The notes under the pieces were generated by a model, which saw only the letters and a program-made list of their open reading frames with translations, was not told the DNA's origin and searched no databases. From Phycisphaerae bacterium (GTDB lineage: Bacteria; Planctomycetota; Phycisphaerae; Phycisphaerales; Phycisphaeraceae), in the NCBI GenBank assembly GCA_030426385.1, contig JAUHYI010000002.1:62001-126000 (forward strand): 64,000 nt of DNA, given 5' to 3'. Positions 1 to 64,000 of this stretch are shown piece after piece. The first letter of the stretch is position 1. Each line of letters begins with the position of its first letter. Made by a program: the position numbers and the translations under genes.

Positions 1-279
1 AACCTTACAAGCAATCCGCGAGTGTTCACAACACGGCGTACCAATCATGATGCCTTCAAAATTTTCGGCACATGCAAGCAGCGCATCCTCATCATCAAAG
101 TATTGACATTCATCAGAAACAATGTTGGCGTCACGCCCCCCCGAACGACAACGCGAACGTACCCCGCGCACGTCTGAATCTGCGATGGCCACGACCTGCA
201 AATCAGGCCGCAGCGACTGCATTGTACGTATCACGCTCGCAGATCGCCGCCCAAATCCAATTACAGCCAATCTCAACAT
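1..279 (-). CDS. Gfo/Idh/MocA-type oxidoreductase, N-terminal part (cut by window edge)
   Basis: Only the first 93 codons lie in the window; the gene runs off the left edge. The ATG at 279 follows AAAGG about 8 nt upstream. The protein opens with a Rossmann strand and glycine turn (LAVIGFGRRS), then a second strand ending in acidic residues (VVAIADSD) suited to bind the NAD(P) ribose. The visible end, IMIGTPCCEHSRIA, matches the strand-turn with a conserved His that follows in Gfo/Idh/MocA enzymes. Family members oxidise or isomerise sugars and polyols with NAD(P). It lies downstream of the prepilin-like and PEP-CTERM genes on the same strand, so a role in the same carbohydrate cluster is likely. 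The substrate cannot be told, and the C-terminal domain is not visible. Confidence 0.75.
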   Translation of the reverse strand, partial: MLRLAVIGFGRRSASVIRTMQSLRPDLQVVAIADSDVRGVRSRCRSGGRDANIVSDECQYFDDEDALLACAENFEGIMIGTPCCEHSRIACKV

Positions 280-502
280 TTTCAAACCTTTGACACCACA
301 TGAATTGACAAAACAGATTCTGACGCTTCGCCCTATCGCCAAGCAAACATAGTGCAGAACCGAAACAAACCATGTTTCATATTTCGCTACACTGCAAATG
401 CACCAACGAATTCGATTTAATTACATACAAAACAGGAATGTGTCTACTGCGCCTTGGTTTTGCAATCGCAGTAATATCCGAACGATCGATGCGCACTGTG
501 CA

Positions 503-1258
503 TCAATTCATTGTAAATGCATACTCGCTTGTTTCGATTTCTCTCTGCAAGACTTCATGCATCGCGGCATGCCCATCAGCAAATGCCAAACACCATACCA
601 ATCTACTGGGGCCGTTAAAAAAAACGGCTGGCGGAATGGTCGGATTACCCCACGCACTTACATAAGCCCCAATCTCTGCAATGGTCACCATCTTGCTGGG
701 GTTTTTTAAATCAACCAATCGAACCGCTAGAAATGCCTGCTCACCATTGGCATCTGTATACCCTGGAGATTCGGCAGTTAAACTATATATAGTCAGGCCA
801 CGCGTTATCACCGGACGAATTGGAATCGGCGGATTGCCACTAGTCACCGTAATATGATTAGCAGCATACGAAGAACCCATTAGATTGTAGTAAGACGATT
901 CTCCAATATCATTGGGCGCAAAAGCAACCGGCACATCGGCATCATCTGGAAGTTGACCTTCATGAAAATAAGTATTTAGCGGCCGATGACTTGGTACTAA
1001 CGCGCCGTTCGAACGAGCCTTCCCCAGCCATCCAAACTGTGTATTCCCGGTCTCCGGAGGCAAGTACGAATTATGATCCATGGCATACATTTGCACAGCA
1101 ATACCAATCTGTCGCAAGTTACTTAGACTGAGAGTTGATCTTGCCGTTCTACGCGCCGCCGACAATGCCGGCAAAAGAATGGCTACCAACAATGCGATGA
1201 TCGAAATAACTACCAACAATTCAATTAATGTAAAAGCATTCTTCCTACTTTGCCGCAT
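503..1258 (-). CDS. Prepilin-type N-terminal cleavage/methylation domain protein
   Basis: A 251-residue type II pseudopilin-like protein. A short basic leader (MRQSRKNA) is followed by the class III prepilin motif [20 protein letters not shown], cleaved before F9 by prepilin peptidase in this family. Then comes the long hydrophobic helix and the [15 protein letters not shown] stretch seen in many planctomycete family members. The C-terminus has FADGHAAM, the end of the 'H-X9-DG' motif, although the expected His is Ser here. Such proteins are abundant paralogues in Planctomycetota and may belong to secretion or surface structures; the exact role is unknown. It lies between a PEP-CTERM gene and an oxidoreductase on the same strand. 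Confidence 0.88.
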
Positions 1259-1356
1259 TACAATAGTATCCTTTTTACAAAAATTGTTGGATAATTTTCA
1301 GACAAGTCAGAGGCCGCTAAAAACAAAACACCGGCGAGGCCGTGCAGCGCCAGGAC

Positions 1357-2193
1357 TTACCCAATTTTCCCAATCCTCTTATCACGACGGCGACGATAGG
1401 ACACAATCCCCGCTCCACAGATAGCCAGCAAACTCATGCTTCCGGGCTCGGGGACCGACGATGCTACGAGTGAGAAATCATCGAATAGTAGAAAGTATTG
1501 CCCCGCCGCAACACTGCCACCAGGCGAGGACCAGTTGATACGAAAAACAATATTGTCAGTCAAGGCCAACCCATCGGCAGCAGCATAAACATCATACGTT
1601 CGGACATTCGATTTACCCGTCGCGCCTCCGACCACTAAATTCTCTTCGCCCGATAGCGAGGTAAAGTTGTTACTTTCATCGCGATTACCACCATCAAGAA
1701 AACTGATTGATCCCGCGCCTGAAGCAGACATCGCATAGTCAAAGAACGCCTCATTAGCCGAAGATCCAGACTCCACGCCGACCACAAATGTGATATGAAG
1801 CAACGTTCCATCAACGACACCGCCGTTACCATCGTCATATTCTGTCCCCGTTAGCGTGCCCAGCGAAACCGTTGTTTCGATACCCGCCCCATGCTGATAT
1901 GAGGCCCACGCTCGCGAGTCGAAACCCGAACCAGCCACGGACGCATCAAGAATGCGGTGAGAATTCCCGAAAGGCGACCCATCATTAGGGCCGACATAAT
2001 CCCAAGGCCCTAATGGATCCGTAGCTGGCTTAGCAATTGCATATGATTCAAAGTCATCTTCGAACATGACCACGGATGCGTCAGCGCCATTCAGCGGCAA
2101 AACCGCCAGACTTGCCCCGCAAACACACAAAGAAGCCAAGAAACCGACACGACTCATACCCAAGCAATTACGATTTTTTTTACCAAAATTCAT
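1357..2193 (-). CDS. PEP-CTERM sorting domain protein
   Basis: A 278-residue exported protein. I place the start at the ATG at 2193 because AAAGGA stands about 9 nt upstream and a signal peptide follows directly (hydrophobic GFLASLCVCGASLAVLPL after a KKNR-type basic start). The mature part has many Gly, Ser and Asp and reads like a beta-sandwich domain (FEDDFESYA near its start). The C-terminus carries the tripartite sorting signal: VPEPGS, a hydrophobic helix (MSLLAICGAGIVSY) and an RRRRDKR cluster. In this family exosortase cuts at the PEP motif. The function of the main domain is not recognised. It is the first gene leftward from the divergent GntR gene at 2536 and so probably under its control. 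Confidence 0.88.
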   Translation of the reverse strand: MNFGKKNRNCLGMSRVGFLASLCVCGASLAVLPLNGADASVVMFEDDFESYAIAKPATDPLGPWDYVGPNDGSPFGNSHRILDASVAGSGFDSRAWASYQHGAGIETTVSLGTLTGTEYDDGNGGVVDGTLLHITFVVGVESGSSANEAFFDYAMSASGAGSISFLDGGNRDESNNFTSLSGEENLVVGGATGKSNVRTYDVYAAADGLALTDNIVFRINWSSPGGSVAAGQYFLLFDDFSLVASSVPEPGSMSLLAICGAGIVSYRRRRDKRIGKIG

Positions 2194-2455
2194 ATCCCAG
2201 TCCTTTAAATAAGTAAATATGAGCGGGCAACTTGCCCTACTCGCTACCGAAATGAAATAATTCGCCACCCGACACGTCTCGACAAGCATCCACTGCTTCG
2301 ATCCAATGCAATAACCCTTGGAATTGCATCAAAAGAGCACTCCAACTGAAACCGCGTTCCGCACCAACCCTCTTGGTGTATGATTAGCCAATGCCACCGA
2401 TAGGCCGCTAATCACGATTCGCCGTATGGCACATTTTGTAAACCGCATGAAACAC

Positions 2456-2484
2456 TTACATTCGCAATGGTACAACGCTATAAT
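2456..2484 (+). promoter_or_regulatory. Candidate sigma70-type promoter of the GntR gene
   Basis: TTACAT (2456-2461) and a perfect TATAAT (2479-2484) are separated by 17 bases, about 50 bases upstream of the regulator start. A repeated GTCAA (around 2491 and 2503) follows it and could be part of an autoregulatory site. This is sequence inspection only. Confidence 0.4.
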
Positions 2485-2535
2485 TGATTAGTCAAGAGTT
2501 TTTGTCAACGAAATTCGTTTTATTTGGTCAACATT

Positions 2536-3225
2536 ATGATTGGATATGCTGCTCATACCGTATACCGCCGCCTCAGGGGCCTGCTTCTGCATGGATCTAT
2601 CTCACCGGGGACTCGCCTCGTGGAAAGCGATTGGGCAACGAAACTCGGGGCCAATCGCGCCGCGATTCGCGAAGCGGCCATGGTGTTAACCCACGAAGGA
2701 CTGCTCGAGCGTGGCAAAAAAGGGGGCTATTTCGTTCCACAGTATGATGCCGAGCGTCTGAGCCAGCTCCAGTCTGTACGCGAAATTATTGAGCTCGGTG
2801 CCCTGCGCGACCTGGAAGTGAAACCGCCCAGCAAAGAAGCCCTCGATAAGCTGGAATCGGTGTGCGTACAGATGGAGTGGCTGATGGAATCACAATATTT
2901 CATGGGCTTTGTCGAGGCTGATCATCGATTCCATCTTCAGCTTGTTGAGTTGTCGGGCAATCCACATTTACTTCGACTTTATCTCAGTGCCCCACTTCCT
3001 TTGGCCCTGGCCCCGGCTCCCGATATCGATCCCGCAATACTGCAGGAACAACAGCTGGAGACACTCAACGGCCACCGCGACATCCTCAAGTATTTAGTGG
3101 CGGGCGATTATGCCGCCGCCAGAGATTCCCTGGTCTCCCAACTTCCTCGCCGACAATCGCAAAGCAGTCAGCCTCAGACACACGAGGCTGACACCGATGC
3201 GACAGATGCAGCAGGTACCGATTAG
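2536..3225 (+). CDS. GntR-family transcriptional regulator, FadR/FCD type
   Basis: About 229 residues. The N-terminal winged helix-turn-helix is clear: SPGTRLVESDWATKLGANRAAIREAAMVLTHEGLLE fits the GntR pattern, with a GYFV wing. The C-terminal all-helical FCD ligand domain shows the metal/ligand-type residues D-x3-H (ADHRFH) followed by LVELSGN, and GHRDILKYLVAGD near the end. These regulators usually sense organic or sugar acids and repress an adjacent operon. The start is uncertain: a TTG at 2524 is in frame four codons upstream, and neither has a clear Shine-Dalgarno sequence. It is divergent from the PEP-CTERM/prepilin/oxidoreductase run, the likely target. The last 25 residues are low-complexity (Q, S, T, D). 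Confidence 0.85.
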   Translation: MIGYAAHTVYRRLRGLLLHGSISPGTRLVESDWATKLGANRAAIREAAMVLTHEGLLERGKKGGYFVPQYDAERLSQLQSVREIIELGALRDLEVKPPSKEALDKLESVCVQMEWLMESQYFMGFVEADHRFHLQLVELSGNPHLLRLYLSAPLPLALAPAPDIDPAILQEQQLETLNGHRDILKYLVAGDYAAARDSLVSQLPRRQSQSSQPQTHEADTDATDAAGTD

Positions 3226-3250
3226 AACACAACCAATCCCGATTGAAACC

Positions 3251-3450
3251 CGCGAGTTAACCGCCGCTCTTGGGAGGCGCGTCATTTTACGCAATATGTC
3301 ACTGCGTCGTAATTCGATCTGGCCACTTATGTGACCAGTCCAGCGTGAATATCTTTAGGCCAGAAATTATGCAATACGCATTAACGCCAACAAACCTCTG
3401 ACACACGCGCCGCCCAAGGGCGACGGCTAACGGGGTATCACACGCGAAAA
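3251..3450. repeat. Dispersed inverted-repeat element, copy 1
   Basis: The left end (3251-3284, CGCGAGTTAACCGCCGCTCT...) and right end (3407-3435, CGCCGCCCAAGGGCGACGGC...) are imperfect inverted repeats of each other, each itself a small palindrome around CCCTTGGG/CTCTTGGG. The middle contains GCCAACAAACCTCTG, also found in the copies at 10931 and 14949. It fills the gap between two convergent genes. It resembles a REP or MITE-like family; no transposase is nearby. Confidence 0.65.
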
Positions 3451-3541
3451 TTTCAGGGATACCGTATCACGGACTGACGGATAGATAGGCGGAGTGCGCG
3501 AAGGCATAGCTGGCCGAAAAATTTTCGTCACTGCGCGTTGA

Positions 3542-4573
3542 TTATTGATAGAGGTGGGCGACGTATTGGGCGTAGCCGTTGTAGGGCAAGGTGGGCCGAC
3601 GTTCGCCGGTGCCGATGACACGTTCGGAGGCCTGCGACCAGCGCGGGTGGGGAACGGTGGGATCGACGTTGGATAGAAATGGGTATTCATCGGGCGCGAG
3701 CGTTTCCCAGAATGTTTTGGGTCGTTCGCGGACGAGTTCGATTTTGACAATGGACTTGGGACTTTTGTAGCCATACTTCCAAGGCACGATCAGGCGAAAC
3801 GGTGCACCGTGTTGGCGCGGCAACGGCTTGCCATAGATGCCGGTGACCATCATGGCCAACGGGTTCATGGCCTCATCGATGCGCAGGGCTTCGAAGTATG
3901 GCCAGGGATACCACGGCTGGTTTTTGATGCCGGGCATCTGCTCGGGCTTGTTGGCGGTGATGAAACGGACGTATTTCGCGTCGGGCTTGGGGTCGACCTG
4001 TTTGAGCAATTGGTTTAGTTCGAAGCCGGTCCATGGCACATCCATCGTCCATGCTTCGACGCATCGAAAACGGTAGTGACGTTCTTCCAACTGCACGCCG
4101 GGCATGGTGTGAATCGCATCGATGTCGAATTTTCCCGGGCGGTTGCATTGTCCGGTTACTTCGATGGTCCAGGGGTCGGGTTCGAATTGTTGAGCCAAGC
4201 GCCAGACGCGATCTTTGTCGGTGGTGAATTCGTAAAAATTGTTATAGGAACCGGCAATGACCGCTTCGGTGAGTTTGGCGTCGGCCGGTAACCTGTAGAG
4301 CATATTACGGTTCGCGGGATACAACCCGGCAAGTTTCGGATGGCCAGCCAGGTCGATGCCGGGTCGCAAAATAGCGGCGGCCTCAGTAGCACTGGGCGCA
4401 TCAGGCGCGGCACTGGCGTTGCGTATGTGCTTACCCACGGTGAACATGCCCGCAGCCGCGATGGTGCCAAGCCCGAGTGTCTTCAGGAATTTTCGCCGAT
4501 TGTGGTATTGCGTTTCGTCGGTGATATGTGTGGCCGGGCCAGTTTTGTGGGAGAAATTTCGCATGGAAGGCAT
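3542..4573 (-). CDS. msrP: Protein-methionine-sulfoxide reductase catalytic subunit MsrP
   Basis: About 343 residues of the YedY/MsrP molybdoenzyme family, which reduces oxidised methionines in periplasmic proteins. A twin-arginine signal is plain: NRRKFLKTLGLGTIAAAGMF, so the folded protein with molybdopterin should be exported by Tat. The sulfite-oxidase-type core has the molybdenum-ligand cysteine in YRFRCVEAWTMDVPWTGFEL, the expected context, followed by LRIDEAMNPLAMMVTG and GAPFRLIVPWKYGYKSPKSI, all typical. I chose the ATG at 4573 because TTGGAG lies just upstream; the ATG at 4564 is an alternative, and a longer TTG start at 4591 is less likely. The usual membrane haem partner MsrQ is not next to it: neighbours are a GntR gene (convergent) and an NtrC-type regulator (divergent). 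Confidence 0.93.
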   Translation of the reverse strand: MPSMRNFSHKTGPATHITDETQYHNRRKFLKTLGLGTIAAAGMFTVGKHIRNASAAPDAPSATEAAAILRPGIDLAGHPKLAGLYPANRNMLYRLPADAKLTEAVIAGSYNNFYEFTTDKDRVWRLAQQFEPDPWTIEVTGQCNRPGKFDIDAIHTMPGVQLEERHYRFRCVEAWTMDVPWTGFELNQLLKQVDPKPDAKYVRFITANKPEQMPGIKNQPWYPWPYFEALRIDEAMNPLAMMVTGIYGKPLPRQHGAPFRLIVPWKYGYKSPKSIVKIELVRERPKTFWETLAPDEYPFLSNVDPTVPHPRWSQASERVIGTGERRPTLPYNGYAQYVAHLYQ

Positions 4574-4717
4574 CGCTCCAATATCCCCCAAATTGCGGGG
4601 TTCATATGAATCATAACCCAGTCAGTGGGATTTTTATTCTCAAATTGATGGATTGAGTCGGTTATTTTGTCGATATGCGTGTTATAGATTCCGCCACGAA
4701 CTTGCGGGTAAATACAC

Positions 4718-6184
4718 ATGTCTGATAGCCAACCACGTTTACTGTTGATCGATGACGACGTCGATACACATCGCATGCTCACCCATTTGCTAAGCCGTCG
4801 CGGCTATGCGGTGACCTGCGTCACAAATTTCACCGATGCCTGCCAGCAAATGGCTGCCCATACCTGCGATGCTATTTTGCTCGACTGGTGTCTGGAAGCC
4901 GAAGATGGTCTGGATCTGATCGAGCCATTGCGCAAGCAATTTGGTGAGTCGCCGATCATATTGATCACGGCCCATAGCTCCGTCGAGGTCGCGCTGCGAG
5001 CGATTCAAGTGGGCGCGTTTGATTATGTGCCCAAGCCAGTCGACGAAGGCCGATTGATATTGAGCGTCACCAAAGCTGTCGAGTACGGCCGATTGCGGCA
5101 AACCTTAGTCGCGTTGCACACCGAACCGCACACGAGCGATTCGTTCGAAGGCATGATCGGCACAAGTCGGCCCATGCGTCTGGTGTATAGCGTGATCGAA
5201 CAAGCAGCACCGACCGATAGCAGCGTGATGATCTGCGGTGCATCGGGCACAGGCAAGGAACTGGTCGCACGTGCCTTGCATCGGCGCAGTCCACGTGAAC
5301 GCGGGCCGTTCGTCGCATTGAACATGGCAGCGCTTCCCAAGGAACTGGTGGAGTCGACGTTGTTCGGCCATGAACGTGGCGCATTTACCGGCGCAGAACG
5401 CCAGCGCATTGGTGCGGTTGAAGAAGCCGCAGGCGGGACGCTGTTCCTCGATGAATTGGCGGAAATGCCCATCGAATTGCAGCCCAAACTTTTACGATTT
5501 ATTCAGGATCGCAAGTTCCGCCGCGTCGGTGGCGAACGCGATCTGGAATCCGATGTGCGTATTGTCAGTGCGACCAATCGCGATCCCATGATCGAAATGA
5601 ACGGCGGGCGGTTACGGCCCGACTTGTTTTATCGATTGAATGTGATCCCGGTGCAGTTGCCTCCTCTGAGCCAACGCCGCGAAGACATTCCCTTGTTGGC
5701 CCAGGCAGCGCTCAAACAATTTTCCGAACAGCATCATCGCCATTTCAAACTGATCGAAGACGGGGCTATGGCACGACTCACCGCGCATGCCTGGCCTGGC
5801 AATGTGCGACAATTGTTCCACACCATCGAGCGCGTCGTCGTGCTCAACGATGGTATGACGTTGACCGATGTGATGCTCGAGCCGTATCTGGAACCAACCA
5901 CCAACGCGAACATGACACGCTTGCCACGACCACAGCCCGACCATAATCGTCGTCATGATGACCCACTCACGCCGACCGCGACGGCCGACTATCTGCAAAA
6001 CGACGAACCGCATGAGAGTGATATTTTGCCGATGGCGGAATTGGAACGCCAGGCCATTCAACAGGCCATTATCGCCTGCGATGGATCGGCCGCACGTGCC
6101 GCACGCAAGCTGGGCATTTCCGAAGCCACCATCTATCGCAAATTAAAAATTTACGGCCGACCCGGCGAGCGCAAAGCCGGTTGA
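4718..6184 (+). CDS. Sigma54-dependent response regulator, NtrC family
   Basis: 488 residues with three domains. Residues 1-125 form a receiver: acidic pocket DDD (12-14), phospho-acceptor D56 and K106 (YVPKPV). Residues about 143-380 form the AAA+ sigma54-activating domain: Walker A GASGTGKE (174-181), the sigma54 contact loop GAFTGA (221-226), and TLFLDELAEM as Walker B. After a polar linker, residues about 440-485 form a Fis-type helix-turn-helix (SAARAARKLGISEATIYRKL). It should activate sigma54 promoters when phosphorylated. No histidine kinase is adjacent, so it is an orphan here. It is divergent from msrP and ends 17 bases from the convergent corA, with no obvious terminator between them. 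Confidence 0.95.
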   Translation: MSDSQPRLLLIDDDVDTHRMLTHLLSRRGYAVTCVTNFTDACQQMAAHTCDAILLDWCLEAEDGLDLIEPLRKQFGESPIILITAHSSVEVALRAIQVGAFDYVPKPVDEGRLILSVTKAVEYGRLRQTLVALHTEPHTSDSFEGMIGTSRPMRLVYSVIEQAAPTDSSVMICGASGTGKELVARALHRRSPRERGPFVALNMAALPKELVESTLFGHERGAFTGAERQRIGAVEEAAGGTLFLDELAEMPIELQPKLLRFIQDRKFRRVGGERDLESDVRIVSATNRDPMIEMNGGRLRPDLFYRLNVIPVQLPPLSQRREDIPLLAQAALKQFSEQHHRHFKLIEDGAMARLTAHAWPGNVRQLFHTIERVVVLNDGMTLTDVMLEPYLEPTTNANMTRLPRPQPDHNRRHDDPLTPTATADYLQNDEPHESDILPMAELERQAIQQAIIACDGSAARAARKLGISEATIYRKLKIYGRPGERKAG

Positions 6185-6201
6185 TCGAATTCGCCAAGGC
6201 G

Positions 6202-7464
6202 TTACATCCAGCCCTTGCGTTTGAAATAAATCAACATCCCCAATGTGATCGACAGACACACGACGACGAAAACGTAAAACGCATTATCGCCATGTATGCC
6301 GGGGATCACATCGAAATTCATGCCGTACACGCCGGCCAAAAATGAAATCGGGATGAACAACGACGCGATGATGGTCAACACTTTCATCACCTCGTTCATG
6401 CGATTGCTCACCGCAGTCATGTAGGTATCCGCCAGCCCGGCAGCGATTTCGCGATAGGTTTCCACCAGTTCCATGATGACCATCGTGTGGTCCACCACGT
6501 CGCGCAGAAACACGCGCGTTTCTGCCGAAATTGCACCGTGACTCTCACGTGATAATTCCGTCAGCATCTCACGCATCGGCCAAACTTCGCGACGAATCAA
6601 CAGCAACTGGCGACGCATGTGATGAATTCGGCCCACGATTTCCTGCTTAGGGTTGTTGGTGATTTCTTCCTCAATCGCTTCCAATCGATCGCCAAACGTT
6701 TCCAGAATCGGAAACCGATGATCCACAATCGCGTCCAGCAATGCGTACAACAAATACGACGTGTCTTGCTCACGAATGCGCGAGCCAGTGCGATCGATGC
6801 GCTCGCGAATGGGATCGAACACATCGCCAATGCGTTCTTGAAATGTAATGATCAAACCGGGCTTGATAAACACGCTGATCTGTTCGCTGTCGAGATGCAT
6901 TTCGATCAAGCGCACCATCCGACAGATCACGAAAATCCACGTGTCTTCCGGGTGGTCGATATTGTCGTAAACTTCGACCTTGGGCCGATGCGTGTTGTCG
7001 AGCACATCCTCAACCGCCAACGGATGCAATTTAAAATGCCCGGTGATCACACGCATCACTTTCAAGTCAGCCACGCTATTGACGTTGATCCAACGTGTCG
7101 TCGCCTTGTCGGGCACAGGCTTGTCTAAAAATGCCTGCAAATCATCGACCGTACTGACGATCGTATGTTCGTCATAACCCGGGCCATAGTCGATGAACTC
7201 CACCGTCGCAGGCACTGGCTTGCTACCGTCAATCGGTTGTTCCAGATACGTCGCGCGCTCCAGCTCTTCCAATTGCTCCGGGCGTATCCCCGGCGACGCG
7301 CCCGGCTTGGTACGCATCACCTTGCGAGGCATCTTCGGCCGATGCGTAATCGTTTTACCCAACGTATGCAAAACCGTATCCGCGGTCGCATCAATCGCGC
7401 CGCCGACAGTTCGCCCCAGCTTTTCAACGATCCCTACATCATGTTTTTTTCGACCGAATGGCAT
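6202..7464 (-). CDS. corA: Magnesium/cobalt transporter CorA
   Basis: 420 residues. The C-terminus has the two CorA membrane helices: VLTIIASLFIPISFLAGVYG ending in the diagnostic GMN motif (381-383), a short DVIPGIHGDN loop, then FYVFVVVCLSITLGMLIYF with a basic end KRKGWM. The long N-terminal part is the cytoplasmic funnel, with HPLAVEDVLD and HRPKVEVYDN, typical of CorA. It forms a pentameric inner-membrane channel for Mg2+ and Co2+. About 60 N-terminal residues rich in Lys/Arg and Pro precede the conserved domain and are longer than in many relatives. It seems a single-gene unit; no magnesium riboswitch is visible in the 134 bases upstream. Confidence 0.95.
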   Translation of the reverse strand: MPFGRKKHDVGIVEKLGRTVGGAIDATADTVLHTLGKTITHRPKMPRKVMRTKPGASPGIRPEQLEELERATYLEQPIDGSKPVPATVEFIDYGPGYDEHTIVSTVDDLQAFLDKPVPDKATTRWINVNSVADLKVMRVITGHFKLHPLAVEDVLDNTHRPKVEVYDNIDHPEDTWIFVICRMVRLIEMHLDSEQISVFIKPGLIITFQERIGDVFDPIRERIDRTGSRIREQDTSYLLYALLDAIVDHRFPILETFGDRLEAIEEEITNNPKQEIVGRIHHMRRQLLLIRREVWPMREMLTELSRESHGAISAETRVFLRDVVDHTMVIMELVETYREIAAGLADTYMTAVSNRMNEVMKVLTIIASLFIPISFLAGVYGMNFDVIPGIHGDNAFYVFVVVCLSITLGMLIYFKRKGWM

Positions 7465-7598
7465 GCCGACAGTTTACCACGCACCGCCCGGTCAATGTCA
7501 ATCCCTCCCCCACCCCCCACTATTCCTCCGTCACACTTCCCCCTCTAACGCATCCGCTTCACTCGTTTCACTTTGCCTACTCGCGTGCTATTGGCGTA

Positions 7599-8633
7599 CT
7601 ATTCGCCCTGCTCAGCCAGCCATCGCTCCGCATCGATTGCCGCTTTGCAACCCATGCCCGCGGCGGTGATCGCCTGACGATACACATGGTCCGCCACATC
7701 GCCGCCCGCGAACACGCCTTCAACGCTGGTCGTGCTTCGGTACGGATCCTTCAACACGATGTAACCCGTCTCGTCCAGCTCCAACTGTCCATCAAGGAAC
7801 CCCGTGATCGGCGTATGACCGATGGCCATGAACAGGCCCGCAAGTTCCAGTTCCGATTCGGCATTCGTTTCGTTGTTGACCAGTTTTACGCCGGTGATTT
7901 TTTCATCGCCCAGCACTTCGGTCACGGACGTGTGCCACATGATTTCAATCTTCGGGTTTTCCGTCAGACGTTGCTGCATGATCTTGCTGGCCCGCATCTC
8001 GCCACGACGCACAAACAGCGTCACCTTACTGGCAAACTTCGCCAGGTAGGACGCCTCTTCAACCGCCGTGTCACCACCGCCGACCACGCCCAACGGCTGG
8101 TCACGAAACATCGGCAACGCACCATCGCACACCGCACAAGCGCTCACCCCACCACCCGACTGTGCCAAACGCATTTCGTTTTCCTGCCCCAGCCAGTTCG
8201 CTTTCGCGCCGGTTGAAATGATCACGCTCTGCGCGTCCACTTCGTAACCACCATCGCCCACCACATGGAACGGCCGTTTCGACAGATCCACGCTCTTCAC
8301 ATTCTGGAACATCTGGTACAGCGAGTCGTTCGACATTTCGTCCATCGACTTCACCCCATCATCAGTCACCACCCGCGTGCCAAACCGCATGGCCTGATGA
8401 TAAAAATGATGCATCATCTCGGGCCCGGTAATGCCTTCGGGAAATCCCGGATAATTTTCCACCTCCGTGGTCAGCATCAACTGACCACCGGGCACCAGTT
8501 CCTTACCCGTGGCCCGTCCGGGAAATACCAACGGATTAAGATTCGCCCGCGCCGCATAAATCGCCGCGGTCCAACCTGCGGGGCCGGAACCAATGATCAC
8601 CACTTTTTCAACGTTAGATTGTGTTTCACTCAT
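7599..8633 (-). CDS. trxB: Thioredoxin-disulfide reductase
   Basis: 344 residues of the low-molecular-weight flavoprotein type. FAD-binding motif [14 protein letters not shown] (11-24) and [17 protein letters not shown] are characteristic. The redox-active pair is C166-x-x-C169 in SACAVCDG, followed by the NADPH Rossmann motif [12 protein letters not shown]. The second FAD motif near the C-terminus ([33 protein letters not shown]) is complete. It transfers electrons from NADPH to thioredoxin in the cytoplasm. The active site reads CAVC rather than the common CATC. A short insertion near residues 92-118 makes it slightly longer than the usual length of about 310-320. No thioredoxin gene is adjacent. 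Confidence 0.96.
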
Positions 8634-8690
8634 GGGCCAAGAATCATAGCACGATCCCCCCCCACGTGTCCCCTCCCCTCCACAAAATCA

Positions 8691-9548
8691 TCACCAAATT
8701 CGGCCATAAATGGTGTCCGCCCCGTTCGCTCCCGTCGTCAGATGCCCCGCAGGATACCCGCCCAATTCCGCATGGGTTCGCCGTACATCCTCAAAACGCG
8801 CCACTTCCGCATGACCGTCCACATACACCAACTGCGTCGCTCCTCCCCCTACCCCACCACCGCCCCCGCCCCCGTGCCGAAAATGCGCAAAACCACCATT
8901 CACATCATCCAACGGATCCGCCATCGCATAACTCGCGTCATCGATCCCGATATAAAACCCCTCGTTGAACGTATCCTCCGCCGACCAGTATTGCACGCCA
9001 TCGGCAAACGCCATCACTTTCGTCGGCCGTAATATCCGATCCCGATGCACCGGCACATTCCCGTTGCTTCCCGCCACAAACGCATATGGCGACAGATTGA
9101 TATTGATCCCATAGCTGCACGCGCGGCTACTGAACTTGCGCGCAAAATTTCCAGCATCATACGGAAACTTCGGACACAACAAACCATCCACCACCCCATG
9201 ACCATTCCCGCCCAGGTACCGGCCGATCAATCCCATACTTCGATCCAGTGTGCGATCCGTCTCGGGAAATACCTGATCACTTCGGCCAAACCAATAGCGT
9301 GTGTAACTCACACCGCTCACCGTTTCGTTCACCGCGAACAACGGAAAATAACCATTCTCCTCATCGCAATACCCATGCACAGCCATACCCATCTGCCGTA
9401 AATTCGACAGACACACCGACGAACTCGCCGTATCGCGCGCATTGCCTAACACCGGCAACAATACCGACACCAACACGCCAATGATCGCAATCACCACCAG
9501 CAATTCCATCAATGTAAAACCAGTATGTCGATTCATCCGCCCATTCAT
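8691..9548 (-). CDS. Prepilin-type N-terminal cleavage/methylation domain protein with polyglycine insert
   Basis: About 285 residues. The ATG at 9548 is preceded by GGAGGAG at 7 nt, giving the short leader [10 protein letters not shown] before [20 protein letters not shown], a typical prepilin methylation motif. [15 protein letters not shown] follows, as in the other copies in the window. The C-terminal HX9DG region is unusual: the His of FAHFRHGG is separated from VDGHAEV by a run of glycines ([11 protein letters not shown]) encoded by a poly-C/G tract at about 8850-8875, so the spacing is about twice the norm. About 30 residues follow the DGH. Role as for other planctomycete pseudopilin-like proteins: surface or secretion, unproven. 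Confidence 0.85.
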
Positions 9549-9631
9549 CGCATAACTCCTCCCCCCCCACATTTCTCCACCACACTCCCCCACCATCCCC
9601 CGCCGCTTGCGGCTTAGCGCCCCCCACTTTC

Positions 9632-9708
9632 AACTTCTTACTTCTTACTTTTAACTTTTTACTTTTTACTTTTTACTTTTTACTTTTTACTTTTTACTAT
9701 TTACTACT
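9632..9708. repeat. Heptamer tandem repeat (TTTTTAC)n
   Basis: Roughly eight to ten copies of a 7-base unit, ACTTTTT, the central ones perfect and the outer ones degenerate (CTTCTT, CTTTTA). It lies between the 3' end of the PEP-CTERM gene at 9733 and the prepilin-like start at 9548, about 85-160 bases upstream of that start. Copy number could vary by slippage. Confidence 0.85.
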
Positions 9709-9732
9709 ACCCCCCCCTCGCCCCCCACGCCC

Positions 9733-10434
9733 CTACCCCTGGGCACCTCGCTTTCGCCCACGCCGTCCGGCCACCATCAACGCACCGCCGAGCAGCATCA
9801 ACACTGACCCGGGCTCAGGCACCGCCAGCGAAACCGATGGCGAACTCTGCGAATACCCCGGCGCAAAACTCAACCCAACCCACGCTCCATCAACCAGCGA
9901 CACATCACTGATACCCGCAAATGCCGACGACCAGCCCACGCCTTCTTCGCCTTGGAAAACTTCCCAAAAACCGTTGCTAAACCAACCTTCTGCGTAATAG
10001 TCATCACCATCGGCCGCAGTCGCACTATCGCTCGGTGCCGTCACTGCCACGCCAGACACAAAGCCCGGCGAATCGCTCAGATCAAACCCATCGCTATCTG
10101 CATCATGGCCAATCCCATACAACGGCAAGCCGAACGCGCCTACCGTGCCTACACGCAGATACAAACCCGAGCCACTTGTGCCCGCCACATCGATCAACAA
10201 ATCCTCCGTCGTTGGCGATGTCACCTCGTTGTACCGATACCCAAACACGATCACCTGCGACCCACCCACATCATTCCAGTCAATCGCAAAACCTGTTTCC
10301 GACGTACCGCTTCCGTACCACGTTGAAATATCATTCAACCCAATCCCCCACGCTTGTCCATGCAGCACCGACAATGACAAAACCATCATCGCAAGACCGC
10401 GCAACACACCAGCAAAACCTTGTACCTGAAACAT
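9733..10434 (-). CDS. PEP-CTERM protein under a cobalamin riboswitch
   Basis: 233 residues. An N-terminal signal peptide (hydrophobic LRGLAMMVLSLSVLHGQAWG) is followed by a mature domain starting LNDISTWYGSGTSETGFAIDWND, then VIVFGYRYNEVTSPTTEDLL. The C-terminus is a PEP-CTERM sorting signal: VPEPGS, hydrophobic VLMLLGGALMVAG, basic RRGRKR. The leader upstream folds as a cobalamin riboswitch (see 10590-10770), so the protein is probably made when B12 is scarce. I infer a role in B12 or corrinoid capture at the cell surface. From memory, the 'IDWND...GYRY' pattern resembles a family of exported proteins often found with B12 riboswitches, but I cannot verify that. No TonB receptor or btu gene is adjacent. 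Confidence 0.88.
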   Translation of the reverse strand: MFQVQGFAGVLRGLAMMVLSLSVLHGQAWGIGLNDISTWYGSGTSETGFAIDWNDVGGSQVIVFGYRYNEVTSPTTEDLLIDVAGTSGSGLYLRVGTVGAFGLPLYGIGHDADSDGFDLSDSPGFVSGVAVTAPSDSATAADGDDYYAEGWFSNGFWEVFQGEEGVGWSSAFAGISDVSLVDGAWVGLSFAPGYSQSSPSVSLAVPEPGSVLMLLGGALMVAGRRGRKRGAQG

Positions 10435-10589
10435 AATCCAAATCCTTTCGACTTGTCCCGATTCGCGCAGGACATCCCCATTGAAAAATAGTGTTATGCC
10501 TCGGACGGGATTACAGGGTGTATGTAGACGGACGCGATCGGTCGTGGGGAAAATGACATCGCCTCCGCCGACATCCCGATCGCGAGGAC

Positions 10590-10770
10590 ATCCAGCGGCT
10601 CAACAGGCAGGTCTTCCGGCTCAGGGCTTACTTATTCGGTTCACCTTCCCATCCAACGCATTGCACGTCAGGCAGTGGCTTCTTGAACCGAACGCTTTTC
10701 CCATTACGGCGGCGCGTCCGCGGTGGATTTTCGCTTAAAAACCAGCATAAAATGCCAATTTCCAGCAATT
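10590..10770 (-). ncRNA. Cobalamin (B12) riboswitch
   Basis: Read on the minus strand, the conserved elements come in the right order: AAAATCCACCGCGGACGCG near 10731-10713, GCCGCCGTAATGGG, then GCCACTGCC (10679-10671), GGGAAGG (about 10650), and finally the B12 box GAGCCGGAAGACCTGCC (10622-10606). The element ends about 170 bases before the PEP-CTERM start at 10434. Between them are more complementary segments (such as GATCGGGATGTC and CGACCGATCGCG, around 10530-10585) that may form the expression platform. Exact boundaries are estimates. Confidence 0.9.
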
Positions 10771-10930
10771 ACCACACTTCACTTTTCACGGTCTTGGATT
10801 TGTCACCAAATCCGCAACCGCACCTGTTGAGTCGCTAACAGTAATACCGCGCCCCCCATCGCAACGCAACTGGCCTCACGCCATTCCACAAAATTTAATC
10901 GCTTCAACCCGCGCTAACCTACAACTCATG

Positions 10931-11046
10931 CGTTAGCCGCCGCCCTTGGGCGGCGCGTCACCATCAACAAACCCCTGCCCCCCACCCCCCCCACCATGCA
11001 CCCCATCGCGCCGCCCAAGGGCGACGGCTAACGGGGAATCACACAC
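10931..11046. repeat. Dispersed inverted-repeat element, copy 2
   Basis: The left end GCGTTAGCCGCCGCCCTTGG (10931-10950) and right end CGCCGCCCAAGGGCGACGGC (about 11009-11028) are inverted repeats. The core contains CAACAAACCCCTGCCCCCC. The right end continues TAACGGGGAATCACAC, like copy 1. It sits just after the 3' end of the gene at 11068. The bases from 10771 to 10930 hold no gene I can support. Confidence 0.75.
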
Positions 11047-11067
11047 AGCATCGATCGCGCAGTGCCA

Positions 11068-11712
11068 TCATGATGGATAGCGTTGCTTGTTGCGTTCCAG
11101 CAACGCGCCGCCAAGTCGATACATCGTCGCCCGTTGTTCGGCTGTGGTGCCGAGGAATAACTTGCGTTCAAACTTCCCCATGTCGCGTTGAATGCTCGAG
11201 GGATCGCGTACCACGGTCAGCGCGGGATTGCTGCCCGCCCATTCCATAAATTTTGTGCCGCCCTTAAGGTGGTGAATCATGAATAACATTTGATCGAGAA
11301 ATGGGCCATGCATGGCAGGATCCAACGCCGCAAATTCATCCGCCATACGACAGGCCAATGCTAAATCCACTTGCGCTTCGATCCGCCGTCGCAGTTGACG
11401 ATCCATATTCGCAGCCCGCCAGCGTTGATCGATCTCAACGCGTTCCTGTGCGCTCATGCCCATAAATTGTCCCGCTGCTTCCCGCAACAATTTATCGCGC
11501 TGCAACGATGACAACCGATCAAAATCACCACTGACGGCAAACTCAATCATCTGGTCATAACTGGCCGTCGATAAATCAGGCGGCGTGGGGCGACGTATCC
11601 CCTGCCACAGCAACATTAATCCCACCACCAGCGCGAGCACACCCACCGCCATAGCGTCCAAGCGTCGAGCACGCGATCGTGACAACCATTGCCTTACTTG
11701 TTTCATCATCAT
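11068..11712 (-). CDS. Uncharacterised single-pass membrane protein
   Basis: About 214 residues; not recognised. I place the start at the first of three successive ATG codons (11712) because GAGG lies 6 nt upstream. After a basic start (KQVRQWLSRSRARR) there is one membrane helix (LDAMAVGVLALVVGLMLLW), then a soluble helical, charged region with SAQERVEIDQRWR and a C-terminal FERKLFLGTTAEQRATMYRL. The topology suggests a short cytoplasmic tail and a periplasmic domain. A run of nine G on the coding strand lies just upstream of the ribosome-binding site. It follows a prepilin-like gene on the same strand (130-base gap) and could work with it, but the sequence gives no direct evidence of function. 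Confidence 0.65.
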   Translation of the reverse strand: MMMKQVRQWLSRSRARRLDAMAVGVLALVVGLMLLWQGIRRPTPPDLSTASYDQMIEFAVSGDFDRLSSLQRDKLLREAAGQFMGMSAQERVEIDQRWRAANMDRQLRRRIEAQVDLALACRMADEFAALDPAMHGPFLDQMLFMIHHLKGGTKFMEWAGSNPALTVVRDPSSIQRDMGKFERKLFLGTTAEQRATMYRLGGALLERNKQRYPS

Positions 11713-11842
11713 GTAAACCTCACTGTCCCCCCCCCACACACACCACACACACATCATTCCCACGACGCACACGATTCCTTCTAATCCCACTTAACACTTA
11801 TCCATCCATCATTCGTTTCTCGTTTTCATCGCTCGATTATCA

Positions 11843-12502
11843 TCACGAACCCGACGGGATGGCGTCGAATAACCAATCCACATGCGTGTCGTAATACACC
11901 GTCAAATTCGGCGACACGATATCCTGCGGCGCGTCATGAAACTGCGCCGCGTCGGCTAAAATCGGCACGATTTCCGGGTTTTCCCGAGCAACCGTGGCCA
12001 ACTCAACCGCGTTGATCGGATTCAAGGCAATCGCCAGACCCGGCAAATATTCATAACTCGTCCCGCGCTGCGCAAAGTACGATCGATCATCCGACGGACA
12101 TTCATACACCGCCCGTTCGCGAATCTGTTCTCGCAAAACATGCATGATCGTCAACTCATCCGGCGGAGCGCTACCAATCACGGCAGGCAAGCTTACCGCC
12201 GCTGGCATCACATCCGGCGACGCGTCGGCATAGATCGCCCAACCCGTCCCCAGGTTTTTCAAATTCGAACGACATTTGGTCGCGGCTGCTGACTCACGCA
12301 CCTTGCTCAACACCGGCGACAACAAACCCATCAACAACACAATGACGCCGATGACCACGATCAATTCCACGATCGTGAACCCCTTGCCATCATGACCCAT
12401 GCCCCGACTCGTTCCTACAGCCAACACCGTTACGTTTGTGTTTGTACTCGCGTTGACATGTCTATTTGCATTTGCATTTGTAGCACTGATAGAAAAATTC
12501 AT
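11843..12502 (-). CDS. Prepilin-type domain protein with unusual Asn/Ala-rich leader
   Basis: About 219 residues from the ATG at 12502 (AGGA 8 nt upstream). The pseudopilin motif KGFTIVELIVVIGVIVLLMGLL is clear, followed by KCRSNLKNLGTGWAIYADA. It has no DGH C-terminus. The start is uncertain: from 12502 the leader would be about 40 residues, with a low-complexity part (NANANRHVNASTNTNV). An ATG at 12400 (MGHDGKG|FTIVEL) would give a normal 7-residue leader but a poorer ribosome-binding site. The Asn/Ala-rich stretch resembles the N-terminus of the oxidoreductase at 31323. It follows the sigma/anti-sigma pair on the same strand with a 68-base gap, so may be co-transcribed with it. Confidence 0.75.
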   Translation of the reverse strand: MNFSISATNANANRHVNASTNTNVTVLAVGTSRGMGHDGKGFTIVELIVVIGVIVLLMGLLSPVLSKVRESAAATKCRSNLKNLGTGWAIYADASPDVMPAAVSLPAVIGSAPPDELTIMHVLREQIRERAVYECPSDDRSYFAQRGTSYEYLPGLAIALNPINAVELATVARENPEIVPILADAAQFHDAPQDIVSPNLTVYYDTHVDWLFDAIPSGS

Positions 12503-12570
12503 GGTGAGGTTCCTGTCCAGATTATTTCTGTTCCCCGTGATGTTCGTGAGGATCATGATGTGCCGGATAT

Positions 12571-13629
12571 TTATGGCAACGTCTGCCACTCAAGTTTCCC
12601 GTTAATCTGTCGCGTGCGGCCATCACGTTGCTGCCAACGCAACAGCGGTTGTTGGTCGCCGAAATGCACTTCCTTACCGAAGTACTCCGGCTTAGCGCCC
12701 GCGTCGTGCAACTGCAAACAGAACAACCCACCGGCAATCACATCGCCCAGCGCTTCACGTTGGCCACGCTCACTGTTCAACGGTTCAGGCAACGATGACC
12801 ATGACGATGACGACCGCAACGATACGGTCAATATTTTCACCAGTGATTCCCAGGCCAACATCTGCGTGGTTGGGAAGCGTCCGTTATCCAATTTGGCAAG
12901 GCGAGCCAACGTGCGCGTCAATGGCTGCTCACCCGGCATGGGAATCACCAGTGGATCAATGCGCTCATAATCCGTGGGGATGTCGAGCATCAGTTTGCCC
13001 ACGTCGAATGGCTCGTCCCATTTGAATTGATCGAGGGTCCAAACCACCATTTCGTTTTTGCCCGATGGCACCCGTGCATACACCCGCGTCAAACGCAGCG
13101 TGGTGATGTCCACCCATAATTCCAACATGCTGTCATCAGACAATCCCATTGATGCGGCAGACAGTCGAAACCCGCGCAAGTTGTCCGTGTCGCCGTGATT
13201 GTTGCCAGGCACTAAGGTTGGCGAGGTCGATTCATCCACCGCTATCGGCTGGATATCACCCGCAAATCGCCCTATTTGTCGCACCAGCGATGCGGGATCC
13301 AATCGCAATAATTCCCGCGGATTCAATGTATCAGGCAAGGCCATCGGCATCACCGCCCGATGCGTATGATCAACCAGAATCGGTTGGCCCTGATACGGCA
13401 ACCAGAATTGCGCCAAGGGCATCCCCAGTGCCTGCACATCCAATCGGGCGCCCAATTCACGATCGGCCCACGACTGCGCCGTGCTCAGTTCAATGACGTG
13501 TCCGTCGCGTTCCAACACCAACGTGGATTGGAATTGGATCGTGTGCGCCCGATCGATCGAACGTTGCACCGATGCAATGCTTGTCCCCGAGCCAGTGAAG
13601 AGCACCATAAAAACCAACACCGCCGCCAT
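12571..13629 (-). CDS. Membrane-anchored periplasmic domain of a split anti-sigma-like protein
   Basis: 352 residues from the ATG at 13629. The true reading frame is open upstream to a TGA at 13690-13692, and the 20 codons between complete a membrane helix (RWIAGIATTATTMAAVLVFMVLF). The rest is periplasmic: AHTIQFQSTLVLERDG and later LELWVDITTLRLTRVYARVP look like the LolA/RseB-like fold used by some anti-sigma partners. It is in the same frame as the 53-residue ORF at 13690-13851, so both are probably one protein interrupted by a stop codon. Translation from 13629 would leave a signal-anchor-like N-terminus, so the domain might still be exported. The exact family is not recognised. Confidence 0.65.
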   Translation of the reverse strand: MAAVLVFMVLFTGSGTSIASVQRSIDRAHTIQFQSTLVLERDGHVIELSTAQSWADRELGARLDVQALGMPLAQFWLPYQGQPILVDHTHRAVMPMALPDTLNPRELLRLDPASLVRQIGRFAGDIQPIAVDESTSPTLVPGNNHGDTDNLRGFRLSAASMGLSDDSMLELWVDITTLRLTRVYARVPSGKNEMVVWTLDQFKWDEPFDVGKLMLDIPTDYERIDPLVIPMPGEQPLTRTLARLAKLDNGRFPTTQMLAWESLVKILTVSLRSSSSWSSLPEPLNSERGQREALGDVIAGGLFCLQLHDAGAKPEYFGKEVHFGDQQPLLRWQQRDGRTRQINGKLEWQTLP

Positions 13630-13689
13630 CGTCGTGGCTGTCGTGGCAATGCCCGCGATCCATCGCGCTCGAACGCCGTATTGCGTCGG

Positions 13690-13851
13690 TCAAAAACGAT
13701 AGCCGTCTCGCGAACCGTCTCGCCTTGACGTGTGCGTTTGGGTTTCGTCACGCACACGATTCAACAAACGCTCACGCGTGTCCTGCATCCATGCCGTATC
13801 CGGCTCATCCGCTTTCATGTTTTTGATCATGCGATCTATCGGGTCATTCAT
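13690..13851 (-). CDS. Short anti-sigma N-terminal fragment, ended by an in-frame TGA
   Basis: 53 codons (MNDPIDRMIKNMKADEPDTA...), starting at an ATG that overlaps the sigma-factor stop (ATGA at 13848-13851), the usual translational coupling of sigma and anti-sigma genes. The segment is small, charged and cytoplasmic in character (WMQDTRERLLNRVRDE). It stops at TGA (13690-13692), but the same frame continues for 20 codons into the membrane helix of the gene at 12571. A single base change (for example CGA) would give one protein of 427 residues. It may be a nonsense mutation, a sequencing error or a genuine readthrough site. Confidence 0.6.
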   Translation of the reverse strand: MNDPIDRMIKNMKADEPDTAWMQDTRERLLNRVRDETQTHTSRRDGSRDGYRF

Positions 13852-14447
13852 GGCAGGAACTCACTCACTGGTGATACGCGTTGACTTGAAAATTTGCTCA
13901 TGCCCACAAGAGAATCTGATTCGTTGTATCGATCGCGAAAACGTAATCGGGCTCGATATAACAGGTTTTCTACCGCTTTTTCTGTGCGATTGAGTCGTGC
14001 CGCAATCTCACGCACGCTTAGTTCATCCTGATACATCCACACCAAGACATCGCGCAATTGTGCGGGCAATAATGCCAACGTATCGCCCACGCGTTGGCCA
14101 TCTTCCGACGCCTCTTGCACCGGGGCTGGCTGATCTTCAAGCAACTCGCTGGCGACTCGTCGCTTATCCTGTGGCTGTTGTTTATGTTGTTGACGCCAAT
14201 GATCCGCTAACTTGCGACGGGCGATGCCATACAACCACTGCGACACATTTCCACGCGCCGGATCGCACGTCGCGATCCCTTCAACCGCACCCATAAAAGT
14301 TTCACTGGCCAGATCGTCCGCCACCTCGCGACAACCATTCACCCGCCGATACATGAACTGCCAGATAGCCCGACCGTGACGATCGTATAGCTCCGCCCAT
14401 GTCTCGGGGTCGTGTTCCATCAAACGCCGAATCTTCTCGTGCACCAT
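13848..14447 (-). CDS. ECF-type RNA polymerase sigma factor
   Basis: 199 residues. Region 2 is recognisable (ELYDRHGRAIWQFMYRRV, then ADDLASETFMGAVEG), as is the W-L-Y-G-I-A-R segment typical of ECF region 2.4. Region 4 is complete: LPAQLRDVLVWMYQDELSVREIAARLNRTEKAVENLLYRARLRFR, a helix-turn-helix for the -35 box. It has an extra 20-residue tail (SLVGMSKFSSQRVSPVSEFLP). The gene overlaps the anti-sigma-like ORF by 4 bases. Upstream, at 14551-14616, lie six 12-base repeats with GTGAAACTT-like cores on the coding strand, possibly linked to autoregulation. The signal it responds to is unknown. Confidence 0.92.
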   Translation of the reverse strand: MVHEKIRRLMEHDPETWAELYDRHGRAIWQFMYRRVNGCREVADDLASETFMGAVEGIATCDPARGNVSQWLYGIARRKLADHWRQQHKQQPQDKRRVASELLEDQPAPVQEASEDGQRVGDTLALLPAQLRDVLVWMYQDELSVREIAARLNRTEKAVENLLYRARLRFRDRYNESDSLVGMSKFSSQRVSPVSEFLP

Positions 14448-14548
14448 TCGGTCGGCCTCTGCCCTATCAACAGTCCTCTATCCACAGCTCTACCAACCTA
14501 TACGCCCCCCAAACCCCACAAGTTACCACCTCCCCACATTTCCCCTGC

Positions 14549-14622
14549 ATGTTTCACGCCAACTTTTACCGCAAGTTTCACCGCAAGTTTCACGCCAAGT
14601 TCCACCTCGTGTTTCATCTCGC
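14549..14622. repeat. Six 12-bp tandem repeats upstream of the ECF sigma gene
   Basis: GTTTCA or close variants begin at 14551, 14563, 14575, 14587, 14599 and 14611, exactly 12 bases apart. The consensus on the plus strand is AAGTTTCACCGC; on the strand of the sigma gene it reads GCGGTGAAACTT. They lie 100-165 bases upstream of the sigma start. The remaining bases between 14448 and 14948 hold no supported gene. Confidence 0.8.
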
Positions 14623-14948
14623 ATTCACCCGGCCATACTCCATCACCGTTCCATCACCGTTCCATTCACACTGAAACTTCTCCACATGCCGAACATTCGC
14701 CGGGCTTTCCCGCCCTGTATGAATGACTTTCGCAAAATGTGGCCCAATCACTCACCCCTCGCTCCCTAAAATGCAAAAAAAATCGGAATGCACCGATATC
14801 GCATACGGCCTTCGCCATAATCCATGCGTTCGCATGATGCCCTTATTGATTGTTTCATCCCCACAAAAACGCGAAAAACAGGCAAGCGTGCGATCAACCA
14901 CATCGGCTTGCTCACAAGCAATCGCAAGCAATCACGACCTGAAACTCT

Positions 14949-15049
14949 CGCGTTAGCCACCGTCCTTGAGCGGCGTGTCACCGTCAACAAACCCCTGCCC
15001 CCACTATCCCACCATCACCACCACCGCGCGCGGCTAACGTGGAATCGAA
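14949..15049. repeat. Dispersed inverted-repeat element, copy 3 (degenerate)
   Basis: CGCGTTAGCCACCGTCCTTG (14949-14968) starts the element, CAACAAACCCCTGCCCC lies in the middle, and GCGCGCGGCTAACGTGGAATC closes it, the same order as in copies 1 and 2 but with more substitutions. It lies downstream of the gene at 15108. Confidence 0.65.
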
Positions 15050-15107
15050 CGCGCGTGCAAAGCGCTTCGGTCCAGTAAGCCCGAGTCATCCGATGCGATG
15101 TCCACAC

Positions 15108-17360
15108 TTAATTTTCTGACGGCGGGACAATCGTGTTGCTATTCAAATGCAACCAGCGTGCGTCCTCGCTGATAGGCCCAACATGGTTGACACCACGAAG
15201 CAATTGATACGTATGCCTGCCGATGAGTCCGATGCTGTCACGCACCACCACCATGTCAGGGCGCTCTTCCAGATATATCGATGCCATACGCACGGGGTTG
15301 CGCAAGGCGAAGAGCCAACTGCCCTGCACAAAAATGCGTCCGCCCGCTTTTCGATGAACAATCAAACACATGCCGCCGAACTCGCCTCCAAAGCGAGTGC
15401 TGTCGGCCACCACATCGCCGTGATTATCTATCCATCGCGCATCAACCGATTGCATGCAATAGGGATTTCCCAATACGTTTCGCAAGACGAGCGTGCCATG
15501 ATTCACGATCGAAGCGCCTTCGGTGGTTTGCTCATCCGTGTTCCACCAACCGTTATCGTAAACCGCCAACGGCCCATGGTATTCAATCAGTTGTCGCACC
15601 TTCCGCCACACGGACGTGTCCGTCACATGCAAGCGTGGGCCTGGCGTTTGCGCGGTTCCTACCTGAAACGCGATGCCTGGATTTTCGGTTAAGTAACAAT
15701 GTTCGATGCGCAGCAAAGCCTCGTCACCGACTGGTTCCGACGCCACCACCACCGACGGCATCTGCGCAAACACCAGATTGCGTAACGTCACCCGTTCAAC
15801 GCGCGGCACATTGAAAAGCGGATTCGCTTCACCAATAAATTCAGCCACACCACCGGCCATGACCATTATATTTTTCGGCAAATCGATCGATTGATCCGCT
15901 CGGTACAACCCGGTCGGAATGACGACGATCGGCAGCGTGGCTTCTTGTGCCTGCGCCACCACGGCCTGTAATTCTCGGGAAATATCACGTTTTCCTCGCC
16001 GACCTTCGCTATCGGTGGTGAACACGAAATATTCGGGACTGCCCGTTTCCAATTCATTTTCTATATCAAGGTGAAGCGCCTCATTCATCGCCTGATTCGT
16101 TCTGGCATCTAACGGCTTGGCGCGGAACTCGGCCAATTCCCTGGGCAACTTGGTGGTGATGTTTTTACTGTTGCGATCAAAATCAAAACTCGCCACGTGA
16201 TTTGGCATCTTCTTTAATCGCTCAAGATCTGACAATTCCACAAAGCGCACCGCAGCCACTCGGCCACGCCGTTCAACGCAACGTCGCATCGTAATCACGT
16301 TTGGCAATTTGGCCGCATCCACGATAGCCCCTTGTGGTGAATCGGACGCATCAAACTCGCACCCTTCGATACTCATCACGCGCGTCAAACCTTTTTGATG
16401 ATTGTTGTGCCATTGTCGCTGCACTTTGATCGCGCACACACCCGGCCCATTTTCAACCACAAACGAACTGTCCGTGCATCGCAAACTTCCGAAAAAATCA
16501 ATCCAACGCATATCGTCCGTGCGCTGGTCGCTCGTCAGGCTGAATTTCACCCGATCAATGCGCCCCGTACTGCTTAACATTTCACACACGGCACCTTCCC
16601 ATGGCTTGGTATACACCACTTCGTTTTGGTCGAACACCGTCCCATCGGCGCTGGCCACGAGAACCTTGGCGCAGTCTTCGAATCGACTTCGGGTCACACG
16701 CAGCATCGCGGAGTTGTAATAATTTTTCGCATCCGAACCGACATATTCCCATTGTTCGGTTTCTTTATTGCGTTTATATCGCCCCGTCAGATTCTGGGGG
16801 TCATAGGCACGCATGACACAATGCACCGCAGCGCCCGCCGTATTGCGAAAGGTGCAATCACTGATGTAAATTGACGCCGCCACATTGTGGGTATAAAAAT
16901 GCACGCCCTCACGACCGCCTTCAAACGTCAAGCCGCGCAGTTCGATTCGCGTCGACCAGTCCACATCCAACACCGGCACGTTCGGGTTCGTCTGACGCAA
17001 GACCGATCCGGGTTCGCCAAGAATCACGGCACTGGGTCCAGCGCGAATCAGGTCCGTCAACAAATAGGTACCTTTGGGAATCAACACCGCATCGGTGATG
17101 TAATTGAACGAACCGATTTGAATCAGCCTGCGGTTTTTATTTTGAAACGTTAGTGCGGCCTGGATGGCTTGGGTGTCATCATGCACGCCATCGCCGACCG
17201 CACCAAAATCGCGCACGTTGATCGCACCACTTAATTCAGCCGCCTGCCATTGCCATGCCACCGGCACAGCAGCTTGCGCAGTCGCCTGTGCTACAACCTG
17301 CACGATGGCCACGGACAAAACCATTAACAATGTGTCGCGGAATATTTTTTGTAAATTCAT
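15108..17360 (-). CDS. Pectate-lyase-superfamily (parallel beta-helix) exported protein
   Basis: 750 residues from the ATG at 17360, which overlaps the stop of the upstream gene (ATGA, 17357-17360), so the two are translationally coupled. A signal peptide (FRDTLLMVLSVAIVQVVAQATAQAA) leads to INVRDFGAVGDGVHDDTQAIQAAL, the hallmark start of the Pectate_lyase_3 beta-helix fold, followed by repeated short strands (LRGLTFEG, IYISDCTFRN). A second similar segment begins near residue 455 (DISRELQAVVAQAQ ... VVIPTGLYRADQSIDLP), suggesting two beta-helix modules. The fold is used by polysaccharide lyases and glycosidases (GH55, GH28). I cannot identify catalytic residues or the substrate. It probably acts on an extracellular polysaccharide with the gene at 17357. 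Confidence 0.82.
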   Translation of the reverse strand: MNLQKIFRDTLLMVLSVAIVQVVAQATAQAAVPVAWQWQAAELSGAINVRDFGAVGDGVHDDTQAIQAALTFQNKNRRLIQIGSFNYITDAVLIPKGTYLLTDLIRAGPSAVILGEPGSVLRQTNPNVPVLDVDWSTRIELRGLTFEGGREGVHFYTHNVAASIYISDCTFRNTAGAAVHCVMRAYDPQNLTGRYKRNKETEQWEYVGSDAKNYYNSAMLRVTRSRFEDCAKVLVASADGTVFDQNEVVYTKPWEGAVCEMLSSTGRIDRVKFSLTSDQRTDDMRWIDFFGSLRCTDSSFVVENGPGVCAIKVQRQWHNNHQKGLTRVMSIEGCEFDASDSPQGAIVDAAKLPNVITMRRCVERRGRVAAVRFVELSDLERLKKMPNHVASFDFDRNSKNITTKLPRELAEFRAKPLDARTNQAMNEALHLDIENELETGSPEYFVFTTDSEGRRGKRDISRELQAVVAQAQEATLPIVVIPTGLYRADQSIDLPKNIMVMAGGVAEFIGEANPLFNVPRVERVTLRNLVFAQMPSVVVASEPVGDEALLRIEHCYLTENPGIAFQVGTAQTPGPRLHVTDTSVWRKVRQLIEYHGPLAVYDNGWWNTDEQTTEGASIVNHGTLVLRNVLGNPYCMQSVDARWIDNHGDVVADSTRFGGEFGGMCLIVHRKAGGRIFVQGSWLFALRNPVRMASIYLEERPDMVVVRDSIGLIGRHTYQLLRGVNHVGPISEDARWLHLNSNTIVPPSEN

Positions 17361-18835
17361 AATGTCGTTGTCCATCCATATAGTTTGGCTTTTTTCATCT
17401 TGATTCGCATACGAATCGGGCCACGCACATTGAATTGATGCGTCGTGTGCAGAAGTTTATGTTTGGGTTCGCCGATGCGAATCGCTACTGGCGCTTCGAT
17501 TTCATCCATCGGGCCATGCATCACTTCATTGGATGCATGATGCGGCAATGGAATCGCATGCCCCAATTCATTACAGAATTCGGTCACGATGTATCCGCCC
17601 TCTTCGATGGATGCATTGAGTAACATCTGGCCGCCCTTCCATTCAAACGGCGTGGTCAACAATTCGCCCTCATGTTCCGCCGCTTCGTAAGAAACCCAAC
17701 GGTCACGCTTAATCGTCAGCAACCCAAGCGTGTGGCCATCGGTTAGTTTCTGTTGATCAGCACCGGGTTTGAAGAAATCATGGTGCGTGTTGCGAATACA
17801 GCCGGCATACATCCACATCTCGTCACCATGGACGATCGGACTGTTCGCGGTGGTGGTATGAAACGAAATAAAATCATGTTCCGGACCAGCCTGAGCAAAC
17901 GGCACACGCACAGGTTCACGATTCCAACGAATGCCGTCGTCACTGTGCACCAGTTCCAATGTGCTGATCCCGGTGCTTGAGTTGTATAGCAACGCGATGG
18001 CGACGTAAACACCATCGTATGGATAAACCGTCATGGCGTAGTATTGAATAATGCGCCCACGCTGCGGGGATGTTTGTCCCAGTTCGCTAAATTCCTCAAA
18101 GGCTGACACATCCGCTTCATCCGTGTCCAACACGGTACGCGGCACTGACCAATTCACCATATCGTCACTGGTCGCTCGGGCCACCATTCGATTACACAGC
18201 CACGTGCCCACATGAACCGTCGGCCGCATATACATCACATACTTGTTGATGCGTGTGTCATAGAAAAAACTATTCAACGTATCAGGCCAACCCACAATGA
18301 TCGGATTCTCATCGTACCCCGTCCAGCGCAATCCATCGTCACTGTATAAAAGTGCCAAGCCGCCGGGTTGATCCGCAGGCCTGAGCAATGTCAACGCGGT
18401 GTAACGCGCCCGGGCATGGGGCACCGGTGTTTTCTCTGCATCCAACACGCAAAAACCTTCCGGCCCCGTAAAATCCGTCAGATCCCGGCCTCGGCTATCT
18501 ATATAGTTCGTGCCCATGATGCAGTTGTTGGCCTTCGAGCCCCGCCAATCGACCAGCCCCAACTCGGGCTTGCGCCAATGCAAGCCGTCATCCGACTCGG
18601 CGTAATGGGCGGTGTTTTCACACGTCAGCGCTTCATGCGTCTCGTTATGGACATGCAAAAGTTCGGTGTACCACATCCGCCATTTCCCGTCGGGATTTTT
18701 CATCACCGTGCCATATGGCCAGGCTGGGCGAACCAGATCCGAGTGGCGAATCTCCGCAGGATTGATACTCCGTCGCAAAAAAAGCGTGGATTCGATGAGG
18801 TTGGTATTGATCAGTGGGTGAGATTTTTTCGACAT
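17357..18835 (-). CDS. Beta-propeller glycosidase-like protein (GH43/GH32-like)
   Basis: 492 residues from the ATG at 18835; an open frame extends to 19093 but its codons are low-complexity repeat DNA and I exclude them. The protein has recurring blades with DDG-x-x-W motifs (AESDDGLHWRKP, YSDDGLRWTGY, HSDDGIRWNRE) and WRMWYTELL and MWMYAG strands, as in five-bladed propellers of GH43/GH32/GH130-like enzymes and their uncharacterised planctomycete relatives. There is no signal peptide, so it is probably cytoplasmic. It overlaps the pectate-lyase-like gene downstream, and diverges from the GntR regulator at 19244, with an operator-like palindrome between. The substrate is not determinable. Confidence 0.75.
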   Translation of the reverse strand: MSKKSHPLINTNLIESTLFLRRSINPAEIRHSDLVRPAWPYGTVMKNPDGKWRMWYTELLHVHNETHEALTCENTAHYAESDDGLHWRKPELGLVDWRGSKANNCIMGTNYIDSRGRDLTDFTGPEGFCVLDAEKTPVPHARARYTALTLLRPADQPGGLALLYSDDGLRWTGYDENPIIVGWPDTLNSFFYDTRINKYVMYMRPTVHVGTWLCNRMVARATSDDMVNWSVPRTVLDTDEADVSAFEEFSELGQTSPQRGRIIQYYAMTVYPYDGVYVAIALLYNSSTGISTLELVHSDDGIRWNREPVRVPFAQAGPEHDFISFHTTTANSPIVHGDEMWMYAGCIRNTHHDFFKPGADQQKLTDGHTLGLLTIKRDRWVSYEAAEHEGELLTTPFEWKGGQMLLNASIEEGGYIVTEFCNELGHAIPLPHHASNEVMHGPMDEIEAPVAIRIGEPKHKLLHTTHQFNVRGPIRMRIKMKKAKLYGWTTTL

Positions 18836-18972
18836 AACACAAGTCTCAGAAGTACCAAACACAAGGCGACCAGCACGATGCCTGCCATATACCGTGGTTT
18901 GGAATAGGGGTAAGGATGAGGATGAGGGGGCGGATCGGGGTCGGGGGAAAAGAATGGACGCAGGGAATGCTG

Positions 18973-19046
18973 AGGAAACTTGGAAAGAAGCGTAGGAAGG
19001 AAACTTGAGGGTGAAACGTGCGGGGGAAACGTGGGGGGGAAACGTG
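18973..19046 (+). repeat. Tandem GGGGAAACGTG repeats (13-bp period)
   Basis: AAAC cores occur at 18976, 19001, 19014, 19027 and 19040; the last four are exactly 13 bases apart, each in the context G-G-(T/G)-G-AAAC-(G/T)-TG. The first two read GGAAACTTG. The unit resembles the 12-base repeats before the ECF sigma gene, in the same orientation relative to the downstream gene. G-runs surround it. Confidence 0.75.
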
Positions 19047-19118
19047 GGGGGGGTTGACGCCTGGGGGACCATTCGCGTAGTATAGCGACACAATGATTCG
19101 ATTCAATAGGATTTTCTA

Positions 19119-19137
19119 TAAATTATCGAGTTATTTA
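19119..19137 (+). promoter_or_regulatory. Operator-like palindrome, variant of the TCGARTYAATT motif
   Basis: TAAATTATCGAGTTATTTA is near-palindromic around TCGA and matches half of the fuller site at 25034 (AATTAACTCGAATCAATT). It lies about 107 bases before the GntR gene at 19244 and between it and the divergent glycosidase-like gene at 18835, a suitable place for a shared operator. Confidence 0.45.
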
Positions 19138-19243
19138 CAGCCGGCCATGTGATTGGCCATTCAGGCGACCGTTCTGCCCGCCACCGACACCGCCGGGCCG
19201 AGTGTCACCGAGCCAGCCGACCTGTCGTTTAAGATGCGCAGTT

Positions 19244-20335
19244 ATGAATAAATCCAACACCCGACGAAAAACCCAGCACAAGTACGATTGGCTAGCCAAT
19301 CAGCTGCGGTCGCGCATCAACGACAACGAATGGAAACCCGGCCAACGCATGCCCACCGACAACGACCTGATTGCCGAATACGCCATCAGTCGCGCCACGG
19401 TGAATCATGCCATGCGATTACTTGTTGACGAAGGTTTGATCCAACGCAAGGTGGGCCACGGCACCACGATTGCCGAACGATCGCTCACCGGCGAAATGGC
19501 CATCATCCTCGACGAAAACACATTGCGTGATGAAGGCAGTCCGAGCTATCGCATCTGTGCGTATGAATTGATGCAACTACTCAACGCTCACGAAGGTTGG
19601 CAAGGCAAACTGCATTTCGTACGAATCACCAACCAGTTCGACACGCCGCCGCAAGGCCTCGACCTGATGGAACCTCGACGACGGCAAAACGTGCGCGGCG
19701 TCTTCAGCTTCTATCGCCTGATGGGACTTGACGGCGAGCTACAACGCCTGGGCATGCCATTGGTCTATGTCACGACACCCGCGGAGTCGCCGGGCGTGTA
19801 TTTTGACATGGTGCCGTTTTATCAAACCGCGATGAAACATCTCAAAGAGGCCGGCTGTCGCTCGGTCGGCACCATATGGTGCGACTATCGTTCGATCCTC
19901 AACGAGCCGGGCGGACGCAACGATATCTTTACCGCAGCAGCTCGCACGCATGGCTTGCGCTACAGTCCCAACTGGATGTGCTTCAGCGACCAGCCTCCGA
20001 TCACAGAGCAACTCGGCCGAAAACTTTTCCGAGAGTTCTGGAATCTATCCGAGAAGCCTGATGCCCTGATCGTAGACGACGATGTCATGGCCAATGGTGT
20101 TGTCTGGGCAGCACGCGAAATGGGCGTGCGCTTTCCCAAAGACATCAAACTAATCAGCATGTCCATGCGCGGCCTCGATTTTTCACCGGACCAACCTATC
20201 ACGCGCCTGGAATACGACCCATCGTTGTTGGCCAAGCATGCCGTCGACATGATGGAAAAAGTTATTCGTAAAGAACACCCACTCGACCGCAACGTGGCCA
20301 TTGCACCCACGTTGATTGTGGGCGACACCACCTGA
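19244..20335 (+). CDS. GntR-type HTH regulator with LacI-like sugar-binding domain
   Basis: 363 residues from the ATG at 19244 (a GTG at 19202 is in frame but adds a poor extension). Residues about 12-75 are a GntR winged helix: LANQLRSRINDNEWKPGQRMPTDNDLIAEYAISRATVNHAMRLLVDEGLIQRKVGHGT. The rest is a periplasmic-binding-protein-like domain with LIVDDDVMANGVVWAAREMGVRFPKDIKLISM, as in LacI/AraR proteins that sense sugars. It is therefore likely a sugar-responsive repressor of the surrounding polysaccharide genes. It shares most of its sequence pattern with the regulator at 26404, so the two are paralogues. It is followed 40 bases later by a pectate-lyase-like gene, probably co-transcribed. 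Confidence 0.88.
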   Translation: MNKSNTRRKTQHKYDWLANQLRSRINDNEWKPGQRMPTDNDLIAEYAISRATVNHAMRLLVDEGLIQRKVGHGTTIAERSLTGEMAIILDENTLRDEGSPSYRICAYELMQLLNAHEGWQGKLHFVRITNQFDTPPQGLDLMEPRRRQNVRGVFSFYRLMGLDGELQRLGMPLVYVTTPAESPGVYFDMVPFYQTAMKHLKEAGCRSVGTIWCDYRSILNEPGGRNDIFTAAARTHGLRYSPNWMCFSDQPPITEQLGRKLFREFWNLSEKPDALIVDDDVMANGVVWAAREMGVRFPKDIKLISMSMRGLDFSPDQPITRLEYDPSLLAKHAVDMMEKVIRKEHPLDRNVAIAPTLIVGDTT

Positions 20336-20375
20336 TTCACAACCCTTCCTTTTATGCATTTTTGGAGCAGTTCGC

Positions 20376-22133
20376 ATGAACAAACCAGCGTTTTCCTCTA
20401 TCGCTCTAACCCTCACCATCGCCATACTCACGCTTGGCACGAATCACACCATGGCCACCAATGCCGAGGACGGCATCATCAACGTCATGGACTTCGGCGC
20501 AACAGGCGATGGCAAAACCGATGACACTGCAGCCATTCAAGCAGCATTCGATGCGGTCGGGGAAAACATGCGTTACACGAAAACGCTGGCCGGCAAAACG
20601 ATTCCCATGTATCCCGAGGTCCATTTCCCGCGTGGCATTTACATCGTCAGCGACACAATAAACATCCGCGGTTCAAAAATCATCGGCCGCGCTTATCCGG
20701 TGATTCGCCAGACGGATCCCGACAAAGATATTTTCTCCTGGCGCAACGCCCACATCCTGACCATCGATGGCATTCGTTTCATCGGTGGCAAAACACAAAT
20801 CAATCTTTACAACACAAACCTCGGCGGCGGCGTCATCCAAATCCGCAATTGCCATTTCGATAATTCCGGCGACTTCGCCACTATTGTCGATGTGCTTTCC
20901 ACCACCATTCTCATCGAGAAGTCCAACTACATGAAGTGCATGCAAGGCATGTATCTGGCTCGCTCTGACATGGCCCTGGTTCGCGACTGTTGGCTATGGA
21001 ACAAGAAAGAAATGCGCAACAAAGCATTCATCGTCAACAAAACCATGCAACTGACGATGGAAAACATCCTGGGTAATCCCTCAGGCAACGGCTTTGATCA
21101 GCGATGGATCGATCACCATCGCGGCAACCTGACACTCCGAAAATTTCGTTTCGGTGGCGAAGACGGTGGCTACACGCCTGTCGTGAATTTTGCCAAAGCC
21201 GTCAACATCGGCGTGGGCAGTTCCATCGTCATCGAAGACTCGTGGTGCATGAACACTTCCAACGACAAACGCGACTGCGTGTTGTATCTCGAAGAAATTC
21301 CCAACCGCATCAATGTCGAAGGCAACGTCGTGACACCGCGACACCTGATCAAACTGGCAGACAACATTAATCCAGAAACTTATTTCGTCGATGCTAAAGT
21401 GCCCGCGTCGATGACCAGCTACACCATGCGTGATAACGTGGGCACGCTAATCAGCAACGATTTGCCTGAAAAACTAGTGCATTACAACGCATACGAAGGT
21501 GATCTGGCACCCGCTGTGCCCAGCAGTCGGCGCAGTGAATTACTCGCGGCCGCCGCGGAACATTGGTCGCAAAATCGCCAGCCCCCGATCGAGCCACGTG
21601 AGTGGAAAGGTCACACCATGCAAACGGATCCCGACAAGTACATCGATCTGACGCCGGACAAATCCAACTGGGTGGTTGAAGGGCCGATGGATGCGACGCG
21701 TTTGCCCAACGATCACTTGCTGGGCTTGACGCCTTCGGGTGACGACATGCTTTACGTCTGGCTACACGATGGCAAACATTGGCCACACTTCCGAGTGACC
21801 GGCGTCGAAGTGGATCTTGATAAAACACCGTTCCTCTCCTGGCAGGAAATGAAAACCGACGCGCCTCCCGGTGTGACGTTGCGCGTCTTCGTACCGGAGC
21901 TGGGCATCGCGGTTAACGTGGGGCATACCAAATGGGGAGCCTACAAATACCGTGCATTCGACCTGCGAAAAGAGCTTGACCTGACCGGCAAACACACCAT
22001 GGACTTCCAGTTTTATCCTGAACCGTTTGGATGGGTCAAAGATAAAGGTTACACCGGCCTGCCTGATTCTGTATACAAACCCAAACCAGGCACCTACGGT
22101 GTTTTCGATTTCCTGCGACTCGAAGCCGAGTAA
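20376..22133 (+). CDS. Pectate-lyase-superfamily (parallel beta-helix) exported protein
   Basis: 585 residues from the ATG at 20376 (GGAG 9 nt upstream). Signal peptide: IALTLTIAILTLGTNHTMA. The mature part begins INVMDFGATGDGKTDDTAAIQAAF, the Pectate_lyase_3 signature, followed by PRGIYIVSDTINIRGSKIIG and many short beta-helix strands (LTIDGIRFIGG, IQIRNCHFDNSG). The last 170 residues look like a separate beta-rich domain (DATRLPNDHLLGL ... YKYRAFDLRKELDLTGKHTMDF). It shares its architecture with the protein at 15108 (similar phrases such as LGNPSGNGFDQRWIDHHRG versus LGNPYCMQSVDARWIDNHG). It is likely to act on an extracellular polysaccharide; the enzymatic activity is not proven. Its 3' end has a strong hairpin terminator. 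Confidence 0.83.
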   Translation: MNKPAFSSIALTLTIAILTLGTNHTMATNAEDGIINVMDFGATGDGKTDDTAAIQAAFDAVGENMRYTKTLAGKTIPMYPEVHFPRGIYIVSDTINIRGSKIIGRAYPVIRQTDPDKDIFSWRNAHILTIDGIRFIGGKTQINLYNTNLGGGVIQIRNCHFDNSGDFATIVDVLSTTILIEKSNYMKCMQGMYLARSDMALVRDCWLWNKKEMRNKAFIVNKTMQLTMENILGNPSGNGFDQRWIDHHRGNLTLRKFRFGGEDGGYTPVVNFAKAVNIGVGSSIVIEDSWCMNTSNDKRDCVLYLEEIPNRINVEGNVVTPRHLIKLADNINPETYFVDAKVPASMTSYTMRDNVGTLISNDLPEKLVHYNAYEGDLAPAVPSSRRSELLAAAAEHWSQNRQPPIEPREWKGHTMQTDPDKYIDLTPDKSNWVVEGPMDATRLPNDHLLGLTPSGDDMLYVWLHDGKHWPHFRVTGVEVDLDKTPFLSWQEMKTDAPPGVTLRVFVPELGIAVNVGHTKWGAYKYRAFDLRKELDLTGKHTMDFQFYPEPFGWVKDKGYTGLPDSVYKPKPGTYGVFDFLRLEAE

Positions 22134-22160
22134 TTCGGACCACGTCCGCAAGCTCGATTT

Positions 22161-22190
22161 ACAACAACAACAACAACAACAACAACAACA
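22161..22190. repeat. (ACA)10 microsatellite
   Basis: Ten perfect tandem ACA triplets directly after the pectate-lyase-like gene and before the terminator hairpin. Confidence 0.95.
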
Positions 22191-22194
22191 GTGC

Positions 22195-22232
22195 AAGAAG
22201 CCCGCATGCCAAAACACGCGGGCTTCTTGTCT
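22195..22232 (+). terminator. Hairpin terminator between convergent genes
   Basis: AAGAAGCCCGC (22195-22205) pairs perfectly with GCGGGCTTCTT (22218-22228) around a 12-base loop, an 11-bp stem. There is only a weak T-rich tail (GTCTTCC). It may serve both convergent genes. Confidence 0.75.
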
Positions 22233-22287
22233 TCCCCCCCCACTCCCCCCACTCCCCACCCCACATACCAATCCGGTTAAATCATCG

Positions 22288-22340
22288 CGCGTTAGCCGCC
22301 GCCCTTGGGCGACGGCTCACAGGAAATCACGCACGAAAAT
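22288..22340. repeat. Dispersed palindromic element, copy 4 (compact form)
   Basis: CGCGTTAGCCGCCGCCCTTG (22288-22307) runs directly into GGCGACGGCTCACAGGAAATCACGCACGAAAAT, that is, the left and right ends of the longer copies joined without the middle. It lies between two convergent genes, like copy 1. Confidence 0.7.
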
Positions 22341-22355
22341 CGAATGGAACCCGAA

Positions 22356-24761
22356 TCAAACTTCATCAAGCCGACGGGCATCGGCAAACATATGAAACGC
22401 ATACGTGTGATAGTACGCGGGGATCACGCGCTTGAGTTGATCGTCGCAATGGTCTAGTTTTTCCTGAAGCAAATCAGCATCAAACGTTCGGCCATAGGCA
22501 CTGCCATAGCCGAAACTGCCATGACGTTTCAACAACGGTAACGCCTGAGCTGCATTGTCGCGTTCACGTTGGATCACAGCCTGGGCTTGCCGACAAATCT
22601 CAATGAGTTTTTTCGGCGTGCAAGGCGACACGGTTACTTGCAAGCGTGTCATTTGCAAATCAGCCAGGTTGATTGCGGTGTTCAGGATAATCCACATGAT
22701 TCGTCCAAGATCAAGCTCGTTAGAAAGCCGCTCGTGATCACCACCCTTGGCAAGGGCCATCGCTTGTTGTAATTGTTGCACGCCTTTTTGCCAGCCGCGT
22801 TCAACACGAAGTAGCGCATGGCGCGTTGCGGCCGGGCCGAAGGGTTGCGTCCATGTCAGATCAGAAAAATAGCGAGGCTCGCTGTGATGGATGTTCGGAT
22901 CCACCTCACGACTCATTTCCAAAGTGCTCGGATCAATCTGATAAAACCGCGAAGACAAACGGGCTGGCGCAAGCGTGTCGAACACCATCGGGTGAGCAGG
23001 CCCCAATGAAAACGGCCCACGAAAATAGGGGAATCCTGTCGTGCCCCCCGAATACGGCCAATGCGCGAACGCGCGACTGAACTGTCGCCAGGCTTTCAAT
23101 ACCAACACGGATGCGTCATGCCCAAAATCCCGCACCGCGATATTGCGCAGCAGCGTTTGCTTGTTGGGTTTGGGTTCCCACGCGAAATAATCAAGCACGT
23201 CGTCAGTCATCTGTCCACAAAAACCAAAGAAACGCCACGTCGTATGCACACCCGCAACCTCAGCATCGCGCATGGCCTGAGCACGATCGGCCCAACGGTC
23301 CATGATTGGAATGCGCGGCAGGTTCCACATCTCGATTGATTGCGAAGCTTCGGTTTTTGCAAACACCTCGTGCCCCGTTTTACGCGCGGCGTTGTTCAGC
23401 GCGGTAAAACGCGGCGCTGGACCAAGCTGACTGATCGTGTAATCAAACACGTAACTGCTCACGCCTTCAATCTCGACCCATTGGTCTTTGGCAAATGTTT
23501 CGAGCACGGTGACGCTGGGATCAAGCCGTGCAATCACTTGTTTTTGTGTTGCTTGATCGCCCCACACAAAACCGCTGTACTGCCATGCGAATACTTTGGC
23601 ATCAGGCTTGGCCTGTTGCGCACCACGAGCCACTGCATTGACCACATCAGACACCACACGGGCCGGCCCGAGTTTGGCACAACGCGAACAATGCGTCCCC
23701 GATTTCGGACGCGGCGATGGCCTGGAAAAACAATGCAAGAAACATTCGCCGCCTACCACGAGTACCGCCCCACCCAGATCTGGCGCATCAGTGAATAACC
23801 TCTGCGACCAGTCACGGTATAACGCCACCACATCGCGTGATCCGGAGCATAAACAATTCCGCCCTTCATGCCAGGAAACGGCACCGCGCATCGTTGGATA
23901 TTTTTGAAACAGTTGATGATCGTTCGGCAAGGCCAACGTGTTCGCATGCATTAACAAGCGAATGCCAAACCGCGCCAGTCGCGCAGCCGCCCGCTGCAAT
24001 TGCTCCACACGATGCCGATACCCTGGCCGCGCCAGATGCGGCTCAACCTTGGGCGACATAAAATCAAACACATCCAAATAGATGTACATCGCGTTGTAGC
24101 CGTGACGCATCATGTTCAACAAATAACTATCGGGATACGCCAGAAAATCTTCCGGGTTATCCATCGGGACACGAGCCAATGGATAGGTAATCCGCAACTT
24201 CCATTTTGCATCGCGCGTGATGCGTCCTGGTTTTAACACGGGGCCACGTGCCATCAGCATCTGACGTTGCATGTGAAATATCGCGCGACTGCCTGACTCA
24301 TCGCTGTCAGCCTCAATCGTAATCGCATTGGCTTTCACCACGCGCGTGTAACGCTCGCCTGGCTCATCCTTCGCTTCTTCGTGCTCGCTTTTTTTTGTGT
24401 GGGTGGAGGTATTGGTGATACGAATTTGTTGATCCGTGTGTTGTCGCGCGCGCGCGAGCTTGACGTTGAACGTCACCTTCATGAACGCAATCAAATCCGT
24501 CACCGCCATGCGCGTCATCGGGCCACACGACTGATCAACACAGACCGACCAGCCCCCCCCACTCCCCCCCACTTTCCCCCCCACCCTCTCCCCCGCCACT
24601 CTCTCCTCCCCCACTCTCTCCGCCGTTCTCTCTGCCGCTTCACCTCCCACCACCACTCCGGACCGGGCCGTCTCGTGCGTCGCCCAATCATGGAATTGAT
24701 AGGGAAACTTCGTGGTGGCCTGTCGGTACAGGTCGGCGGGCAAGGCTTGGCGAAAATTCAT
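22356..24761 (-). CDS. Large glycosidase-like protein (TIM-barrel type), family unassigned
   Basis: About 801 residues from the ATG at 24761 (AGGA 9 nt upstream). The middle reads like a (beta/alpha)8 glycosidase: MMRHGYNAMYIYLDVFDF, RLARFGIRLLMHANTLALP, GGAVLVVGGECFLHCF with a possible catalytic Glu, followed by a Cys/His-rich segment (GTHCSRCAKLG), and VSSYVFDYTISQLGP. The protein at 33670 has a comparable Glu plus C-C-H arrangement, so they may be distant relatives. Residues about 40-70 are a low-complexity Glu/Arg/Gly/Val insert (ERVGEERVAGERVGGKVGG) encoded by a pyrimidine-rich tract. No signal peptide is seen. The gene is convergent with the pectate-lyase-like gene. I cannot assign a GH family. 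Confidence 0.6.
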   Translation of the reverse strand: MNFRQALPADLYRQATTKFPYQFHDWATHETARSGVVVGGEAAERTAERVGEERVAGERVGGKVGGSGGGWSVCVDQSCGPMTRMAVTDLIAFMKVTFNVKLARARQHTDQQIRITNTSTHTKKSEHEEAKDEPGERYTRVVKANAITIEADSDESGSRAIFHMQRQMLMARGPVLKPGRITRDAKWKLRITYPLARVPMDNPEDFLAYPDSYLLNMMRHGYNAMYIYLDVFDFMSPKVEPHLARPGYRHRVEQLQRAAARLARFGIRLLMHANTLALPNDHQLFQKYPTMRGAVSWHEGRNCLCSGSRDVVALYRDWSQRLFTDAPDLGGAVLVVGGECFLHCFSRPSPRPKSGTHCSRCAKLGPARVVSDVVNAVARGAQQAKPDAKVFAWQYSGFVWGDQATQKQVIARLDPSVTVLETFAKDQWVEIEGVSSYVFDYTISQLGPAPRFTALNNAARKTGHEVFAKTEASQSIEMWNLPRIPIMDRWADRAQAMRDAEVAGVHTTWRFFGFCGQMTDDVLDYFAWEPKPNKQTLLRNIAVRDFGHDASVLVLKAWRQFSRAFAHWPYSGGTTGFPYFRGPFSLGPAHPMVFDTLAPARLSSRFYQIDPSTLEMSREVDPNIHHSEPRYFSDLTWTQPFGPAATRHALLRVERGWQKGVQQLQQAMALAKGGDHERLSNELDLGRIMWIILNTAINLADLQMTRLQVTVSPCTPKKLIEICRQAQAVIQRERDNAAQALPLLKRHGSFGYGSAYGRTFDADLLQEKLDHCDDQLKRVIPAYYHTYAFHMFADARRLDEV

Positions 24762-24997
24762 TGTGGTGGGTTCCTGAAGCGGTTGGGCCAAAGCTTAATC
24801 TGCCTGGCGGACAAAAGACCAAATAAATTCACAAAATCTATCAATTCGCATCAATACCAAAGCGACATGTGATTTTAAAAATTACCGTTAATTCACCAAA
24901 AATCAGCCGGAATACGGATTATTTTTTTCTATTAACACTTTTAAACAAACAATTTATGATGTTTTTTACGAAACACGTTGCAAATGGCTGTTTATGG

Positions 24998-25051
24998 TTG
25001 ACGCTGGCCGTTACGGCGGGTACATTATCATATAATTAACTCGAATCAATT
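24998..25051 (+). promoter_or_regulatory. Promoter plus palindromic operator before the LamG PEP-CTERM gene
   Basis: TTGACG (24998-25003), a 17-base spacer and TACATT (25021-25026) form a sigma70-like promoter. Immediately downstream is AATTAACTCGAATCAATT (25034-25051), palindromic if R/Y substitutions are allowed and enclosed by ATTATC and GATAAT arms. Its place over the likely transcription start suits a repressor site. Related sites are at 19119, 30432 and 36056. The rest of 24762-25211 is AT-rich and holds no gene. Confidence 0.55.
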
Positions 25052-25211
25052 AGATAATATCATTTTTTAACGAATTATTTAATGCCGGGCCAAGCCATAT
25101 TGCCCAAAACCGACCGTTGCCATTGCCTATCACCAACGACCACTCTCGCCGCTCGCACTAGAAACCAGGGAAACACGACTGTTGCCCGCATATCCACATA
25201 GGAGATGAAAG

Positions 25212-26216
25212 ATGAAATATTCTGTTTTCACCCTCGCCGTTGCATGGGCCGCCGCTATCGCGATCACCGCCAGCCCGGCCTCGGCCGACCCGCTGTGGTA
25301 TGTCAATTTTGAAGCCGCCCCCTTCATCGCCAATCCGGCGCGACCCACAGACACCGCAGCGCTGTACCGCCCCATCGGCGACAACATCGACGCCAACCAG
25401 GGATACATCCTCGAGGCCGACGGGTTTTATGCCGAAACGCCTGGCGACGCCGTGTTGCCCGCCAAAAACGCCGAGACTCAATCACGCTTGCGTCACTCCG
25501 AAACCTCACAACTGCCAACCGGCGGCAATCTTGGACCCGGCACGGTGGGCAACGTCGCCCTGCGCATCCTCGGCCAAGGCAGTGGCTATTGGCGAACCTA
25601 TTCGCTCAACAGCCTGACACTCAGTCATGGTGCCGTGACCGGCCCCACCACCATCGAAATGGTCGTCATGCCCGCGTCGTCTGACACGCCCTTGTACACA
25701 CCATCCACGGGTGCCAATCGGCAATATATTTTCGAAGCCACCGACGGCACCGGCGCGGACCGGTTCAATCTTTATTACAACAACCCAAGCACCACAGCTA
25801 ACACCGGCTCCGTGTATTTCGAATACAACTCACCCAATCAGGCCTACGTCAATGCCGAAACAAATCTCGTTTTGAAAACCAACGAATTCCAACATATCGC
25901 TCTGGCAGCCGACACCGACAACAATCAATTGAAAATTTATCTGGACGGCACACTGGTAGATACCATCAACGTGAACTTCGGGGTCAACGAGATTATCCTC
26001 TCCGCTGACTCGGGACCAAGCTTGGGCGCATTCAGCCAGAACCAACACTTTCAAGGCTGGATCGATAGCTTCGCGGTGACCAATGAACTGTTAGGCCCGG
26101 GCGAATCAAACAATTTTTTCCTCGTACCAGAACCCTCATCGCTGGGCCTGCTGTCGATCGGCCTGATCTTAATTGCCCGAAGCAAACGTCAGGATCACGA
26201 TTCGGTGCGGGCATGA
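25212..26216 (+). CDS. PEP-CTERM protein with LamG-like (concanavalin-type) domain
   Basis: 334 residues, start supported by AGGAGATGAAAG-ATG. Signal peptide: TLAVAWAAAIAITASPASA. The central region is a LamG/concanavalin-A-like beta sandwich: HGAVTGPTTIEMVVMP, RQYIFEATDGTGADRFNLYYN, and NEFQHIALAADTDNNQLKIYLDGTLVDTINV are the classic strands of this fold, which binds carbohydrates or acts in surface adhesion. The C-terminus has VPEPSS, a hydrophobic helix (LGLLSIGLILIA) and SKRQDH. Exosortase-dependent surface sorting is expected. It sits just upstream of the second GntR/LacI-type regulator and behind an operator-like palindrome, so its expression is likely linked to carbohydrate use. Confidence 0.9.
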   Translation: MKYSVFTLAVAWAAAIAITASPASADPLWYVNFEAAPFIANPARPTDTAALYRPIGDNIDANQGYILEADGFYAETPGDAVLPAKNAETQSRLRHSETSQLPTGGNLGPGTVGNVALRILGQGSGYWRTYSLNSLTLSHGAVTGPTTIEMVVMPASSDTPLYTPSTGANRQYIFEATDGTGADRFNLYYNNPSTTANTGSVYFEYNSPNQAYVNAETNLVLKTNEFQHIALAADTDNNQLKIYLDGTLVDTINVNFGVNEIILSADSGPSLGAFSQNQHFQGWIDSFAVTNELLGPGESNNFFLVPEPSSLGLLSIGLILIARSKRQDHDSVRA

Positions 26217-26403
26217 CTGATTGGCACTTTGCCTGACGTTCGAATATTTTAAGAAACCATACAATAGCGTAGCCATGGAATCGCTATGGAGCCATAGCTT
26301 GTTTCGTGCAAGGTCTGAATGACGGCCGACTTTGACAACCGACGATTCTCGATCGCACTACGCCAGCATTGCCAACTTCGTTGATTTAGATTTGACCCAT
26401 GCC

Positions 26404-27627
26404 ATGAGCAAAATCAAGACGCCACGAAAATATGTCTGGTTGGCTGACCAACTTCGACGACGCTTGGCCAGCGACAACGATTGGTCCTCGGGCAAGCGTC
26501 TGCCCACGGATAACGAACTGATCGAGCAATACCGCGTCAGCCGCGCCACCGTGGTGCATGCGATGCGTTTGCTCGTCGAAGAAGGCATGGTCAGCCGCAA
26601 AACTGGCCGAGGCACGCTCGCCGTTTCCCAGCAGCGCACCGGACAGATCGCGTTGGTCATCTCCGACGCGGTGCTGCGCGAAGACGGCGGCAGCCCATCG
26701 TATCGTGCGTGTGCATCAGCCTTGCTCGACCATCTTAATGATCACGAATGTTGGTACGGCAAAATTCATGTCGTACAGGTTCCTGCGCGTAAACCATCGG
26801 CATTGGTAGGCGCGGGCGTCACAGATACCGCAAGCACCAATAGCCTCGGAGATCAAAACGCCGACACTGCCATAACTGGAATCGCTAGCAACTCCAACCA
26901 ATTCACCGCACAGGATCGGCCTGGAAATACAGCGAAAACAACGGCGGGAATACTCGATTTGATGGACCCTGATGTAAGCCGTGATGTGCGTGGCGTGGTC
27001 AGTCTTTACCGCACGGCCCAGATCAGCGAGCAACTGAATCAACTGGGCCTACCAACGATGTATCTCAACTCACCCGGGGGCACGCCCAACGTTTCGTTTT
27101 CCACGGAACTTTTTTACGAAGCCGCGATGCATCATCTGGTTGACACGCAATGCAAAACAGTCGGCGCTTTTATTGTCGATCATCCATCCATGCTCAAGGC
27201 CCCGGGCAATCGCAAAGAACAGTTCATCACCGCCACCGAAGCGGCCGGCCTGCAACATCACAATGACTGGATACGATTTCATTCGCCGCCGATCACCGAG
27301 CAATTAGGCGCTGAGATGTTTCGCGAATTCTGGCGACTGCCCAATCGCCCCGATGCAATCGTGCTTGATGACGACATGGTCGCGCGCGGCGTGCTATGGG
27401 CTGCGATGGATATGGGCGTGCGCTTCGGCGATGACATCAAACTCATCGCCATGGGCATCAAGGGCGTGGATTTCCCCGGCCATCAAGTCGTCACCCAACT
27501 CCAGTTCGATCCCCAGGAATTAGCCGTCGCCGCCATCGACATGATCGAACTGCTCGCCGCAGGCAAACCGGTTCCGGATTTAAGCGTGGCCATCGCGCCC
27601 AAGCTGATCCCCGGCAACACCGGCTGA
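26404..27627 (+). CDS. GntR-type HTH regulator with LacI-like sugar-binding domain (paralogue)
   Basis: 407 residues from the ATG at 26404 (an in-frame TTG at 26332 would add 24 residues). The winged helix is LADQLRRRLASDNDWSSGKRLPTDNELIEQYRVSRATVVHAMRLLVEEGMVSRKTGRGT, very close to that of the protein at 19244. The C-terminal half is the LacI-like ligand domain (AIVLDDDMVARGVLWAAMDMGVRFGDDIKLIAMGIKG). Compared with the paralogue there is an extra segment of about 45 residues rich in Ser, Thr, Asn and Ala (around residues 140-185), probably a loop. It is followed by an alcohol-dehydrogenase-like gene 123 bases later. It is likely a sugar-responsive repressor for this region. Confidence 0.88.
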   Translation: MSKIKTPRKYVWLADQLRRRLASDNDWSSGKRLPTDNELIEQYRVSRATVVHAMRLLVEEGMVSRKTGRGTLAVSQQRTGQIALVISDAVLREDGGSPSYRACASALLDHLNDHECWYGKIHVVQVPARKPSALVGAGVTDTASTNSLGDQNADTAITGIASNSNQFTAQDRPGNTAKTTAGILDLMDPDVSRDVRGVVSLYRTAQISEQLNQLGLPTMYLNSPGGTPNVSFSTELFYEAAMHHLVDTQCKTVGAFIVDHPSMLKAPGNRKEQFITATEAAGLQHHNDWIRFHSPPITEQLGAEMFREFWRLPNRPDAIVLDDDMVARGVLWAAMDMGVRFGDDIKLIAMGIKGVDFPGHQVVTQLQFDPQELAVAAIDMIELLAAGKPVPDLSVAIAPKLIPGNTG

Positions 27628-27750
27628 ATAAACCGCACAAACACACCACGCATCACATCCAATGACCACCGCTTGTGACCGGCCAAACCGTTCGGCGCGA
27701 ATTCTGTGCGCATCAACCTTTCTGAAAAACATATTGCCAACGGGTATTCA

Positions 27751-28767
27751 ATGACTATGAATCCTTCCCCACAAAACCAACCGACTTGTGAAACGATACA
27801 CCACACATCACGAGTGCAATTTACCCAACCCGGGTTCGTTGAAATTGAACACGCCGATTTACCCGCATGCGGTGCCCACGAAATTTGTGTGGCCACCACA
27901 TACTCCACCATTTCGCCGGGCACCGAGCTTGCCTTTCTACACGCCCAGGCCAACACGCCTGGCGAATTTCCCGTGAGTTCCGGCTACACCGCCAGCGCAC
28001 GGGTGATCGAGGTCGGCACGCAAGTCAGTCATTGGCATGTGGGACAAACTGTCGCAGCCATGATGCCACATAGTGCCGTGGAAAATCTCGATCCGGTCGC
28101 TTGCATCGCGATGCCCGAATCAATCGATCCCCTCGAAGCCTCGGCCTATCGCTTGGGTTCGATCGCCATCCAAGGCGTGCGCAAAGCACAGATTCAAATG
28201 GGCGAAACAGTCGTGGTGTTCGGCCTCGGCGTCATCGGCAACCTTGCAGGACAACTGGCACGCGCCGCAGGTGCCACCAAAGTCATCGGCATTGATCCGG
28301 TCGACTGGCGACGGGCATGTGCCGAGCAATGCGCTTTTGACATGGTGATTCCCAGCGCCGATCAGCTTCCCAAATCATTCAATGCACCGATCGTCATCGA
28401 AGCCACCGGCGTGCCCTCAGTGGTCAATGATGCTCTAGCGATAACTGGCCGCCTGGGTCGCGTGGTCTTGCTCGGTTCGAGCCGAGGGTGTACACCACAA
28501 GTTGATTTTTATCGCGATGTCCACAAAAAAGGTATCACGATCGTGGGTGCCCACGAGTCAATCCGCGCACCAGTCGATACCGTTGGCCACTTGTGCACCC
28601 ATCAAACCGACGGCAAAACGATCATCGATCTGCTGGCGAGTGATCGCATTCGTTTACGACCTTTGATTACCGATGTGATGCCAGCTCGCGACGCACCGCG
28701 GGCCTACCAACGCCTGACCGATCGCACCGAACAACTGATGACTATTGCACTGGATTGGAACGACTGA
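27751..28767 (+). CDS. Medium-chain (zinc-type) alcohol dehydrogenase-like oxidoreductase
   Basis: About 338 residues; the ATG at 27751 is preferred over a GTG at 27706, with another ATG at 27757. The GroES-like N-terminal domain shows STISPGTELAFLHAQANTPGEFPVSSGYTASARVIEVG, a pattern seen in MDR family members without the usual catalytic-zinc cysteine. The NAD(P) fold starts VVVFGLGVIGNLAGQLARAAGATKVIGIDPVDWRR (GxGxxG then an acidic residue favouring NAD). IVIEATGVPSVVNDALAITGRLGRVVLLG follows as expected. It probably oxidises a sugar or polyol; no zinc-binding Cys cluster is evident, so it may be zinc-independent. It is convergent with the aminotransferase gene of the operon at 28817-35754. 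Confidence 0.88.
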   Translation: MTMNPSPQNQPTCETIHHTSRVQFTQPGFVEIEHADLPACGAHEICVATTYSTISPGTELAFLHAQANTPGEFPVSSGYTASARVIEVGTQVSHWHVGQTVAAMMPHSAVENLDPVACIAMPESIDPLEASAYRLGSIAIQGVRKAQIQMGETVVVFGLGVIGNLAGQLARAAGATKVIGIDPVDWRRACAEQCAFDMVIPSADQLPKSFNAPIVIEATGVPSVVNDALAITGRLGRVVLLGSSRGCTPQVDFYRDVHKKGITIVGAHESIRAPVDTVGHLCTHQTDGKTIIDLLASDRIRLRPLITDVMPARDAPRAYQRLTDRTEQLMTIALDWND

Positions 28768-28816
28768 TCGGTATCGAATATGTTTGAGGCGCCCACGTTT
28801 TTTATTTGTTGCCATG

Positions 28817-29950
28817 TCATGACGCGATCAACGCATGGATGGCCTTGAGAAATTTATCGATATCCGCAGCCGTGTTGTAACCATGAATCGCCACACGCAG
28901 GCGCCCCGCGTGGTGATGCATGTGAATATTCTGCGCGTGCAATTTTTGAAACACCGATTCGGCATCCGGATATTGAAACGCAATAATGCCCGCACGTTCA
29001 TCTGGATTATCCGAGGTCATCATCTGCACCGGCATTTTTCTTAGGCCGTCGTAACACGCATCAACCAACGGCCGACAATGCGCATCAATCGCCGACACAC
29101 CTACCGATGTGATGTAGTTCAATCCCGCATTGATCGCATAGACCGCAGGATAGTTAGGCATGCCCGGCGTAAAACTTCCCGCGCCGGGCTTATTGATCGC
29201 ACGCTCAAAACGGTCGGCATCAAACGCGTTTTGTTGATTGAACCAACCGCCCGCATGCGTGGTCCATGCCTCGGCTTTGTCCGCAGGAATAGCAACCAGC
29301 CCGCCGCCGTGACTGGCCAGAATCCATTTGTGTGTCGAACTGATGATCAAGTCCACATCATCAAGTTGCAGCGGTATGCGTCCCAATGCCTGCGTCACAT
29401 CGACTGCAATCAAAGCCGAGGAGTTTTTCCGAATCATCTCAACCATCGGCTTAAGCGACACGCGAAAACCATTGAGAAAACTCACCAGTGATGTCGTGAC
29501 CAATCGCGTGCGCGTGCTTAACAATGGCACCAGATCATCCACATGCAATTTACCCACACGATGACGCCAAACTTTCACGGTCGCCGGGCACGTCGGCGAC
29601 AACCACGGCGTCGCCCCCGCGGGAAAATCCAGATCGTTAATCACAACCTCATCGCCCGCTTGTAAATGCAACGCCATCGCGGCCATGTTATAAGCTTCGG
29701 ACGAACAGGAACAAATCGTGACTTCATCCGGCGTCAAACCATACGCACCAGCCACCTGCGCCTTGGCCTGTGACCATTGCACATCATGGCGTGCGCGACC
29801 GTCGTAACCCAATTCAATATCCGTCGCATACTGATGCAGCGCATCCAACACACTACGAGGCGGTATGCCTTCCGCAGCCGTATTTAGATAGGTTTTTTCA
29901 GCCAGCGAAGGAAAATCTCGCAACCTGGATTCGTCGGTAATCACAAACAT
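28817..29950 (-). CDS. PLP-dependent class V aminotransferase
   Basis: 377 residues from the ATG at 29950 (GGAG close upstream). The PLP lysine is K208 in LIISSTHKWILASHGGG; AVDVTQALGRIPL holds the pyridine-nitrogen Asp, and CSSEAYNMAAMAL is the phosphate-binding turn. YLNTAAEGIPP near the start is typical of the isopenicillin-N-epimerase/cysteine-desulfurase-like branch. No desulfurase cysteine loop is apparent, so a transaminase, epimerase or lyase role on an amino compound is more likely. It is the last gene of a six-gene operon and lies 34 bases after the RidA gene; RidA proteins remove reactive enamines that such PLP enzymes release, which suits their pairing. Confidence 0.88.
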   Translation of the reverse strand: MFVITDESRLRDFPSLAEKTYLNTAAEGIPPRSVLDALHQYATDIELGYDGRARHDVQWSQAKAQVAGAYGLTPDEVTICSCSSEAYNMAAMALHLQAGDEVVINDLDFPAGATPWLSPTCPATVKVWRHRVGKLHVDDLVPLLSTRTRLVTTSLVSFLNGFRVSLKPMVEMIRKNSSALIAVDVTQALGRIPLQLDDVDLIISSTHKWILASHGGGLVAIPADKAEAWTTHAGGWFNQQNAFDADRFERAINKPGAGSFTPGMPNYPAVYAINAGLNYITSVGVSAIDAHCRPLVDACYDGLRKMPVQMMTSDNPDERAGIIAFQYPDAESVFQKLHAQNIHMHHHAGRLRVAIHGYNTAADIDKFLKAIHALIAS

Positions 29951-29984
29951 ATCTCCGATTCGTGTGAATGGTTTAGCGATTCGC

Positions 29985-30368
29985 TTATTCGCCGACCGCT
30001 GCGATGCAATCAACTTCGACCAACAACCCATCAATAGCCAGTTCAACACCAACCGTTGTTCGCGCAGGTCGATGACCACCCAGCCATTGCGCATACACTT
30101 CATTCATCGCCGGAAAATCACGTTTCACTTGCGTCAGATAAATGCGCGTCATTACCAATCGATTTTTATGACTACCTGCTGCAGATAAAATTTCATCAAT
30201 CAATCGAAAAATTTCGCGGGCTTGGCCAGCCACATCTTCGGCAATCGGCGTGGTGGTTCCGGGCTTAAAACCAACTTGACCCGAGACATAAACCAATCCC
30301 CCATGAACAGCCGCGCGGGCTAACGGCAAATCGGCATTGGCCATCGGTAGCGTTTGTATTTCAGACAT
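29985..30368 (-). CDS. RidA family protein (enamine/imine deaminase)
   Basis: 127 residues from the ATG at 30368. The YjgF/YER057c/UK114 fold is evident: GGLVYVSGQVGFKPGTTTPIAEDVAGQAREIFRLIDEILSAAG, and the C-terminal signature RPARTTVGVELAIDGLLVEVDCIA with the conserved Arg and Glu of the active cleft. These trimeric proteins hydrolyse 2-aminoacrylate-type imines to keto acids. It is adjacent to a PLP aminotransferase on the same strand, and 98 bases after the amidohydrolase. An operator-like motif (AATTATTGAGTTATT, 30432-30446) lies 64 bases upstream of its start, so this gene pair may have its own promoter. Confidence 0.93.
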   Translation of the reverse strand: MSEIQTLPMANADLPLARAAVHGGLVYVSGQVGFKPGTTTPIAEDVAGQAREIFRLIDEILSAAGSHKNRLVMTRIYLTQVKRDFPAMNEVYAQWLGGHRPARTTVGVELAIDGLLVEVDCIAAVGE

Positions 30369-30431
30369 GATGCATCTATCCCTGCTTAGAAAATTAAAAC
30401 GAGTCAACGATCACACACGCGATCAAAATAG

Positions 30432-30448
30432 AATTATTGAGTTATTCG
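30432..30448 (-). promoter_or_regulatory. Operator-like motif upstream of the RidA/aminotransferase pair
   Basis: AATTATTGAGTTATT differs by one base from AATTATCGAGTTATT at 19121-19135 and matches half of the full palindrome at 25034. Its position between the amidohydrolase stop and the RidA start suits transcription control, but this is inference from motif similarity alone. Confidence 0.4.
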
Positions 30449-30465
30449 ATTTGTATGTTTTGGGT

Positions 30466-31326
30466 TTATGTTTTATGCCGCGAAACGCTCGCCAACAACT
30501 GTTTGAGATTACCGCCCATGACCTTTGCGATTGCATCACGATTGAAAAACGGCACGTCTGTGATCACTGTAATCGTTTTCTCATGGGATACAAAATCAAG
30601 ATGCGGACTGTAATCCGATCCCCACAACAAGCGATCCACGCCATAGGCTTCTGCAATCAATTCGACATACGGCCATGCGGACTGATGCGAACATCCCGGC
30701 TCAACCAATGCGTAAAAACCACTGGTTTTTACGTGTATTTGTGGATATGACGCCAACGCCAACACGGCTGCGAGTCGCTGCCTCGCGAGCGATTGATTCA
30801 GTTGTGTGTCGGCCTGCGGCGGCAAACCCAGATGCGAAATCACCAATCGCAAGGCAGGGTGCCGTTCCAAAATGTCAATCCAAGTACGCCAAGCCTTTGC
30901 TTTCCCGTTGACGCTGATCAACCAATGCCGCTCGCATAACCATTGCCAAATTTCGTCAGGCACCTGTTGCAATTTATCCAACTGCGTCTGGTCGAACAGA
31001 TAAAAACTCAATCCAACGAATGACGCCGCGTGGTACTGTTCGAGTCGTGCCAGTGTAAACTGCTCAATCGCCCCTACGTAGGCAACTGGATACAGCCAAT
31101 CATGTTGACCTGCGATGCGCTGCAGATATCGATTGTTATCCGCGCACCACGACTCGCCATCATAGCCAACCACCAATGCTCCTTTCACGCCATGCTGTTG
31201 CATTAAGGTTCGGTAGTGATCGATCTCATCCGCTGACACATCGATGCGCTCGGATAGCGATCGGTTCTCATAACCAGCCTCGAACAGATGGATGTGTGCG
31301 TCCCATCGCTCACACTTTTCGTTCAC
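30466..31326 (-). CDS. Amidohydrolase family 2 (metal-dependent hydrolase)
   Basis: 286 residues. The start is a GTG at 31326 that overlaps the previous gene's stop (GTGA), the same coupling seen at other junctions in this operon. RWDAHIHLFEAG has the H-x-H metal motif of amidohydrolases; LVISHLGLPP gives the later His, and GVDRLLWGSDYSPHLDF has the conserved GSDYP-like motif with the catalytic Asp. HVKTSGFYAL precedes it, as usual for the family. These TIM-barrel enzymes hydrolyse lactones or decarboxylate/hydrolyse organic acids, often in sugar-lactone or aromatic catabolism. The substrate is unknown, but the operon (oxidoreductase just upstream) would fit a sugar-lactone step. Confidence 0.87.
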   Translation of the reverse strand: MNEKCERWDAHIHLFEAGYENRSLSERIDVSADEIDHYRTLMQQHGVKGALVVGYDGESWCADNNRYLQRIAGQHDWLYPVAYVGAIEQFTLARLEQYHAASFVGLSFYLFDQTQLDKLQQVPDEIWQWLCERHWLISVNGKAKAWRTWIDILERHPALRLVISHLGLPPQADTQLNQSLARQRLAAVLALASYPQIHVKTSGFYALVEPGCSHQSAWPYVELIAEAYGVDRLLWGSDYSPHLDFVSHEKTITVITDVPFFNRDAIAKVMGGNLKQLLASVSRHKT

Positions 31327-32429
31327 ACGGATCCCCCTTGAATCGCGAGTTGTTCTTCCAGCCGATCCATCCAACGCATCAATTGCATCGCATCGGCATA
31401 GTCTGCCCCGCGTGGCACCGCGCCCGTGCCACGCACCACGTGACAAAAACATCGCAACTCATTGACCAACGCACCGCTGGGAATATCGCGGTGACAATGA
31501 ATCTCCAAAGTTTGCGGCCAACGCGCACGATCATCCCACACTTCAATCGGCCTAGGATTCGCATACATGCGTGCAGCCCATCCCTGACCAAAAATTTCCA
31601 GGCGATCAAACCCATCACTGGGCATGCCCGGCGGCGTGAGAAATGACGCGGTAAGCGATGCGGACTCACCGCTCTCCCACGACAACCACACCTGCACCAG
31701 ATCAACACCACCTTCGCGATGGAAACGTTGCATCGCAGACATCTGCACTGGCTCAGCACCACGCATCAAAACCTGCGTCATATATAGATCGTGAACCATC
31801 AACAATCGCAACGGTGATTCGCCGGGATACAACGTGCGCATCGTCGCGGGCCGATGCCGTACGCTTTCAATAAAACTCAGTGGACCTCGCTTTTCCGCTT
31901 CTTGTTGCAACCCTTGAAATTCACTGCCAAACAACACGAGATGCCCCATCATCAGTCGTGAATAATTTTCATCCTTGACCAGCAATGGTTCCAGTCGCGC
32001 CGCGTCAGCCGCATTCATCGCCAGCGGTTTTTCCACCAGAACATGCTTCCCCGCAGACAACAGAAGCTCCGCGATATCCACATGGCTCGCGGTGCTCGAG
32101 GCAATCACCCACGCTTGGGCATTCGATTCTTGCACCGCTCGTTCAAGGTCCTGCCAACCCTTGATATTGGGGATCGCCGCCAGTTCCGCTTGTGTGCGCT
32201 GCAATGCCTGCACATCGGGATCAACCAATGCGACCAGTTCCGTCTCCACCATGCCGTGCAACGTCTGTGCATGCAATCGTCCAAATGCGCCCAACCCAAC
32301 CACGCCCACGCGAACTGGCTCGAACGCAACTCGCTTCGTCGTCGCATGCTCAAGCGTGGCGTTACCAACTTTCGAATTCGCATTCGCCTTGGATTTCACG
32401 TTGGCATTCGGTTTACTATTCGCGTTCAT
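31323..32429 (-). CDS. Gfo/Idh/MocA family oxidoreductase with low-complexity N-terminus
   Basis: 368 residues from the ATG at 32429, overlapping the M20 gene stop (ATGA). Residues 1-25 are an unusual Asn/Lys/Ala-rich run (NANSKPNANVKSKANANSK) ahead of the Rossmann start VRVGVVGLGAFGRLHAQTL. Next come AWVIASSTASHVDIAELLLSAGKHVLVEKPLAMN, with the invariant EKP lysine. The C-terminal alpha/beta domain includes VHDLYMTQVLM, a likely substrate-binding His-Asp. It probably oxidises a sugar or sugar derivative with NAD(P). The gene overlaps the amidohydrolase at the other end; an oxidoreductase followed by a lactonase-like hydrolase is a plausible pair. Confidence 0.9.
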   Translation of the reverse strand: MNANSKPNANVKSKANANSKVGNATLEHATTKRVAFEPVRVGVVGLGAFGRLHAQTLHGMVETELVALVDPDVQALQRTQAELAAIPNIKGWQDLERAVQESNAQAWVIASSTASHVDIAELLLSAGKHVLVEKPLAMNAADAARLEPLLVKDENYSRLMMGHLVLFGSEFQGLQQEAEKRGPLSFIESVRHRPATMRTLYPGESPLRLLMVHDLYMTQVLMRGAEPVQMSAMQRFHREGGVDLVQVWLSWESGESASLTASFLTPPGMPSDGFDRLEIFGQGWAARMYANPRPIEVWDDRARWPQTLEIHCHRDIPSGALVNELRCFCHVVRGTGAVPRGADYADAMQLMRWMDRLEEQLAIQGGSV

Positions 32430-33664
32430 CGCTTGGCCCCTTGTGCAACATCGAGATGACACGTTCGGCACATCAGGTCAAAGTACAACTTTTCCCCCAG
32501 GTGTAATTGATCCAACGCTAGCCATTCGTCCGCCGCGTGGGCTTGTCGAATATCACCCGGCCCCCACACGATCGCGGGAATTCCTGCTTCGCTGTACGTA
32601 CTCGCATTGGTGCCATACGTCGCACCGCTGGCCGTGTGATTGATGTCATGTTCAGCCAACAGCGCACCGACATGCTTGACCATCGCTTCCGACAAACGCG
32701 GATGCAACGGCGGATCGATAAACGCTTCGCCCTGTTCGACCTGCAAATTCGTATCACGTTGACGCAAGGTATCGAGCACTGCTTCGACTTGGCTGATCAC
32801 GTGATTGGGATTTTCGCCCGGCACCACACGGCGATCAATGCGAATATCACAGGTCTCGGGAATAATGTTGATCTGAGAGCCGCCCGCAATTTGATTGATA
32901 CTGGCACATGCTTTTCCCACCAGCGGATGATGCGCTTCGAGCCTGGCAATATAGTGTTTTTCAATCGCGTCTATCACCTGCATCATCGCGTGAATCGCTG
33001 ATCTTCCCTGCGTGGGATCCGATGAATGCGCAGCCACGCCATGCGTTCGAATGCGCCAGCGCACCACCCCGCCGGTGGCTGAAACAATGCGCATCTGGGT
33101 CGGCTCACCCACCACCACCGCCGATGGCCGCCAATGCAATGTGTGCATTTGTGTATCCACAAACGCACGCACGCCGGTCTTCCCATGTTCCTCGTCGACG
33201 GTGAAAAGAATCGCGACATTGCCATGGCCCTGGCAATGCTTGTGATGCCCTGCTTTGGTCGCAACATCAGACACTTGGGCAAATCGCTTGAGTGCCCACA
33301 ACATCGCCGCGCCCGTCCCCTTGGTATCGCAAGCCCCGCGGCCGTAGATGCGATCGCCCTCGACCACGCCCGCAAACGGCTCGATCGTCATGCCCTCGAC
33401 TGCCACCGTGTCCATGTGACTATCGAATAACAACCACGGCTTGTCGGGATCATTTTCAACATACACCAACAGGTTGAATTCATCGCTGTCAATGGACAAA
33501 CCAGATAATCGTTGCGTGCTTAAACCCCAACCGTTCGCCACTTGCTCAAGATAGGTCGCCAGTTTTTTCGTGTTGCTCATGCGGCCCACGTAGCCTCTGT
33601 CGTGACGATTGACCGTGTCAAACCCAATCATCGCTTGCAATAATTCGACGCAGGATTGTGCCAT
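32426..33664 (-). CDS. M20 family metallopeptidase/deacylase (ArgE/DapE-like)
   Basis: 412 residues from the ATG at 33664. Metal ligands stand in the proper order: WLLFDSHMDTVAVEGM (His, Asp), YGRGACDTKGTGAA (bridging Asp), LFTVDEEHGKTG (Glu-Glu), VVGEPTQ, and near the end SGATYGTNASTYSEAGIPAIVWGPGDIRQAHAADEW (His). A dimerisation lid lies between. The family removes acyl or aminoacyl groups from N-acyl amino acids or amino sugars, in the cytoplasm. It starts 5 bases after the glycosidase-like gene and overlaps the oxidoreductase, so it is in the middle of the operon. It might deacylate an amino-sugar product, but that is inference. Confidence 0.92.
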   Translation of the reverse strand: MAQSCVELLQAMIGFDTVNRHDRGYVGRMSNTKKLATYLEQVANGWGLSTQRLSGLSIDSDEFNLLVYVENDPDKPWLLFDSHMDTVAVEGMTIEPFAGVVEGDRIYGRGACDTKGTGAAMLWALKRFAQVSDVATKAGHHKHCQGHGNVAILFTVDEEHGKTGVRAFVDTQMHTLHWRPSAVVVGEPTQMRIVSATGGVVRWRIRTHGVAAHSSDPTQGRSAIHAMMQVIDAIEKHYIARLEAHHPLVGKACASINQIAGGSQINIIPETCDIRIDRRVVPGENPNHVISQVEAVLDTLRQRDTNLQVEQGEAFIDPPLHPRLSEAMVKHVGALLAEHDINHTASGATYGTNASTYSEAGIPAIVWGPGDIRQAHAADEWLALDQLHLGEKLYFDLMCRTCHLDVAQGAKR

Positions 33665-33669
33665 GATGG

Positions 33670-35754
33670 TCAAACCTTCTTCGCCAATAAGAAGCAAGCT
33701 TCGAGTGCATGAAGCGTGAACGGAACGATGTAATCATCGCGATCACCATGTTCGACAACTTGACAGGATACCGTTCGCCATTGTCCTTTTGCATCCAGGT
33801 GATACATCAACAGTGAATCAAGTTGCCCGGTGGGTACAGACAAAACCGGGTGCTGTACCGGATCATAGTTCGGATTAAACAACGCCATCAACAAACCATT
33901 TGACGTGGGCACACGATAGACGTGCATCGGGTGACTATCGCACGTCATCAAGTTGGCTTTCGGTGAAAACTCGAACAGCAGGCGCTGCAGCAATCGCCGA
34001 CGAAACACCGTGTAAAAAGACACGTCCGTTTGATACCCACCATCGAAGGGATAGGCGATCATCGCGACGCGTCCGCCCTGGGCATTGCGATGCACCACCA
34101 TCCCGGGAAAACATCGGGTATGGTCCGCCCGTCGAATGTCCGTGCGAACCTCGCTGACATCGGTAACCTGCATGGCTAAGAGCCGCGTGGAACACGTTTG
34201 CGCAGTCATGCGGGGCGAACACAAACCATAAACAGCCGAATCGTCTTCGCGAATTTGTTCGTATGAATACCCCACTTCATCGAGCATTTGCCATGACGCC
34301 GACGCCACGCCGATCATGTCACCAAATCCGCGTTGCAGGAGAATTTCCACGCTGACCGCATCGAGCAAAACCGGGCCTGACAGTAAACGCCGAATGGCAT
34401 CATCATCAAACGCGCGCAATGTTTGATCACTCACAGCCATCGGCGCAGCGCCGTCAGCCGCATGATTCGATGGCACATCATCCACCAAGCCGTGTGCGAT
34501 TCCCAGAATGTACGATGCCTGACACCAACTAAGCGACGAATTTATGAGGCCGAATAAACCACTCGCGCGTTCATGATGTCGGAAGCGCGCGACTCGCGGG
34601 CTGAACAACACCTGCAACCCCTGGGCATTTTGATCATCGATCTGCAATGCGGTCAATGCGTCCAGGCGATCTTTGTGTTGGCTTAAGGCTTCGCCCAACT
34701 TCGGATCAAGCGCGATGCCATTGCCCATCATGTCGTAATGATTAATCGTAATGCCCTGGCTGCCTAGCGACGCGGCGTGATAACATTGCCACACGCAGTA
34801 CGCGGCTGACTTGCTGTAAGGTCCATTGCGTGGCGCACATTCCAATTCGGGATACACTTCGATAGGACGTTTGAGATTCGCCAGAGTGTGCCGTGTATTC
34901 GACGGCGTGGCGGTCAACGGCGTCGCTTCCGAGTATGGGGGCATGTTCGGCCGCGTTAAAAATGCGGGCGTCGTCCCAAACGCATCCTGCAACGCATGCC
35001 AATCGCGATCTTCCACGCTATGCGTATCGGGCGCGGAGCTCATCAATCCGATGCGCGTGCTGGGACAGGCTTCAGCTATCGCATGACGAAGCTTGCGTGC
35101 TGGTTCCAACATGGAATCGCGGGATATTTCCAGCCATTTCGCGCGCCACGGATGCGGCGACCCCGGCGCTAATACATGTTGCAACACCGTCTCACGTGTC
35201 ACCGATTCCTCAGGTGCGCCCACGCTTTTGGCCAGGCGTTGCAAATGCAATGAACAGAAGCACCCCCCCCACCCCAACTGCGGGCCATGATTATGCAAAC
35301 GCCAATCGTCCTCAACCCAAATGGCGACCGGCTTAATCTCTCGAGCGAGATACGCAAACGATTCGCTCAACCATTGCTGCCACGCAGGACATAATGGACA
35401 TGCATTCAACGGACTTGTATACCCCGACTCACCCACCATGCATTGAAACGATTGACCCTCACGCAAAATACGGCCCCGCGGATCATGATAGAGCGTGCTC
35501 CACGGATTAAGACTCAGGTCGACCCCTACCTCGCCAAGCCTGCGACTGAGCGACTTGCCTAATTCGGCATAAGCCTCCCACTCCGCGCGCGTCGGGTGCC
35601 CCGCGCTAAGCTCCTCGGCAGTGATGAATAACATCACCTCGCCAATGCGACTGGCCTGACAGAAATCGACCAACTCATCAATACGGTCATCCGCATGAAA
35701 TGCTGGGTCAATCAAGTAACGAAGAATGTATTTATAAGGTTGTAAATTTTTCAT
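33670..35754 (-). CDS. Large glycosidase-like protein, first gene of a catabolic operon
   Basis: 694 residues from the ATG at 35754; a nine-base G-run lies immediately upstream on the coding strand in place of a usual Shine-Dalgarno sequence. The N-terminal half has TIM-barrel features: RIGEVMLFITAEELSAGHP, VGVDLSLNPWSTL, IKPVAIWVEDDWRLHNHGP with a likely acidic active-site residue, and GCFCSLHLQRLAK, a Cys/His cluster comparable to that in the protein at 22356. The second part has AMIAYPFDGG and beta-rich C-terminal pieces, as in GH42-like enzymes with accessory domains. I cannot assign a family. No signal peptide, hence cytoplasmic. It is the first of six same-strand genes down to 28817. 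Confidence 0.62.
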   Translation of the reverse strand: MKNLQPYKYILRYLIDPAFHADDRIDELVDFCQASRIGEVMLFITAEELSAGHPTRAEWEAYAELGKSLSRRLGEVGVDLSLNPWSTLYHDPRGRILREGQSFQCMVGESGYTSPLNACPLCPAWQQWLSESFAYLAREIKPVAIWVEDDWRLHNHGPQLGWGGCFCSLHLQRLAKSVGAPEESVTRETVLQHVLAPGSPHPWRAKWLEISRDSMLEPARKLRHAIAEACPSTRIGLMSSAPDTHSVEDRDWHALQDAFGTTPAFLTRPNMPPYSEATPLTATPSNTRHTLANLKRPIEVYPELECAPRNGPYSKSAAYCVWQCYHAASLGSQGITINHYDMMGNGIALDPKLGEALSQHKDRLDALTALQIDDQNAQGLQVLFSPRVARFRHHERASGLFGLINSSLSWCQASYILGIAHGLVDDVPSNHAADGAAPMAVSDQTLRAFDDDAIRRLLSGPVLLDAVSVEILLQRGFGDMIGVASASWQMLDEVGYSYEQIREDDSAVYGLCSPRMTAQTCSTRLLAMQVTDVSEVRTDIRRADHTRCFPGMVVHRNAQGGRVAMIAYPFDGGYQTDVSFYTVFRRRLLQRLLFEFSPKANLMTCDSHPMHVYRVPTSNGLLMALFNPNYDPVQHPVLSVPTGQLDSLLMYHLDAKGQWRTVSCQVVEHGDRDDYIVPFTLHALEACFLLAKKV

Positions 35755-36414
35755 AATCCCCCCCCACCCCCCCACTTTTCTCTGCGCTTTCTTGGCGCGT
35801 TGTTGGTGTGTTGTTGGTGTGTTGTTGGTGTGTTTTATTTTGTACGTGTGAATGAATACGGAGCTCTACGGGTTGGTGTGAATGTGGGCTACAGGTCGGA
35901 GGCATGGCTCGGGGCAAGGTTGCGGCGATGTGGGCAGGATATTGGCGAGGAGTGGAGGAAAGCGTGTTTGTGTGTGGGTGGTGTGGGTGGGTGTGTGGGA
36001 GGGGGGGCGTGGGGGGGGTTGCGTGGGGGCCATGTGGGGTGTAAAATAACCCATCGATTAACTCGAATCAACTTGATTATATTAAAAATTATAGAATTAA
36101 TTGACTCGATACGGTTCATGCGACCCTCGCCCCCACGATTCACATCAACCAATCCACGCACTCACGCAATGTCAAGACGAACGACCCGCATAACGCAACC
36201 CCAATTCACAGGACCAGCCCCACGCGAACTTGAGACACCGCCCGACTCGCACGATGGATCTAAATAGATAGCCGTAAATAGATAGCCGTAATAGATGGAC
36301 GCAACAGGCAGAGGCAAGGTATAGACGCAACTCAATCAGAGGCATGCGATCAATCGCACCCAGGCACCATGTCACGCTGTCATTTACCCGGCGTGACTTC
36401 GAAAGGTACCGCTG
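35755..36414. promoter_or_regulatory. Divergent regulatory region with operator-like sites and G-rich tract
   Basis: 660 bases between divergent genes, without a supported gene. It holds: three GTTGGTGTGTT-type tandem repeats (about 35800-35832); a strongly G-rich stretch on the plus strand (about 35965-36046) that could form G-quadruplexes; GATTAACTCGAATCAACT at 36056-36073 and AATTGACTCGA at 36099-36109, two sites of the palindrome family also seen at 25034, with an AT-rich core between; and a 14-base repeat, TAAATAGATAGCCG, twice at 36261-36288. Confidence 0.5.
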
Positions 36415-37134
36415 ATGACACCAACCAGGAACGCTCAGGCACGCAGGGCTTTCACGCTGATTGAATTGCTGGTGGTCATTTCGATCATCGCGGTCATGAT
36501 CAGCCTGTTGTTACCCGTGCTGAAAAATTCGCGTGAAGGCGTTCACCGTATTGATTGTGCATCACGCTTGCGCATGCTGGGCTTCGGACTTAACCAATAC
36601 GCATTCGAGCAAGAAGGTTTTTTACCGATGGGCGCAGCCGTCAGCGGATTTTCGCCCTACCCGTTCACACCCACGTGGGAAGAGATGCTGATTCGACAAG
36701 TCAATCCCACAGCCAATTTCGCTTCATATAGTTGGACTGACTTTGCGGACTACACCTTCTGTACGCGTGCCCCGCTGTTTCCATCGCCTCGGATTTTTTG
36801 GGTCGATAGCGTCATGATCGCTCGCGGTTATATGACCAGCTATGTACACAACAGCGATATTTTTCTGTATCGAAACCCGCTTGCTTTACGTCGAATCACC
36901 GAGCCTTCCCGCAATTTGTTTTTGGCCTGCGGCGGCGGACCGTTGGTCACACACTCGGTAAGTCATCTGGCTGGTCGCCCGGAATTAGACTTACGCATCG
37001 GCTATGAAAACCATCTCGGCGCCGCCAATCTTTTGTTTGCCGATGGCCACGTCGCAGCTCTCAATGCGGAGAACGTTTTTGCCGCTGTCGCGAGCAGCAC
37101 GCTGCCATCCGGCTCCACGGTCATGCGTAAATAA
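36415..37134 (+). CDS. Prepilin-type N-terminal cleavage/methylation domain protein (HX9DG type)
   Basis: 239 residues. Leader MTPTRNAQARRA precedes [24 protein letters not shown], the prepilin motif and helix. The middle has SRLRMLGFGLNQYAFEQEGFLPMG, parallel to other copies in the window. The C-terminus has the complete planctomycete HX9DG motif: H-LGAANLLFA-DGHVAAL. It is the first gene of a plus-strand group with the sulfatase and GNAT genes and is read from the divergent region that carries two operator-like sites. Like its relatives, it is probably an inner-membrane or surface pseudopilin; the function is not known. Confidence 0.88.
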   Translation: MTPTRNAQARRAFTLIELLVVISIIAVMISLLLPVLKNSREGVHRIDCASRLRMLGFGLNQYAFEQEGFLPMGAAVSGFSPYPFTPTWEEMLIRQVNPTANFASYSWTDFADYTFCTRAPLFPSPRIFWVDSVMIARGYMTSYVHNSDIFLYRNPLALRRITEPSRNLFLACGGGPLVTHSVSHLAGRPELDLRIGYENHLGAANLLFADGHVAALNAENVFAAVASSTLPSGSTVMRK

Positions 37135-37214
37135 CCCACCGCCCCCCACACCACACATAATCGTATTTTCCTGCTTCATCAGTCACACTGACTCTCCAAC
37201 TGCAGAAATCAACC

Positions 37215-38720
37215 ATGCCCAACGACTCTCCGCGTTCATCGGACACGCCGCCCAACATTATCGTGGTCCTCACCGACAACCAACGCCTCGACACGATCAG
37301 CATGCTGGGCCGAACGGCCTGCCAGACGCCGACCTGGGATCGCATTGCACGGGCTGGTGCCTTTTGCGACAACGTGCGCACCACCAGTCCGATCTGTTCG
37401 CCAGCGCGGGCGTCGATCTTCACCGGCTATCAACCACAACAGGCAGGCATGCCCACGATTGGTTTTCTCTACAACAAACTCGACGGCGGTACCGGCGCAC
37501 TGTCGATCAATAAACCGCCGATCGCGCACCACCTGCGTCAGGCTGGTTACGACACCAGTTTCACCGGCAAGTGGCACCTTGGCCCTGATAATGCTGAGCA
37601 ATATCACGATCGCACCGCCGCGACAGCGCACGACAATCACGATTACACACAGTGGTGTCTCGACCAGGGCATTCCCGACGGGTTTGTGTTTCACGACCCC
37701 AAACGCAGTGCACCGTATCGATCAAAACTAGAGCCACACATGAGTGTGCCCCAGCCCGGCGTACTCGATATTCCCGAAGACAAAGAGCACAACCGGTGGA
37801 CGCTCGAACAGGCGACCGCGGATCTGGATCAACGCGATGCAAGCAAGCCGTTGTATTCGGTGTTGAGTTTTGAAGGCCCGCATCCGCCTTTGATTGTGCC
37901 CCAACATTATTACGACATGTACGATCCTGCAAGCATTCCTGAGCCTGACAACTGGGCGATGAATGACGCGTGTCCGAATTTTTTGCCGGATAGTTATTTC
38001 GCGCGTGTTCGTAACGCATGGGGCCGCGACTTTGATGCCTGGCGAAAATCAATCGCGGTGTACTGGGGCTATGTCACATACATCGATCACTTGATTCAGG
38101 AATATCTTGACGCTTGCGCGGCGCGCGGCCTGCTCGACAACGCGCTGGTCGTGTTGCTTTCCGATCACGGCGAGATGCTTGGCCAACATGGACTGTGGCA
38201 AAAAATGTGCCCGTATGACGAAGCGCTACGCGTACCCATGGCGATGTCCTGGCCCGGCGTGATCGATCCCAACACACGCTTGTCGATGGACGCGAGCCTG
38301 ATCGATGTGACGCCGACTTTGCTGGCCGCGGCGGGTATCGATCCCGCGCCGCTGCAAATGGAAGGCACGAATCTGTTGCCGCATCTGACTGGTTCGACGA
38401 GTGAATCAAAACTCGAACCAACATCAGAGGCAGAACCGCGCGACATTTTCTGTCAGTACAACAAAGCTCCGGCCCAAGAAGCATGGCAAGGCGTGGAAAA
38501 CTGGCGTTGCATCAAACGCGGGCCTTGGAAGTATGTCTATCACGCCGACGGCCAGGTGGAGCTTTTCAAACTCGACCGCGATCCGGGCGAACGGCACAAC
38601 CTCGCGGGCCAACCCGCTACGAAAAACACGCAGCAGATGCTCGCCGACCGACTCGACGCATGGGGCCAACGCACCGGCGACCCTTTGCTAAGCGACAAAA
38701 TGGAAACCGCATCATCATGA
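37215..38720 (+). CDS. Sulfatase (alkaline-phosphatase superfamily)
   Basis: 501 residues. The N-terminus NIIVVLTDNQRLDTISMLG has the first metal-binding region (Asp21; the usual second Asp is Asn22). The formylglycine signature is C61-S-P-A-R in TTSPICSPARASIFTGYQP, so this is a Cys-type sulfatase needing the maturation enzyme FGE or anSME, which is not in the window. GKWHLG and VVLLSDHGEMLGQHGLWQK supply further active-site residues. No signal peptide is visible, unusual for sulfatases but common for those acting on imported sulfated sugars. It overlaps the GNAT gene by 4 bases. It probably removes sulfate from carbohydrate in this polysaccharide region. Confidence 0.94.
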   Translation: MPNDSPRSSDTPPNIIVVLTDNQRLDTISMLGRTACQTPTWDRIARAGAFCDNVRTTSPICSPARASIFTGYQPQQAGMPTIGFLYNKLDGGTGALSINKPPIAHHLRQAGYDTSFTGKWHLGPDNAEQYHDRTAATAHDNHDYTQWCLDQGIPDGFVFHDPKRSAPYRSKLEPHMSVPQPGVLDIPEDKEHNRWTLEQATADLDQRDASKPLYSVLSFEGPHPPLIVPQHYYDMYDPASIPEPDNWAMNDACPNFLPDSYFARVRNAWGRDFDAWRKSIAVYWGYVTYIDHLIQEYLDACAARGLLDNALVVLLSDHGEMLGQHGLWQKMCPYDEALRVPMAMSWPGVIDPNTRLSMDASLIDVTPTLLAAAGIDPAPLQMEGTNLLPHLTGSTSESKLEPTSEAEPRDIFCQYNKAPAQEAWQGVENWRCIKRGPWKYVYHADGQVELFKLDRDPGERHNLAGQPATKNTQQMLADRLDAWGQRTGDPLLSDKMETASS

Positions 38721-39760
38721 CGACCAACGCACCGGCCCTTCCGATTGCCACCACGCCGATCGTGCTCAACGACCAACGCACGATGAACGTCAACGTTTCA
38801 ACCTGCCCCATGCTCGGCAGGCCACAACTAGAACTGATCAGTCTGTTACGCACCGCATGGACACGCACCGATTACGATTGGCTCGAGTCCATGTGGGGTG
38901 ACTATGCCGACACGCTCACGATTCATAACGTGATCGGTCGCGTAAACGGCGAACCGGTCGGCGCGGCCAGCGTATGCCTGGCTCGCGATCAACCCGAGGT
39001 CGCCACCATCGGCAATGTGATCACGCATCCATCGTATCGTCGGCTGGGCGTTGCTGAACATCTCGTGAATATCGCGGCTGGTCTGGCGTTCAAATCTGGC
39101 TGTCGTGTGATCTATCTAGGCACCACGCCCAAACCGCGTTGCGTCTACGAACGCTGCGGGTTTCATTGGCACAACGGCAGCGTCATGCGCCGCACCAACA
39201 ATAGCGACCCACAACCCGAACACGATTTTTTCACACCCGGCCAACCAACCACATCGCGCGACGCACAGTGGGGCGACCTGCCTGCGCTAGCATGTTTCGC
39301 AGCGCAGCCTATCCAATCGATCACACTCGATTATGCACGCGGCCTGATCAGTGGCAATCATGTCACCCTGCAACGGTGCGTTTCAAATTTTCCCGTCATC
39401 CATGAGGCCGTGCGCAGCCGTGATGGTGTGTTTCGCGTCCTGATCGGTGACGCGCCCAATCGCATCCTCGGCTTCGGCACGATCACACCCGGCCCATCGC
39501 CCGCACAACAACACACGGCACAACTCGATTTTGTCGTGCATGATCACTACGAAGACACGGCCCAGTCATTGCTCGAAGAGCTGCTCACCGCCGCCGCCGA
39601 CCGAGACATCCGCCATCTGGAAATCACGGTAGCTGATCGCGATCATCACAAACAACAATGCCTGCAAGCGGCCCATTTCCAGAAAACCAAAACGCATCAG
39701 CCCGACCTGTTACTCAAGTCAGGCCCCGAGCCGGTGCAGGTGTGGATCGCAAAAATCTAG
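38717..39760 (+). CDS. Protein with two GNAT-like acetyltransferase domains
   Basis: 347 residues, starting at an ATG that overlaps the sulfatase stop (ATGA, 38717-38720). The first GNAT domain (about residues 30-160) has the acetyl-CoA loop in ATIGNVITHPSYRRLGVAEHLVNIAAGLAFKSG, that is R-x-x-G-V-A, followed by VIYLGTTPKPRCVYERCGFHWHNG, a typical GNAT beta-bulge end. The second (about 190-347) has VIHEAVRSRDGVFRVLIG, TAQLDFVVHDHYEDTAQSLLEELLTAAADRDIRHLEITVA, and lacks a clear R-x-x-G, so it may be degenerate. Coupling to a sulfatase suggests work on the same substrate, such as an acetylated amino sugar, but that is inference. Confidence 0.85.
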   Translation: MTTNAPALPIATTPIVLNDQRTMNVNVSTCPMLGRPQLELISLLRTAWTRTDYDWLESMWGDYADTLTIHNVIGRVNGEPVGAASVCLARDQPEVATIGNVITHPSYRRLGVAEHLVNIAAGLAFKSGCRVIYLGTTPKPRCVYERCGFHWHNGSVMRRTNNSDPQPEHDFFTPGQPTTSRDAQWGDLPALACFAAQPIQSITLDYARGLISGNHVTLQRCVSNFPVIHEAVRSRDGVFRVLIGDAPNRILGFGTITPGPSPAQQHTAQLDFVVHDHYEDTAQSLLEELLTAAADRDIRHLEITVADRDHHKQQCLQAAHFQKTKTHQPDLLLKSGPEPVQVWIAKI

Positions 39761-39766
39761 TGCGCT

Positions 39767-40267
39767 TTACTCACCCACCACTTGGAAATGCACCCGACGA
39801 TCGCGCGGACGCACTGCGTCGAAATCCGCAAAATAAATCAAACCAAACTCACCCAATTCGATCTGGCCATCAATAATCGGAATGGTTTCCGATCGCCCGA
39901 TCAGGCACGATCGCAAATGCGCGTCGGTGTTCATGCTCCACACCGCCTGCTCATCCAGATTGTTCACCGCGTGATCAAGATGCTCAGGCCCAGGATGCAA
40001 ATATTGCCCTTCGTGACGACAGGTCGGCATCAATTCCTCCATGCGATTGAGCATGTCCTGCAATAAATATTTCGTGCCATCATGCAGCGCGTCGTGTGCT
40101 TCTTCTTGAATGATGATGCTACAGGTGGTGTGCTGCGAATAGACATTGATCATGCCAGCGCGCACACCGGATCGTTCGACCACCTCACGAGCCGTCGCGG
40201 TCACATCGTGAAACATCGGCTTGTGCAACGGACTATGAATTTTTTCAGCGTGGTGATAAACGGTCAT
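39767..40267 (-). CDS. YjbQ/UPF0047 family (secondary thiamine-phosphate synthase enzyme)
   Basis: 166 residues. Motifs are characteristic: GMINVYSQHTTCSIIIQEEAHDALHDGTKYLL with the conserved His, then NNLDEQAVWSMNTDAHLRSCLIGRSETIPI and GLIYFADFDAVRPRDRRVHFQVVG. YjbQ of E. coli has weak thiamine-phosphate synthase activity and the fold binds metal; the true cell role is uncertain. The gene is convergent, by 6 bases, with the GNAT gene, and on the same strand as the triosephosphate-isomerase-like and DeoR genes, so it may be the last gene of that unit. Confidence 0.93.
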   Translation of the reverse strand: MTVYHHAEKIHSPLHKPMFHDVTATAREVVERSGVRAGMINVYSQHTTCSIIIQEEAHDALHDGTKYLLQDMLNRMEELMPTCRHEGQYLHPGPEHLDHAVNNLDEQAVWSMNTDAHLRSCLIGRSETIPIIDGQIELGEFGLIYFADFDAVRPRDRRVHFQVVGE

Positions 40268-40338
40268 GTGTATTACCCTTTTACTTTGCGTTCCAGATAT
40301 AAATTTAATCGCAGGTTTTAAACATCACCCACGATGCG

Positions 40339-41037
40339 TTACGAAATCGAATCTCTCATCGCGTGAATCATCGCTTCCATCACCGCCACCGGGTCCGGCG
40401 CTTTGAGAATGCCACTCGATGAACCGGTCGCATCAACACCCAGGGCCATCATCGCGCTGACATCCTCGGCAGTCTTAATCCCCGCACTGCACATCACAGC
40501 GATGTCCGGATTGATCTGTTTGACCCACTGCAATGTATCCCGCACGAACGGCCGCATCTGATCCATCACGTCGCCGGAACTGCCGATCAAGGCTGGGGGT
40601 TCAGCAAGAATAATATTGGGCGCTAGCTGCGCGATCGCGGCGGCTTCTTGCGGTGAATCGGCACACACCATCGTGGCCAACCCAACCTCATCGGCTCGTT
40701 GAATCGTCTGGCTGATTTGCGCCAAGGTGAGCGGGCGTTCGCAATGATTGAGCATCACGCCAACCGCCCCAGCTTCCTTGATCGCTTCGGGCAACACCGC
40801 ACCGGCTCCGCGCCCCACCGTCACCGCATCCATGTGCTGAGCAAACACCAGAATGTCGTTCGTCTCCCGAGCTACCGCAGGAATGTCCACGCATTGCGGA
40901 TCATAAATCACCGTGACGCCCGTTGCCCGACAGATCCGATCTGCTTCACGCGCCAATTGCACCGCGGCTTGGCCATGCAAATAGCCCTTTAAACCGATTT
41001 CAAAAATCGGACGCTTCAATGTTAAACCGTGATACAA
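40339..41037 (-). CDS. Triosephosphate-isomerase-like protein, short archaeal type
   Basis: 232 residues, near the length of archaeal TIM (about 225) and shorter than the bacterial enzyme (about 250). VTVIYDPQCVDIPAV, LVFAQHMDAVTVGRGAGAVLPEAIKEAGAVGVMLNHCERPLTL holds the active-site His (LNHCE; LNHSE in archaea), and NIILAEPPALIGSSGDVMD has the catalytic Glu, followed by VMCSAGIKTAEDVSAMMALGVDATGSSSGIL, the phosphate-binding end. The Lys in the first strand (FEIGLKGYLHG) fits. It could be a true isomerase for a sugar-derived phosphate rather than the glycolytic enzyme. It is downstream of a DeoR-type regulator, which suits control by phosphorylated sugars. Confidence 0.83.
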   Translation of the reverse strand: MYHGLTLKRPIFEIGLKGYLHGQAAVQLAREADRICRATGVTVIYDPQCVDIPAVARETNDILVFAQHMDAVTVGRGAGAVLPEAIKEAGAVGVMLNHCERPLTLAQISQTIQRADEVGLATMVCADSPQEAAAIAQLAPNIILAEPPALIGSSGDVMDQMRPFVRDTLQWVKQINPDIAVMCSAGIKTAEDVSAMMALGVDATGSSSGILKAPDPVAVMEAMIHAMRDSIS

Positions 41038-41115
41038 AACATCAACCTTTCACCCCAGCTATTTCAGCTATTCACACGAACCCGCAACCCTACCCATGCA
41101 ACATCACCATGATGT

Positions 41116-41961
41116 CTATTGATCAGCATCAGCCTGTAACACGTTGACCCCTGCCCGCTCCAACTTGCGACGCAACTTGCGATCCAGGCCCGCATCCGTA
41201 ATCAGCGCTTCCCATTTCGCGACTTGACCAAAACGAATCAACTCGGTTTGGCCGATCTTTGTGTGGTCGGCCACCGCGTAAACTTTTTTCACCGCCTGAG
41301 GCATTCGTCGCAACAACTGACCCAGCTCAGGCGAACGGTTATAGATGTTCCCTTTCTCATCCACCGCGTCGGCACCGATAAACGCCATGTCCGCTTGCAA
41401 CATTTCCAAACAGTATTCCGTGAACACACCCACCAGGTCAGGCGAATCTTTACGCAAGGCACCGCCCAACAAAATCACTTCGGTATCACGACTGCCATAC
41501 AACACCGACGCGATCGGCAATGATGTCGTGGCCACGGTCACTCCCGGCACATCACGCAGCGCTCGCGCGATCGCCAACGTCGTTGTTCCCGAATCGAGTA
41601 ACACCGATTGGCCCGGCTTCACCAATGTGGCCGCTAACCGCGCGACCTGTTCCTTCTCACGTGGACAACGATCCGTGCGTTCCAAAAATCGAAATTCAAA
41701 ACTCACATGATCCGCCAGAACCGCTCCGCCATGCGTGCGAACGATCTGCCCCGTCGCGGTCAATTCCTGCAAATCACGACGGATGGTCATGCCACTGACC
41801 CCGAAATATTCAGCCAGAGCATCCACCGAATATTCAGGCTGATCAGCCAACAAACGTAACACCTGTTCACGGCGAACATCCGGGCTGAGGGCTCCGGATA
41901 CTGCCGACGCCGAGGAATTATCCAAATCGGGCTCGAGATTGGGATTTGCTGAAATGTTCAT
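41116..41961 (-). CDS. DeoR/GlpR family transcriptional regulator
   Basis: 281 residues. The DeoR-type HTH is RREQVLRLLADQPEYSVDALAEYFGVSGMTIRRDLQELTATGQIVRTHGGAVL. The ligand domain shows the usual markers: LLDSGTTTLAIARAL (phosphate-binding loop), VILLGGALRKDSPDLVG, DMAFIGADAVDEKGNIYNRSPE and KVYAVADHTKIGQTELIRFG. Such regulators respond to sugar phosphates. The first 30 residues (NISANPNLEPDLDNSSASA) are a polar extension. An inverted repeat TGTTTA-N13-TAAACA (41965-41989) directly precedes its start codon, suggesting autoregulation and control of the divergent gene pair at 42092. It is probably co-transcribed with the isomerase-like gene (78-base gap). Confidence 0.94.
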   Translation of the reverse strand: MNISANPNLEPDLDNSSASAVSGALSPDVRREQVLRLLADQPEYSVDALAEYFGVSGMTIRRDLQELTATGQIVRTHGGAVLADHVSFEFRFLERTDRCPREKEQVARLAATLVKPGQSVLLDSGTTTLAIARALRDVPGVTVATTSLPIASVLYGSRDTEVILLGGALRKDSPDLVGVFTEYCLEMLQADMAFIGADAVDEKGNIYNRSPELGQLLRRMPQAVKKVYAVADHTKIGQTELIRFGQVAKWEALITDAGLDRKLRRKLERAGVNVLQADADQ

Positions 41962-41964
41962 AAT

Positions 41965-41989
41965 TGTTTATATATAACATTTGTAAACA
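41965..41989. promoter_or_regulatory. Inverted repeat TGTTTA-N13-TAAACA, candidate DeoR operator
   Basis: The arms at 41965-41970 and 41984-41989 are perfect complements, with an AT-rich centre (TATATAACATTTG). The left arm is only 3 bases from the regulator's start codon, so binding would affect its own transcription or translation. The divergent gene starts 102 bases away. Confidence 0.5.
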
Positions 41990-42091
41990 TTGCAACCCCG
42001 GCACACTCAAACCTGTTCCACACGCCCATCGTGCCCCGCCATCCACGCCCACACCCCAATCAATTCCCCACCCAACGCCCGGAGAACGCGC

Positions 42092-42523
42092 ATGTCTGCC
42101 CCTGATTTTTATTTCGGTGTCAACGTCGTCTTCCAACACATCCACGATCATTTCGGCAAAGCCACGTTGATCGATTACTGGCAAAACCTCGGCCGAGATT
42201 ATTACCACGAACGCAACATGCGCTGGCAAGCGGGTGGCATCCCAACCATCGCCGACGATTGGCGTGACTACTTTGATCGCGAACCCAATGCCGACGTCGA
42301 CGTCACCACCACCGACGACGCTGTCACCCTCGACATTCACGTCTGCCCAGCGATCCATCACTTGCGCCAGCACAATCGCGACATCGTGCCCTACTACTGC
42401 GAACACTGCGACCATGTCTGCGGTGCACAAGCCCAGGCCGCAGGCTTCCGATTTGAACGCACCGGCGGGATGGGCGCATGCCAACAACGGTTCGTCAAAA
42501 TTTCTGTCACAGGAGGTGCCTGA
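42092..42523 (+). CDS. Uncharacterised Cys/His-motif protein, first of a paralogous pair
   Basis: 143 residues from the ATG at 42092 (GGAG 8 nt upstream). Not a family I can name. It has FGVNVVFQHIHDHFGKATLIDYWQNLGRDYY, then VCPAIHHLRQHNRDIVPYYCEHCDHVCGAQAQAAGFRF and TGGMGACQQRFVKI. The pattern C-P-x2-H ... Y-C-x-H-C ... G-x-C-x-Q is repeated in the N-terminal half of the next gene (CPSKGFL, YCDHCMGW, GQCWGHLR), so the two are related domains, possibly metal-binding. The general pattern reminded me of L-2-amino-thiazoline-4-carboxylic-acid-hydrolase-like proteins, but only weakly. It is divergent from the DeoR regulator, and its stop overlaps the next gene's start, so the pair is likely one transcriptional unit. 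Confidence 0.75.
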   Translation: MSAPDFYFGVNVVFQHIHDHFGKATLIDYWQNLGRDYYHERNMRWQAGGIPTIADDWRDYFDREPNADVDVTTTDDAVTLDIHVCPAIHHLRQHNRDIVPYYCEHCDHVCGAQAQAAGFRFERTGGMGACQQRFVKISVTGGA

Positions 42524-43689
42524 TGTTAGGTTGCCAGGATTTTTGCGGGTATTACGACTGGTCGTTCGGTTACGTGCGCAAACATAAAGACATCGACGCC
42601 GTTCACAAATTGTGGGCGGATATCAGTATTGCCCAACAGCATTACACCGATGCCGGAATGACCGACGGTTTGCGCGGCCTGTATGACACATGGTGCGGCA
42701 CCGCCGTCGACGAACATTTCGATTGGTCGTTCACCCTCGACGAAGCGGGCAACACCTTGCGTTGGGATATGAAGCAATGCCCCAGCAAAGGATTTTTGAT
42801 CGACAACGATTTGCATAGCGACGAGGATTATTGCGACCATTGCATGGGCTGGATTATTCCCGTGGCCGATCAGATCGGCGCCGAAGTTGTCGCGCATGAA
42901 CACAATCATGCCGGGCAATGCTGGGGACACCTGCGCATGAAAGGCCAGCCCTCGAAAGCGTTCGAAGGCCACGCCGACGACATTACCGCCGATCCACTTT
43001 GGCAACGCGGCCACATCGATCGCTGGGAAAACGACGTAAAACTTCCGGTAATTCCCGAAGCCAGCCCCGCTAATGATGCGGTCGATGTCATCCGCCACTG
43101 GTTTGCCGATGTCAAAGCCATCACCGTGCTCGGACAAGGCCCCGGCGCGACCGACCACTGGACCGCTCAACACACCACCGATTCAGTCATCGTCACCGAT
43201 GCCACCTATGCCACAAAAGATGTCTATGCAGATTCACCTTGTGCCATAGTAATCGGCGACCAGTCGCAAGTGTTGGCCGAAGTGAGCGAACGTTTTCATG
43301 CCACACCACCCGACCAGCGCCCATTACTGATGCACACGTATTTACCCGGCGAAGCCATGCTCCCGTTTGCCCAATACAACTTACCCAGACCCGTGCCCTT
43401 GCTGCCGATTTTATTACGCGAACAACTCTACGAACACATTCCACACACGCCTCACCCCACTGCCATCGTGTTCGCTTTGTTGTTAGCTGCAGCCCTGAAC
43501 AAACCCACCATCGCCGCAGGACTCGATTGGCAAGAACACCTGCACGACAATACCCCTGCCCACAAAAAGCACTCGGTGGATTCCGCCTCGCCAACCACCC
43601 CACCAAGCACGCATAGCCAAGCTTGCGAACGCCTACACATCCAACGAGCCACCGCCCGCCTGCGCGATCGCCTGCAAATTCATCCCTGA
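42523..43689 (+). CDS. Uncharacterised two-domain protein, second of a paralogous pair
   Basis: 388 residues. The ATG at 42523 shares a base with the previous stop (TGATG) and is preceded by a strong AGGAGGTG. The N-terminal 145 residues repeat the pattern of the preceding gene: DEHFDWSFTLDEAGNTLRWDMKQCPSKGFLIDNDLHSDEDYCDHCMGWIIPVADQIGAEVV and AGQCWGHLRMKG. After a linker, residues about 185-330 look like a Rossmann-type domain (VKAITVLGQGPGA, DSVIVTDATYATKDVYADSPCAIVIGD), loosely like proteins that display a GxG-P loop, then LLLAAALNKPTIAAGLDW. The last 60 residues are low-complexity. Function unknown; co-regulation with DeoR suggests small-molecule or sugar-phosphate metabolism. Confidence 0.75.
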   Translation: MLGCQDFCGYYDWSFGYVRKHKDIDAVHKLWADISIAQQHYTDAGMTDGLRGLYDTWCGTAVDEHFDWSFTLDEAGNTLRWDMKQCPSKGFLIDNDLHSDEDYCDHCMGWIIPVADQIGAEVVAHEHNHAGQCWGHLRMKGQPSKAFEGHADDITADPLWQRGHIDRWENDVKLPVIPEASPANDAVDVIRHWFADVKAITVLGQGPGATDHWTAQHTTDSVIVTDATYATKDVYADSPCAIVIGDQSQVLAEVSERFHATPPDQRPLLMHTYLPGEAMLPFAQYNLPRPVPLLPILLREQLYEHIPHTPHPTAIVFALLLAAALNKPTIAAGLDWQEHLHDNTPAHKKHSVDSASPTTPPSTHSQACERLHIQRATARLRDRLQIHP

Positions 43690-44086
43690 CCACTCCCCCA
43701 CACCAACTCCACCGTACCCCATCGCACCATTCGCAATTTCACAAAACATGCCGATGCAAAATCTCAACACCATCACCAAACGCATCACCATCAACAAATA
43801 GAGCCGCAATGATTTTCGATGCGCCTCGAGTGCAATACCCTCATCGCCCCACCCCCCACACCCCACACCCAATACGCCACAATATTACGATGCCACGACA
43901 CACGCGTTTCACAACCGCCGCCACTCACAACAACCGGCCGACACTCAGCCAATCCGCAACCCCCATAGCAAAACAGTAACCCACCACGCCGTAGCCAAAT
44001 TCTCCCGCCCAGCCCCATAAAATCTCCGACAAAACCCAGCGAATTGCGAAGATATGCAACCCCACGCTACAATGTGCGATCGAGTT
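43690..44086. other. Gene-free stretch before the tRNA
   Basis: About 400 bases with no convincing gene. It holds a C-rich run (about 43848-43870, CCACCCCCCACACCCCACACCC) and otherwise unremarkable sequence. No clear tRNA promoter was identified. Confidence 0.5.
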
Positions 44087-44159
44087 GCGGGCGTAACTCA
44101 ATTGGTAGAGTGTCAGCCTTCCAAGCTGAATGTTGCCGGTTCGACCCCGGTCGCCCGCT
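44087..44159 (+). tRNA. tRNA-Gly (anticodon TCC)
   Basis: A complete cloverleaf of 73 nt: acceptor arms GCGGGCG (44087-44093) and CGCCCGC (44152-44158) with discriminator T; D-arm sequence AACTCAATTGGTAGAGT; anticodon stem TCAGC/GCTGA around loop CTTCCAA, giving anticodon TCC (reads GGA/GGG); T-arm GCCGGTTCGACCCCGGT. No CCA is encoded. Genomic-island genes begin right after it. Confidence 0.95.
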
Positions 44160-44368
44160 TTGATTTGACAAGGGTTTACGGCGTTTTCTGTTTTGCCTGA
44201 TTCGACCCGTGCTACCTCTGTGCTACTGTGCCGCGGAGGTTTTCTTCCCAAACTCGTTTTTTTCGCCGAGTGTTGCCGGCTTAATTGACGGCCAACCGGG
44301 GCATGTTTCGCCCTTGCCATCGCCTTCAACGGCATCGAAAGCATGCCTGCGAGGCTCGACCACACATG
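44160..44368. other. Probable island junction downstream of the tRNA
   Basis: No supported gene in 209 bases. The minus strand is open here and reads on into the tRNA (for example HSSTEVARVESGKTENAVNP), which might be the remnant end of a tyrosine integrase; this is a weak suggestion. A defence-type gene group with different character starts immediately beyond. No second copy of the tRNA 3' end was found in the window. Confidence 0.35.
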
Positions 44369-46495
44369 TTACACCTCCGTGTCGATCAGATTTCGCCGCA
44401 CTGAACGCGCAACATCAGTAGCAAGGCGCTCAGCCACAGCATCAAGCTGTCGATTCTCCGCAGGCGTTAGCGTCGATGGCGGCATACGACGGATCGATGC
44501 GATGACCTTGGCGGCCGCCGCCCTCACCGATGGATCAGCGTGCCCCGCCTGGGTGCTGGCGACCGCTAATGCTGAACCTGCCAGCGCCAAGTCTGCTACA
44601 TCCTGACTCCGGTAGGCGAGTACTTGGAGGGCGACATCTGCAACTTCAATGGCTGGATCGGCGGCACGAATCAGGACGACTCGGAGGAGGTCGCAGGAAA
44701 CTGATATGGCTCGATTCACGGCCACACAGGCGTCACGCCGTACGGCTGGATTAGGATCGTCGAGTGCGGCGCGAAACAGGCTCTCAAGATCAAGGCCCTC
44801 AACAATCTCGGCTTGTGACGCGGCAACTCCGAGTGCAATTAAGGCTTCGCCACGTACTTCCTGCGGCCAGCCGCTGGCACTACCCATCCGAAACGGGTTC
44901 AGTGGGTGCTCTTCTTCAGCCGCATTAATAAGTGGGTGACCGTCCACGCGATGGTCGGCGGCGTACGTCGCATAGAGCTGTGTTGCTCTGCGGCCTGTCT
45001 CGAGACCAACATTTTCGATCAGCAACGTGGTGCAATGGATCATCCGCGACCTGTTGGTGTTAGCGTTACGAGGATGTTCGATCAAATCCAACATTCGGCC
45101 AACGATCCCGTCGATTTGGTCTTGTTGTAAGCGATCTTTGAGAGCGAAGATCAACAACAATACATTGATGTCCTGGCCCATGGAAATACCTCCGGCGGAA
45201 ATCTGGCTATCCAATAGTCCGTGAGCTTGACCCATGTATGTCTCAAAATCATCTCGAGGTATCTCGACATCAAAGCGGTGGCCCAATCGTGCCAAGTGTG
45301 GTGAGACGACTTCGCCTGATGGAAATAACGTATTGCGAATTTGATCACGTAACACAGGTCGCTGCGCGTATATCTTAGCAAGCAGATGCGCTGCAAATTC
45401 AAAATCGTTCTCTAGTGGCGGCTTAGCACAAGGAACCACGACATCAACTACACGAGCAGCAAGGGATTCCGAGTGGTGTACACCAGTCTCAAAAAGTACT
45501 CGATGAATCCACTGTTTTCGGAAAGGCACATAATCCCAATCCGGGTGGTTTAATGCATCTTCAGCAAGTAGGTTCGCCGCATCCCTCGACAACGCCGGAG
45601 CAACCGCATATGACAATTTCCATGCGGCATCAAACATGGGTTTGGTGCGAAACCCGCTATTGCTCTGACATCGATAGCTCCGGCAGAGGCTCGACCATTC
45701 GTCGGCAGCACGATCCGGTACTGCATCATCCAAACCTGCAACGAATTTAAATGCCATGAGGCGATGGCGTTGCAGATTCGCCTTCCGCTTGAGCATCTTG
45801 AGTGCGATTCCGATCACATCTGGATCGTTCCGAGCAACGAGATGACGCACTATCCTGTCAACTACGCCATCGTCTTCCGATATACATGCATAGAAGGTTG
45901 CCTGCGACACGTCACCTAACTGCAAGACCGCCCCGCTTAATCGACCAGCCGCCTGCTTCCACGCGGACCAGTCGTAGGTGTTGAACGCATCGTAAAACGC
46001 CGAGGTGTAGATCGGCAATGCGTCGTAAAGTTTCCCATTAGCTGCCGCGCGGTCGGCGTTGAGTAATTTCGAGGGATCGCCACTCTCGAAGCCTACGGAT
46101 GCGCGGCGGTCGACTAAAGAGTTGTGTCGCTCCATTTCGGCCTGTGACGGAAAATCGCCGCAGTCGGTCGCGACAATCGTTCGGTTGTAGTCGATGACTT
46201 CTCGCAAATTCGTAGCGAATTGATCGACCAAGGGGAAGACGTCATCCTCGAGAGTCCGTAGTGCTTCTTCACTTTGACCGTCCAGATGTAACAGATGCGT
46301 TGTCGCACAGCCCAAGTGTACTCGGTCGATCGGGTCTGGTTCATGGGATGTTTCATTCAGACGAGAGAGGGCTGAGGTGATCGATCCGTTGAAGGCGAAA
46401 AGGTAGGCATCAGCCACGCATTGCCGTGTGATGGGGTTCGGTCGTGCACTTTCTCTGCCAGTGTGGCGGCTGCCAGCATGTGTCGAGCTAGGCAT
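44369..46495 (-). CDS. HEAT-repeat-like helical protein, partner of the HD protein
   Basis: 708 residues from the ATG at 46495, overlapping the HD gene by 8 bases. It is almost entirely helical. The last 180 residues read as HEAT repeats: LFRAALDDPNPAVRRDACVAVNRAISV, LIRAADPAIEVADVALQVLAY, GHADPSVRAAAAKVIASIRR. The N-terminal half has TPR-like pairs (AYLFAFNGSITSALSRLN, LHLDGQSEEALRTLED). No catalytic motif is visible. Proteins of this kind often act as sensors or scaffolds. Overlap with the upstream gene indicates translational coupling and a joint function. It is the gene nearest the tRNA boundary. I do not recognise a named family. Confidence 0.75.
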   Translation of the reverse strand: MPSSTHAGSRHTGRESARPNPITRQCVADAYLFAFNGSITSALSRLNETSHEPDPIDRVHLGCATTHLLHLDGQSEEALRTLEDDVFPLVDQFATNLREVIDYNRTIVATDCGDFPSQAEMERHNSLVDRRASVGFESGDPSKLLNADRAAANGKLYDALPIYTSAFYDAFNTYDWSAWKQAAGRLSGAVLQLGDVSQATFYACISEDDGVVDRIVRHLVARNDPDVIGIALKMLKRKANLQRHRLMAFKFVAGLDDAVPDRAADEWSSLCRSYRCQSNSGFRTKPMFDAAWKLSYAVAPALSRDAANLLAEDALNHPDWDYVPFRKQWIHRVLFETGVHHSESLAARVVDVVVPCAKPPLENDFEFAAHLLAKIYAQRPVLRDQIRNTLFPSGEVVSPHLARLGHRFDVEIPRDDFETYMGQAHGLLDSQISAGGISMGQDINVLLLIFALKDRLQQDQIDGIVGRMLDLIEHPRNANTNRSRMIHCTTLLIENVGLETGRRATQLYATYAADHRVDGHPLINAAEEEHPLNPFRMGSASGWPQEVRGEALIALGVAASQAEIVEGLDLESLFRAALDDPNPAVRRDACVAVNRAISVSCDLLRVVLIRAADPAIEVADVALQVLAYRSQDVADLALAGSALAVASTQAGHADPSVRAAAAKVIASIRRMPPSTLTPAENRQLDAVAERLATDVARSVRRNLIDTEV

Positions 46496-48020
46496 CGGCG
46501 GTTTCCTCCGGGTCAAGTCCTTCCAGCATGGTTGCTTCCTGAAGGTCTGCCTGTAAATCGTCACGATCTGCGCCCTCTGGAAGCAAACGCAGCGCATTCG
46601 CCGCAGCCTCACGGCCACCCGGGAAGGAACCAGCCATGAAATTAGCCTTCGCGAGCCACCGGTAAAAGCTTGCTTTTATTTCGTCTGAGTCTGGCAATGA
46701 AACCGCGGCAGCCGTGGCATCCCCGAAAGCACGCGCTGCGGTGCGATTGTCCCTCCGCTCTAAGAGGAGTCGCCCCAGTGTGATGGCTGCGCCCACATGG
46801 ATGCGCGTGTCCGCCGATCGGCCATTCTTGGTCGAGAAATGGATCGCTGATTGCAGGCGTGAGATTGCCGAGAGAGTACCCCCTGTCTCATGAAGATCAG
46901 TCGCGGCGCGTACCATTGCTTGCAGATACTCATTGGTATCGCATTCTTCGCGTGCGGCATGCAGATTTTCGATTTGCTGGTTTCCGAATGAACGGGCCTG
47001 CTCCTGATAGTCAAGAAGCGTTTTTTTGCTGCTTGATGCGTCCTCGGCCTTTTGCTTGGCTACCGTTTGAAGCATTCGAACCATCACACGCTCTGGCATC
47101 GGGTCGAGTGTCGCGAAAGCACCCCGCCTAACGACAGAGTTGACGTGCCAGACGAGGCGGTTCTCGGCAAAGACTTCACGGTGCCGATCCACTTCGCGTC
47201 GGACCCAAGGCATCTGGAGTTCGGGAATAATGCCTTCGTATTCATCGCCCCGATCCTGCGGAAACTCGAAGTAAATCGTAATGATGTTGCGTTGGATGTC
47301 GAGAAAAACTTCACGTGTGTAATAATGTCGCCACCAATGCATGAGTGACTCTACGTTGAGATCGAGCGTTTCGGCTTGTGACCGGAGTGCTCGATGCTGT
47401 GCCTCATCAAGGATGTCGCTGAGCCGGAGAAGTGCTGACAGCAGACGAAGGCGTCGTGATCCGCTCTGTGTCCCGACCAGTTCCGCATAGCGGGCCGACT
47501 CAGTATCAACCACATGGGACTCAGCAACTGCGGCAATTTCACCCGCATAGTCGGAGTCGTCTAGCGCCAACCCAATCGGTGGTAACGTGTAACCAGTTCT
47601 GTCGAACCTGCGGCTTGCGATGATCATGTCAGCTGATACTTCGTGGTGTCGCTGGCGAATAAGATCAAGACGACGTTCGTCAGATAGTTCTGACCAGGCT
47701 GTCCCGCTCTCAGCCAGTGCTGTCGCTAAACGACCATGCTCTCCCGCGCGTTCATTGTGCATCCCAACATCGTGGGTATAGCATGCGGCATAAAGGATGA
47801 AGGCCTCGTCCTCTCTCAATCGCTTGTCTTCCGGCAATGCATCCGAGAGCGTTTCTACGAGTTGGACAACACGATCTGAATGACTAACAGAATGATCAGT
47901 AAAATGCCGGTGCACACGGTTGGCAAGGATCGGTGCGATTTTGTCGCGAAGAGTCCTTAGACGAGCCGCACGGTCGGGTCCACAGAATTTGAAACTTGGC
48001 TCAGACATACTGACCGTCAT
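46488..48020 (-). CDS. HD-domain protein with C-terminal TPR-like region (possible conflict effector)
   Basis: 510 residues. Metal ligands of an HD phosphohydrolase/nuclease fold are present in order: H47 (VSHSDRVV), H83-D84 (ACYTHDVGMHNE), H125/H126 (RQRHHEVS), AVAESHVV, and LLRLSDILDEAQ with the final Asp. The arrangement with YTHDVGM and RLSDILDEA recalls the HD-CE group described as effectors in bacterial conflict systems with NTPase regulators; this is my reading, not a search result. The C-terminal 150 residues look like TPR units (AISRLQSAIHFSTKNG, AARAFGDATAAAVSLPDSD). An in-frame ATG four codons later (48008) is an alternative start. It is coupled to the HEAT protein downstream. Confidence 0.78.
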   Translation of the reverse strand: MTVSMSEPSFKFCGPDRAARLRTLRDKIAPILANRVHRHFTDHSVSHSDRVVQLVETLSDALPEDKRLREDEAFILYAACYTHDVGMHNERAGEHGRLATALAESGTAWSELSDERRLDLIRQRHHEVSADMIIASRRFDRTGYTLPPIGLALDDSDYAGEIAAVAESHVVDTESARYAELVGTQSGSRRLRLLSALLRLSDILDEAQHRALRSQAETLDLNVESLMHWWRHYYTREVFLDIQRNIITIYFEFPQDRGDEYEGIIPELQMPWVRREVDRHREVFAENRLVWHVNSVVRRGAFATLDPMPERVMVRMLQTVAKQKAEDASSSKKTLLDYQEQARSFGNQQIENLHAAREECDTNEYLQAMVRAATDLHETGGTLSAISRLQSAIHFSTKNGRSADTRIHVGAAITLGRLLLERRDNRTAARAFGDATAAAVSLPDSDEIKASFYRWLAKANFMAGSFPGGREAAANALRLLPEGADRDDLQADLQEATMLEGLDPEETADA

Positions 48021-48209
48021 TATATTGGCAGTTTAAGCATTTATACGAAATCACAAAACCATATTCCGGCAAGCAATTAGAACAGTGTGATGCCTGAAAA
48101 AAAGTTTTTTTTGCCATAAAAGTGCAATACAACCGATGATACGCCTGCCAGTAAAGCAATGACGCAAATATTCGTCAAAAACAACACATATCACCCCTGC
48201 AATACGACA

Positions 48210-49424
48210 TCAAACTTTTTCATCCAAAATTGACGGCGCATTGGGTCGTAGCGGGTCCATCCGATCGGCCTGTTGCAACGCCCATCGCAAGTATTCTGCA
48301 GCTTCGCCGTCGATCGCTATCGCGCCGTCTCGTTCAATCAACATATTACAAACAGCTTCCAGGTAATTACGTATGATGCGACTCTGTCGCCACGCATTGG
48401 CATGATCGACCAATTTCTCGACTCGATCTCGCTCAGCATTCTGTCTTTTAGCTAGTTCTTCGCGCCGCCGCCGCAATTCCTCTTCTTGTTGTCTACGAAT
48501 CCGTTCCTCTTCTTCGCGACGTTTTCGAGCTTCTGCTTCCTCACGACGTTTGATGCGTAAGCGACCCGCTTGCTTTACTAATTCAATGACAAAGTCATTG
48601 AGGCCTTCTTCGATGCGATAACGCTTAGGGCTATCCTTCAGCAATCCACCGCCATAGGAAGATGATGCCGTGTCAATTATCAATAGACCCGTTGGCTGAA
48701 GATCGATTGACTTCCACTGCTTTTTTCTTTCTTCATCTGACAGACGAATCTGTTTGTTTTTTTCGCGCATTCTTACTGTAGTTACATCTAAGCCGCCAAA
48801 ACAAATGTATGCTTGCGTGTTGTACTCACTGTATTTTTCTTTTCGCACTTCGACATAGCCGCCTATTTTTTCAATTCGTTTGACCAGTGCATCCATAATC
48901 CGTAATGCTCTTGATGCACAATTCTTGCTTACATCGATGTCAAGGGTAGGTCGAGAATCTCGCGGCTCATCATAAACCCTTTGATGAAATGGGATACTAT
49001 TTCGTTTAATCTTCTTATCCGTAGCAGCAATCAAAGGATGCGGGTTTCGCAATGACTCAGCAACTTTGACGGGTTCAAGCGAAACGGCACGATCAAGCAA
49101 TGACTGAATGTCGTCATCGTAGACTGGTTCCGGGATCGGCTCATTAGTTGTTGATTCTTTGTCTGGATATTTAAAAAAAGTCAGTGTTTCCAGATCAGGA
49201 TTACTATTCTTGGGCAATGCGGTCTGTTTAGGATTTTTACCATGTGCAAGCTTGGCCCAGTACCCAAGATAAGGCTTGGGAATTTTGTATTGCTTGCATA
49301 CTTTTCCCACCATTACATCTGAAATACCAAGTTCCTTTGCAACTTTGGTTGTGGGTTTTGCCCACATCTTGTCATAGAACTCTTGGCGTGTGAAGGTGAT
49401 TTCTTCATAAGATGGCGTTTGCAT
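48210..49424 (-). CDS. HTH protein with long coiled coil
   Basis: About 404 residues from the ATG at 49424 (GAGG upstream; earlier ATGs at 49451 and 49526 are in frame). Near the N-terminus is a helix-turn-helix: FTRQEFYDKMWAKPTTKVAKELGISDVMVGKVCKQYKIPKPYLGYWAKLAHGK, a pattern I have seen in many uncharacterised proteins of mobile elements. The middle has a domain with LIIDTASSSYGGGLLKDSPKRYRIEEGLNDFVIELVKQAGRL. It is followed by a highly charged coiled coil of about 55 residues (RREEAEARKRREEEERIRRQ...) and a short helical end. There is a 190-base gap to the HD gene with no gene in it. Function unknown; DNA binding is likely. Confidence 0.72.
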   Translation of the reverse strand: MQTPSYEEITFTRQEFYDKMWAKPTTKVAKELGISDVMVGKVCKQYKIPKPYLGYWAKLAHGKNPKQTALPKNSNPDLETLTFFKYPDKESTTNEPIPEPVYDDDIQSLLDRAVSLEPVKVAESLRNPHPLIAATDKKIKRNSIPFHQRVYDEPRDSRPTLDIDVSKNCASRALRIMDALVKRIEKIGGYVEVRKEKYSEYNTQAYICFGGLDVTTVRMREKNKQIRLSDEERKKQWKSIDLQPTGLLIIDTASSSYGGGLLKDSPKRYRIEEGLNDFVIELVKQAGRLRIKRREEAEARKRREEEERIRRQQEEELRRRREELAKRQNAERDRVEKLVDHANAWRQSRIIRNYLEAVCNMLIERDGAIAIDGEAAEYLRWALQQADRMDPLRPNAPSILDEKV

Positions 49425-49601
49425 GACATAATGCCTCGAATTCTCGATCATCTGATTATATTGTGTGCCAGCCTCTCTAAACCAGTATCCCACGTATGGT
49501 ATTTCATAAATGAAGACACGAAGCACGCCCCAACCGTCATTTTAATTAATTAACGTCGCAGCATGGGTAGCCTGTACATAGCAGATAAACTGGTGACTAA
49601 G

Positions 49602-50459
49602 ATGCCGGGACGCAAAAACGACAGTTTCACTGACATGATTTTGGACGCCATGTATCGAGGACCATGGTGGCTGGGCTTCTTTGTCGCTACAGCGTTTTAT
49701 GGGTTCCTCCAGTTTGTTATTCCCGGTCTGCTTTGGCTGGTGCAATGGCGATTTGCAGACCAGTCACTAACAGTGGCAATGCTTGACGGTTTTATACACG
49801 GCTCACGAATTCTTGCACCGTTTGCATTTGGACTTGGTCTGATACTCTGGTTGTTGGCCCGAATTCCCAGATGGATTCATCGTCGAAGGCTGGATCGTCA
49901 GACAGGTATTGATTCAATCCGCCAACTATCGTGGCGACAGTTCGACTTTCTGTTGGCGGAGTATTTTAGGCGTCAAGGGTATCGTGTTGAGGAAACCGCC
50001 GACGGCCCTGACGATGGTATCGATCTTTATCTGTCCAAATCAGGCGTAAAAAGCCTCGTTCAGGCAAAACATTGGAAGACATGGCGGGTTGGCGTCCGAA
50101 CGGTACGCGAATTACTCGGTGTGATGGTCAGTGAAGAAGCCAACGATGCATGGCTGATCACATCGGGCAAGTTTACCACACCTGCGATGGAATTTGCTGA
50201 CAAGAACCATATCCACCTCATTAATGGTCTGCAATTGGTTGACATGATTCGCGCAGTTCAGAAAAGCAAAACAGAACCTGATTCAACATGCCTGGGCTCA
50301 CCCCAACCATCCATACAGTCGCCTTCGTGCCCCCAATGCGGTCAACCTATGCACAAGAAAATGGCCCGACGCGGACAGCATACCGGCGACGAGTTCTGGG
50401 GTTGCTCTCAATTTCCCAAGTGTCGTGGGATTGTTGCGATACATGAGTCGCCCAATTAA
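49602..50459 (+). CDS. Membrane-anchored Mrr-type restriction endonuclease with zinc-ribbon end
   Basis: 285 residues from the ATG at 49602 (GGTGA upstream; another ATG at 49563). Two membrane helices (PWWLGFFVATAFYGFLQFVIPGLLWL and ILAPFAFGLGLILWLLARIP) come first. The Mrr_cat nuclease domain follows: LSWRQFDFLLAEYFRRQGYRVEETADGPDDGIDLYLSKSGVKSLVQAKHWK, with the catalytic D-G-I-D and Q-A-K, then VRELLGVMVSEEANDAWLITSGKFT. The C-terminus is a topoisomerase-type zinc ribbon (CPQCGQPM ... GCSQFPKCRG). Such proteins cut modified foreign DNA. It is the only island gene on the plus strand, lying between the HTH gene (divergent) and the giant helicase (convergent). Confidence 0.92.
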   Translation: MPGRKNDSFTDMILDAMYRGPWWLGFFVATAFYGFLQFVIPGLLWLVQWRFADQSLTVAMLDGFIHGSRILAPFAFGLGLILWLLARIPRWIHRRRLDRQTGIDSIRQLSWRQFDFLLAEYFRRQGYRVEETADGPDDGIDLYLSKSGVKSLVQAKHWKTWRVGVRTVRELLGVMVSEEANDAWLITSGKFTTPAMEFADKNHIHLINGLQLVDMIRAVQKSKTEPDSTCLGSPQPSIQSPSCPQCGQPMHKKMARRGQHTGDEFWGCSQFPKCRGIVAIHESPN

Positions 50460-50631
50460 ATGGCATTCAATTGATGAGCTTCATAGCAAGAACAGCATAC
50501 AAAAAGCACAAAAATGATTCGCTTGCGAAAAACTTGAATAGTTAATGTTTCTGACAAGGGGATCATTGAAAGTTGCTGCATAAACCATCAGATTCCTAAA
50601 TCGGAATCAATAGGTCGGTAGATCCCGTTTT

Positions 50632-53600
50632 TTACTCATTCGTGGAAATTCGTACCCAACCTGTTTTCGTTTTTCGTTCGATGCAAACGTGACCAAGCAA
50701 CACTCTAGGCTCTTCTTGTATCAACGCGGCAAATCGCTGAGGCCGTGGACCGAATAGAAAGTCCGCCATTACCGTAAATGTGCCAACTAGCAGAATTCCG
50801 TGGCCTTTCGGTGATCTCAGCGCGAACATGGATTTAACATTGCCGATTCTGTTTCCAGATTCTCGTTTGAGCCATCGCTCGAGACCGGACACTCGTTGGG
50901 CTTTGACTTTTCCGTCGAAAGCCATCTGAATCAAACGAAATTCTCCTGTTGATTTTGAAATTAGAGGTTCTGCCATGGCGAAACCTGTAGCGGCACATTG
51001 TCTCGATTGTCCAGGCAATATTGGGCCTACCCAAGGACAAATGATCGCCTCATCGGGCATGCATGGACGCTCATCGATCACTGATCGAACAACAACAGTA
51101 GGTGACATGAATTCGCCTGACACCGCACTTCGGACAAGCTTATCTTTTCGAATGCTTTTGCCTGTGACGCAACATATTGACAAAAGATCGGGTCGGACGA
51201 AATCACCGGTTAATTCACAGGCGCCCAACTCATTAGGCAAACCTTTATCGCCAGTTACAACGCAAGCCTTCAGATAACGCGGCAAAGCTGCCAATCCAGA
51301 TATGTCGCTGGTTGCGAGCAAACGTTTGTCTACATGCCAACCACTTTCGGCACATACGCCCATCTCAGACGGCAACAATCGGCGGTTAGTTTCCTTGCAT
51401 ATCGCCATACATTCTGGCAGGCATTTTAGCGTAGACGCTTCAGAGGACTCAAGAAGTTCCGAGTCAACGAGTTTTCCACTGACCATACAGCGCGCTACTT
51501 CATCGCGCAGTAGCAATCTGCCAGAAGCCTCACATGTCATCATTTCATTGGGTAAGCCTATGCGACCACTTCGCTCAGACTTTGCTGCCTTCTCAATAGG
51601 GCTGTACTTGTTGCTGAGTGATGATTGCAGCACTTCATCAAGTAAAGCTCGTTTGCCAGCAGATGTTTCAACAGACTCACTGATGTGGGCGATGCGGCCA
51701 GTCAAGTCTGAGGTAATGGCCTCGTCCTGACGGAAGCATTTTCCCGAAAAATCACTTTTGACTATCTCATCGATTAAAACCATGTCGCCTGTGAAATCAC
51801 ATTTATGAAGTTCGCTTGTGAGGCCGAAGCGGCTACTTAACTGGGACTGATGTAAAAGCGATCGTTCAACAACTTTGCCTGAGACATCTGAGCGACCAGA
51901 TTCTTCTGGCAGCAGAACCTTCGAAGTCACTTCGCATTGCAAGGCCTCATCAGGCAAGGCAAATTTGCCACTCACGTCTGACTTGGCCATCAGATCAACA
52001 TCAGCTCGTTTGCCAGTAATAGCACACCGTTCGGCTTCATCGATTAGCAATTGTCGCTGGCTCAGTGAGCATGTAATCACTTCGCTCTTAGCGCCACATC
52101 GACCTGATTTTTCAGATCGCACCTCTTCCCCGATTGGAATAATTTCCTTACTGCCTTTTACTTCTGATCGTCGGAACTCATCCACCAGGGATTCCCGTCC
52201 GTCCGGCAACACCTCGATTTCTGATTTATGGCCAACTCTTGCAGAAATCGAGGAATAATGCGCCGCATCTTTTCGCATTACTTTGCCGGAAACGTCGCTC
52301 TTGACTGTCTCATCAATCAAAACCATATCTCCAGAGAATTCACACTTTTGAAGTTCATGTTCGAGACCCAACCGGCTGCTCAACTGGGACCGATGCAAAA
52401 GCGATTGCTCAACCAGCTTGCCCGACACATCGGATCGGCCAGCTTCTTCGGGCAGAAGTACCTTTGAAGTCACTTCGCACTGCAAGACCTCATCAGGCAA
52501 CGCAAATTTTCCACTTACATCTGATCGAACCATCAGATCAATATCAGCTTTCTCGCCTGTAACGGCGCATGATTCTATTTCGTCAATCAGTAGCTGCTTG
52601 TGGCTAATAAAACATAGAACTGATTCTCTTTTGGAACCATACCGTCCGGATTTATCTGATCGTACTTCCTCACCTAGTGGAATGATTTCCTGGCTGTTAA
52701 TGACGTCGGATTGCCGCACCTCGTCGAGTAAAGCGACTCGCTCATCGCATAAATCATGTGATTCCGATGTATGGCCGATCCGACCGGTAATTGATGATGT
52801 GCGGGCTTCGTCCATCCGCATTGCTTTTGCTGATACGTCGCTTGTCACCACCTCATTGCATAGAACAATGTCGCCCGTGAATTCGCACGTGACCATTTCC
52901 TCAGGCAATGCGAGTAATGTGCTCAGCTCTGAAGGCAGCAAGAGTTTTTGATCAACACGCTTACCTGAGACCGATGAAACGGCGACCTGGTCGGGAAGTA
53001 GCATCTTGCCGCTGACTTCGCATTTCACAAGCTGATCGGGCAATACCAGATGACCATCCTCAGCTTTTGCCAAGCGAGATAGTTCGACGGTTTTCCCGGA
53101 CACTGAACAAATGCCTACTTCATCGCTGAGCAATTTTGAGCCTGTCATGTCGCAAACAGCCATCTCGTCAAGCGCCCCCACTCGATGCGGTGCCTGCTCA
53201 GACGTGACGGTGCGATCATGCCGTATGACTCGATTGCTCATATCACTTGTAACTGTTTCTTCTGGTAAAACCCAATCGCCAGTCAATTCACACTTTACAA
53301 AATCATCATTGTGACTACGTTTGTTTGAAATCGGAGATTGACGCAATTGATCAATACGTGATTTCATTCCTGTCACGTCACTAACCACCAGCTCACCCGG
53401 CAAAACCCAGTCATCAGTATATTCACATTGAGTGAGTTCCTCTTTTAGAGCACGACCATTGGATGCCACTGACTTTATCAAAAGATCGCGGTCCACCAAT
53501 CGATTACTGGCATCTGATTTTTGAAGTTCGTCAGAAATTAGCCGGGTACCCGATGCTTCGCATACGGCTGTATAGGCAGCAAGTGCGCGCCGTCCACTTT

Positions 53601-56370
53601 TGCTTGATTTCACCAACAAATGATCCAAAACATAGTCATTTGTGACACAACATTTTGATAAACATGATTCGGGAACGATCCGATTCGTGACTTGGCAAGT
53701 CGCCATCTTGGGTTCTTCAAGTATTTCTCCGATAGCAGGTATTGCTTTTAGTGCAATTGAATATGACCCTTGATCATCTATTGCAAATGTGACGGTGATA
53801 TGCTGGGTTTGATAGCAATTTCCTTCAAGTCCAACAAGTTCTGCGTTGGCCAATGGTTGAAAATCAGATTTCGCACGTCGGGCTTGCGGGCTATCGTCGC
53901 CAATGCGTAACAATTCGTCTTTCAATCGCATCTCATAAAATCCGGCAAAGTCATTAACATCCTTGTCTGTTTCAACGGCCTTTTGGATAGATGGAGCGAT
54001 GGCGGCCATTTTATTGCCCGCCATTGGTTGATGCATTGATTTTTTGTGATTAAGAGCGCATGAACTGATCTGATCGTTATCTGTCTCACGAACTTTTACT
54101 GAAATCAGCTTTTCATAACTGTCAACGCCGTTACTGACCGTCGCCTTAGCAATAGCTTGTCCACTGAAATGCTCGTTCAATACCTTAATTTGGGTATTCA
54201 GAACACAACTGCCTGCAATCTTTCTTATCCAATTTTCGACAAATTGTTCAGTAATCGCAGACGAAGTGATGTCGTTGATAAGTTGGCCCGATCGTTTCGC
54301 CCAATTATTGACATGGCGTTCAAAATCCGTCTTGCCGGGATAATACAACTTTGCCTGAGGAAATCGGTGTCGAATGTCTCGCCAACGCAGCGGATCAAAT
54401 GTGAAAAGTTCTGCATTTGACCCACCGCCGATTGCAGCATAGAGCATTTCGCCACGTTGGTCGATTTCTTTACCAGCTTGGGCATACATTTGATAAATGA
54501 ATTCTTCGAAGGATAAAGAGGGAGCAAAGCGATTCAGCTTTGGACATGAGGGGCCACTGTCGTGCAATTCATCAAGACGGCCAAGATTCTGGTCCATTTC
54601 TTCGCGACTTGCTTCCAGATCGAGTTTAGCCTGCTCAATACTTTCCGCTATGCGTTTTGCAGCTTCATCATTATTTACACCCAAGAGTGATTTAACCACC
54701 AGGTCACGAATAACGCTTTCAAACTGGTCGCCCTCATCACCTTGACCACGCGATGTGGATTCTAAAATGGATTCCACATCACCAACTGTCGAAGCCACAG
54801 CCTGTAGCTTTTCCATGAGTGTGGCAACGATTTTATGTTCAACCGATCCCTCCACGATGAGGTTGAACACCACGACGTGCTTATATTTAGAACCAAGACG
54901 CTGGATGCGTCCAATGCGCTGTTCGACGATCATCGGATTCCATGGCAGATCAAAATTAACCAATGTATTGGTCACTTGCAGGTTGACACCTTCTGCACCG
55001 GAATCTGTTGAAACAATGACGTTAATATCAGGGTTATCTTTGTGAAATCGTTCAATTACATCGCGATTGCCTTGCGTATTACCGCCCTCGATAAATCCGA
55101 ATTTCACGCCAGCTTCTATCAGTGCACGACCAATGGCCCGTTGTGTGGCTCGACGAATCGTAAAAACCAGCAGTCGCCAGTCACTTCGTTGCTTTTGAAG
55201 CTCATGAATTATTTGCAAAAGACCATCTATTTTGGCCGGGCGACCACTTTGGGCAAGTTCCCACGCGCGACCTGATACGGCTTCCCATCTATCGGGCCGG
55301 CGTTTTGCCATATTGGTTATTTGGTCAGCTAGCGCGTCAGGGCTGCTGAATAATGCTCGTAATACAGAAGACTGCTCTAGGCCGTTTAGATCTTCCAGAA
55401 TGCCCTTCACCAGTTCATTTAGCTCTATCTCAACATCCGTCGGAGGGACGGTAAAAAGTCGAACGTGACGCGTAGGAAAAACTAGGTTTGCATCGGCGCG
55501 CCTGGTTCTCGCAATAAATTTCCGCAAAACGCCGCGAAACGTTTCTTCAGTACCAGGTCTTAAAAGACGAGCTTTGTCATTCCCTAAAAAATACGATTTG
55601 AATTCATCTGGATTTCCCAAGGGATGGTGATCTTTCCCCTGCGCAGCATTCAGGCAGTCAATTAGCGAATAAAGATCCCATAGCCTGTTTTGAATGGGTG
55701 TAGCGGTTAATAGAAGCACATACTTAAAGAAACTCGCTTCCAGTGCTTCTCGAATGCGCGTTGCCATTACAGGTGTTTTGGGACTTCCATGCAGATTTCT
55801 GATCTTGTGCGCCTCATCAATGATGAGCATATCGAACGTATTGGATGGCAAAAGCGGCAAACGCGGACATGCGGTGTGATAAGTGCTTACAACGACTGAA
55901 GTCTCTGAGTCGACAGCGTCCTCAAAATTTTTACCACCCGTCGCGAAGACGGCATCTATGCCAAATCTAACCTTGAGCTCCTCCACCCACTGTGACCCGA
56001 GTATGCTTGGGCAGATCACCATGGCTCTTAGGACTTTGCGCCGAGACATGAGTTCACTGAGTATTAAGCCGGCACTTATTGTTTTTCCCAGTCCGACATC
56101 ATCGGCGATTAGTGTCACCGGCAGGCGTCGACAAAATGTGATGAGGTTCCGAATCTGGTGGGCAAATGGTTTGAAATCGGGATGCCATGTATGTTTGGAT
56201 TCAAGGTCGCTCTCATCATGAATAATGATTGGATTGGCCAGGCTCCACTCATGAGCTGCCAAATGCAAACGGTATTCGGCGTCAATCCCTGTCGGCTTTA
56301 AAGGGTTTACTGTCACGTTTGTACACTGAACAGGCGTTATCTTATGTGATTGTTTTTTTTGAGTTCCCAT
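50632..56370 (-). CDS. Giant SNF2/HepA-type helicase with about 59 tandem 15-residue repeats
   Basis: 1912 residues. Residues about 60-560 form a superfamily 2 SNF2/RapA-like motor: motif I ADDVGLGKT (89-97), DEAH box (IIDEAHK, 185-188), LLLTATPIQNRLWDLYSLID, STDSGAEGVNLQV, and motif VI QRIGRIQRLG (484-493). Residues about 560-890 are helical and mixed. Residues 892-1777 are an array of roughly 59 units of 15 residues with consensus [C/S]-[D/E]-V-[S/T]-G-K-x-x-L-P-D-E-L-V-x, some units starting with Cys and others with Ser. Residues about 1800-1912 are a small C-terminal domain. Part of the array is arranged as three copies of a higher-order repeat of about 181 residues. It is the last gene of the run from 64000 leftward; a 122-base gap precedes it. 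It is probably a defence-related DNA translocase; the role of the array is unknown. Confidence 0.9.
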   Translation of the reverse strand: MGTQKKQSHKITPVQCTNVTVNPLKPTGIDAEYRLHLAAHEWSLANPIIIHDESDLESKHTWHPDFKPFAHQIRNLITFCRRLPVTLIADDVGLGKTISAGLILSELMSRRKVLRAMVICPSILGSQWVEELKVRFGIDAVFATGGKNFEDAVDSETSVVVSTYHTACPRLPLLPSNTFDMLIIDEAHKIRNLHGSPKTPVMATRIREALEASFFKYVLLLTATPIQNRLWDLYSLIDCLNAAQGKDHHPLGNPDEFKSYFLGNDKARLLRPGTEETFRGVLRKFIARTRRADANLVFPTRHVRLFTVPPTDVEIELNELVKGILEDLNGLEQSSVLRALFSSPDALADQITNMAKRRPDRWEAVSGRAWELAQSGRPAKIDGLLQIIHELQKQRSDWRLLVFTIRRATQRAIGRALIEAGVKFGFIEGGNTQGNRDVIERFHKDNPDINVIVSTDSGAEGVNLQVTNTLVNFDLPWNPMIVEQRIGRIQRLGSKYKHVVVFNLIVEGSVEHKIVATLMEKLQAVASTVGDVESILESTSRGQGDEGDQFESVIRDLVVKSLLGVNNDEAAKRIAESIEQAKLDLEASREEMDQNLGRLDELHDSGPSCPKLNRFAPSLSFEEFIYQMYAQAGKEIDQRGEMLYAAIGGGSNAELFTFDPLRWRDIRHRFPQAKLYYPGKTDFERHVNNWAKRSGQLINDITSSAITEQFVENWIRKIAGSCVLNTQIKVLNEHFSGQAIAKATVSNGVDSYEKLISVKVRETDNDQISSCALNHKKSMHQPMAGNKMAAIAPSIQKAVETDKDVNDFAGFYEMRLKDELLRIGDDSPQARRAKSDFQPLANAELVGLEGNCYQTQHITVTFAIDDQGSYSIALKAIPAIGEILEEPKMATCQVTNRIVPESCLSKCCVTNDYVLDHLLVKSSKSGRRALAAYTAVCEASGTRLISDELQKSDASNRLVDRDLLIKSVASNGRALKEELTQCEYTDDWVLPGELVVSDVTGMKSRIDQLRQSPISNKRSHNDDFVKCELTGDWVLPEETVTSDMSNRVIRHDRTVTSEQAPHRVGALDEMAVCDMTGSKLLSDEVGICSVSGKTVELSRLAKAEDGHLVLPDQLVKCEVSGKMLLPDQVAVSSVSGKRVDQKLLLPSELSTLLALPEEMVTCEFTGDIVLCNEVVTSDVSAKAMRMDEARTSSITGRIGHTSESHDLCDERVALLDEVRQSDVINSQEIIPLGEEVRSDKSGRYGSKRESVLCFISHKQLLIDEIESCAVTGEKADIDLMVRSDVSGKFALPDEVLQCEVTSKVLLPEEAGRSDVSGKLVEQSLLHRSQLSSRLGLEHELQKCEFSGDMVLIDETVKSDVSGKVMRKDAAHYSSISARVGHKSEIEVLPDGRESLVDEFRRSEVKGSKEIIPIGEEVRSEKSGRCGAKSEVITCSLSQRQLLIDEAERCAITGKRADVDLMAKSDVSGKFALPDEALQCEVTSKVLLPEESGRSDVSGKVVERSLLHQSQLSSRFGLTSELHKCDFTGDMVLIDEIVKSDFSGKCFRQDEAITSDLTGRIAHISESVETSAGKRALLDEVLQSSLSNKYSPIEKAAKSERSGRIGLPNEMMTCEASGRLLLRDEVARCMVSGKLVDSELLESSEASTLKCLPECMAICKETNRRLLPSEMGVCAESGWHVDKRLLATSDISGLAALPRYLKACVVTGDKGLPNELGACELTGDFVRPDLLSICCVTGKSIRKDKLVRSAVSGEFMSPTVVVRSVIDERPCMPDEAIICPWVGPILPGQSRQCAATGFAMAEPLISKSTGEFRLIQMAFDGKVKAQRVSGLERWLKRESGNRIGNVKSMFALRSPKGHGILLVGTFTVMADFLFGPRPQRFAALIQEEPRVLLGHVCIERKTKTGWVRISTNE
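51040..53697 (-). repeat. Coding tandem array: 45-bp units, with a 543-bp higher-order repeat
   Basis: DNA for the 15-residue repeats of the helicase. Successive units differ at DNA level, but a block of 12 units recurs three times: cysteine codons of equivalent units lie at 53152-53154, 52612-52614 and 52069-52071, spaced 540 and 543 bases. The second and third blocks are the most alike (compare 51901 onward with 52444 onward), which suggests the most recent duplication. Two 29-residue and one or two 17-residue irregular units recur in each block. Confidence 0.9.
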
Positions 56371-56492
56371 CCAAACCCCATATCAATATGTATTAAAAGG
56401 CATCCCGCGGTTGTTTATTAAAAATTGCGCGAGTGGTTTAAGGTGTCCCCGGTATGTTTATATTTAACATTAAAGGCATATAATGTTCGTCT

Positions 56493-58586
56493 TCAGCAAG
56501 AATCCGTTTCGAAGTCTTCAATAAATTCAGAGCCTGGGCTTATTCCGCTAACAAGCAAATGGTCTCGCGCCCGTGTACATGCCACATAAAGCAAGTGTCG
56601 TTCTGATTCATAGATGGATTCAAGATCGGCTTCGTCGCCAACAGAATTAATTCTGACGTGCGATGGGACAATGTCATCATCACATGCGGCAACGACCACG
56701 GCTTTAAACTCAAGGCCTTTGGCGTCGTGCATCAATCCGATGGCCACAGATCCTTCATCCGTTGAGCCTTGACTTTGAATTCGGCAACTGCTTAGTTTGG
56801 CCTCACGCACGGCTGCACTGGCGCGAGAGATTTCATTTTCACTTCGAACGAACACGGCCACTTCATGAGGAAGTAAGCCATCTGCAGTGCGTTCTTTCAG
56901 CCACGCGGCTATTTGATTCTGTTCATTGATTTCAGAATCAGCGATGCAAATTGACGGATGCGGGCCGTTAAATGCGGATATAGTGCCCCGCCGTTCGTCA
57001 GTGAGTCCATCCACATCACTGACATTGGCTGCCAGCAACTTGTCCGCCAACTGCCGAATTTGATGTGAGGTGCGGTAGTTCACCTTCAATGTCTGCGATC
57101 GCCCGCGAACATCGACGCCAAGCGATTTCCATGAAAACGGCATTTGAAATATCTGCTGCCCTAAATCACCACTGAAAAACAGACCATCTTTTGTGTCGCC
57201 TGCCACACTGGCAAGGAATCGCAATTGGGGAATTTTTATGTCTTGTGCCTCATCGACGAGTATATGCATTGGTGCCTTGACGACACCGTCATTTACCTGT
57301 CGAGTGGTTTCGGCAAATACGTATGCCATGGTGACTAGGCCGCCGCGATGTAATGATTCAATCACCTCGCTGAAAATCTGCCACGCCGCTTGCCGTTGTT
57401 TTTCACCCAGCCGCGTCTTGCGTCCGAGCCTTACCACATCACGGTACATCTTCCATGTTTGAATTTGCCATGGGTCGACAATGTCATGCCACTCTGCCAG
57501 TAAGAATTTCATTGAAAATCGATGGTCGGATACTGCATCGGATGCCTGTTGCAAGAGCGTTCGAATCATCCCAGGCGTCGCAACACGAGCCTGATCGACA
57601 GCGTTTTCATAAAGTTCCAGGCCTACCTCATCAATTGATCGAACTTTAATACGATCAGTTAGCAATTGATTCTGGCCAACCAGTCGAGCCAGTTTTTGGC
57701 GTAGCATTCGCGCCAAGGTGATCGAAAACGTCGTCAACAGGATTTCATCATTTTCATATCGCCTGGCAAGTTCGACAGATCGATGCAAGGCCACGATCGT
57801 TTTGCCGGTACCGGCCGAACCCAGCACACGTGCCGGCCCATTAAATTCGCTTTCCACGATTTGCCGTTGCGTGGGATGCAAAAAGACAGCCCATTGATCC
57901 CATGGATAATCGAGGGCTTGTTGCAATTCCTCAGTCGATGCCACCAGTCGGAATCGCCGCTGGGCATCGGGATGTTCGAATGGATCAGTTTCCTGATGCA
58001 CATCTACAACGGCAGGTGTCTCGCCCACGGCTAAGGCAAGCAGCGCTTCCGCAGCCTCGGCCGGCAAATGATCTGCAATGTCAAGTAAGCGGTCTTCGTC
58101 AGCTGCTTTGACGGTTTCCAACCAATCTTGCGGCACGCCATACGACAGCAATTGCTCATCGCCCACTCCGGCAAGCACACTTGCTTGTTCAATCTTGTGA
58201 GGTGCTGTCTGAATATCACGCGATGCGGCTTCCTTCGGCTTCTCAATCTCGAGTACCGTCTCACGAATTTCAACAAACTGCGCGGCCCCTGTTTTCGGAT
58301 GCGTTTCCAGCCGCCGCCGGTGGGCCCATGCGTACGCCTGATCATGGTGATCCACGTAGCACAGCAACATACTGTCGCCAGTCTTGTGCACAATCATCCG
58401 CAGATCGCGACTGACGCGCACCGACCAGAAATGCGAATCTTTGGACGACGTGATACGCTCGAAACTCTTACCACTGCCAACAGGATCAACCTGGAAATCA
58501 AAAGCGGTTTGCTTGGCCCGTTTCTGCTCATCATTGGTAAGCTTGGCTAGGCTATTTGTAAATGTGTGTGCGATTCGGAATTGCAT
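56493..58586 (-). CDS. RelE-like domain fused to a UvrD/Rep-type helicase
   Basis: 697 residues. Residues 1-90 look like a RelE/ParE toxin fold: FTNSLAKLTNDEQKRAKQTAFDFQVDP, then SVRVSRDLRMIVHKTGDSMLLCYVDHHDQAYAWAHRR, the usual 'R...R-x-I-x-x...V-x-H-x-x-A-Y' order. From about residue 210 a superfamily 1 helicase follows: HPTQRQIVE, Walker A GSAGTGKT (256-263), ILVDEAQDIKIPQ (motif II), KVNYRTSHQIRQLADKLL (motif IV), MHDAKGLEFKAVVVAACDDDIVP, and RHLLYVACTRARDHLLVSG (motif VI). It probably unwinds DNA or RNA at a target chosen by the first domain. It follows the GHKL gene by 36 bases on the same strand. No antitoxin is present. Confidence 0.9.
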   Translation of the reverse strand: MQFRIAHTFTNSLAKLTNDEQKRAKQTAFDFQVDPVGSGKSFERITSSKDSHFWSVRVSRDLRMIVHKTGDSMLLCYVDHHDQAYAWAHRRRLETHPKTGAAQFVEIRETVLEIEKPKEAASRDIQTAPHKIEQASVLAGVGDEQLLSYGVPQDWLETVKAADEDRLLDIADHLPAEAAEALLALAVGETPAVVDVHQETDPFEHPDAQRRFRLVASTEELQQALDYPWDQWAVFLHPTQRQIVESEFNGPARVLGSAGTGKTIVALHRSVELARRYENDEILLTTFSITLARMLRQKLARLVGQNQLLTDRIKVRSIDEVGLELYENAVDQARVATPGMIRTLLQQASDAVSDHRFSMKFLLAEWHDIVDPWQIQTWKMYRDVVRLGRKTRLGEKQRQAAWQIFSEVIESLHRGGLVTMAYVFAETTRQVNDGVVKAPMHILVDEAQDIKIPQLRFLASVAGDTKDGLFFSGDLGQQIFQMPFSWKSLGVDVRGRSQTLKVNYRTSHQIRQLADKLLAANVSDVDGLTDERRGTISAFNGPHPSICIADSEINEQNQIAAWLKERTADGLLPHEVAVFVRSENEISRASAAVREAKLSSCRIQSQGSTDEGSVAIGLMHDAKGLEFKAVVVAACDDDIVPSHVRINSVGDEADLESIYESERHLLYVACTRARDHLLVSGISPGSEFIEDFETDSC

Positions 58587-58622
58587 CTCAATTTCACAAG
58601 CTTTGATGTGTTAGTTGCCTAT

Positions 58623-60590
58623 TTAATCAAAAAGGCCATCACTGTCATTTGGAGGTGTAAGAAAGCTGTCAAGTTCTTGTTGATGCTCCTTAAAAAATGG
58701 CGCTTCTTTGACTCGTTCACGAAGGCGCAGAAGACGGCTATCTGCACGCGCCAGCACGTTCGCGAAGAGCATTGGCCTGATCTCTACCTGCCGATCTTTT
58801 TCCCACCTTGCCTCCTCCTCATGGGTCGCAATAGTTTTGCCCAAGGCGAAACAACGGATGGACTGAGTTCTATTCGTTAAATGGCCTGTTGAGAACAACT
58901 CTTTTATGTACTTCCAAGATTGAGCTTTTTCATCGCTCCCGATTGAGACGCCAGGCCTCTTGAGCTCAATGATCACCAATCGGTCGGTTCCGCATTCTCC
59001 ACCGTTCGTATCAAAGAAGGGGTAGGAGTAGAGGCCGGCCGTTCCGTCAGGCAAAATCGCAAAACCAGGCCGGTTTCGACTTCCCTTTCCGTCGGGATTC
59101 TTAAAAAGCTTTTGGACAACAGTCGTCATGCTTTGGTTGGACGTATATTCAATCGTCTCGAACTCTGGACCAAAAACCCATAAGGCCTTCTCGAATAAAG
59201 GCTGAAGCTCTTGGACCTCTAGCGTCGCATCACTGTTCGTGCGGTGTCGGAGCTCTTCGACGAGCTTGAGACGTTGCTCAATCTCATCCAATACAGCCTT
59301 TGCCATATCGAGGGTCCATCGCTCAAGCATTTCATGTAGTTCGTCGAGTTGATCTGGCCCGTACTGACTCAATGTGCCAAGTAACGCATACCCCGATTTG
59401 GATTGTTCCAGATTCACCACAATCTCGGAGAGCTTCACAACATCGGCTTCCTTAATGGATGGACACTTCACCTGTACCTCATTTACAAAAGTCGTCCAAT
59501 TCTCACGTCCCAACGGGCCAATGTCTTTGAGTTTGGTACGATTGTGCTCCCGTGCCCTTGCAACTGTTGCCTTACGATCATCTTCTGAAACCGATGTCAT
59601 ATGATCTCGAACGCGGTTATGTACAACCAAAGATGCATCAGCAAATGACTGATTATCTGGATCGAATCCAGACCAATCCGGCTTGATTGCGCCAGAGTCA
59701 GCCAAATGATCTGCTCTCACAATGAAGGTAAATCGCTTTGCGGCGATTCGTCGGCCATCAACAAAATCCTGAAGACCAGCACCCTTCCACGAACACTCTC
59801 CGACCAACCGTCCACCAACATGCCAAGCAAGACCGTGTTGCCGCGTTGATTTATCGGTCAGATGCGTATCGATCACGATTAGATCGACTGTCTTGTCGCC
59901 AGGAACATCAAGTGTAAGCTTCTCAATGTTCGGATCATCAATATCCTCAAAAGAAACCTTTTGCTGATTCACCGTGACAACGAAGCTTGGGTTAGTCAGA
60001 AAACGCATTCCAATCTCGGCTCTGGCATCTTCCGCTGACAAATTTATTTTGCGAGGATTAGTACAACTGATCGTCGTGCCATCTTTGTCTGAATTGACAT
60101 CGGCGAGCAATTGCATGATCTCAAAAGGCTGGTCTGTACCTCGACTTACGCGATACTTGTTTCGCTTGCCTGCTTTATGGGTATCTACCTCATATGATTC
60201 GCCGAAGCAGAATCCAGACCAACGCCCAACACCGTTTCTACCGAAAGCGATTCGTTGTGCTTCGTGCTCACTTACAGCCGGTGGAAACAACACCAGTTCA
60301 CCGAACTCCTCACGACGGTTGTAGTTTAACGTCCGCCAGCGATGCCGAAACTCTTCGTCGGTCATACCAACCCCGTCATCCTGAATGCTGAACCGTTTTA
60401 TTCCAGGCCCGTCCGGCCAAGTGATCTTGACATTGCGAGCTCCGGCATCCCATGCATTGGCGATCAATTCAATAATGGCGGTTTTTGGATCAAGTAGTAT
60501 CTGGCTTCCAGCGTGCGTTTCGAGAAATCTCGGCGCGTACAGAACTCCGTCAAGAAGCGGAAGCTGCGATTGGTCTACTTTTTTTGCCAT
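58623..60590 (-). CDS. GHKL (MutL/Hsp90-like) ATPase with C-terminal nuclease-like domain
   Basis: 655 residues. The N-terminal ATPase has the three GHKL boxes: IIELIANAWDAGARNV (N box), FSIQDDGVGMTDEE (G1) and FGRNGVGRWSGF (G2 lid). The middle (about residues 210-440) is a transducer-like region. The C-terminal 200 residues have ELQPLFEKALWVFGPEFETIEYTSN, then RNRPGFAILPDGT...TDRLVIIELKRPGVSIGSDEKAQSWKYIKEL, a likely PD-(D/E)xK nuclease with E-x-K in IELKRP, comparable to DUF4263/Shedu-like ends. It begins 15 bases after the methyltransferase and precedes the UvrD gene, so it belongs to this operon. Paralogous GHKL proteins are common in defence loci; specific function is not known. Confidence 0.85.
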   Translation of the reverse strand: MAKKVDQSQLPLLDGVLYAPRFLETHAGSQILLDPKTAIIELIANAWDAGARNVKITWPDGPGIKRFSIQDDGVGMTDEEFRHRWRTLNYNRREEFGELVLFPPAVSEHEAQRIAFGRNGVGRWSGFCFGESYEVDTHKAGKRNKYRVSRGTDQPFEIMQLLADVNSDKDGTTISCTNPRKINLSAEDARAEIGMRFLTNPSFVVTVNQQKVSFEDIDDPNIEKLTLDVPGDKTVDLIVIDTHLTDKSTRQHGLAWHVGGRLVGECSWKGAGLQDFVDGRRIAAKRFTFIVRADHLADSGAIKPDWSGFDPDNQSFADASLVVHNRVRDHMTSVSEDDRKATVARAREHNRTKLKDIGPLGRENWTTFVNEVQVKCPSIKEADVVKLSEIVVNLEQSKSGYALLGTLSQYGPDQLDELHEMLERWTLDMAKAVLDEIEQRLKLVEELRHRTNSDATLEVQELQPLFEKALWVFGPEFETIEYTSNQSMTTVVQKLFKNPDGKGSRNRPGFAILPDGTAGLYSYPFFDTNGGECGTDRLVIIELKRPGVSIGSDEKAQSWKYIKELFSTGHLTNRTQSIRCFALGKTIATHEEEARWEKDRQVEIRPMLFANVLARADSRLLRLRERVKEAPFFKEHQQELDSFLTPPNDSDGLFD

Positions 60591-60605
60591 ATGTCCTGCT
60601 CCGCT

Positions 60606-63600
60606 CTATTCCACCCGAAAAACCTTCATCACCTCATCGCCTAAATGGTTGATCACTTTCACCGCAATCCTTCCGCCTTCGGGCTTGGCGAATTCTCGGG
60701 ATGTGTCGCTGTGCAGGCTCTCCCACGCTTCCTGATCGATCTCGGCTTTGAGCGTCGTCTTCAAGCTCTTGTACGGATCGTTGGCGCCGAGGAAATAGGC
60801 CTGCCGCACGAAGAAGCTTTCCTCGTTGTAGTCGGTATCGATAAACCAACAGGCGATGCCGTCGGCGTCGTCGCTGCGGACTTCGCCGGTCGCGGGATGG
60901 AACACGTCGACGCCATTGATGCGCACGCGAATCTGGCTGTACTTGGATAGATCCGCATCTTCCGGCGCATCCTCGGGTAGCAGAATGTCGATGTCCGGCT
61001 CGCCGAAGATGACGAACAGGTTGCCCTTGCCGGTATTTTTCAGATCGTCCGCCATGTGCAGGTCAGCATTCATGCGAGCCTTGAGCACGGGGATGCGTCC
61101 GAGCTTGCTGAATTCCGACGCCAGCGCTTCGTAGTTAAACGCACAGGCGATCACCACATCGAAATCCGCATCGCCTGCCTCGCGTGCGGCCATGACCAGA
61201 TCCTGCCTGGCCACGGTCCCGAATTCCGGGCCGATGAAGATCGCCGCCCGTTTATCTTTCGCTTGGCCCTTGTCCAGCTCTTCGTCGGTCCCTTCCACAT
61301 AGCGACCCTCGGCACAGATGAAATGCCCCGGCCAGGGCTTGATCGAATTGAACGTGATCTTGTCGCCCTTGTGCGCCTGTTGCACGCCGGCCGTTTTGAG
61401 GTTCTCCAGAATGACGCTGGCAAAATCGTCCGGGCTCGCGTGCGGGTCGGCTACTTTCGACTTGCCATGCTGGTCCTGCGGGTCGATCAATTCATCATCC
61501 GCGCCCACCCCCAACACCCGATGCGGGCTCAGCGATTCCACCGTGAACGGCCCGGCCACTCGCACCTTCTTCTTGTCCTCGTAAGGCTTGTCATAGAGAT
61601 ATTCAAAGTCAGCCCTGGCGGCAATCGAGGCGTCGATTTCCTTCTGACGCTGGATACGCTGCTCCCACCATTGTTCGTGCGCATCCTTGGCATCGGCCGA
61701 CCATTTCGCATCGGCGTCACGTGGGATTTCCCATTCTTCCCACTTTTGTTTGAGCGCTTTATTGAGTTTTTCACGCAGCGGTTCGAGACGCTCTTGAAAC
61801 CGTTCCCAGATCACGTCGATTTCACTGTTATTGGCGATCGATTTAAGCGTGATGTGCGGTACACGTTCATACACAAATCCCTGACGAATGGATGCTGACG
61901 AGCCGCGACCGCGAGGGAGCGGGCCCGCTTCCTGACGGGCGCGGCTCGTTTCAGGCAATTCCGTTCGCGTGATCTGCGCCTCTTTCTCGCGGCCCTCAAG
62001 CGAGTCGGCGAGCAGGTAATACGGATAGCGGGCGCCCATGATCCGTGCCCGCGCTAATGCCAGACTCACCCGCGAGGTGTCGATCGTGATCCACCGCCGA
62101 CCCCACTGCTCGGCCACATACGCCGTCGTCCCCGACCCGCACGTCGGGTCCAGCACCAGGTCCCCGGGGTCCGTGGCCATGAGGAGGCAACGCTGGACTA
62201 CTTTTTCCGTTGTCTGCACAACATATACTTTGTTCAAACCACTTCCTGTCGCTGTATCAGTCCACAGATTCGACAGCGGAGTAGACGACGAGTCCTCGAG
62301 GAAACGGATGTAGCTTAGAGATGTCTTACCTGCTGCAACGCGATTAGCTTTGATTGCGCGAAGCATGCCTTCTTCCTGAATTCCCCACCACCTCGATTTG
62401 CTTGTGAATCTCTTACCTTCCAACACCACCTCGTACTTCGCACCAGGCCCCGGCTTTGTCAAATTGTCGTATCGAAATACCCGCATGCCTTCCGGCAGGG
62501 GCACTGATCCGGCCTGTTCATCGCGTGTGATTCGTCTGGCGGACAAGTCGGGAAACAGTCCTTGCACATAAGCGTCTGCACCATCTCCGCCAAGAGCTTT
62601 TTCCAACCTCAGCGAGCGGATCTTCACGGAATCGGCTGCTTTGGCGTACCAAAGAATGAAATCGTTTTGCCGCGGTATCGTGACGCTTCCGAGTCCAGAA
62701 GACTTGACGACAATGAGTTCAGAAATGAAGTTGCCATCCCCAAACACCTCATCCATCACTGCTCGCACGCGGTGGACGTTTTCGTCGCCGATCTGGACGA
62801 AGATCGAGCCGGTGTCGTGGAGCAGGTCGCGGGCGGCGGTGAGGCGGTCGCGGAGGTAGGTCAGATAGGAGTGGATGCCGTCGCGCCAGGTATCGCGGAA
62901 GGCTTTGACCTGTTCGGGTTCGCGGGTGATGTGGTCGGCCTTGCCGTCCTTGACGTCGCGGGAGGTGGTGGACCACTGGAAGTTGGAATTGAACTTGATG
63001 CCGTAGGGCGGGTCGAGGTAGATGCACTGGACCCCCCCACGTAGTCCCTCGCGCTCCGCCAGTGATGCCATAACCGAGAGCGAGTCGCCGAGGATCATGC
63101 GGTTGGACCAGTGGGCGTCGTGTTGATAGAACTCGGTCTTGGCTTCGAGATCGTCGGGCAGGCCGTTGAAGTCGGCGAAGAGGTCGAATTGTTCGCCGGT
63201 GAAGGGGGCATCGCCGGCGCGGGCAGCATCGACGGCCTTGCGGGCAATCTCAGCGGCTTCGGTCTGACGCCGAAGGTCGTCGATGAGCACCTTGGGATGG
63301 ACCTTCTCCTGAATGAACAGCGGCGGAGCCTGCACAACAAGATTAGCGTCATCAAAAGCGTCCTGCCCGTCTTGATTGTCCTGGGCGTATTTGCCCCGCC
63401 AGATGAGCTGCGGATCGAGATCGCGATTGCGTTGTTGCATTTCGTCCTCAAGCGGATTCGTCGTGTTGCCCTGGGCATCGGTCATGCCCGGCCGAGGATA
63501 GGTCACCGGCACGGGCTTCTGATCATCCTTGTGCATGATCGACTCAAACTCTGCGGTGGGAATGTTCTTGCGCGAAGCCTCGGTGTGCTTGAGGGCCTGG

Positions 63601-63644
63601 ACGTCTTTTTTAGTGGGAGATTTTTTAGTGCGTTTTTTGGCCAT
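60606..63644 (-). CDS. Type III-like site-specific DNA methyltransferase (Mod)
   Basis: 1012 residues, longer than most Mod subunits. It has the beta-class order: catalytic motif DPPYG (211-215) in GGVQCIYLDPPYGIKFNSNF comes before the AdoMet-binding motif DPTCGSGTT (499-507). The family methylates adenine or cytosine amino groups (N6-A or N4-C). Residues about 585-1012 (FVYERVPHITLKSIANNSEID ... ) are the long C-terminal extension found in a subgroup of these enzymes, ending with GGRIAVKVINHLGDEVMKVFRV. At about residues 566-582 a palindromic repeat element has been inserted in frame. No Res (endonuclease-helicase) subunit is next to it; a GHKL ATPase, UvrD and SNF2 helicase follow instead. 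The GmrSD-like gene lies 7 bases upstream. Confidence 0.93.
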   Translation of the reverse strand: MAKKRTKKSPTKKDVQALKHTEASRKNIPTAEFESIMHKDDQKPVPVTYPRPGMTDAQGNTTNPLEDEMQQRNRDLDPQLIWRGKYAQDNQDGQDAFDDANLVVQAPPLFIQEKVHPKVLIDDLRRQTEAAEIARKAVDAARAGDAPFTGEQFDLFADFNGLPDDLEAKTEFYQHDAHWSNRMILGDSLSVMASLAEREGLRGGVQCIYLDPPYGIKFNSNFQWSTTSRDVKDGKADHITREPEQVKAFRDTWRDGIHSYLTYLRDRLTAARDLLHDTGSIFVQIGDENVHRVRAVMDEVFGDGNFISELIVVKSSGLGSVTIPRQNDFILWYAKAADSVKIRSLRLEKALGGDGADAYVQGLFPDLSARRITRDEQAGSVPLPEGMRVFRYDNLTKPGPGAKYEVVLEGKRFTSKSRWWGIQEEGMLRAIKANRVAAGKTSLSYIRFLEDSSSTPLSNLWTDTATGSGLNKVYVVQTTEKVVQRCLLMATDPGDLVLDPTCGSGTTAYVAEQWGRRWITIDTSRVSLALARARIMGARYPYYLLADSLEGREKEAQITRTELPETSRARQEAGPLPRGRGSSASIRQGFVYERVPHITLKSIANNSEIDVIWERFQERLEPLREKLNKALKQKWEEWEIPRDADAKWSADAKDAHEQWWEQRIQRQKEIDASIAARADFEYLYDKPYEDKKKVRVAGPFTVESLSPHRVLGVGADDELIDPQDQHGKSKVADPHASPDDFASVILENLKTAGVQQAHKGDKITFNSIKPWPGHFICAEGRYVEGTDEELDKGQAKDKRAAIFIGPEFGTVARQDLVMAAREAGDADFDVVIACAFNYEALASEFSKLGRIPVLKARMNADLHMADDLKNTGKGNLFVIFGEPDIDILLPEDAPEDADLSKYSQIRVRINGVDVFHPATGEVRSDDADGIACWFIDTDYNEESFFVRQAYFLGANDPYKSLKTTLKAEIDQEAWESLHSDTSREFAKPEGGRIAVKVINHLGDEVMKVFRVE
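61893..61955. repeat. Palindromic element inserted in frame in the methyltransferase gene
   Basis: GAGCCGCGACCGCGAGGGAG (61900-61919) and the inverted counterpart ending CGCGGCTC (61940-61947) form a hairpin around GGGCCCGC. Flanks extend the symmetry (GCTGAC... and ...GTTTCAGG). Its translation, SRARQEAGPLPRGRGSS, is unlike the flanking conserved protein. It differs from the GTTAGCCGCCGC family. From memory, similar GAGCCGCGACCGC repeats are common in planctomycete genomes. Confidence 0.75.
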
Positions 63645-63651
63645 GGGGTGC

Positions 63652-64000
63652 TCAATCGTCCGCGTGTGTTAGCGCGAGTTGCTCGTCGTTGTCGTTGTCG
63701 TTGTCATCTTCGAACTCATCCTCATTTGCGTCAGTGACGACAGTCTTGCCCATCGTGCTGCCGATCAGATCGGACAACGTGTTGAGTCTTGCATTGAAGA
63801 ATCCTTCGAAGTCGTTGTTTCTCAAGTATTGGGGCTCGATCAGATGGGAAAGGAGAATGTCGTCAAGCGTGTCGGAGGTAATGTTATGCTTGTTTTGGAT
63901 TCTTTCGAGGTACGTAGCAGGTGCGTGTCCGCCGATGGCGATATTCGATGTCTTGGAGAGCGCGGTTTTGTTGACAATGCTGTTATAGATGCGAGGGGGA
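63652..64000 (-). CDS. GmrSD-like (DUF262) protein, C-terminal part (cut by window edge)
   Basis: The last 116 codons of a gene that continues beyond the right edge; it ends at TGA 63652-63654, 7 bases before the methyltransferase start. The visible sequence has RIYNSIVNKTALSKTSNIAIGGHAPATYLERIQNKHNITSDTLDDILLSHLIEPQYLRNNDFEGFFNARLNTLSDLIGSTMGKTV, matching the C-terminal end of DUF262/GmrSD proteins, which act against modified phage DNA. The tail is acidic and repetitive (DDNDNDNDNDE), coded by GTTGTC repeats. It is likely the first visible gene of the operon that includes the methyltransferase. The catalytic N-terminal part lies outside the window. Confidence 0.78.
   Translation of the reverse strand, partial: PPRIYNSIVNKTALSKTSNIAIGGHAPATYLERIQNKHNITSDTLDDILLSHLIEPQYLRNNDFEGFFNARLNTLSDLIGSTMGKTVVTDANEDEFEDDNDNDNDEQLALTHADD

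What the first reader, a model, noticed from the sequence alone, without database searches (positions are those of the whole stretch)
51040..53697. About 59 tandem 15-residue Cys/Ser repeats in a SNF2-type helicase
Seen: residues 892-1777 of the helicase at 50632-56370 divide almost perfectly into 15-residue units with consensus [C/S]-[D/E]-V-[S/T]-G-K-x-x-L-P-D-E-L-V-x, with few irregular units (14, 16, 17 or 29 residues). Nothing I know of in RapA, DISARM or other SNF2 helicases carries such an array. A fixed 15-residue period suggests a solenoid, or strings of half zinc knuckles in which many Cys have become Ser. Inferred role: a long scaffold or surface that recognises nucleic acid or a phage component.
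Basis: partly seen in the sequence, partly recalled or inferred. Interest (0 to 1): 0.88.

Follow-up and report, generated by a model that had tools for sequence, protein, structure and literature searches.

The report
Defence-linked SNF2 ATPase with repeat arm
A bacterial SNF2-type DNA motor protein, of a kind found scattered beside restriction-modification and other anti-phage genes, ends in a long rigid-looking arm built from 59 copies of a 15-amino-acid unit that matches no family in the databases searched; the arm is present in every full-length relative found but varies in length.

Summary
ORF 50632-56370 (-) encodes 1912 aa, and residues 892-1777 are 59 units: 54 of exactly 15 residues, 5 of 14, and a few 1-2-residue slips. 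No Pfam, NCBIfam, PADLOC or PDB family covers the array. It defines an unnamed SNF2 subfamily: all complete or near-complete homologues at 34-48% identity, from at least six phyla, carry it after a RapA/BrxH-like ATPase. Most have 16-17 units with the same Cys/Ser order; planctomycete and a few other members expanded to 22-60. AlphaFold2 predicts a regular chain of hairpins (pLDDT about 90 in a canonical member). Cys-to-Ser is not random decay: C/S identity is conserved unit by unit, and Ser-1 of unit i goes with Glu/Asp-12 of unit i+1 (window 23/23). Charge pairs 14(i)-7(i+2) are opposite in 105 of 108 cases. The gene is patchy, horizontally transferred, and often beside type I, III and ISP restriction-modification, SIR2-HerA, OLD and nuclease genes. 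Best reading: an accessory defence translocase with a zinc-knuckle-derived structural arm that docks a partner or target. The role of the arm is inferred, not shown.

The parts
50632..56370 (-). Complete gene: SNF2-family ATPase with C-terminal repeat array, 1912 aa
54751..56175 (-). SNF2/SF2 ATPase core (aa ~66-540), motifs DDVGLGKT, DEAH, LTATP, EQRIGRIQR present
   Evidence: Pfam PF00176 E 5e-22, PF00271 E 6e-17; alignment A1; nearest solved proteins archaeal Snf2/Rad54 and RapA
53698..54750 (-). Middle region (aa ~541-891): helices, then long antiparallel strands with helices inserted, resembling the RapA/BrxHII C-terminal alpha+beta domain
   Evidence: AlphaFold2 secondary structure of homologue L047 and of the window protein; comparison with PMC12839542 is by description only
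51040..53697 (-). Array of 59 tandem 15-residue units (aa 892-1777)
   Evidence: AlphaFold2
52213..52755 (-). First copy of the 181-residue (12-unit) higher-order repeat, aa 1206-1386
51670..52212 (-). Second copy of the 181-residue higher-order repeat, aa 1387-1567
50956..51039 (-). Two degenerate terminal units (aa 1778-1805), aligning with the conserved C-W-x-G and C-x-x-T-G end units of homologues
50635..50955 (-). C-terminal domain of about 100 residues (helices then beta strands) that closes the array in nearly all homologues
56493..58586 (-). UvrD-type helicase, same operon
58623..60590 (-). GHKL-ATPase (BbrUII/HgiDII-like, below cut-off), same operon
60606..63644 (-). Type III-like DNA methyltransferase (Mod), same operon; GmrSD_N/DUF262 and Res-type helicase genes lie upstream beyond the window

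Best explanation
The gene encodes a mobile, accessory SNF2-family ATPase of restriction-modification and other anti-phage loci. The ATPase half (RapA/BrxH/DrmD-like) most likely translocates on double-stranded DNA. The C-terminal half is a rigid arm of zinc-knuckle-derived beta-hairpin units held together by inter-unit pairs (1 of unit i with 12 of i+1; 14 with 7 and 3 with 11 of i+2), capped by a small domain. The arm most likely docks the motor onto its partner (a restriction-modification complex or nuclease) or onto the target. Its length is free to change by duplication of multi-unit blocks. Shown computationally: the array, its constancy in the subfamily, variable length, the Cys/Ser order, coupling statistics and genomic context. 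Inferred: metal independence of most units, translocation and docking.
For: Intact SNF2 motifs, and Pfam SNF2 and Helicase_C hits. All complete homologues carry the array: canonical string CCSCSSCSSCCC[C/S]SSCC with 16-17 units from Proteobacteria to Patescibacteria; expanded members 22-60. Regular hairpin prediction, pLDDT about 90 over the array of homologue L047 and about 80-87 over most of the window array. Ser-1 to Glu/Asp-12 at lag 1 is 0.91 against 0.16 for Cys, and about 0.45-0.5 at lags 2, 3, 5 and 6; 14-7 at lag 2 is 105 opposite, 3 like; 3-11 at lag 2 is 43 opposite, 3 like. Purifying selection. Neighbours: type III-like Res/Mod/UvrD (window, G106), type I R-M (G204, and hsdR in L051), type ISP R-M (L058), SIR2-HerA (L047), OLD (L053), PD-(D/E)XK or DUF2779/RNase H nucleases (L045, L046, L055, L058, L059, L065). 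Patchy (9/392, 3/398 and 2/287 genomes, weak hits included), with cross-phylum near-identity.
Against: Some members sit between housekeeping-type genes with no defence gene recognised (L048 Arenimonas, L063), so the defence link is by association. Of 12 Res-Mod-UvrD loci inspected only two carry this gene, so it is not a core subunit there. Pair statistics are inflated by shared ancestry: in the canonical block only about 5 S-sites and 8 C-sites are independent, and one S-site (unit 5) breaks the rule. AlphaFold2 coordinates could not be inspected, pTM is low (0.49, 0.38), and two window stretches (aa 1204-1290, 1371-1429) are poorly predicted.
Confidence: 0.6

Rival explanations
1. The array is a chain of working half zinc sites: single-Cys knuckles from neighbouring units share metal ions, and the array senses or needs zinc (or an Fe-S cluster).
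For: The second family (L043, L214-L216) and homologue G087 show the unit continuing in register into CxxC...CxxC ribbons. Canonical arrays have runs of Cys units (1-2, 10-13, 16-17), an extra invariant Cys in unit 1, and invariant His in units 9 and 16. The predicted-structure hits include a phage LIM-domain protein and a metallothionein-like protein.
Against: Position 4 is Ser/Thr in 96% of units. The S-units have no ligand. C/S choice follows a packing-type rule with residue 12. The window member has many S-S-C triplets.
Confidence: 0.2
2. A RapA-like transcription or RNA-polymerase recycling factor with an accessory arm, not a defence protein.
For: RapA is among the nearest solved relatives, and the middle region resembles the RapA C-terminal domain (against PMC12839542).
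Against: NCBIfam RapA score is 114-124 against a cut-off of 576. No N-terminal extension long enough for the tandem Tudor pair. Patchy occurrence, horizontal transfer and restriction-modification neighbours.
Confidence: 0.12
3. The array is a length-tunable spacer or molecular ruler that sets the reach between motor and effector; its sequence does not matter beyond folding.
For: Unit number varies 11-60 in multi-unit steps while the ends stay fixed. Core positions 1, 4, 8, 9, 12, 13 are conserved and 2, 7, 10, 15 vary.
Against: Canonical arrays keep not only length but unit-specific residues over several phyla, more than a spacer needs.
Confidence: 0.2

Closest known systems
DISARM DrmD / BREX BrxHI-BrxHII SNF2 helicases
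   Same: Same RapA-like SNF2 core and found in methyltransferase-linked defence loci; best PADLOC hits (DrmD 191 bits, BrxH 186 bits)
   Different: Array absent from those models; scores far below the NCBIfam DrmD cut-off (209 of 610); no drmB/drmC or brx partner genes among hits shown for the eight window genes searched
RapA (RNA-polymerase-associated SNF2 protein)
   Same: SNF2 core; predicted antiparallel-sheet domain with inserted helices after the core
   Different: No N-terminal Tudor pair, extra repeat arm and C-terminal domain; 124 of 576 bits
Zinc-ribbon / LIM-type zinc hairpins
   Same: Unit [C/S]xx[S/T]GKxV with a turn between two short strands has knuckle-hairpin form; the second family joins such units in register to a four-Cys ribbon
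   Different: One or no Cys per unit instead of two; no significant PDB fold match (LIM 2co8 only E = 2.1, prob 0.41)
Pentapeptide-repeat beta-solenoids (MfpA, Qnr)
   Same: Weak profile hits (MfpA E = 0.0028, QnrB E = 0.25); 15 is three times 5 and hydrophobics fall at 3, 8, 13
   Different: Positions 6 and 11 are charged where pentapeptides are small; predicted unit has a helical turn and hairpin strands; inter-unit couplings are not same-position as expected for stacked coils
Phage early proteins with knuckle-like C-termini (e.g. Klebsiella phage KpV48_08, PHROG 6980)
   Same: Foldseek prob 1.00, E 1e-6 to 1e-3 against predicted viral models; C-terminus has a CxxC ribbon followed by single-Cys stretches
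   Different: Unrelated N-terminal region, a few irregular stretches, TM-scores only 0.1-0.2, no sequence-profile match

Membership tests
SNF2-family ATPase | SNF2_N and Helicase_C domains with intact motifs | tested here: met
   PF00176 78.7 bits (cut-off 24.9), PF00271 62.3 bits (cut-off 23.5); motifs conserved in alignment A1
DISARM (DrmD) | Score above NCBIfam DrmD cut-off | tested here: not met
   208.6 bits against 610, and 166.8 against 950
DISARM (DrmD) | drmA, drmB, drmC neighbours | tested here: not met
   PADLOC scan of eight window genes: the only DrmA hit shown is the SNF2 protein itself, by its helicase part; no DrmB or DrmC among hits shown
RapA | Score above NCBIfam RapA cut-off | tested here: not met
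   114-124 bits against 576
RapA | Binding to RNA polymerase | not testable with these tools
   experiment needed
Zinc ribbon / zinc knuckle | Two CxxC knuckles forming a four-ligand metal site | tested here: not met
   Position 4 is S/T in 96% of 579 units, position 1 is C in 58%
Zinc ribbon / zinc knuckle | Hairpin around the knuckle turn | tested here: inconclusive
   Predicted strands flank the turn and there is weak 15(i)-7(i+1) coupling; coordinates not available
Pentapeptide repeat | Five-residue period with small residue at i-2 | tested here: not met
   Positions 6 (K/R) and 11 (D/S/E) are not small; no Pfam pentapeptide hit
Type III restriction-modification (window operon) | Mod methyltransferase and Res helicase in one operon | tested here: met
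   Mod 1377 bits to PADLOC MTase_III; ResIII domain protein upstream; Res-Mod-UvrD cluster conserved
Anti-phage defence system | Protection against phage | not testable with these tools
   context only

The most novel reading that the evidence does not exclude
A previously undescribed repeat class: a zinc-knuckle-derived, largely metal-free hairpin solenoid with a simple inter-unit pairing code (Ser-Glu or Cys-hydrophobic; swappable salt bridges two units apart) that serves as the length-variable target- or partner-reading arm of a new family of defence SNF2 translocases that plug into several restriction-modification types.
Probability: 0.35. Interest if true: 0.8.

Novelty: new variant of a known kind. 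Interest (0 to 1): 0.62.

Why it matters
If right, it adds an unnamed, widely transferred SNF2 subfamily to the toolkit of bacterial immunity, with a repeat arm that no searched database describes. A repeat with a 15-residue period and readable inter-unit pairing rules could also be a tractable scaffold for testing how metal-binding knuckles become metal-free solenoids, and for protein design.

Tried and rejected
A full-length single-sequence scan of genome contigs found no relatives; the alignment of the ATPase half did. Array searches of plasmids, phages and viral contigs found none. No PDB sequence match by phmmer and no significant PDB fold match. Weak array hits G622 and G241 do not show the repeat on reading. 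A stacked beta-solenoid with one coil per unit was considered; same-position couplings between neighbouring units were not seen, so a hairpin chain is preferred, but geometry was not measured. Random decay of zinc ligands was rejected because C and S are both conserved by unit. The array gene as a fixed subunit of Res-Mod-UvrD was rejected. The knotted solenoid of Brevundimonas (PMC13123833) was considered; it is a family of mostly 100-160 residues described as exclusive to one group of bacteria, with no link found.

Full report
What is there. The gene at 50632-56370 (-) encodes 1912 residues. Residues 66-540 are an SNF2 ATPase with intact motifs. Residues 892-1777 are 59 units, 54 of exactly 15 residues and 5 of 14, with a few single- or double-residue slips. 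The period is far above chance. The DNA itself is not repetitive. A 12-unit, 181-residue block is present twice, with dN 0.15-0.22 and dS 1.5-2.6 between copies, so the array is under purifying selection.

Relatives. A scan with an alignment of the ATPase half found full-length homologues at 34-48% identity in Planctomycetota, Pseudomonadota, Nitrospirota, Elusimicrobiota and several Patescibacteria-type phyla. Four more came from the window's own phylum. Every complete member, and a few frameshifted or split ones, carries the array at the same place. The standard form is about 1240 residues with 16-17 units, whose first residues read CCSCSSCSSCCC[C/S]SSCC in organisms from Bradyrhizobium to Paceibacterota. 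Expanded forms have 22-25 (L050, L054, L057, L058, G204), 32 (L061) and about 46-60 units (L044, L051, G042, window); unit counts for the most divergent members (G042, G087, L069, window) are split by the automatic segmentation and are approximate. The most expanded members fall mostly in a loosely supported planctomycete group (84/95). Each of the 14 genomes tested by a profile of the array had it in one gene only. Array hits occur in 9 of 392 genomes of the phylum, 3 of 398 around G435 and 2 of 287 around G436, including a few weak ones. Near-identical ATPase parts in Nitrospira and Nitrosospira, and a planctomycete copy inside a proteobacterial group, point to horizontal transfer.

Structure. 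AlphaFold2 of the C-terminal 712 residues of the Rhodopseudomonas homologue gives pLDDT 85.5 overall and about 90 in the array: each unit is a loop (1-6), a strand (7-9), a three-residue helical turn (10-12) and a strand (13-15). The window protein, with fewer informative relatives, gives 72.9 overall and about 80-87 over most of the array, with two poor stretches. No PDB entry matches significantly. Against predicted viral proteins Foldseek gives E down to 3e-6 with probability 1.00 but TM-scores of only 0.1-0.2; hits include phage proteins of unknown function and one named LIM domain. One of them, KpV48_08, has a CxxC ribbon followed by single-Cys stretches at its C-terminus. These hits suggest, but do not prove, a knuckle-hairpin fold.

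Inter-unit code. Reduced-alphabet mutual information over 628 units gives its strongest signals between position 1 of unit i and 12 of unit i+1, 14 and 7 two units apart, 3 and 11 two units apart, and 1 and 9 three units apart. Ser at 1 goes with Glu or Asp at 12 in 91% of cases, Cys in 16%; at lags 2, 3, 5 and 6 the Ser value is 45-50%, and at lag 4 68%. In the window all 23 testable Ser units obey. Opposite charges at 14/7 occur in both orders (85 and 20 cases) with 3 like-charged; at other lags like charges are 7-32. Caveat: the units are related by descent. Site by site in the canonical block, four of five Ser sites obey the rule and one does not, and charge pairs are opposite at six or seven unit sites, in reversed order at two of them. 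The P values printed by the script therefore overstate the case.

Zinc. The unit shares its register with a zinc-ribbon knuckle (CxxCG to [C/S]xx[S/T]G). A second, unrelated planctomycete family (L043:5297-6580, L214-L216) has three or four such units followed in register by a CxxC...CxxC ribbon, and homologue G087 has true zinc-finger-like segments on both sides of its array. A zinc-knuckle origin is thus likely. For most units a metal site is unlikely because at most one knuckle ligand is present. Units 1-2, 9-13 and 15-17 of the canonical array, which keep invariant Cys and His, could still bind metal.

Context. The window operon is Res, GmrSD_N, Mod, GHKL, UvrD, SNF2-array. Res-Mod-UvrD is a conserved cluster in 12 planctomycete loci inspected (Res or Mod lying at a contig or stretch end in some), of which only two carry the SNF2-array gene. 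Elsewhere the gene lies beside type I restriction-modification (G204) or hsdR (L051), type ISP restriction-modification (L058), SIR2-HerA (L047), HerA (L044), OLD (L053), and PD-(D/E)XK or DUF2779/RNase H nucleases (L045, L046, L055, L058, L059, L065). It also occurs beside apparently unrelated genes (L048, L060, L063). No enrichment statistic was computed. The gene behaves as an accessory that joins defence loci, not as a fixed subunit.

Mechanism. Shown by computation: ATPase motifs, array, length variation, conservation, coupling, context. From established knowledge of the family: SNF2 proteins couple ATP hydrolysis to translocation on double-stranded DNA. Inferred: the arm docks a partner or target, and its length sets reach or number of contacts. 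The array's net charge is near zero in most members and -33 in the window, which favours protein over DNA as the ligand. Position variability (low at 1, 4, 8, 9, 12, 13; high at 2, 7, 10, 15) fits a fixed core with a variable surface.

Known families. Scores fall far below the NCBIfam cut-offs for DrmD, DpdE, RapA and ZorD. A 2026 survey of BREX-type helicases describes SNF2 core, inactive nuclease-like domain and C-terminal alpha+beta domain for BrxHII and RapA, and the retrieved passages mention no such array (PMC12839542). Seven literature searches retrieved no description of it; the library is open-access only, so absence is not proof.

Noticed in passing
L043:5297-6580 (+), L214, L215, L216: A second planctomycete protein family (about 430-450 aa, no Pfam hit) contains three or four of the same 15-residue units running in register into a CxxC...CxxC zinc ribbon; possible evolutionary link between zinc ribbons and the array.
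   Followed up: partly
window 56493-63644 and L237-L246: Res, type III-like Mod and a UvrD helicase form a conserved cluster in 12 planctomycete loci with changing genes between Mod and UvrD; looks like a restriction-modification system with variable cargo.
   Followed up: partly
L045:7293-8807, L046:13655-15163, L055:7156-8562, L058:14027-15532, L059:13447-14955, L065:13640-15088: A roughly 500-residue nuclease-like protein (RNase_H_2 with PD-(D/E)XK, or DUF2779) recurs next to the SNF2-array gene, four times directly downstream on the same strand.
   Followed up: partly
window 49563-50459 (+) and L019:13715-14560 (-): Two related Mrr-type endonuclease genes flank the operon on opposite strands, about 27 kb apart.
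   Followed up: no
L053 and L055: Nearly identical SNF2-array genes in a Nitrospira and a Nitrosospira bin, two phyla: recent transfer (or a binning error).
   Followed up: no
L224:3323-5302: Klebsiella phage KpV48 early protein of unknown function (PHROG 6980) whose C-terminus has a CxxC ribbon followed by single-Cys stretches; a viral entry of the same phage and length is among the predicted-structure hits of the array model.
   Followed up: partly
window 46488-48020 (-): HD-CE domain protein with TPR-like tail next to a HEAT-repeat protein (44369-46618), possibly a separate two-gene unit.
   Followed up: no
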